Of a stretch of DNA of 20,249 nt, positions 1 through 20,249 are shown piece after piece. The position numbers were made by a program, and so were the translations under genes. Where the stretch lies: positions 1 through 20,249 of IMG/VR virus record IMGVR_UViG_3300017746_000227; one strand, 5' to 3'. Below the pieces are notes generated by a model, which worked only from the letters and a program-made list of their open reading frames with translations, did not search any database and was not told the DNA's origin. Numbering within the stretch: position 1 is the stretch's first letter; each line of letters starts with the position of its first letter. This DNA comes from a virus.

Positions 1-1
1 G

Positions 2-1234
2 GTAATCTTTGTTGAGGGTGAAATGGATTGCTTGTCATTAGCTCAAGTTGGATTTAAGAATGTCACCACTCTAAGTGATGGAGCATCTTCAACAGTTTCT
101 ACAGATCCTAATGATTCAAGATTTAAAGGTTTAGGTAATTCACCAATAGTTGCAGATAAGGTTATTTTATTTTGTGATGATGATGAAGCAGGTAGAGCTC
201 TCAAAGAATCTCTTTTGTATAGAGTTGGCAAAGATAAAGCATGGTATGTGAACCTGAGTAAGTATGGTGATTGTAAAGATGCTAATGATGTCTTATGCAA
301 ACATGGAGAACAGGCTTTAAAAGATCTTGTTGATGGAGCTATACCATATCCAGTTGAGGGACTATATAAGGCTAGTGATTATTCTAATGAGATTATGGAC
401 CTTTATGAGGGTAGATATGTTAAGCCTATAGAGATTGGAATGGAGGGCTTAGATGAGATCTACAAGATTCAGAAGGGCACTTTCCACTGTATTACTGGGA
501 TCCCGAATCATGGTAAGTCTTTAATGCTTTCTAGTATCTTAATAAAACTTGCAGAGAAACATGGGTGGAGATTTTGTGTTTTTTCACCTGAGCACTCTAC
601 AGCAATGCACATAAGAAGATTATTGCAGCTCTACATAGGAAAAGGTTTTGATGAAACCCTTAATGAAAGAATGACTCCTGAGGATGTCATTAGAGGTATG
701 AAGTTTATTGATGAGCATTTCTACTTTATAGAAACAAGAGATGCTATACCTTCAGTAGATCTAATCATGAAAACTGCTAAAAACTTTGTCTATAAGTATG
801 GTGCTGCAGCTCAGGGAGTTGGGCTAGTGATAGATCCATATAATGAAGTAGATGCTAACAGGAAGCAGGGTAAGAGAGAAGATGAGCACATAAGAGACTT
901 TATATCAGAATGTAAGAAGTTCTGTAGGATGCACAATGCTGTAGTTTGGTGTGTAGCTCATCCAACTAAATTACCAAGAGAAACCAATGGTGGATATTCG
1001 CCACCTGACAGCTATTCAATATCAGGATCTAGTCACTGGTCTAACATGGCTGATTGTATTCTGACAGTTCATAGAGACTTTGATGCAGGATCTACTTCTA
1101 TCCTGACCCGAAAGATTAGAGAACAGGACCTATATGGAAAGATTGGTGAAGCCAAATTTCAGTATGACTTTAGGACCTATAACTTTAGAAAGTATGAAGA
1201 TATATATGACAGCTATGATGACTGGTCTAAATAG
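2..1234 (+). CDS. Replicative helicase-primase (T7 gp4/Twinkle-like), 5' partial
   Basis: This would unwind DNA, and possibly prime it, at the phage replication fork. The frame is open to the window edge, and the codons before the first ATG (23) read VIFVEGE, the conserved TOPRIM glutamate strand, so the true start lies upstream. The second TOPRIM motif is ILFCDDDEAG near residue 60. A RecA-type helicase domain follows, with Walker A GIPNHGKS (about residues 160-167), a Walker B-like strand ending VIDPYN, and a downstream CVAHPTK segment. An N-terminal zinc-binding domain, if present, is outside the window. The 3' end overlaps the convergent regulator gene by 22 bp. Family assignment is secure; whether primase activity is retained cannot be judged. 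Confidence 0.9.
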   Translation, partial: VIFVEGEMDCLSLAQVGFKNVTTLSDGASSTVSTDPNDSRFKGLGNSPIVADKVILFCDDDEAGRALKESLLYRVGKDKAWYVNLSKYGDCKDANDVLCKHGEQALKDLVDGAIPYPVEGLYKASDYSNEIMDLYEGRYVKPIEIGMEGLDEIYKIQKGTFHCITGIPNHGKSLMLSSILIKLAEKHGWRFCVFSPEHSTAMHIRRLLQLYIGKGFDETLNERMTPEDVIRGMKFIDEHFYFIETRDAIPSVDLIMKTAKNFVYKYGAAAQGVGLVIDPYNEVDANRKQGKREDEHIRDFISECKKFCRMHNAVVWCVAHPTKLPRETNGGYSPPDSYSISGSSHWSNMADCILTVHRDFDAGSTSILTRKIREQDLYGKIGEAKFQYDFRTYNFRKYEDIYDSYDDWSK

Positions 1235-1428
1235 AAGTCATTAGGAGAAACAGCACCTTCCGTATAATCATGAATAGCCAACATTTCAGATTTGCGGGGG
1301 ATGCGTTTTGCAATTACATACTTACTCAATCCGCCTTGACTTAGTTTGTGTCCAGTAGATTTCTCTAATTGCATAATAAACTCATTTTGAGTGATCTTAT
1401 TTTCTTGGAGATATTGTTTTAATTTCAT
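1213..1428 (-). CDS. Small Cro/XRE-like helix-turn-helix regulator
   Basis: A 71-residue protein with a predicted HTH: the segment from ITQNEF through GGLSKYVIAKRIPRKSEM resembles Cro/C1-type DNA-binding domains, followed by SPNDFY, which is common at the end of short Cro-like repressors. It is the only minus-strand gene in the early block. Its 3' end overlaps the helicase gene, and it diverges from the nuclease gene at 1521. A strong-looking promoter (1455-1483) reads into it and overlaps the promoter for the rightward genes, the classic layout for a repressor acting on its own and the divergent promoter. That role is inference from position and fold. Confidence 0.7.
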   Translation of the reverse strand: MKLKQYLQENKITQNEFIMQLEKSTGHKLSQGGLSKYVIAKRIPRKSEMLAIHDYTEGAVSPNDFYLDQSS

Positions 1429-1450
1429 ATGTAATTATTCCGTTATGAAC

Positions 1451-1479
1451 TTGCATTATATGACATAGCGGGTTAAAAT
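1451..1479 (+). promoter_or_regulatory. Candidate sigma70-like promoter for the nuclease/annealase operon
   Basis: TTGCAT (1451-1456), a 17-nt spacer and TAAAAT (1474-1479) precede the nuclease ATG at 1521. The -35 box is weak (3 of 6 consensus bases), the -10 good (5 of 6). The spacer holds ATATGACATAGCGGGT, which recurs near two other promoters (4301-4317 and, on the minus strand, 10388-10372), so it may be an operator. Confidence 0.5.
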
Positions 1480-1483
1480 TCAA
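1455..1483 (-). promoter_or_regulatory. Sigma70-like promoter for the Cro-like regulator
   Basis: Read on the minus strand, TTGAAT (1483-1478), a 17-nt spacer and TATAAT (1460-1455) sit 27 bases upstream of the regulator's ATG at 1428. The -10 box is perfect and the spacing ideal. It overlaps the oppositely directed promoter at 1451-1479, so the two should compete. Confidence 0.7.
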
Positions 1484-1487
1484 CTTA

Positions 1488-1511
1488 CATCTAATGAAAA
1501 CCATCTAATGA
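1488..1511 (+). repeat. Direct repeat CATCTAATGA x2 before the nuclease gene
   Basis: CATCTAATGA occurs at 1488-1497 and again at 1502-1511, so the copies are 14 bases apart. The second copy runs into the AGGAG ribosome binding site of the gene at 1521. It could be a binding site for a translational or transcriptional repressor, or chance in AT-rich DNA. Confidence 0.45.
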
Positions 1512-1520
1512 GGAGATAAA

Positions 1521-2333
1521 ATGATGACTAATGATCCATTCGCAAGATTTGAAATAGAGCACCTAAGCTCTCAATCAATAAACCTTTTTTTAACTAACTT
1601 ACCACTCTTTATAATTCGTTACTTATACAAGTATAAGAACCCAACTAATGCAGCCATGATCAGAGGATCTCTGACAGATAAATTTATTGGATCTGCGTTG
1701 AGATATCAATGGGATGTGGACCTTAAATCATGGGAGAGAACTGCCCCTAATTACTCTGTAAAAGATCTACAAGAGAGAGCTAATAAATATTTTGATGCAG
1801 AGATTGATGATGAAAACTTTGAGGATACGCCTGAGAAGATTCAGACTGAGAAAGATAATCTAAATAAATATATAGAGTTGGGCGTTCCGTTTTATAGATC
1901 TCTTGGAGATCCAGTATCTTATCAAAAGAAAGTCAGCTTAGACTTTGACGAACTCAGTATTCCGATTATTGGATACCTTGATTTAGAATTTGAAGATCAG
2001 GTCAGGGATATAAAAACAACAGCAAGGAGACCTGCAAAGCTCCCTGAACCAGTCAGCCGACAGTTAGCTATATATGCTGCTGCAACTGAAAAGACTAAGG
2101 CGGTGGCAGACTACCTCTTAGTCTCTAAAACTAAGGCAGAGGTTATCACTTTAGAATGTGATGATCTAAACCTTAGACTTGATGAAGTGTATAGAGTCTC
2201 ATTAGCAATGATGAACCTCTTACATAACAATGATATTAACTCTTTATGTAGCCAATGCTTTCCCGACTTCTCGGACTGGAGATGGGACTTGCCATCAATT
2301 CAGGTTGCAAAAGAACTATGGAGAATAAAATGA
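1521..2333 (+). CDS. PD-(D/E)XK nuclease, RecB/Cas4-like
   Basis: A 270-residue protein with the core of a RecB-family exonuclease. GYLDLEF carries the motif aspartate (about residue 154), VRDIKTTAR carries the DxK pair (about 163-165), and a downstream QLAIYA gives the QxxxY motif. The early RGSLTDKFIG segment stands where many relatives have GxxxH, but the histidine is absent. Two cysteines near the C terminus (LCSQC) do not clearly make the full Cas4 iron-sulfur cluster. AGGAG lies 5 nt before the ATG; a second ATG follows at 1524. It directly precedes a Rad52-like annealing protein, the usual exonuclease-annealase pairing of phage recombination (as in Red), so it probably resects double-stranded ends. 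Confidence 0.8.
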   Translation: MMTNDPFARFEIEHLSSQSINLFLTNLPLFIIRYLYKYKNPTNAAMIRGSLTDKFIGSALRYQWDVDLKSWERTAPNYSVKDLQERANKYFDAEIDDENFEDTPEKIQTEKDNLNKYIELGVPFYRSLGDPVSYQKKVSLDFDELSIPIIGYLDLEFEDQVRDIKTTARRPAKLPEPVSRQLAIYAAATEKTKAVADYLLVSKTKAEVITLECDDLNLRLDEVYRVSLAMMNLLHNNDINSLCSQCFPDFSDWRWDLPSIQVAKELWRIK

Positions 2334-3010
2334 TGAATGAATTGACCTATGCGGAAGTGTGGAAAAAACTAAGCACTATAAAATGTGAGAATGTAGATAA
2401 GAAGGGTAAGTTTACCTATATGAGTTGGGGGGTTGCATGGCTAGAGCTAATGAAAGTATATCCCTTTGCTACATATGAATTTCTTGATGAGACTTATGAA
2501 GAGAATGGAACCTGCATGGTCCATTGCATAGTCAAGATAGGCAGCTTAGAAAGGTATATGTGGCTCCCTATAATGGACTTTAATAATAACAGTGTTAAGA
2601 ACGCTACAAGCAGACAGATATCTGATGGCAGAATGAGAGCACTTGTTAAGGCTATAGCAATGTTTGGTCTAGGACATAATATCTTTTCTAATAAAGACTC
2701 TTCAGTCTATGGTGAAGATCTACCTGATGAAACTAAAGATGCAGCAGAAGCAACTGTAGTTGAAGAGATCTACACTTATACATTCACTAAGACTGGGGGT
2801 GAGGTTATAGGAGCTGATGATCCTTTAGATTATCTAAACCTAATAGCACCAAGCCTTAAACAGCCTAACAATGTGCTTCATAAGAAATGTTTTGTAGAGA
2901 ACTTTGATGCCATTAAGTTTGCTTCTCAATATGCTGATGAAGCAACTAAAGCTAGATATGAAACATTGATTTCAATGTATAAGCAGGAACCTGATGAAAG
3001 CAGTTCCTGA
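2330..3010 (+). CDS. DUF1071 / Sak3-type single-strand annealing protein
   Basis: The 226-residue product matches the DUF1071 pattern as I know it: YAEVWKKLS at the start, then FTYMSWGVAWLELMKVYP, WLPIMDFNNNSVKN, and RQISDGRMRALVKAIAMFGLGHNIF. This family is grouped with phage Rad52-like annealases (Sak3). It would coat and anneal single strands made by the upstream nuclease. The start is placed at the ATG overlapping the nuclease stop (AATGA), with GGAG about 6 nt before it; an in-frame ATG at 2318 and a second at 2333 are alternatives. The acidic C-terminal third is not conserved as far as I can tell and could contact partner proteins. Confidence 0.8.
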   Translation: MMNELTYAEVWKKLSTIKCENVDKKGKFTYMSWGVAWLELMKVYPFATYEFLDETYEENGTCMVHCIVKIGSLERYMWLPIMDFNNNSVKNATSRQISDGRMRALVKAIAMFGLGHNIFSNKDSSVYGEDLPDETKDAAEATVVEEIYTYTFTKTGGEVIGADDPLDYLNLIAPSLKQPNNVLHKKCFVENFDAIKFASQYADEATKARYETLISMYKQEPDESSS

Positions 3011-3302
3011 GTGTCTTAAGGGTAAACCTAAGCACAAATTAAGTGTCACTGATTGTGTCTACCTATGCCTTAGGAAAGGTAGATACATGATGTTTCATGA
3101 GATCAAAGAAATGATCACAAGCAATACTGGTAAGTTCTATGGAGAAGCTACCATATCTGCTGCTATCAGAGATCTCAGAAATGAAGAGCCAAGAATAAGG
3201 TATGAGCTACACCCTTATAATGAAGTTGTAGTAAAGAGAAGAAGAGCCAATAGCAAAGGCTATGAATATAAATTGATACTAGGAGAAAATAATGCAATTT
3301 GA
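2994..3302 (+). CDS. Small winged-helix-like DNA-binding protein
   Basis: 102 residues, basic. The segment FHEIKEMITSNTGKFYGEATISAAIRDLRN reads as a winged-helix core (helix, turn, recognition helix), and a following lysine/arginine-rich hairpin (VVVKRRRANSKGYEYKL) would be the wing. Its ATG lies within the last 17 bases of the annealase gene, preceded by AGGA, so translation is probably coupled. Its place in a recombination operon suggests a replication accessory or regulator. No specific family was recognised. Confidence 0.65.
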   Translation: MKAVPECLKGKPKHKLSVTDCVYLCLRKGRYMMFHEIKEMITSNTGKFYGEATISAAIRDLRNEEPRIRYELHPYNEVVVKRRRANSKGYEYKLILGENNAI

Positions 3303-3714
3303 AAAAAAAGAACTGAAAGGAAGAATGTGGAAAGAGACAAATAGTAAAGTCCTTTTCAAAGGTCCTATTTACATTGAAGGTAAAGATCAATATTTTACAA
3401 TGATCAGCACTCAAGTAAATGGACAGGAGAAGATTGAGCTACTGCAAAGTGTAGGACTCATCTATAGAAAGGATGATCAGAGCAGGGAGAACGCCCCTGA
3501 TCTAGGTGGACCTATTACTGCTATGACTGCTGAAGGATCTAAGTCATTTAAGTATGGAGCATGGGAACAAGCTAATCCTGATACTGGAGATATAAGCCTT
3601 AGTTGTGGCTTATTGATACCGCAAGATCAAAATGGATCTGCAGAGATTGCTCCAAAAGATGAGATAGTCCCACCAAATACAGCAGTCCTTTCTGATGATG
3701 ATATTCCTTTTTGA
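3292..3714 (+). CDS. SSB-like protein with acidic DDDIPF tip
   Basis: 140 residues. The N-terminal part could form a small beta-barrel (alternating strands such as KVLFKGPIYIEG and YFTMISTQVNGQEKIELLQ), then a flexible acidic linker, ending exactly in LSDDDIPF. That D-rich/IPF tip is the hallmark of bacterial single-stranded DNA-binding proteins, which use it to recruit partners. Position directly after the annealase and nuclease supports a role in coating single strands. The OB-fold body is too divergent to confirm by eye. AGGAG lies about 7 nt before the ATG; the gene overlaps the previous one by 11 bp. Confidence 0.65.
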   Translation: MQFEKKELKGRMWKETNSKVLFKGPIYIEGKDQYFTMISTQVNGQEKIELLQSVGLIYRKDDQSRENAPDLGGPITAMTAEGSKSFKYGAWEQANPDTGDISLSCGLLIPQDQNGSAEIAPKDEIVPPNTAVLSDDDIPF

Positions 3715-3722
3715 GGTGCAGT

Positions 3723-3920
3723 ATGAAACTTAAATTTAATTCAAGTAAACCTAATACAGCTACAGTTCAATTCAGGATAGATCCTGACAGTAAAAAGAAG
3801 CTGACTGCACTTAGGAACTATTATGGTGTCACTACAGGTGTGCTGATTAAAGAGATGATTATAGAGTCCTATAAGTCTATCTTGCCATCAGAAAGACCTA
3901 AAGATCCTAATAGCGTATAA
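3723..3920 (+). CDS. Ribbon-helix-helix (CopG/Arc-like) protein
   Basis: 65 residues. The strand ATVQFRIDPDSKKKLTALRNYYGVTTGVLIKEMIIESYKS is the typical RHH pattern: a short beta strand with alternating residues, helix A, a turn, and helix B. Such proteins dimerise and bind short operators. The ATG at 3723 is chosen because GAGG lies just upstream, overlapping the previous stop; an in-frame TTG at 3711 is less likely. It is the last gene before an intrinsic terminator at 3925. Confidence 0.7.
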   Translation: MKLKFNSSKPNTATVQFRIDPDSKKKLTALRNYYGVTTGVLIKEMIIESYKSILPSERPKDPNSV

Positions 3921-3924
3921 ACAT

Positions 3925-3949
3925 AAGGGGTGGAAACGCCCCTTTTTTT
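3925..3949 (+). terminator. Intrinsic terminator after the recombination operon
   Basis: AAGGGGTG, a GAAA tetraloop, CGCCCCTT (8 pairs including one G-U) and a run of seven T. It ends the operon starting at 1521, but the next ATG (3965) is only 15 bases beyond the T run, leaving no room for an ordinary promoter. Confidence 0.85.
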
Positions 3950-3964
3950 ATGTAGGATAGATCT

Positions 3965-4300
3965 ATGGCTAAAAGATTTGTAGATAAAGAACACTTAAAA
4001 TGGGTTACTAAACTACCTTGCACAATATGCAAAGCAGGATTTCTAACGCACTCTAAAGCAATACAAGCTCATCACCTTCTAAGACCATCAACAGGTCCTA
4101 GACAAGGCGTTAAAAGCTCAGATAAAGAGGTTATTCCTCTTTGTTATTATCATCACTCTCTTCTACATACCAAGCATGGAACTGAAGCAAACTTTTTTAG
4201 ACATTATGGTATGCCTGAAGATTTTGGGATCAACTATGCAAAAGAACTATGGGAAAGAAAGACCTATATAGATGATGAGGATAGTGAGCTACCTTTTTAG
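3965..4300 (+). CDS. HNH endonuclease, DUF968/Ref-like
   Basis: 111 residues with a zinc-bound HNH pattern: CTIC (C19, C22), QAHHLLR (H36, H37), then PLCYYHHSLLH (C60, H63, H64, H68) and a final RHYG. This spacing fits the DUF968 / RecA-dependent nuclease (Ref) type found in recombination regions of lambdoid phages, where such proteins act in DNA branch or end processing. It probably complements the upstream nuclease and annealase. The start is only 15 nt after an intrinsic terminator; the leader TAGGATAGATCT holds a short AGGA ribosome binding site. A promoter for the next operon begins 15 bases after its stop. Confidence 0.75.
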   Translation: MAKRFVDKEHLKWVTKLPCTICKAGFLTHSKAIQAHHLLRPSTGPRQGVKSSDKEVIPLCYYHHSLLHTKHGTEANFFRHYGMPEDFGINYAKELWERKTYIDDEDSELPF

Positions 4301-4315
4301 ATATGACATATTGGG

Positions 4316-4344
4316 TTGACTTGTATCCCGTTTTGAACTACTAT
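4316..4344 (+). promoter_or_regulatory. Strong sigma70-like promoter for the small early genes
   Basis: TTGACT (4316-4321), a 17-nt spacer and TACTAT (4339-4344) precede the ATG at 4375. Overlapping its upstream edge is ATATGACATATTGGGTT (4301-4317), whose first 11 bases form the palindrome ATATG-A-CATAT. Nearly the same 17-mer lies in the divergent promoter region at 1458-1474. This is a plausible operator for the Cro-like regulator. Confidence 0.7.
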
Positions 4345-4374
4345 GGACTCATCAATAAATTATAGGAACATAAA

Positions 4375-4776
4375 ATGATGAAAAAAATAATAAACGCACA
4401 CGGAAAGATCAACTCTTTTGGAGCTATATCTTTTGAAGCTGCCACTATCAACTATAGAGAGTCTGTAGGACCTTGTGATTGTGGTGGATCTATATCTTTA
4501 GATACCCAAACTAACACTGATGGATATCAGGATTGGGAAGAACTAGAGTGCACTCAATGCCATAACCCCTCTGCTAATCTTGCAGACTTTGCTATTAACT
4601 ATATACCTCCTTCTGATGCCTTTGGTGACTACAGGAAGGAGAAGATATGGTTAAAGTCTAAGGACTATGTGGAAATGTCTCAAGGTATGACTAGCATGGA
4701 TTGGGATCAATCTGTCAAAGGTCAGAGCTTTGAAGAACTAGCTGCCCGTGAGTTAGGCTTTACAGGAGAAGAATAA
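4375..4776 (+). CDS. Hypothetical early protein with zinc-ribbon-like cysteines
   Basis: 133 residues, family not recognised. CDCGG (about residues 34-38) and CTQCHN (about 63-68) form a C-x-C ... C-x2-C set about 25 residues apart, resembling a zinc ribbon such as those in phage proteins that bind nucleic acid or host RNA polymerase. The rest is acidic with no clear motif. It is first in a run of very small genes behind the promoter at 4316. A second ATG follows immediately at 4378; TAGGAA lies about 7 nt upstream. Confidence 0.6.
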   Translation: MMKKIINAHGKINSFGAISFEAATINYRESVGPCDCGGSISLDTQTNTDGYQDWEELECTQCHNPSANLADFAINYIPPSDAFGDYRKEKIWLKSKDYVEMSQGMTSMDWDQSVKGQSFEELAARELGFTGEE

Positions 4777-5030
4777 TGAAACTAGAAATAATCACTCACC
4801 CTAAATATCTTGGTAATGCTTATGTCATTGAGACTATAGATGGTCTTGCTGAGTGCCTTTGGTGTGCTCCTAGATTTAAAGATGGAACTGTTGATGATCA
4901 TAACTGGTGCATAGTTGAAGATGAGTATGTCTTTGAAAATGTCACTGGATGGAATGAGGTAGAAGTCATTGACAGGATTGATCTACAGGACTTTCTGCAT
5001 AGAGTTAATTTTCACAATGGAGAGCTGTAA
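4776..5030 (+). CDS. Hypothetical small early protein
   Basis: 84 residues, acidic, family not recognised. Tryptophans and cysteines cluster in ECLWCAPRF and NWCIVEDEYVFENVTGW, which could be a compact beta fold. The start overlaps the preceding stop as TAATG, and its own stop overlaps the next ATG in the same way, so the three genes are translationally coupled. AGGAG lies 6-10 nt upstream. Confidence 0.6.
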   Translation: MKLEIITHPKYLGNAYVIETIDGLAECLWCAPRFKDGTVDDHNWCIVEDEYVFENVTGWNEVEVIDRIDLQDFLHRVNFHNGEL

Positions 5031-5200
5031 TGAATATTAAAGATCTACTTTTAAAAAGAGTAAGAGTTATCAATACAACTATTTTTGGTCTATGTATGGG
5101 TCAAAGAGAAAATGGAATGGTCGTAGTTCAAGATGAAGAAACTCATGAGATTGTTGACTATCCATTACATAAACTAGAAAGAGCATATGACAAATTTTAA
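5030..5200 (+). CDS. Hypothetical 56-residue protein
   Basis: Starts on the ATG that overlaps the previous TAA (TAATG at 5028-5032) and ends with TAA at 5198-5200. The product runs from MNIKDLLLKRVRVINTTIFG to LERAYDKF. The central segment (GLCMGQRENGMVVVQDEETHEIVDYPLHKLERAY) looks like a small beta barrel, possibly SH3- or Sm-like, which is a guess. It fills an otherwise empty gap in a tightly coupled operon. Confidence 0.6.
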   Translation: MNIKDLLLKRVRVINTTIFGLCMGQRENGMVVVQDEETHEIVDYPLHKLERAYDKF

Positions 5201-5210
5201 GGAGAAAAAT

Positions 5211-5411
5211 ATGCGTAAATTATATGATCAAGTAATGCCAAAACTTATGAAAAAATATGGCTTCAATGAAAGGACTGATATCTTTAAGATCATGAATAAT
5301 ATGATCACGGATCCTGAAGATCTTAAATCCTTCAAACTTGCTTTTAAATATCCTAATGGAAAGCCTAATCAAAGCAATGATATATCAACTACATTTCAAG
5401 GAGGAAAGTAA
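5211..5411 (+). CDS. Hypothetical small early protein
   Basis: 66 residues, mostly helical, lysine-rich (MRKLYDQVMPKLMKKYGFNERTDIFKIMNNMI). The ATG at 5211 is preferred because AAGGAG lies about 7 nt before it, just after the previous stop; an in-frame ATG at 5187 has no such site. Its stop overlaps the next start (TAATG). Function unknown. Confidence 0.55.
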   Translation: MRKLYDQVMPKLMKKYGFNERTDIFKIMNNMITDPEDLKSFKLAFKYPNGKPNQSNDISTTFQGGK

Positions 5412-5665
5412 TGAGTAAAACAAAAACCCAAACTTCTATGAGGTTAAATCAAATAACCTTAAATCAACTACGCTTTATAAGAGAAGCTACTGGATGTTCA
5501 ATGTCAGTAATCTTAGAAGGCATCATAAATGACTACACACAAGCTCATCTAAGCCGATTAGAGAGCCTTAATGAAAGAAGGCAGCTCATAGCATCAGAGC
5601 AACATCACACGCAGGACAACATCACTGAGTATGAGAATGAGTTAGAGGAGATGTTTCATGTCTAA
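5411..5665 (+). CDS. Ribbon-helix-helix-like protein with C-terminal helix
   Basis: 84 residues. The N-terminal half (TQTSMRLNQITLNQLRFIREATGCSMSVILEGIINDYT) shows the RHH pattern of a basic beta strand and two helices. The second half (about 47-84) is a long acidic/glutamine-rich helix ending ENELEEMF, likely a coiled coil. It resembles the RHH protein at 3723 only in fold. AAGGAGG lies just upstream of the ATG. Possibly an early transcription factor; the target is unknown. Confidence 0.6.
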   Translation: MSKTKTQTSMRLNQITLNQLRFIREATGCSMSVILEGIINDYTQAHLSRLESLNERRQLIASEQHHTQDNITEYENELEEMFHV

Positions 5666-5816
5666 GTTATTTAGAGACTGGTATGAGAAATGTACTGCAG
5701 ATTATGATAGTCTTTCTAAGGAAGAAAAAGCAGAGTTTCAGACATGGGTTGAAGAACAAGGTCAGGATGAACCTGATCATGAGGGGGAAAATGATGGAGA
5801 GTATAGTAATGTATGA
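5658..5816 (+). CDS. Hypothetical 52-residue acidic protein
   Basis: Begins at ATGTCTAAG, whose first 8 bases overlap the previous stop, with GAGGAG about 8 nt upstream. The product starts MSKLFRDWYEKCTADYDSLS and then becomes strongly acidic (EEQGQDEPDHEGENDGEYSNV). Short acidic phage proteins of this kind often mimic DNA or bind host factors, but nothing here proves that. Its stop overlaps the next gene. Confidence 0.55.
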   Translation: MSKLFRDWYEKCTADYDSLSKEEKAEFQTWVEEQGQDEPDHEGENDGEYSNV

Positions 5817-5988
5817 ATTTCAGTATGAGGACAAGCTGACTTATGAAGCCAATTTTAACAGGTGGTTATATGAAGCTAGGAAAGAAAGGAGACAATATAA
5901 TGATGACTTTCTTGAAATAGATGAAGGAGAGTTAATCTTCAGAAAAATGTATGGTTTTAAAGAGATACAAAAAAGGGTCTTTGGTTAA
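5794..5988 (+). CDS. Hypothetical small early protein, last of the rightward block
   Basis: 64 residues from the ATG at 5794, chosen because GAGGGGG lies 6 nt before it; ATGs at 5791 and 5809 are possible. The product has aromatic and charged residues throughout (YEFQYEDKLTYEANFNRWLYEARKERRQY) and a basic end. Function unknown. The stop lies inside the bidirectional terminator hairpin and overlaps the convergent gene by 4 bp. Confidence 0.55.
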   Translation: MESIVMYEFQYEDKLTYEANFNRWLYEARKERRQYNDDFLEIDEGELIFRKMYGFKEIQKRVFG

Positions 5989-5998
5989 GATCCTTTTT
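5970..5998. terminator. Bidirectional intrinsic terminator at the convergent junction
   Basis: AAAAAGGGTCTT (5970-5981), loop TGGTT, AAGATCCTTTTT (5987-5998): 12 pairs with one G-U. Flanking A and T runs give a U tail on either strand. It overlaps the stop codons of both converging genes (5988 and 5985), so it ends early (+) and late (-) transcription with no wasted sequence. Confidence 0.85.
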
Positions 5999-6221
5999 CT
6001 TTAGCTTTGATCTCTGAGGAGTACATGATGTTTAATCCCGCAAGGGTGCATAATCTTTGCTTCTCATCCTTTCCTTTATCTGTAAGCTCATGCAATTCAT
6101 CAATCATGATCACATAACCTTCTTTAACAAGCTCACTTAGAACCTCTGATGGCAGAGAGTCTCTGAACATTATAGAAAGTAAACCACCTAGTCTTTTTGT
6201 TTGAGTTTTACTTAAAGCCAT
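5985..6221 (-). CDS. Hypothetical small late protein
   Basis: 78 residues, helical and charged, last gene of the leftward block. ALSKTQTKRLGGLLSIMFRDSLPSEVLSELVKEGYVIMIDELHELTDKGKDEKQRL reads like a small helix-turn-helix or winged-helix fold, but no family is recognised. Its ATG overlaps the preceding gene's last 14 bases. The stop lies in the bidirectional terminator. Confidence 0.55.
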   Translation of the reverse strand: MALSKTQTKRLGGLLSIMFRDSLPSEVLSELVKEGYVIMIDELHELTDKGKDEKQRLCTLAGLNIMYSSEIKAKEKGS

Positions 6222-6408
6222 TCTTAATCCATTTATAAAATTTTCTTAAATCTGCATCTAGTCCTTCTAACATCTCTTTTAAATCTTTGAAACCATCAGA
6301 CATTTTACTTTCCTTATGTTCAAAGATCCTTCCATAATTTTGATTGTAGGCTTTATGATTTTCATTTCTTCTTCTATCACCCTTACCGCCTTCCCATTGC
6401 TTAGATAT
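6208..6408 (-). CDS. Small 'GGKGD..NYGRIF' phage protein, probable non-ATG start
   Basis: Residues (M)SKQWEGGKGDRRR followed by YNQNYGRIF match a short motif common near the start of small phage proteins of unknown function. Those usually begin MSK or similar. Here the codon at that place (6408-6406) is ATA, with a perfect AAGGAG 7 nt upstream (6421-6416). An in-frame GTG at 6429 lies upstream of the ribosome site. A second strong site (AAGGAAAG) precedes an in-frame internal ATG at 6303 (MSDGFKDLKEM), so the last 31 residues may also be made alone, or two genes may have fused. Function unknown. Confidence 0.5.
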   Translation of the reverse strand: MSKQWEGGKGDRRRNENHKAYNQNYGRIFEHKESKMSDGFKDLKEMLEGLDADLRKFYKWIKNGFK

Positions 6409-6517
6409 GATGCTTCTCCTTTGATTCACATATTAAACAAAACAAAAAGTCCTGCTTTTCTTTCACTAATCTTTGTAATATTTCCAACTCTTGTTCTGTC
6501 TTTTGTATCTTTTCCAT
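6401..6517 (-). CDS. Hypothetical 38-residue protein
   Basis: ATG at 6517 to TAA at 6401. The product begins MEKIQKTEQELEILQRLVKE, a heptad-like helix, and ends FCLICESKEKHHI with a CxxC. It lies between the endolysin stop and the next small gene and overlaps the latter's proposed start by 8 bases (ATATCTAA), the same geometry as the ATGTCTAA overlap at 5658. The ribosome binding site is weak. A different overlapping frame (6426-6668) covers the endolysin 3' end and is judged spurious. Confidence 0.45.
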   Translation of the reverse strand: MEKIQKTEQELEILQRLVKEKQDFLFCLICESKEKHHI

Positions 6518-6537
6518 AATCTGCAGATCTACTTTTT

Positions 6538-7008
6538 CTAAACCTGAGTCCAATCTTTACCTTCAAACAACAATGCTTCAGCTTCACGCCTTCTAATAAG
6601 CCCTTCAAGAACCTTACCACCTGCTTTATTCCATCTTTTAAATTGTGCAGGAACGCCATCAATATCACCTGAATTAAGAACCTTGAGCAGAGTAGAAGCC
6701 TTTAAGTTTGATGGACCTAAATTAAATACCCATGCTACCAAAGCATCAAACTGATACTGATGAAGATGTACTTCTACTAGGCTATCTATGTAGCCTTCAT
6801 ACTCTTCCATCTCATGTAATAGTAGTGCTTCTGCTTCTTCCATTGAGATCTTAGCACCTACTGGAATTGCTTTACCATTTAACTTGGTGGATCCATAACC
6901 GATTGTAGAAACATTAGCAGCACAAAAATACTGATGAGCCATGCCATCTTTTTGAGGGCATCCTTCAAATTTCTTAATTAATGATAGTCCTTCTTTAGAT
7001 ATGTTCAT
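6538..7008 (-). CDS. Endolysin, GH24 (T4-type lysozyme) family
   Basis: 156 residues, the usual single-domain size. It cleaves peptidoglycan glycan strands at lysis. Catalytic Glu is in LIKKFEGC (about residue 15) and the TIGYG strand carries the conserved Thr. The usual Asp position reads FCAANVSTIGYG, a Cys-containing variant like the CPAGVxTIGYG form of lambdoid endolysins. A conserved C-terminal half (FDALVAWVFNLGPSNLKASTLLK, RRREAEALLFEG) completes the fold. No signal peptide or signal-anchor is seen, so a holin would be needed for export. The start at 7008 follows the nuclease stop by one base; a longer frame to 7119 overlaps that nuclease and is rejected. Confidence 0.92.
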   Translation of the reverse strand: MNISKEGLSLIKKFEGCPQKDGMAHQYFCAANVSTIGYGSTKLNGKAIPVGAKISMEEAEALLLHEMEEYEGYIDSLVEVHLHQYQFDALVAWVFNLGPSNLKASTLLKVLNSGDIDGVPAQFKRWNKAGGKVLEGLIRRREAEALLFEGKDWTQV

Positions 7009-7009
7009 C

Positions 7010-7390
7010 TTAATAGCTCCCCCAAATTTTAACTTTTTTACCGCCATAGTATTCAACTGCATGACCTTCTTTAATAAGGGTCTTACAAATATCAACACCA
7101 TCTTCTGTATAAATCTCACCTAATATTCTTCCATATTTTCCTTTGCCATGAGATCTAAGAATTATCTTATCTCCGCAAAGTTCCTTTAATCTTTCTTTAG
7201 CAGCTAGACCTAGCTTCTTTTCTTCAAGATCTCTAGTCCTAGATTCAGGGGTATCTATACCAATCAATCTTACTCTCTGCTTATGGAGCTTGACTGAGTA
7301 GCCTAGATCTATATGAACATCCAAAGTGTCACCATCCACAATGCGGTCTACATCACAATAATAATTAAAAGGCTCTACATTTTTACTCAT
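7010..7390 (-). CDS. Staphylococcal nuclease (SNase/TNase)-like protein
   Basis: 126 residues, one SNase OB-fold domain. Predicted catalytic and calcium-binding residues are present: D21 in VDGDTLD, R41 and D46/E49 in RVRLIGIDTPE, and R88 in GKYGRILG. No signal peptide is visible, so it probably acts in the cytoplasm, for example on host DNA or stray nucleic acid late in infection; that role is inference. It sits between a holin-like gene and the endolysin. A terminator hairpin ends 12 bases before its ATG, with only TAGGATAAAT between, so its expression may depend on read-through. Confidence 0.88.
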   Translation of the reverse strand: MSKNVEPFNYYCDVDRIVDGDTLDVHIDLGYSVKLHKQRVRLIGIDTPESRTRDLEEKKLGLAAKERLKELCGDKIILRSHGKGKYGRILGEIYTEDGVDICKTLIKEGHAVEYYGGKKVKIWGSY

Positions 7391-7401
7391 ATTTATCCTA
7401 T

Positions 7402-7422
7402 AAAAAAAGGTGCATCTGCACC
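7402..7422 (-). terminator. Intrinsic terminator between the holin-like gene and SNase
   Basis: On the minus strand GGTGC, loop AGAT, GCACC and then seven T, preceded by a G run. It follows the small membrane protein gene (stop at 7437) and stops just short of the SNase start codon (7390). Confidence 0.75.
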
Positions 7423-7436
7423 CCCCCTAGTATTTA

Positions 7437-7601
7437 CTATTTCTTGGCTTGACCAATATTGACTGCAGCGATTTCTAAAATCTTATACAGCTTCCCTATC
7501 AATTTATCATCCTTTGGCGTTGGCGTGATGCTACAAATAATACTAGCAGCAGCAATAACTCCAGTGATAATACCTAGCCATTCTCCTATAAATCCAAACA
7601 T
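7437..7601 (-). CDS. Small holin-like membrane protein
   Basis: 54 residues. One hydrophobic segment (about 4-24: FIGEWLGIITGVIAAASIICS) is followed by TPTPKDDKLIGKLYKILEIAAVNIGQAKK. This TM plus TPTPKDD-x-KxYxxxE tail is a recurrent small phage protein that I know from lysis regions, often labelled holin or hypothetical. AGGAGA lies about 6 nt before the ATG. Its position between spanins and endolysin supports a holin or holin-partner role, but a single-TM protein could also be a virion or antiholin component. Confidence 0.65.
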   Translation of the reverse strand: MFGFIGEWLGIITGVIAAASIICSITPTPKDDKLIGKLYKILEIAAVNIGQAKK

Positions 7602-7647
7602 AATTGTCTCCTGTATTGGTTAATGGAACTCTAAATATAACAAAATT

Positions 7648-8040
7648 CTAGTCCTTTGTGGAATTTTCAGACTCTTTTTTATCATCATCATATTCTCTAT
7701 AGAACTCTACTATCCCAAGAACATCCCTTAGATAACGCTTCAATTCAGCCATGTTCATTGATAAATTTTCATAATCCTTAGAGGTCAATGAATAGTATGC
7801 GGTGGGTGGTGCTGAGCCACTCTCTAAATCATTAAGATATTGTTCCATGATCTCAGGGGTTAAAATTTCCCAATCAATGTCCACCAACTGCACTTCTAGG
7901 GGGAGAGGGGGGTGATACATTGGAGGAGACTCAGCGATTGTTACAACTTCAACGGGTCTTGTCTGACTGGGTATCATAGAACATCCAGTAGTCAATATAA
8001 CTAAACTAACTATTATTAGATTCTTCATCTTCCGTTTCAT
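7648..8040 (-). CDS. Outer-membrane spanin-like lipoprotein (o-spanin)
   Basis: About 130 residues. A basic N terminus and hydrophobic stretch end in LTTGC, a slightly atypical lipobox, so it is probably lipid-anchored to the outer membrane. The body is proline-rich near the start (SPPMYHPPLPLEV) and has an acidic helical end with YENLSMNMAELKRYLRDVLGIVEFYREY, a pattern seen in Rz1-like phage lipoproteins. It follows and overlaps the i-spanin gene by 35 bp, the usual two-component spanin order. ATG at 8040 is used; 8028 is an equally good alternative and a TTG lies at 8043. It would fuse inner and outer membranes after the endolysin acts. Confidence 0.7.
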   Translation of the reverse strand: MKRKMKNLIIVSLVILTTGCSMIPSQTRPVEVVTIAESPPMYHPPLPLEVQLVDIDWEILTPEIMEQYLNDLESGSAPPTAYYSLTSKDYENLSMNMAELKRYLRDVLGIVEFYREYDDDKKESENSTKD

Positions 8041-8422
8041 CAAATTGTGTAGGGTCAGTAAGCTCTATGAGCTCTTCTTTAACTTTTTTAGTACCTTTGT
8101 TGACTATCTTTTGTATCAATGCAGGTTTAGCAAGTGCAAGATTATCTAAATCATGCTTTGCAAAGGTTGATCTTAATTTGTTTACCTCTCTCTGAGACTC
8201 TAAGTTCTGTTTAGAGAGTTTATTTACTTGTGCTTGAGTTTGCTCTGCCTTTGCTAAATGAGCTTTTATAGCTTCATTCTGTTGCTGTATGGAGTTTTCT
8301 AAGGCTATGGCATTGGCTTTTAGTGTGGAAATATTGTCTTGTAGTCTATCTATATACCACGCAGATCCTGATCCAACTAAAATCAAGAGTACAAGTAAGA
8401 CTGCTGCAGCTTTAAATCCCAT
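8006..8422 (-). CDS. Inner-membrane spanin-like protein (i-spanin, Rz-like)
   Basis: 138 residues. One N-terminal membrane segment (about 4-22: KAAAVLLVLLILVGSGSAWYI) is followed by a long periplasmic coiled coil (about 25-85, rich in Q, K, E and L) and an acidic tail ending TEDEESNNS. The segment KHDLDNLALAKPALIQKIVNKGTKKV is shared with phage proteins I recall near lysis genes. This topology and the overlapping lipoprotein gene downstream match i-spanin/o-spanin pairs. Together they would complete lysis of a Gram-negative host. Confidence 0.72.
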   Translation of the reverse strand: MGFKAAAVLLVLLILVGSGSAWYIDRLQDNISTLKANAIALENSIQQQNEAIKAHLAKAEQTQAQVNKLSKQNLESQREVNKLRSTFAKHDLDNLALAKPALIQKIVNKGTKKVKEELIELTDPTQFDETEDEESNNS

Positions 8423-8462
8423 TACTACAGTATATCAAGTATTAATCCTTTTTGGTATATGG

Positions 8463-10229
8463 TCAAATAACTGTAAAGATCTTCAAAGGTTTACTCTTGC
8501 CTTTTACTGCTATTGGGACTAATTCTTTTAGATCCATTCCGCTTTTCTCTGCAGTGACATCACCTATTAAAAGACTAACCCCTCTATCTTTAGTAGCACT
8601 CTCTAGCCTTGCTGCTTGATTTACAGCATCACCTATTGCTGAATAATCAAACCTAGTATCAGATCCCATATTCCCGATTGATGCTACACCTGATTGAGTT
8701 CCTACGCCCACTGCGACTGATGGTAATCCTTCTGCTTGTAGCTCTTCTGATACCCTTTCTACTTCTTCTAAGATCTCTTGTGCTGCTTCTATGGCTAATC
8801 TTTCATGATTGTCTAAGTCTAAGGGAGCTCCAAAGATATACATCCCTGCATCTCCAATAAACTTATCTACCATTCCACCTCTCTTAGTAACTGCTGCAAC
8901 TTGAACAGTCAGCACTCTATTCATAATGTAAGCTACTTCTGTAGCCTTGAGCTTCTCAGTCATAGCAGTAAATCCTCTAAGGTCCGTGAATAAGTAAGTA
9001 CAGTACCTTTTTTCTCCGCCTAGTTTTAACAGCTCAGGATTCTTTTGCAGCTTATCTACTTGAGCAGGATCTAAGTAATGCTCAAACTGCTTCTTAATTA
9101 ATTGTCTTAACTTATACTGCTCTCTAAATCTTAAATAAAATCCAGTGGATCCTGCTATAAATTGACTGATAAGGGACCATGTGACATCTACTAATAAACC
9201 ACCTGTAATAAACTTGAATCCCGTAAACGCTGTTAGAGCCATTATTCCTATACTTGATGTAATGCCCCAAGTGATACCTAAATAGCTTATTAGAATCCAA
9301 ACTAGAGCCACTGAGACTGTATATATTAGAAGCTCTAGGGCTATTGCATAGTCAGGAATATAAGGTGAATCTTGTATTAAGATTGATTCAGCTAAGGCAG
9401 CTTGGATCTTATGAGGTTCTAATAATCCTGCAGGGGTTGCAAGTTGGGGCATAACTCCTGATGCAGTGACCCCTATAATTACATAACGCCCCATGACATC
9501 CATATTCTGCAGATCCGTTTGTGGTGTATCTACCCATGAGATCCATTTCATACCATTACTATCTGTCTTTACTGGAGGTATTCCTCTGATTGATATTTCT
9601 TCTATACCATTATCATTAGTTTTTATAATATAAGTTTTGACACCAAATAATGCTTTATAGATCTGAGTTGCAAAAGATGGGATCCATTGATTGTCAGTTG
9701 TTCTTACTAGAAGTGGGACTTTTCTTATGAGGTTGTCTACATCAGTAGGAGCAGTAGCTATCCCCTGTAATGATTGCTCTTGTAGTTTGTTGAGATTTTG
9801 CACTACTCCTTCAATAACTATACCACCAATATCTTCACCTTTGACCACTGTTCCTGAAGATTTAGGGTAGTTTCCACTGCTATCTGTAAACATTGCCAAT
9901 ACTGATCCGCCCCATCCTAAGACCTCTGCAAAAGCATCATCTCCACCCATCCTGTCAGGTTGAGGAAAGCTGATAGACCATCCAACACCTATAGCTCCTT
10001 TCTCTAAGAGTTGTTGATGGATCTCTGCTAGTCTTTGTCTTGGTAATGGATAGCCACCCTCTGCTGCTACATCTTCTTCTGTAATATTAAGAATCACAAA
10101 ATTACCTGATGGATCCTGTTCTTTTACTAAAGCATCAAAGGTCCTTAGCTTAATTATTTCTGTAGGTGTAGATTGAAATAATAATGGCAGGGATAAGAGG
10201 GGTAATAAAAGAATTAAAAATCTTTTCAT
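8463..10229 (-). CDS. CHASE2-domain class III adenylate cyclase
   Basis: 588 residues. Membrane segment 1 (about 3-17) leads into a periplasmic CHASE2 sensor (about 20-290; KLRTFDAL, GAIGVGWSISFPQPD and VDNLIRKVPLL are typical). Three membrane segments follow (about 297-365), then a catalytic class III cyclase domain (about 405-588). The domain has both metal aspartates (LFTDLRGFT and FIGDAGMYIFG), the adenine-selecting Lys in VDKFIGD with Ser in DYSAIGD, and the transition-state Asn and Arg in AVNQAARLE. It should make cAMP in response to an outside signal. ATG at 10229 is chosen since it begins the signal-anchor; codons upstream overlap the terminator. Bacterial CHASE2 cyclases often neighbour FecR-domain genes, as here. 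A phage copy is unusual. Confidence 0.9.
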   Translation of the reverse strand: MKRFLILLLPLLSLPLLFQSTPTEIIKLRTFDALVKEQDPSGNFVILNITEEDVAAEGGYPLPRQRLAEIHQQLLEKGAIGVGWSISFPQPDRMGGDDAFAEVLGWGGSVLAMFTDSSGNYPKSSGTVVKGEDIGGIVIEGVVQNLNKLQEQSLQGIATAPTDVDNLIRKVPLLVRTTDNQWIPSFATQIYKALFGVKTYIIKTNDNGIEEISIRGIPPVKTDSNGMKWISWVDTPQTDLQNMDVMGRYVIIGVTASGVMPQLATPAGLLEPHKIQAALAESILIQDSPYIPDYAIALELLIYTVSVALVWILISYLGITWGITSSIGIMALTAFTGFKFITGGLLVDVTWSLISQFIAGSTGFYLRFREQYKLRQLIKKQFEHYLDPAQVDKLQKNPELLKLGGEKRYCTYLFTDLRGFTAMTEKLKATEVAYIMNRVLTVQVAAVTKRGGMVDKFIGDAGMYIFGAPLDLDNHERLAIEAAQEILEEVERVSEELQAEGLPSVAVGVGTQSGVASIGNMGSDTRFDYSAIGDAVNQAARLESATKDRGVSLLIGDVTAEKSGMDLKELVPIAVKGKSKPLKIFTVI

Positions 10230-10245
10230 TGCAGAATAATAACAC

Positions 10246-10270
10246 AAAAAAAAAGACAGCTATTGCTGTC
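10246..10270 (-). terminator. Intrinsic terminator just before the cyclase start
   Basis: On the minus strand GACAGC, loop AATA, GCTGTC, then nine T. The T run ends 16 bases before the cyclase ATG (10229). It ends transcripts from FecR or from the leader promoter at 10366-10395. Confidence 0.85.
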
Positions 10271-10359
10271 TCTTTGCGGAAGTCTGAGGTAAATATCCGC
10301 TTCACTCCTCTTACTATTAAATCAATTTATTATTAACTCCTTTTAAGTTATCATTTGAT
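10246..10359 (-). promoter_or_regulatory. Candidate ~114-nt leader or small RNA before the cyclase
   Basis: From the predicted start point (about 10359) to the terminator there is no convincing gene. It contains two Shine-Dalgarno-like stretches (AAAGGAG, AAGAGGAG), a hairpin GCGGA (10300-10296) with TCCGC (10280-10276), and a CCTC in that hairpin's loop that could pair with the upstream GAGG. It may be a terminator-controlled leader for the cyclase, a small RNA, or a degenerate peptide gene starting near ATATTTACC. I could not match it to a known riboswitch. Confidence 0.4.
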
Positions 10360-10365
10360 GAAATA

Positions 10366-10395
10366 AGTATACACCCAATTTGGAATATTATGCAA
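10366..10395 (-). promoter_or_regulatory. Sigma70-like promoter between FecR and the cyclase
   Basis: On the minus strand TTGCAT (10395-10390), an 18-nt spacer and TATACT (10371-10366). The spacer reads ATATTCCAAATTGGGTG, close to the motif at 1458-1474 and 4301-4317. It gives the cyclase and the genes after it (lysis) a possible start independent of the structural operon. Confidence 0.6.
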
Positions 10396-10414
10396 GTCTT
10401 TTATGGATTATTTT

Positions 10415-11533
10415 TTATTGGCTTTGTGTGATCTTAATATAGTTACTGCTGCCACCATTAATTGTAATTACTCTGCTGACTCCATCTTGAATAAAGATAA
10501 CAGTATAACTGCCACCAACATCAAGATCTAATCTTGCTTGAGAACTTACATTTCTTTGCAGAGTTAAGACCTGACCTGTTATAAAACTTGTCACCTGAGT
10601 TGTAAGGTCCTGACCAAATTCAGTTCCTGATATATTTACTGAGCTGCCATCTTGTGCTAATTCATCTTCTTCTGCAACTTCTAAAGCATCTAAAACATCA
10701 AGTAGATCTTCTAAGAAATTAACATCAAGATAATTTATGTCTAATTCACTAAACTCAAAATCATCATCAGAAAAGAAATCTTCATCTAAGTAATCTATAT
10801 CTAAACCATCAAAATCTAAAGCATCTTTAGTCTTTATCACTTCTTCCTCTGAAGATAGGATCTCTTCTTTTGGTGGTGAAACAATTAGCATATTATCTAA
10901 CTGATCTAGGTTTAGATCTAAGATAACTGGTTTACTTGGCGTACCTTCAAAAACTGAAACAGTTGTAGCTTGAAAAGGTTTATTGAGAAGGACTGAACCT
11001 CCTCCAGTAATGACCTCTATTTCTCCTGATGATAATCCAAAAGCATCAGGTAAAAGAATTATTAGACTTTCTCCAAGCTCATTAACAGTAGCACTGAAGT
11101 CTGTTCCTCTAATGCTGATGTTAGCAGTGGGCGTTTTAAGTTGGATGTTTTGCTTATCTATTCTATTAAGATTGCCTGTAATAAATCGGGTTGTCCCCAT
11201 TGCAAAGGTCAGAGCCATCTTGCTTTTAGATGGATCAGGATCATAGATATATTCATCTATAAGAAGCTGAGAATGTTCTGTTAGCCTTACTGTAGAGTCA
11301 TCTAAGAACTTTAAAGCCATTCTCCCATTGTAGGTTATAGCTTCATCATTCTGTTGAATAGAACCGCCCTGAATAGCTTGGATCTGCAGATCATTTTCTG
11401 CTCTGATCAGCTCGGCTTTGCCTTTTAGTTCTGATATATCTCCAATACTAACAGCTTGTACTTGTTCCGCCATCATTTTGAGTGATGCAAACAGTACCGC
11501 TATTACCAGTAGACATGATCTTGAGCCAATCAT
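10415..11533 (-). CDS. Secreted FecR-domain protein with acidic repeat region
   Basis: 372 residues. A signal peptide (about 1-27, cleavage after VQA) leads into a FecR-type beta-rich domain (about 28-200): LKGKAELIRAENDLQ, FLDDSTVRLTEHSQLLIDEYIYDP, and the signature LKTPTANISIRGTDFSATV. Residues about 237-295 are very acidic with repeated LDIDYLDEDFF / LDINYLDVNFL units, possibly calcium-binding or surface-contacting. A beta-rich C-terminal domain follows. No membrane anchor is seen, so it should be periplasmic or exported. The first 86 bases, encoding the signal peptide, overlap the curlin gene in another frame, and no Shine-Dalgarno is evident. It lies between curlin and a CHASE2 cyclase; FecR-cyclase pairs are common in bacteria, so it may be the cyclase's periplasmic partner. 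Confidence 0.85.
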   Translation of the reverse strand: MIGSRSCLLVIAVLFASLKMMAEQVQAVSIGDISELKGKAELIRAENDLQIQAIQGGSIQQNDEAITYNGRMALKFLDDSTVRLTEHSQLLIDEYIYDPDPSKSKMALTFAMGTTRFITGNLNRIDKQNIQLKTPTANISIRGTDFSATVNELGESLIILLPDAFGLSSGEIEVITGGGSVLLNKPFQATTVSVFEGTPSKPVILDLNLDQLDNMLIVSPPKEEILSSEEEVIKTKDALDFDGLDIDYLDEDFFSDDDFEFSELDINYLDVNFLEDLLDVLDALEVAEEDELAQDGSSVNISGTEFGQDLTTQVTSFITGQVLTLQRNVSSQARLDLDVGGSYTVIFIQDGVSRVITINGGSSNYIKITQSQ

Positions 11534-12158
11534 TATTTAATGTGCTTAATTGATTAATGTTAAAAGTTCTTGAATTACCAGTCTGATCTAAATAAAAATA
11601 ACCACCATCTTCACCCTGACCTGTAAAATTAATAGTGTTTGAATCACCATCAACATCTACATAGTTAGTTGCACCATCATAGTTAATATTAAAATCAAAA
11701 GTATTTGAATCACCTTGTATTATCCAATCAAGATCCAAAGTACCTGCAAGAGCTGTAGTTCCATGATCTAAAGTAAAGGTGTTAGAACCTCCAGTGACAG
11801 CTACATTATAATTTGAGCTATCAATGCCATAAGAACCAGTTGGATCTCCTTGTATTGTGAAACTATTGCTATCACCATCAAAGTTAAAAAATCCAGTAAT
11901 TGAATCACCATAGATGTCACCAAGCATCTTGTTTGAATTACCAATTTGGTTTATTTCAAGTGTAAGAGAGACAGCATCTAAATCAAAAGGATTGAGATCA
12001 CCTGCAGCACTCTCTAAACCTCCTATGATATTACCTGCTCCTAACTGCTCTAAATTCAGGTTTAAAGTTGCACCTGTTTGCTCTACATAAATTTCATTAT
12101 CTGAAGCTGTTGCAGCTAGTGTAAAAATTGCTAGTACGCTAATTAATGTTTTCTTCAT
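11448..12158 (-). CDS. Curlin-repeat (CsgA/CsgB-like) amyloid subunit
   Basis: 236 residues. Signal peptide (about 1-18, MKKTLISVLAIFTLAATA) followed by imperfect curlin-type repeats with alternating strand residues and x-G-x-SN turns: VEQTGATLNLNLEQLGAGN, LEINQIGNSNKM, GDSNSFTIQGD, GGSNTFTLD, IQGDSNTFDFN, VDGDSNTINFTGQG, LDQTGNSRTFNINQ, MSTGNSGTVCITQND. These match the Q-x-G-x-x-N ladder of curli subunits that stack into cross-beta fibres. Two cysteines near the C terminus are unusual for curlins. Directly downstream of CsgG and overlapping it by 20 bp, so it is presumably CsgG's export substrate. Whether it forms fibres or nucleates host curlin is unknown. Confidence 0.85.
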   Translation of the reverse strand: MKKTLISVLAIFTLAATASDNEIYVEQTGATLNLNLEQLGAGNIIGGLESAAGDLNPFDLDAVSLTLEINQIGNSNKMLGDIYGDSITGFFNFDGDSNSFTIQGDPTGSYGIDSSNYNVAVTGGSNTFTLDHGTTALAGTLDLDWIIQGDSNTFDFNINYDGATNYVDVDGDSNTINFTGQGEDGGYFYLDQTGNSRTFNINQLSTLNNDWLKIMSTGNSGTVCITQNDGGTSTSC

Positions 12159-12972
12159 AAGTCCAAAATCCCTTATCGTATCCGATAATAATTAAGTTAT
12201 ATACCGCTTCCTCTATAGCCTTCATTAAAGCTAAAGTGGAGCTCTCATTGCTAGAAGCACCTACTTCAATTTCAATGAGCTCAGCATCATCATTTATGAA
12301 CTTAAACACATCTTGTGACTGACCATAAGAAAAGAGAGTTTTCTTGGACATGATCTCTATTAAGACCTCTCCAGTTGCTACGCTTATAAGCCTTAGACTA
12401 ACGCTTACAATATCTTCCCGATACTGTATGCTAGTTCCAATACCTAAGTATCTAGCACCTGCACCACCTGTTCTTACATTACTATCATAGCTTACAACTG
12501 CACCCTCTAGCAATACACCTGCAAATAGCAGGGGCATAAGTGGTTGAATTTCCTCTTGGTTCTTTGTAAATTGCTCTCTTGTAGATCTAATTATTTGTCT
12601 TTCTTTTGTAAGATTATCAAGACCTATTCTTTCAGCGACTGTAAAAAATTCTCCATTACTTGCGTGTTTAAGTGCCCTAATTAAAAGACTATTTGGTGCT
12701 TGAGTTATAGCAGTTGAGAATAATGCAAATTCAGAATTAGATTTTCTTTGACCTGTTTGATCTGTAAAAGATGTAGGATAAATTGCTACTACTGGTTTTA
12801 CTTTTGGTCGGGGTGCGTTTTTTAATTTCTCACTTTGGAGATCATATATTGAAGCATTGTTTAATCCTTTGGACTTAAATCTTTCTGCGTAGCTATCGTC
12901 TAATATTTGATTTATGCTACAGCTAGAAAGTAAAAGAACCGATAGGAACTGTAATTTCTGTCGTATTACCAT
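12139..12972 (-). CDS. csgG: CsgG-family curli secretion channel lipoprotein
   Basis: 277 residues. Lipoprotein signal with lipobox LLSSC (C18). The body aligns closely with E. coli CsgG as I remember it: VAIYPTSFTDQTGQRK, FSTAITQAPNSLLIRALK, ERIGLDNLTKERQIIRSTRE, VVSYDSNVRTGGAGARYLGIGTSIQYREDIVSVSLRLISVATGEVL, and YDKGFW at the end. CsgG forms a nine-fold outer-membrane pore for curli subunits. In the constriction loop (about 77-86) the Phe before STA is kept (F85), while positions matching E. coli Tyr51 and Asn55 appear to be Ser80 and Leu84, so pore selectivity may differ. It overlaps CsgF by 50 bp upstream and curlin downstream. Very confident in the family. Confidence 0.95.
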   Translation of the reverse strand: MVIRQKLQFLSVLLLSSCSINQILDDSYAERFKSKGLNNASIYDLQSEKLKNAPRPKVKPVVAIYPTSFTDQTGQRKSNSEFALFSTAITQAPNSLLIRALKHASNGEFFTVAERIGLDNLTKERQIIRSTREQFTKNQEEIQPLMPLLFAGVLLEGAVVSYDSNVRTGGAGARYLGIGTSIQYREDIVSVSLRLISVATGEVLIEIMSKKTLFSYGQSQDVFKFINDDAELIEIEVGASSNESSTLALMKAIEEAVYNLIIIGYDKGFWTYEENIN

Positions 12973-13465
12973 CTGAGTCAGTTATTTTTAGGGTTATCAT
13001 AGTTCCATCTTCAGAGACTGTATATTCAATAGTATTCCCCATTAGCTCTAAAATTCCGCTAGTCTGAGGTGTCTCTCCAAATAGATTATCAACTAACTGC
13101 CTACTCAACTGAGCATAGATTCTTGATTCTAGGTTTCTAATAAACCTTGCAAGTGTTGTATTTTCTTCATCTCTTTTAAGCTGTTCTTTATAGGCTTTCA
13201 GTTCTGCTAAAGCTGCTTCACGCCTATTGAACTCTTGATTCTCAATCGTAAGATAATGTGAGCTAGTACCAACACCTGAGAAACTTGGTGATTTAAACTT
13301 GTGCACTATTTGATCAGCTCTTAATTCTTGAGCTGCAATTCCAATCAGTAGTATCACACCTACTACTGTAACAAATTTAATAATAAGATCTTTTTCTTTA
13401 GCTTTTTTTTGAGCTAATAGATCTGCTTTACTGGGTCTACCCCTTTTCTTTTTTATCTCCGCCAT
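12923..13465 (-). CDS. csgF: CsgF-family curli assembly protein with basic N-terminal tail
   Basis: 180 residues from the ATG at 13465 (GAGG about 6 nt upstream). After a membrane/signal segment (about 29-46, LIIKFVTVVGVILLIGIAAQ; probable cleavage after RA at about 50), DQIVHKFKSPSFSGVG matches the mature CsgF start that plugs the CsgG channel (G-x-FxFxNPxFGG type). The central helix (RIYAQLSRQLVDNLFG) and C-terminal beta part (GNTIEYTVSEDGTMITLKITDSDGNTTEITVPIGSF) also match CsgF. Odd: the first 28 residues are cytoplasmic and contain KKKRGRPSKADLLAQ, an AT-hook-like RGRP motif, not normal for CsgF. An extra charged helical insert (about 75-105) is also present. It directly precedes CsgG. 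Confidence 0.85.
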   Translation of the reverse strand: MAEIKKKRGRPSKADLLAQKKAKEKDLIIKFVTVVGVILLIGIAAQELRADQIVHKFKSPSFSGVGTSSHYLTIENQEFNRREAALAELKAYKEQLKRDEENTTLARFIRNLESRIYAQLSRQLVDNLFGETPQTSGILELMGNTIEYTVSEDGTMITLKITDSDGNTTEITVPIGSFTF

Positions 13466-13703
13466 CATCTACCTCATTCTGTTTTAGCTTTAGAACAGTA
13501 TTAACTTTCTGCTGTAATCGTATCATATCTTGATCTAATAGCCTAAGTTGGTCAGTGAGTCTGATAATGGTGTTCTTCATTTCTGAGATTGCAGGATCTA
13601 TAGTATTGGTTATAGTTTGCCAAACAAAATACACAAAGTAGCCTAGACCAACTACCATGATAGTTGTAAACCCGAACTGTTCTACTAGGGCTACTACATC
13701 CAT
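13437..13703 (-). CDS. Holin-like membrane protein with coiled coil, paralog B
   Basis: 88 residues. One membrane segment (about 10-32, FGFTTIMVVGLGYFVYFVWQTI) and then a coiled coil (about 38-72, SEMKNTIIRLTDQLRLLDQDMIRLQQKV) with a charged tail. It aligns along its length with the neighbouring upstream gene: DVVALVEQFG/EVFDLIEKVG, VGLGYFVYFV/LGMGYFIFLI, DQDMIRLQQKV/NNDMIRIDVSV. Small TM plus coiled-coil proteins in late phage operons are often holins or antiholins, but position next to CsgF leaves a curli-accessory role possible. ATG overlaps the paralog's stop by one base. Confidence 0.6.
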   Translation of the reverse strand: MDVVALVEQFGFTTIMVVGLGYFVYFVWQTITNTIDPAISEMKNTIIRLTDQLRLLDQDMIRLQQKVNTVLKLKQNEVDDGGDKKEKG

Positions 13704-13996
13704 TAGTCCCTTCTTGCATCAATCTTTCCATCTTCTACAAAGTTCTCAGCCCTTGCAACTCTATCTAAATCAGGAGGTAAATTTAAAGCACTAGACACAC
13801 TAACATCTATTCTGATCATGTCATTATTCATTATTGAAGCTCTTGTGATTAGCATCTTTGTGATGCCCTGTATTGTTTTTATATCACTAACTAGATTCCC
13901 CATAAGCTGTTTCATTATGAGAAATATGAAGTAGCCCATACCTAAACCACTAGCTATAGGGACACCTACCTTTTCTATGAGATCAAATACTTCCAG
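13703..13996 (-). CDS. Holin-like membrane protein, paralog A, probable CTG start
   Basis: 97 residues if it starts at CTG (13996-13994), which has CAGGAG 6 nt upstream and lines up with the ATG of its paralog at 13703. An in-frame GTG at 14017 would add 7 residues but has poor ribosome-site spacing, and upstream ATGs overlap the previous gene deeply. One membrane segment (about 9-29, VGVPIASGLGMGYFIFLIMKQL), then an amphipathic helix (KTIQGITKMLITRASIMNNDMIRIDVSV) and a charged tail. Likely a duplicate of the next gene. Function as holin or antiholin is inferred from topology. Confidence 0.55.
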   Translation of the reverse strand: MEVFDLIEKVGVPIASGLGMGYFIFLIMKQLMGNLVSDIKTIQGITKMLITRASIMNNDMIRIDVSVSSALNLPPDLDRVARAENFVEDGKIDARRD

Positions 13997-13997
13997 T

Positions 13998-14396
13998 TTA
14001 GTCTCCTGAGTTTTCACCTTTAAAACTACTTGAAGATCCTGTTGTTCCTGCATACAAGCCAAACCATGCAGCTCCTGCACCTACTACAATAGATATAAGA
14101 CCTGATTGCTCAAAGGATGGCTCAGGTAGATCCATGAACCAAATAGTACACTTATAAAGAAGCACAATATAAACAGTCAAAAACATACGGGGAAAGATAC
14201 GCCATGAATCAACAGCTCTAGCTAAATGGATCCATCTCTGATGCGGGTTTACTTTATCATCAGCTTCAAGATCTCTTATTTTATCTTTAAGATCTGAGAT
14301 CTCTTGGATCATAGCCATGAACTTACTAAGATCCATTTCTACTTCATTGCGGTCCATGTCTCCACCAAACCTACTACCTTGATTATTATCATTCAT
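13998..14396 (-). CDS. Two-TM holin-like membrane protein
   Basis: 132 residues. An N-terminal acidic part with a coiled coil (about 22-46, LSKFMAMIQEISDLKDKIRDLEAD) precedes RWIHLARAVDSWRIFPRMF, then two membrane helices (about 69-91 and 98-118, ending VVGAGAAWFGLYAGT). This RAVDSWR plus VVGAGAAWFGLY pattern recurs in small phage membrane proteins that I recall being labelled holin or hypothetical. It is first of three consecutive small membrane protein genes. AAGGAG about 7 nt upstream of the ATG supports the start. Confidence 0.65.
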   Translation of the reverse strand: MNDNNQGSRFGGDMDRNEVEMDLSKFMAMIQEISDLKDKIRDLEADDKVNPHQRWIHLARAVDSWRIFPRMFLTVYIVLLYKCTIWFMDLPEPSFEQSGLISIVVGAGAAWFGLYAGTTGSSSSFKGENSGD

Positions 14397-14407
14397 AATT
14401 TACTCCT

Positions 14408-14587
14408 TTAAGTATATTTATCTTTTACTGCCTTTCTTGCTAGATAAAATCCACCAGTCTTGGCAGCATCTCCGAACTTTCCTGAATCAATATCGTGCCA
14501 TAGCTTATCTAATTGATCTTTAAACTTGCTGTAATATTGTTTCCTATTATCTGCTGCTGTTTGTTCTTTATGTAAATTTATATTCAT
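14408..14587 (-). CDS. Hypothetical conserved small phage protein
   Basis: 59 residues, MNINLHKEQTAADNRKQYYS through DKLWHDIDSGKFGDAAKTGGFYLARKAVKDKYT. The LWHDIDxGKFGxxAKTGxFY motif is one I recognise from many phages near tail genes, function unknown. Its ATG overlaps the previous stop (ATGA at 14587-14584), and its stop is 12 bases before the next ATG. Confidence 0.65.
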   Translation of the reverse strand: MNINLHKEQTAADNRKQYYSKFKDQLDKLWHDIDSGKFGDAAKTGGFYLARKAVKDKYT

Positions 14588-15012
14588 TCACCATACCTCT
14601 TTACTATGACTTGCGTTCCGTTATGTTTTTGATAATGCAGCTTTTCAAATTTAATAGTGTATGTGCTTGGCTCTTGAACAGTTAATGTCAGAGTTGTATC
14701 AGTCATAGTTCCCTGTAATGTTCCATCCATATAGACCTTAGTTCCTGATGGCAGACCTGTCACATTTATTACATCATCAATAGCAGGAGTAGTTGTAGAG
14801 AAAGTAAAGTCCCAAGCTGTTTTTTTAACTAATGCTGTAGCATCCGAATTAACATAATAAGTTGCATCAGGCTGATTATCATCTGCTAAATCCAAAGCAA
14901 CATGAGATAAGCCTAAATCTGCTTGAGCTGTTTTTATGCCATCATTAATCTGACCTGTTGTAGACCAAACTATTTCTTTATTAGAATTGTAAAAAATATT
15001 ATATGTTGTCAT
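14584..15012 (-). CDS. Putative virion/tail accessory protein
   Basis: 142 residues, beta-rich, with no signal peptide. The first half contains MTTYNIFYNSNKEIVWSTTG and a DATYYVNSDATALVKKT segment. The second half (about 75-138) resembles a small Ig- or PEGA-like domain: INVTGLPSGTKVYMDGTLQGTMTDTTLTLTVQEPSTYTIKFE. Proteins of this form lie next to tail-fibre genes in phages, often as small structural or assembly proteins. The start overlaps the preceding gene by 4 bp. Exact role unknown. Confidence 0.6.
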   Translation of the reverse strand: MTTYNIFYNSNKEIVWSTTGQINDGIKTAQADLGLSHVALDLADDNQPDATYYVNSDATALVKKTAWDFTFSTTTPAIDDVINVTGLPSGTKVYMDGTLQGTMTDTTLTLTVQEPSTYTIKFEKLHYQKHNGTQVIVKRYGE

Positions 15013-15605
15013 AGGCTTCCATTATTTAAAAAATTATCAGCAGTAAATATAACATATGAATAAAAGTAGACAGAATCATTACCAAGTGAAGTTGCTTTTC
15101 CATTAACATCATCAAAAGTTCTTCCGCCTACATTTGTTAGCTTAAAACTGCTAGTTGTCACATCAGTAATAGCAAGTCCTACAGTACCTGATGCTTCAGG
15201 GAAAGTTATCTCATCTCCACCTTCTTCATCATCTTCTTGGTATTCAACAGAACCTGAGGAATAAGTAAAAGGACTATATGAGCTTGTAGCTTGTCCGCTT
15301 GTTATTTGTGTAGCACTACAAAACCTAACTGCGTATGCAGGTATATATCCTAAATTATGAGTAATTGTATGCTCATGTTGAGAGTAAGTTGTTGAATTAT
15401 ATGTATATGTAAGTTGAGCACCACTTGTTCTATGTTGTACTTGTGGCACTAAAATACTTTGACCATAAGATTGAACTATAAGACTTTCTACTGCCCTTGA
15501 ATCAAACCCTAAAGGCTCATCAGAAGTGACTACATTTTGACCTGCTCTTGAAACAAAAAGACCATGATCACTTCCTCTCTTGCCAACTAGAACTCTATTA
15601 GCCAT
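15009..15605 (-). CDS. 'MANR' structural protein, paralog 3
   Basis: 198 residues. The N-terminal block MANRVLVGKRGSDHGLFVSRAGQNVVTSDEPLGFDSR is shared with the two upstream genes. Such MANR-x-x-LG...GL-x-VS-x-x-G-x-(D/N)V starts are found in phage virion proteins, probably tail or decoration fibres. The remaining part (about 45-198) is beta-rich, with a segment YTYNSTTYSQHEHTITHNLGYIPAYAVRF followed by acidic QEDDEEGGDEITFPEASGTVGLAI. The shared N terminus likely attaches to one virion site while the tips differ. Start is the ATG overlapping the previous TGA. Confidence 0.65.
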   Translation of the reverse strand: MANRVLVGKRGSDHGLFVSRAGQNVVTSDEPLGFDSRAVESLIVQSYGQSILVPQVQHRTSGAQLTYTYNSTTYSQHEHTITHNLGYIPAYAVRFCSATQITSGQATSSYSPFTYSSGSVEYQEDDEEGGDEITFPEASGTVGLAITDVTTSSFKLTNVGGRTFDDVNGKATSLGNDSVYFYSYVIFTADNFLNNGSL

Positions 15606-16072
15606 CAGAATAAAGCCAAGTTTGAATATCTTGGAGCCACATAAGATTTCACTGATAATGATTGAGTTGTATTGTTTGTTATTCTTATTGTTTGATTTGC
15701 ATTACTTTCAACAATGTTAAATGCTGCTGATGAAGTTGAAGATGTGTTTATATTTAATCTTCCAAAACCTATAAAACCGAAAGCTCTATTAAATGAAATA
15801 CTTGATAAATCAATGGTTGCTGTTGCTCCTGATGTAAGTGTAGTGGTTGTAGTTGTAGCACCTGCAGTTGTTATTGGTGCTAGTTGAAACATACCTATAA
15901 CTCTTGAAACATCAGTAACAGAGCCATTATCAGTATTAAAAATTAATTCATCAGCAGTGCAAGTAGTAACATCTTTACCAGTCCTAGAAACATATAAGCC
16001 AAAACCTGCAGATCCTGAACTATGTCCATGATTGGTATTAACATTTTTTCCTAAAATTAATCTATTAGCCAT
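15605..16072 (-). CDS. 'MANR' structural protein, paralog 2
   Basis: 155 residues. Begins MANRLILGKNVNTNHGHSSG and continues GFGLYVSRTGKDVTTCTADELIFNTD, the same attachment-like block as its neighbours with a short glycine/serine/histidine insertion. The distal part is small, threonine-rich and beta-like (TTAGATTTTTTLTSGATATIDLSS; ending VAPRYSNLALF). It overlaps the upstream paralog by 8 bp. Probably a tail-associated or decorating virion protein. Confidence 0.65.
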   Translation of the reverse strand: MANRLILGKNVNTNHGHSSGSAGFGLYVSRTGKDVTTCTADELIFNTDNGSVTDVSRVIGMFQLAPITTAGATTTTTTLTSGATATIDLSSISFNRAFGFIGFGRLNINTSSTSSAAFNIVESNANQTIRITNNTTQSLSVKSYVAPRYSNLALF

Positions 16073-17000
16073 AATAAGTTGAGTTCATATATCCGTAGCC
16101 TAGAGGTATTCTTAAAACAAAAAAAGAACAATTTTCACATTCTATTTTATTCTCATCATTATCTTCTAATATGTTATAACCTCGCCCTCTATCAACAGGT
16201 CCACTTGCTGTAAAAACTGAAGCATTGTTTTTTCCAACTGAATTACCTGTACCAGTAGGAGAACTTGATGCACCACTTGCAGGAAACATATGAGTAGCTG
16301 TCGTTTCCCATATACTAAAAGTGCTTACTTGTTCAAAGCTGTCATAATCTTCTTCATCACCATCTTGTTGAGCTGTACCTGTATTTGCTTCTGCTAAAGT
16401 TATTAAAGGTATATAACCTAAACCTGCTTTTGTAGAACCTGTACCAGTCAAATAGTTAATACCATTAGTATCAATAATACCAACAGCATAGGTTGCAGCA
16501 TTTATACCTACTGAGCTTTCAAGAGAATTACTTGCAGGATATGAAATTACCATATCACCATTCGCAAAGGCTTTTTCAATACGGAGTCTTGAAACATTTG
16601 TTCCTGCAGAATTTCTAAAGGCTTGTATGCCTGTTATTGAAGCACTATTAATATCATTTTTAATATCATTACCAGTAGTAATTAGGTTTCCGTTAAAATA
16701 AGTAGTCACACTTGTAAGAGTGACTGTAGTTCCATCAATGATTATTTTTTTTCCTCTTAGGTCAGATCCAGTAATAGCTTCATCAATATTTACTGTACCA
16801 ACTATTTGAGGGTCCGAATCAGAATTATCGCCAACAAAATCCAAGCCATTAGCACCTGCATATATTTGACCTGTTCTTGCTTTTGTTGAATCAAACAGCA
16901 AGTCCTTATCTGTAGCTGTCAAAACATTGACACTTGGCTTTGATACCTTCAAGCCATATACGCCACTTCCTAAATCTCCAAGCTGAACTCTATTTGCCAT
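16065..17000 (-). CDS. 'MANR' structural protein, paralog 1
   Basis: 311 residues, the longest of the trio. MANRVQLGDLGSGVYGLKVSKPSVNVLTATDKDLLFDS is the shared N-terminal block. The middle (about 60-190) is beta-rich with ITGSDLRGKKIIIDGTTVTLTSVTTYFNGN, suggestive of an inserted domain. The end (about 190-311) contains GLGYIPLITLAEAN, similar in feel to GYIPAYAVRF in paralog 3, an acidic QDGDEEDYDSF stretch and ECENCSF with two cysteines. Its ATG follows the tail-tip protein stop by two bases, so it belongs to the tail-fibre operon. Confidence 0.65.
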   Translation of the reverse strand: MANRVQLGDLGSGVYGLKVSKPSVNVLTATDKDLLFDSTKARTGQIYAGANGLDFVGDNSDSDPQIVGTVNIDEAITGSDLRGKKIIIDGTTVTLTSVTTYFNGNLITTGNDIKNDINSASITGIQAFRNSAGTNVSRLRIEKAFANGDMVISYPASNSLESSVGINAATYAVGIIDTNGINYLTGTGSTKAGLGYIPLITLAEANTGTAQQDGDEEDYDSFEQVSTFSIWETTATHMFPASGASSSPTGTGNSVGKNNASVFTASGPVDRGRGYNILEDNDENKIECENCSFFVLRIPLGYGYMNSTYYG

Positions 17001-17002
17001 AA

Positions 17003-20000
17003 TTAATCTGTAATAAGGATTCTTCCATTTCCACCATCAATCGTTATATTTCCAACAACTATCTTGTCATCAGAATTAGTGCCTATTGTCATTGTAGCAC
17101 CTACACTCATATTACCTGTAATGTTCCCATTTGTATCTATAGTGCTTCCATTGTTAGTTGAGCCTGTAGCCACTCCGTCTAACTTCCCTGATCTAGTAGA
17201 ATCTAAAGATGCTAAGTCACTAAGACCTACATTGGCTTTTCCTAGTGTTTGTGTTCCTGAACCTGCGTTGTTTAAAGATAATGATGTTCCACTAAGCCCT
17301 AAAGTTATTTGATTATTTTTTAAACTGTTTGGAGCATTTGTAGCATCAGTTTTTATAGCACCAATACCAGTAGCTGAAACAGTACCACCACCTGCTCCTG
17401 ATAATGCACCTGCAGCACTTATAGAGATCTGACTATTCTTTAGTGCGTTCTTAGCTTGTAGGCTACCTCCACTTACCTCAAGATCAGTAGAAGTTAAACT
17501 AAGATTAGTCAAGTCAACTTTAACCTGAGCATGATTAGTAACCTGATCTAAACCAACATCAGAAGCTGTAGTGTTTTCATTTTTAATTGAAGCAGGAGCA
17601 TTAGTTAAATCTGTTTTAACAGCTCCAAGACCTGTAGCAGATACTGTACCTCCACCTGCATTTGATAATACTCCCGCAGCACTTATAGAAATTTGTGAAT
17701 TTTTTAGTGCATTTTTAGCTCTAAGAGATCCGCTATTAACCTCAAGATCAGCAGACTCTAAAGATAAATTAGATAAGTCTGATTTAACTTGAGCATCATT
17801 AGTCAGTTGATCTAAGCCAATATCATCCTTATCAAGAGATATATTTCCTGAACCTGCGTTAGATAGAGAGATATTACCGCTACTATCTTTAGCTAATGTG
17901 ACTTGTGAATTTTTCAAGCTATTAGGTGCATTGGTAGCATCTGTCTTGATAGCTCCTATTCCAGTTGCTGAGACAGTTCCGCCACCTGCCCCTGATAAAG
18001 CACCTGCTGCACTAATAGAGATCTGAGAGTTTTTGAGTGCGTTCTTTGCCCTTAGAGATCCACTATTTACTTCAAGATCATCAGATTCTAGTGCTAGGTT
18101 GCTTAGATCTGATTTTACCTGAGCATCATTTGTGAGCTGATCTAAACCAACATCATCTTTATCAAGAGATATATTTCCTGAACCTGCATTGTTTAATGAA
18201 ATATTACCACTGCTATCCTTAGCTAAAGTGACCTGATCATTTTTTATACCAGTTGGAGCATTGGTCAAATCAGTTTTAACAGCTCCAAGACCTGTTGCTG
18301 AGACAGTTCCGCCACCTGCATTTGATAATACTCCTGCTGCACTGATAGAGATCTGACTATTCTTAAGTGCATTTTTAGCTCTAAGACTACCCCCACTAAC
18401 TTCAAGATCAGTAGAAGTTAAAGTAAGATTAGATAGATCTGATTTAACCTGAGCATCATTGGTCAGTTGATCTAGTCCTACATCATCTTTATCAAAGCTA
18501 ACATTTCCACTTCCTGCATTGGTAAGAGATAGATTTCCGCTACTATCTTTGGCTAATGTTACTTGATCATTTTTTATACCAGTTGGAGCATTAGTAAGAT
18601 CTGTTTTTACAGCTCCTAAGCCTACAGCAGTTGCCTGACCACCACCTGCACCTGTCAAGGATCCATCAGAGCCTATAGAGATCTGATTATTCTTAAGTGC
18701 GTTCTTTGCTCTAAGGCTTCCTGAGTTTACTTCAAAGTCATCTGCTAATAATGATAGATTAGTAAGATCACTTTTAACCTGAGTATCATTGGTCAAATTG
18801 TTTAGACCTACATCATTTTTATCAAAAGAAACATTCCCTGAACCTGCATTATTAAGAGATAGATTTCCTGATCCATCTTTAGCTAAAGTCACTTGACTAT
18901 TCTTTATTGCTGTTTTACCTCTTAGCTCATTACTGGTGACTTCAAATAGATCTGATTCAACTGAGAAATTACTTAGATCTGATTTAACTTGTGCATCATT
19001 GGTGACAAGATTTAGACCTATATCACCTTTATCATAAACTGAATAACTAGCATTTACTGAGCTTGTAAATGAAGAATGTAATCCAGTATGAGTTATAGCC
19101 CTAAGCCAAAAGTAATAAGTAGTCCCTGCTGTCAATCCATCCATAGCTCCCTGAAACATTACTGATTTGGCATTTGGTTCACCCATCATTGTATGAACTA
19201 AATTAGTATCATTTGTTGGAGTAGAGTTAGAGGTTTTTCTATAGATTTTTACAGCTCTTAAATTGCTTACATTTGGATTGGTCCACTGCAGTACAATACC
19301 TACTCTATTACCTGAAGCAGTAAATGCTGAAGGTGCTGATATAGATGTTGGATCTGTAATGGTTATATTTACTGCTGATGTATAAGCACTCTTAACACCA
19401 TTAATATCAAGATGAGCTAGTTTGACATTATATGTTTTACCTATAGCTACATTAGGTATAAGACCTGCTGAAGCTCCTTTTCCAATAAATATATCAGAGG
19501 TATAGTCAGAGTCAGTGCTTAGCTTATAAGTCATCTCTGTACCTATAACCTTATCTGCAGTGTTGTTAGTCCATGTAGCTTTAATGTCCATTTTATAACC
19601 TGCACCCTCTGCTATACTCTGTTGAGCTAGTGCTAAGTTTGTTGGTGCTGTTAAAGAGAAATCACCAGTATCATCTTCATCTCCTTCATCTTGTGGATTT
19701 TCATAAGCTGATGATAAGAAGCTATATACAGAACCATCTATCTCTTTTAGTGTTAGTCTAGTTGCTAAGACTGGATTATCTTTCTCACCCATAACCTCCA
19801 ATGACTGACCTAAAACTTCAAAGACTTTGTTAGTATAACCAAGCCTTTCATTAGTCACATAAACCCAATCAAAGACCTGTAGCTGCATAAATGCAATATT
19901 AGTTGTAAGCTGAATTGTTGTTTTTTGCCTATGATGTAATAGAGCTTGTTTCTGTAATCTTTGAGCTAATGTATTGCTTGTAGTGAATGGAAACTGCAAC

Positions 20001-20249
20001 TCTAAAGTCTTTCTATAGTTTGCAGTAGATTCACCAGTAGGTGTATCTGCAGCAAGTAAGGTTGAATCAGTGTAAGTCGGAGTTTCTTCAGCTTGATATT
20101 TTGAATTTGGATCTACAAAAACTGACTTAACCTGATTAAATGTTTCGTGTCCTGATGGATTAGTTGCAACTTGTGCAGGTGCTAATAATTGATCATCAGT
20201 AATAGTCATTTCAGGAGTCACTGTAGCTCCTGCAAAAATCACAAACTTA
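17003..20249 (-). CDS. Lambda J-like tail-tip/host-specificity protein with repeats, 5' partial
   Basis: Open to the window edge; the visible part is over 1,080 residues. The start (about 1-180) with LQKQALLHHRQKTTIQL, DWVYVTNERLGYTNKVFEVLGQSLEV resembles the J/central tail-tip family of siphophages. Two fibronectin-III-like domains follow (about 195-400; NLALAQQS..., PSAFTASGNRVGIVLQWTNP...). Then come repeats of about 110 residues (about 410-1010) made of NDAQVKSDLSNL, GSLRAKNALKNSQISISAAG, VKTDLTNAP and VTLAKDSSGN blocks. A beta-helical-looking tip ends GNITIDGGNGRILITD. It probably sits at the tail tip and binds the host receptor. An in-frame GTG at 20242 is not the true start. Confidence 0.8.
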   Translation of the reverse strand, partial: KFVIFAGATVTPEMTITDDQLLAPAQVATNPSGHETFNQVKSVFVDPNSKYQAEETPTYTDSTLLAADTPTGESTANYRKTLELQFPFTTSNTLAQRLQKQALLHHRQKTTIQLTTNIAFMQLQVFDWVYVTNERLGYTNKVFEVLGQSLEVMGEKDNPVLATRLTLKEIDGSVYSFLSSAYENPQDEGDEDDTGDFSLTAPTNLALAQQSIAEGAGYKMDIKATWTNNTADKVIGTEMTYKLSTDSDYTSDIFIGKGASAGLIPNVAIGKTYNVKLAHLDINGVKSAYTSAVNITITDPTSISAPSAFTASGNRVGIVLQWTNPNVSNLRAVKIYRKTSNSTPTNDTNLVHTMMGEPNAKSVMFQGAMDGLTAGTTYYFWLRAITHTGLHSSFTSSVNASYSVYDKGDIGLNLVTNDAQVKSDLSNFSVESDLFEVTSNELRGKTAIKNSQVTLAKDGSGNLSLNNAGSGNVSFDKNDVGLNNLTNDTQVKSDLTNLSLLADDFEVNSGSLRAKNALKNNQISIGSDGSLTGAGGGQATAVGLGAVKTDLTNAPTGIKNDQVTLAKDSSGNLSLTNAGSGNVSFDKDDVGLDQLTNDAQVKSDLSNLTLTSTDLEVSGGSLRAKNALKNSQISISAAGVLSNAGGGTVSATGLGAVKTDLTNAPTGIKNDQVTLAKDSSGNISLNNAGSGNISLDKDDVGLDQLTNDAQVKSDLSNLALESDDLEVNSGSLRAKNALKNSQISISAAGALSGAGGGTVSATGIGAIKTDATNAPNSLKNSQVTLAKDSSGNISLSNAGSGNISLDKDDIGLDQLTNDAQVKSDLSNLSLESADLEVNSGSLRAKNALKNSQISISAAGVLSNAGGGTVSATGLGAVKTDLTNAPASIKNENTTASDVGLDQVTNHAQVKVDLTNLSLTSTDLEVSGGSLQAKNALKNSQISISAAGALSGAGGGTVSATGIGAIKTDATNAPNSLKNNQITLGLSGTSLSLNNAGSGTQTLGKANVGLSDLASLDSTRSGKLDGVATGSTNNGSTIDTNGNITGNMSVGATMTIGTNSDDKIVVGNITIDGGNGRILITD
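17220..19020 (-). repeat. Tandem 330-bp repeats in the tail-tip gene
   Basis: Anchoring on the GL-x-x-LTNDAQ codons, copies lie at 17811, 18141, 18471 and 18801, exactly 330 bases apart. Flanking copies are at 17220 and 17547 (264 bases before 17811) and at 19011 (210 bases after 18801). The short units correspond to missing 22- and 40-residue blocks, so this is a mosaic of three sub-blocks. Copies are similar but not identical at DNA level, with many silent changes. They probably lengthen the tail fibre and give sites for recombination. Confidence 0.85.

Follow-up and report, generated by a model that had tools for sequence, protein, structure and literature searches.

A candidate type VIII (curli) export cassette carried by an uncultured marine siphovirus

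The DNA analysed here (the window) is a stretch of 20,249 nucleotides, IMG/VR record IMGVR_UViG_3300017746_000227, classed as viral. Its minus strand carries genes for CsgF, CsgG and a curlin-like protein, which overlap one another (csgF/csgG by 50 nt, csgG/curlin by 20 nt), the curlin gene in turn overlapping fecR by 86 nt. A preliminary description, made from the sequence, had proposed a three-gene cassette of channel, accessory protein and likely substrate. These three assignments stood, but the list was incomplete: a pair of proteins with a transmembrane (TM) helix and a coiled coil, a FecR-domain protein and a CHASE2-cyclase had been missed. The full module thus consists of two TM/coiled-coil genes, csgF, csgG, the curlin gene, fecR and the CHASE2-cyclase gene (Table 1). 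It lies between the tail genes and Rz/Rz1/lysozyme, all on one strand, in agreement with the late position first ascribed to it. An Rfam scan of the window gave no match.

Table 1. Features of the module and its flanks, in window coordinates
Feature	Coordinates	Strand	Basis
up132, small protein, phrog_10198 family	13998..14396	-	phrog_10198 E=2.5e-20
tmcc_a, one TM helix and coiled coil, 125 aa	13703..14080	-	phrog_18771 E=2.7e-24, hydropathy
tmcc_b, TM helix and coiled coil, 88 aa, tmcc_a paralogue	13437..13703	-	phrog_18771 E=3.8e-23, alignment
CsgF	12923..13468	-	PF10614; alignment
CsgG, outer-membrane secretion lipoprotein with lipobox LLLSSC	12139..12972	-	PF03783, PDB 4uv2
Divergent curlin-like protein	11448..12158	-	repeat matrix, invariant GxxN, hhalign, AF2 model
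FecR-domain protein	10415..11533	-	PF04773 E=2.7e-9; phrog_37870
185-nt stretch between fecR and cyclase gene	10230..10414	-	terminator-like hairpin at 10275-10250
CHASE2 sensor and class III adenylate/guanylate cyclase	8463..10247	-	PF05226 E=2.5e-26, PF00211 E=3e-12
Rz and Rz1-like spanins, directly downstream of module	7648..8422	-	phrog_739 E=1.1e-13, phrog_812 E=1.7e-15

The CsgG match was near full length, as first described, covering positions 2-208 of the 210 in PF03783 (E=3e-45). A phmmer search of the PDB retrieved the solved E. coli CsgG (4uv2, E=3.7e-45) together with other CsgG entries, and a lipobox-like motif was present in all 84 of the 84 relatives. In E. coli the constriction ring is formed by Tyr66, Asn70 and Phe71 (precursor numbering; PMC7304575). 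The corresponding loop of the window protein is one residue longer and keeps the equivalent of Phe71, with Leu at the position of Asn70. CsgF was recognized over positions 4-132 of the 132 in PF10614 (E=7.2e-16; 59 bits, cut-off 25.8), while a PDB sequence search with the CsgF profile returned no relevant match. Its start codon is at 13468, 13465 being the next in-frame ATG. Residues 1-51 form a variable signal-anchor leader and the mature part begins around D52, with an N-terminus (F58, P61, F63, G65) that matches the CsgG-anchoring peptide. F58, P61 and F63 correspond to F26, P29 and F31 of E. coli CsgF and are invariant in 17 contigs in which the leader varies. Mutational data identify F24, F26 and F31 as the anchoring Phe residues in E. 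coli (PMC10133297); two of the three, the F26 and F31 equivalents, are retained, and the F24 position is mostly His. The reported lack of CsgE was confirmed: PF10627 detected the E. coli control and had no match in the window or among ten records of related phages.

The product of the gene after csgG required more than a profile search, as it scored 9.7 bits against the Pfam curlin repeat, under the cut-off of 20.7; we therefore refer to it as curlin-like. A repeat scoring matrix was built from 571 units of 52 curlins adjoining bacterial csgG. This matrix detected four units of at least 6 bits in the window protein, the best at 21.1, and none of 500 shuffles reached four. Six G-x-x-N pairs were invariant among 14 relatives (0 of 20,000 permutations). 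Comparison by hhalign gave 96.9% to the second curlin of the phages HTVC008M and Melnitz, proteins that themselves pass Pfam (5e-8 and 2e-4), and the AlphaFold2 model is all-beta (pLDDT 76.6). The repeats nearest to canonical stand at both ends, with the GxxN repeats in between; the first and last units have Q-x-G followed by Q at +11, the N position being shifted or replaced. The protein also has a Sec-type signal peptide and two C-terminal Cys residues, and its gene directly follows csgG in every relative whose contig is long enough. Four independent tests, on the repeat units, the GxxN pairs, the hhalign profile and the gene position, thus support the protein as a divergent curlin. With the two Pfam matches above, these tests bear out the proposal of a phage-borne CsgF/CsgG/curlin cassette. 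Searching PDB sequences with a profile of the curlin yielded nothing relevant, and a Foldseek search with the model gave no significant match to solved structures. The non-significant matches were mostly beta-helix proteins, which would fit a solenoid and prove nothing.

Upstream of csgF, no Pfam match was obtained for tmcc_a, and no kinase domain was found by Pfam (E up to 10) in either tmcc_a or tmcc_b. Wittmers et al. placed one or two 'histidine kinases' ahead of the module, at the position of these genes (PMC9599517). Compared by position and description, the published proteins are probably the tmcc family under another name, and proteins that lack a kinase domain probably occupy the 'histidine kinase' slot. 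We also considered the pair as general holins, a reading that was lowered because, among cultured phages, tmcc_a-type proteins occur only alongside csgG. In the siphovirus lineage, as well as in some other contigs, the next protein, up132, lies immediately upstream of the module. As tblastn found matches to it in 355 phages, mostly of Vibrio and many lacking the module, up132 is probably not a dedicated module part.

Downstream of the curlin gene, the FecR protein has a signal peptide and an acidic linker, and its C-terminal half is conserved, terminating in IKITQSQ. This half was unmatched in 111 FecR-positive alphaproteobacterial genomes, and a phage-type FecR profile retrieved nothing at E 1e-6 from 11 bacterial curli genomes in a search run without a positive control. 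The protein does not have the features of an anti-sigma FecR, which binds sigma through a cytoplasmic N-terminus and has FecI/FecA partners: its N-terminus is a signal peptide and FecR is the sole domain found; by inspection, no sigma-factor gene was recognized among the window ORFs. An AlphaFold model of FecR was discarded (pLDDT 33). The 185-nt stretch between fecR and the cyclase gene is shared with contig L004 and missing from the sister contigs L005 and L006. The cyclase, whose likely start is the ATG at 10229, has intact catalytic residues in the motifs FTDLRGFT, DKFIGD and VNQAARLE; the motifs of the two metal-binding Asp and of the Lys are present in 61 of 61 relatives and the Asn/Arg motif in 58 of them.

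The gene order of the module is identical across about 80 IMG/VR contigs and in HTVC008M and Melnitz. Values of dN/dS were mostly 0.02-0.25 for each module gene (0.04-0.16 for the curlin), indicating purifying selection, so that channel, cap and substrate are all maintained. The module is carried here by an uncultured marine siphovirus, which adds a third, long-tailed type to the phages known to have it. The tail genes of this virus resemble those of Roseobacter and Pelagibacter phages and do not decide the host. HTVC023P-type PolA was absent from the long relatives G002-G005 and G010, and in G003, a long siphovirus relative, one oxygenase-like protein was the sole match to HTVC023P. The spanins are common to the window lineage, G006 and G007. 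Judged from sequence comparison, the cassette travels between phages: phage types are intermixed in the CsgG tree, and the window lineage has little in common with an unrelated 58-kb phage except the module and the spanins.

Such cassettes are already known as a kind; this one adds the siphovirus carrier, the evidence that the cassette travels, the two anchoring Phe kept in CsgF and the probably kinase-less proteins in the 'histidine kinase' slot. The module, co-encoded curlin included, was published in 2020-2022 for pelagimyophages, HTVC023P-type podophages and Melnitz. The novelty suggested for the curlin was therefore not upheld: CsgF, CsgG, CsgA/B, FecR and cyclase were described in phages by Wittmers et al. 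2022 (PMC9599517), and the gene after csgG is already labelled curlin in the HTVC008M GenBank record. The published modules were reported to be expressed in marine metatranscriptomes (PMC9599517). The window follows their order, small upstream gene(s)-CsgF-CsgG-curlin-FecR-(second curlin)-adenylate cyclase, and CsgE, CsgC and CsgD are not reported there; it differs in its siphovirus carrier, its single curlin and the terminator-bearing stretch before the cyclase gene. HTVC008M (a Pelagibacter phage) and Melnitz (a Methylophilales phage) carry a complete syntenic module, with CsgG 38-39% and CsgF 45% identical to ours, but are myoviruses with a second, Pfam-positive curlin, which in HTVC008M bears a PA14 domain. 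As published families were assigned by the best hit of type VIII secretion system (T8SS) proteins, our data suggest that in the per-family phage counts siphovirus modules may have been entered under podoviruses. With bacterial curli systems, namely E. coli csgBAC/csgDEFG and the csgF-csgG-curlin loci of alphaproteobacteria, the window has in common the CsgG fold family, the CsgF anchoring peptide and the curlin repeats, but no phage-type FecR was found near csgG in the 26 non-phage loci recovered. Compared with E. coli, the window lacks CsgE and an N22-like segment, and its CsgG constriction loop is altered. In Campylobacterota, a FecR-domain envelope protein likewise adjoins a CHASE2 adenylate cyclase, in clusters proposed to form one pathway (PMC9239204). 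The window differs in that it has no phosphodiesterase or TPR partner, its FecR has the extra C-terminal half and the pair is joined to a curli module.

The above findings lead us to lean, by a modest degree, towards a phage-encoded type VIII export cassette, expressed late, with fibres that hold neighbouring cells and a signalling pair. In this model, the cassette would be expressed together with the genes for tail and lysis. CsgG would form the outer-membrane pore, into which the CsgF N-terminus would insert as a cap, as homology and the conserved contact residues suggest. The curlin-like protein would be exported by Sec, pass the CsgG pore and assemble as a curli-like fibre on the infected cell, with tmcc_a and tmcc_b as putative module-specific inner-membrane helpers. 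From the known bacterial FecR-CHASE2 pairing, FecR (periplasmic or on the surface) and the cyclase may be a signalling pair that makes cyclic nucleotide upon the state of the envelope. On the dying cell and the debris it leaves, fibres would keep neighbouring cells close to released virions. That the system exports a fibre is probable; that it is selected for capturing neighbours is a tentative proposal. Several points count against this model: the curlin is under the Pfam cut-off, its predicted structure lacks a significant match, a CsgE gate is lacking, inspection of the curlin N-terminus shows no evident Gly-rich N22-type segment, and the second curlin of myophages is missing. Clumping was not seen in Melnitz cultures under the conditions used (PMC9004378), which also counts against it.

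It would be a long shot to place FecR itself in the curli pathway, feeding the cyclase in a closed phage envelope-to-cAMP circuit timed to lysis. A curlin-like strand in the FecR C-terminus (h-x-h-x-Q) would then bind curlin or the CsgG-CsgF mouth, and CHASE2 would sense this binding as a report of secretion or fibre state. The FecR tail was not supported as a true curlin repeat (Pfam 1 of 16 at E=0.11, hhalign 4%, repeat matrix negative); only the C-terminal motif statistic holds for curlin likeness.

Clumping, superinfection block and permeability roles have all been proposed before (PMC7029224, PMC9004378, PMC9599517). The fibre could serve superinfection exclusion (PMC9599517), with curlin-coated or pore-remodelled cells shielded from competing phages. 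Strong purifying selection and the presence of the module in several unrelated types of phage that probably encounter the same hosts fit this idea, but exclusion normally requires early expression and the cassette sits in a late tail/lysis block; we consider it unlikely. Alternatively, CsgG, with or without CsgF, could act mainly as an outer-membrane pore for lysis timing or envelope breakdown, the curlin being a plug or passenger, as proposed for Melnitz (PMC9004378). The module adjoins Rz/Rz1 and lysozyme in many contigs, and both it and the spanins are shared with the unrelated phage G007. However, a pore in the outer membrane leaves the inner membrane polarised, conservation of CsgF, curlin, FecR and cyclase is about as strict as that of CsgG, and myophage modules are not beside annotated lysis genes, which makes this role quite unlikely. 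An open pore for nutrient or cofactor uptake by the infected cell (PMC7029224, PMC9599517) would suit the missing CsgE gate, but leaves unexplained why the CsgF cap, the curlin and FecR are conserved and fits poorly with the late genome position; we give it very little chance. Lastly, CsgG is common in bacteria and no tool result pointed to a false join; fusion of host curli genes to phage DNA in assembly, a concern of the preliminary description, is to all intents refuted because independent contigs from other metagenomes carry the same junctions (tail gene J to cassette in L004-L007, on to the lysis genes in L006 and L007), as do the different phage G007 and cultured phages, and host-type bacterial CsgG falls outside the phage clade in the tree.

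The siphovirus carrier indicates that the trait is not limited to two phage families and that the trait moves as a single block with the adjacent lysis region. SAR11 and OM43 H5P1 are without curli genes (PMC7029224, PMC9004378). If the cassettes work, phages of some very abundant ocean bacteria would put on the host surface amyloid fibres that the host genomes may not encode, and aggregation, adsorption and perhaps gene exchange would be affected. The window cassette, compact and intact, is a good candidate for laboratory expression.

Both secretion components claimed in the preliminary description were borne out. CsgG matched its Pfam profile along the entire length (3e-45) and the E. coli CsgG structures by sequence search (4e-45), and carries a lipobox; CsgF gave a Pfam match of 7e-16 and keeps two of the three CsgG-anchoring Phe residues. 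Judged from sequence, these two identities are certain. Among contigs, the CsgF leader is freely variable and the mature start, (A)DQIVHKFKSPSFSG, nearly fixed. In E. coli, CsgF point mutations at F24, F26 and F31 disrupt CsgG binding (PMC10133297), and the counterparts of F26 and F31 were invariant in phage contigs. This invariance argues against the suggestion in the Melnitz paper that phage CsgG and CsgF possibly no longer pair (PMC9004378). A PF10627 search detected no CsgE in the window or in ten related phage records. Separately, OR851715.1, a 1499-base "Salmonella phage" entry encoding CsgG, may be a piece of host DNA filed under a phage name.

Features of the 20,249-base IMG/VR virus record
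Feature	Position	Strand	Basis
J-like tail protein (tail tip J)	17003-20242	minus	inspection, homology to relatives
Four tail-fibre-like genes	between J and small protein	minus	
Small protein	13998-14396	minus	
TM/coiled-coil paralogue, 125 residues	13703-14080	minus	
TM/coiled-coil paralogue, 88 residues	13437-13703	minus	
CsgF	12923-13468	minus	Pfam profile
CsgG	12139-12972	minus	Pfam profile, E. coli CsgG structures
Curlin-like protein	11448-12158	minus	
FecR-domain protein	10415-11533	minus	
CHASE2 cyclase	8463-10247	minus	
Rz/Rz1 spanins	7648-8422	minus	
Small nuclease	beyond spanins	minus	inspection, homology to relatives
Lysozyme-like endolysin	beyond small nuclease	minus	inspection, homology to relatives
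Replication genes	1-6000	opposite to cassette	inspection, homology to relatives

In the J-like protein, the C-terminal half is built of long repeat units that are nearly identical (VTLAKDSSGN-SL-NAGSGN / VKSDLSNL / LRAKNALKNSQIS). Next to the replication genes, a small minus-strand ORF (1213-1428) resembles a helix-turn-helix regulator by eye and might hint at a temperate phage.

The third gene had been read as a curlin; Pfam alone did not recognize the product (9.7 bits against a cut-off of 20.7). With a repeat matrix derived from 52 curlins adjoining bacterial csgG (571 repeat units), four units were found in it; FYLDQTGNSRTFNINQLS and IYVEQTGATLNLNLEQLG scored best, both with the curlin-like Gln at +11 from the first Gln. 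Shuffled versions reached four units in 0/500 cases, and other window proteins, used as controls, scored near background. Six G-x-x-N steps were invariant across 14 relatives, and a profile-profile alignment to the cultured myophages' second curlin, itself above the Pfam cut-off, gave 96.9%. The AlphaFold model is all-beta (pLDDT 77), its best structural neighbours being mostly beta-helices and non-significant. We name the product "curlin-like". The second curlin of the myophage HTVC008M (L002:10268-11590), annotated merely as hypothetical, has a PA14 domain (E=2.7e-6) ahead of five curlin repeats and is a possible fibre-tip adhesin.

Upstream, the 88- and 125-residue proteins have one TM helix each and no kinase domain, at the position where Wittmers et al. 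reported histidine kinases (PMC9599517); among cultured phages, the pair is confined to those with csgG. The FecR protein has a signal peptide and a FecR domain and lacks the sigma-binding part of anti-sigma FecR, so a role as iron regulator is unsupported. FecR adjoining CHASE2 cyclases was already known in Campylobacterota (PMC9239204). In the phage cyclase, the metal-binding, Lys, Asn and Arg residues of the active site are intact. A strand of the form h-x-h-x-Q (hydrophobic-x-hydrophobic-x-Gln) was found in the last residues of 72/74 FecR proteins and at the C-terminus of 29/52 bacterial curlins, compared with 24/1155 other bacterial ORFs and 14/1259 unclassified phage ORFs, counts that are non-independent since the sequences are related. 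It lies at 10418-10440 in the window and recurs in HTVC008M, L003 and nearly all other contigs. Direct repeat tests did not confirm homology of this tail to the curlin repeat, and no match among those listed from 385 alphaproteobacterial genomes reached the C-terminal half of FecR. The strand is a hint that FecR may contact the fibre or the channel.

In most contigs, fecR runs into the cyclase gene, its stop and the cyclase start sharing one base; in others, 185-1184 nt are inserted, with small genes in some. The window (10230-10414) and L004 share a short insert form, the near-identical L005 and L006 have none, and a terminator-like hairpin lies ~23-25 nt ahead of the cyclase start in the window, L013, L021, L040 and L069. 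This stretch is an insertion site.

Scanning IMG/VR with the window CsgG yielded 213 relatives, 80 of which were kept. Gene order was the same across these loci: the curlin follows csgG in 76/80, the remaining four contigs end there, and in many, spanins and lysozyme come immediately after the module. With dN/dS mostly 0.02-0.25 for every gene, the module is under purifying selection. The gene identities, fixed order, conserved CsgF anchor and intact cyclase site are likewise shown. The module also occurs in genome-collection contigs filed as Pelagibacter, Maricaulis, Flavobacteriaceae and Rhodobacteraceae (L121, L098, L105, L109, L110, L101), which probably represent phage contigs that ended up in bacterial MAG bins.

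A 51.8-kb relative, G003 (helicase 75%), encodes an HK97-type capsid, portal, terminase, tape measure, distal tail protein and J, and by this gene content the carrier lineage is a siphovirus. Its tape measure was present in 10/32 contigs tested. No PolA was found in G003, an absence that is not absolute because the long contigs are linear and possibly incomplete. In its tail genes and the C-terminal portion of the portal, G003 is similar to Roseobacter phage CRP-831; the sole protein it shares with the podophage HTVC023P is oxygenase-like. G003 and the unrelated 58-kb phage G007 have almost only the module (51-69%) and spanins in common, and a quick CsgG tree (SH-aLRT support) intermixed siphovirus and PolA-bearing contigs, e.g. 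L015 with L051 (support 97), its deeper branching being unsafe for cassette origin owing to long branches. Because of this sharing and mixing, the cassette is taken to move between phage types, as the report of two such lineages with little else in common indicates.

The initial observation was confirmed and its interpretation mostly right, but the system is of a known kind. Our additions are the siphovirus carrier, evidence of block transfer, support for the curlin and revisions of two readings in the literature; no earlier report of a siphovirus carrier was found in the open-access journal papers searched. From its genome position, the cassette would be expressed late; the curlin would be exported from the infected cell and may form fibres, and the module may signal through cyclic nucleotides. 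The favoured benefit is late display of putative fibres that would hold neighbouring cells, followed by superinfection exclusion as the next putative benefit.
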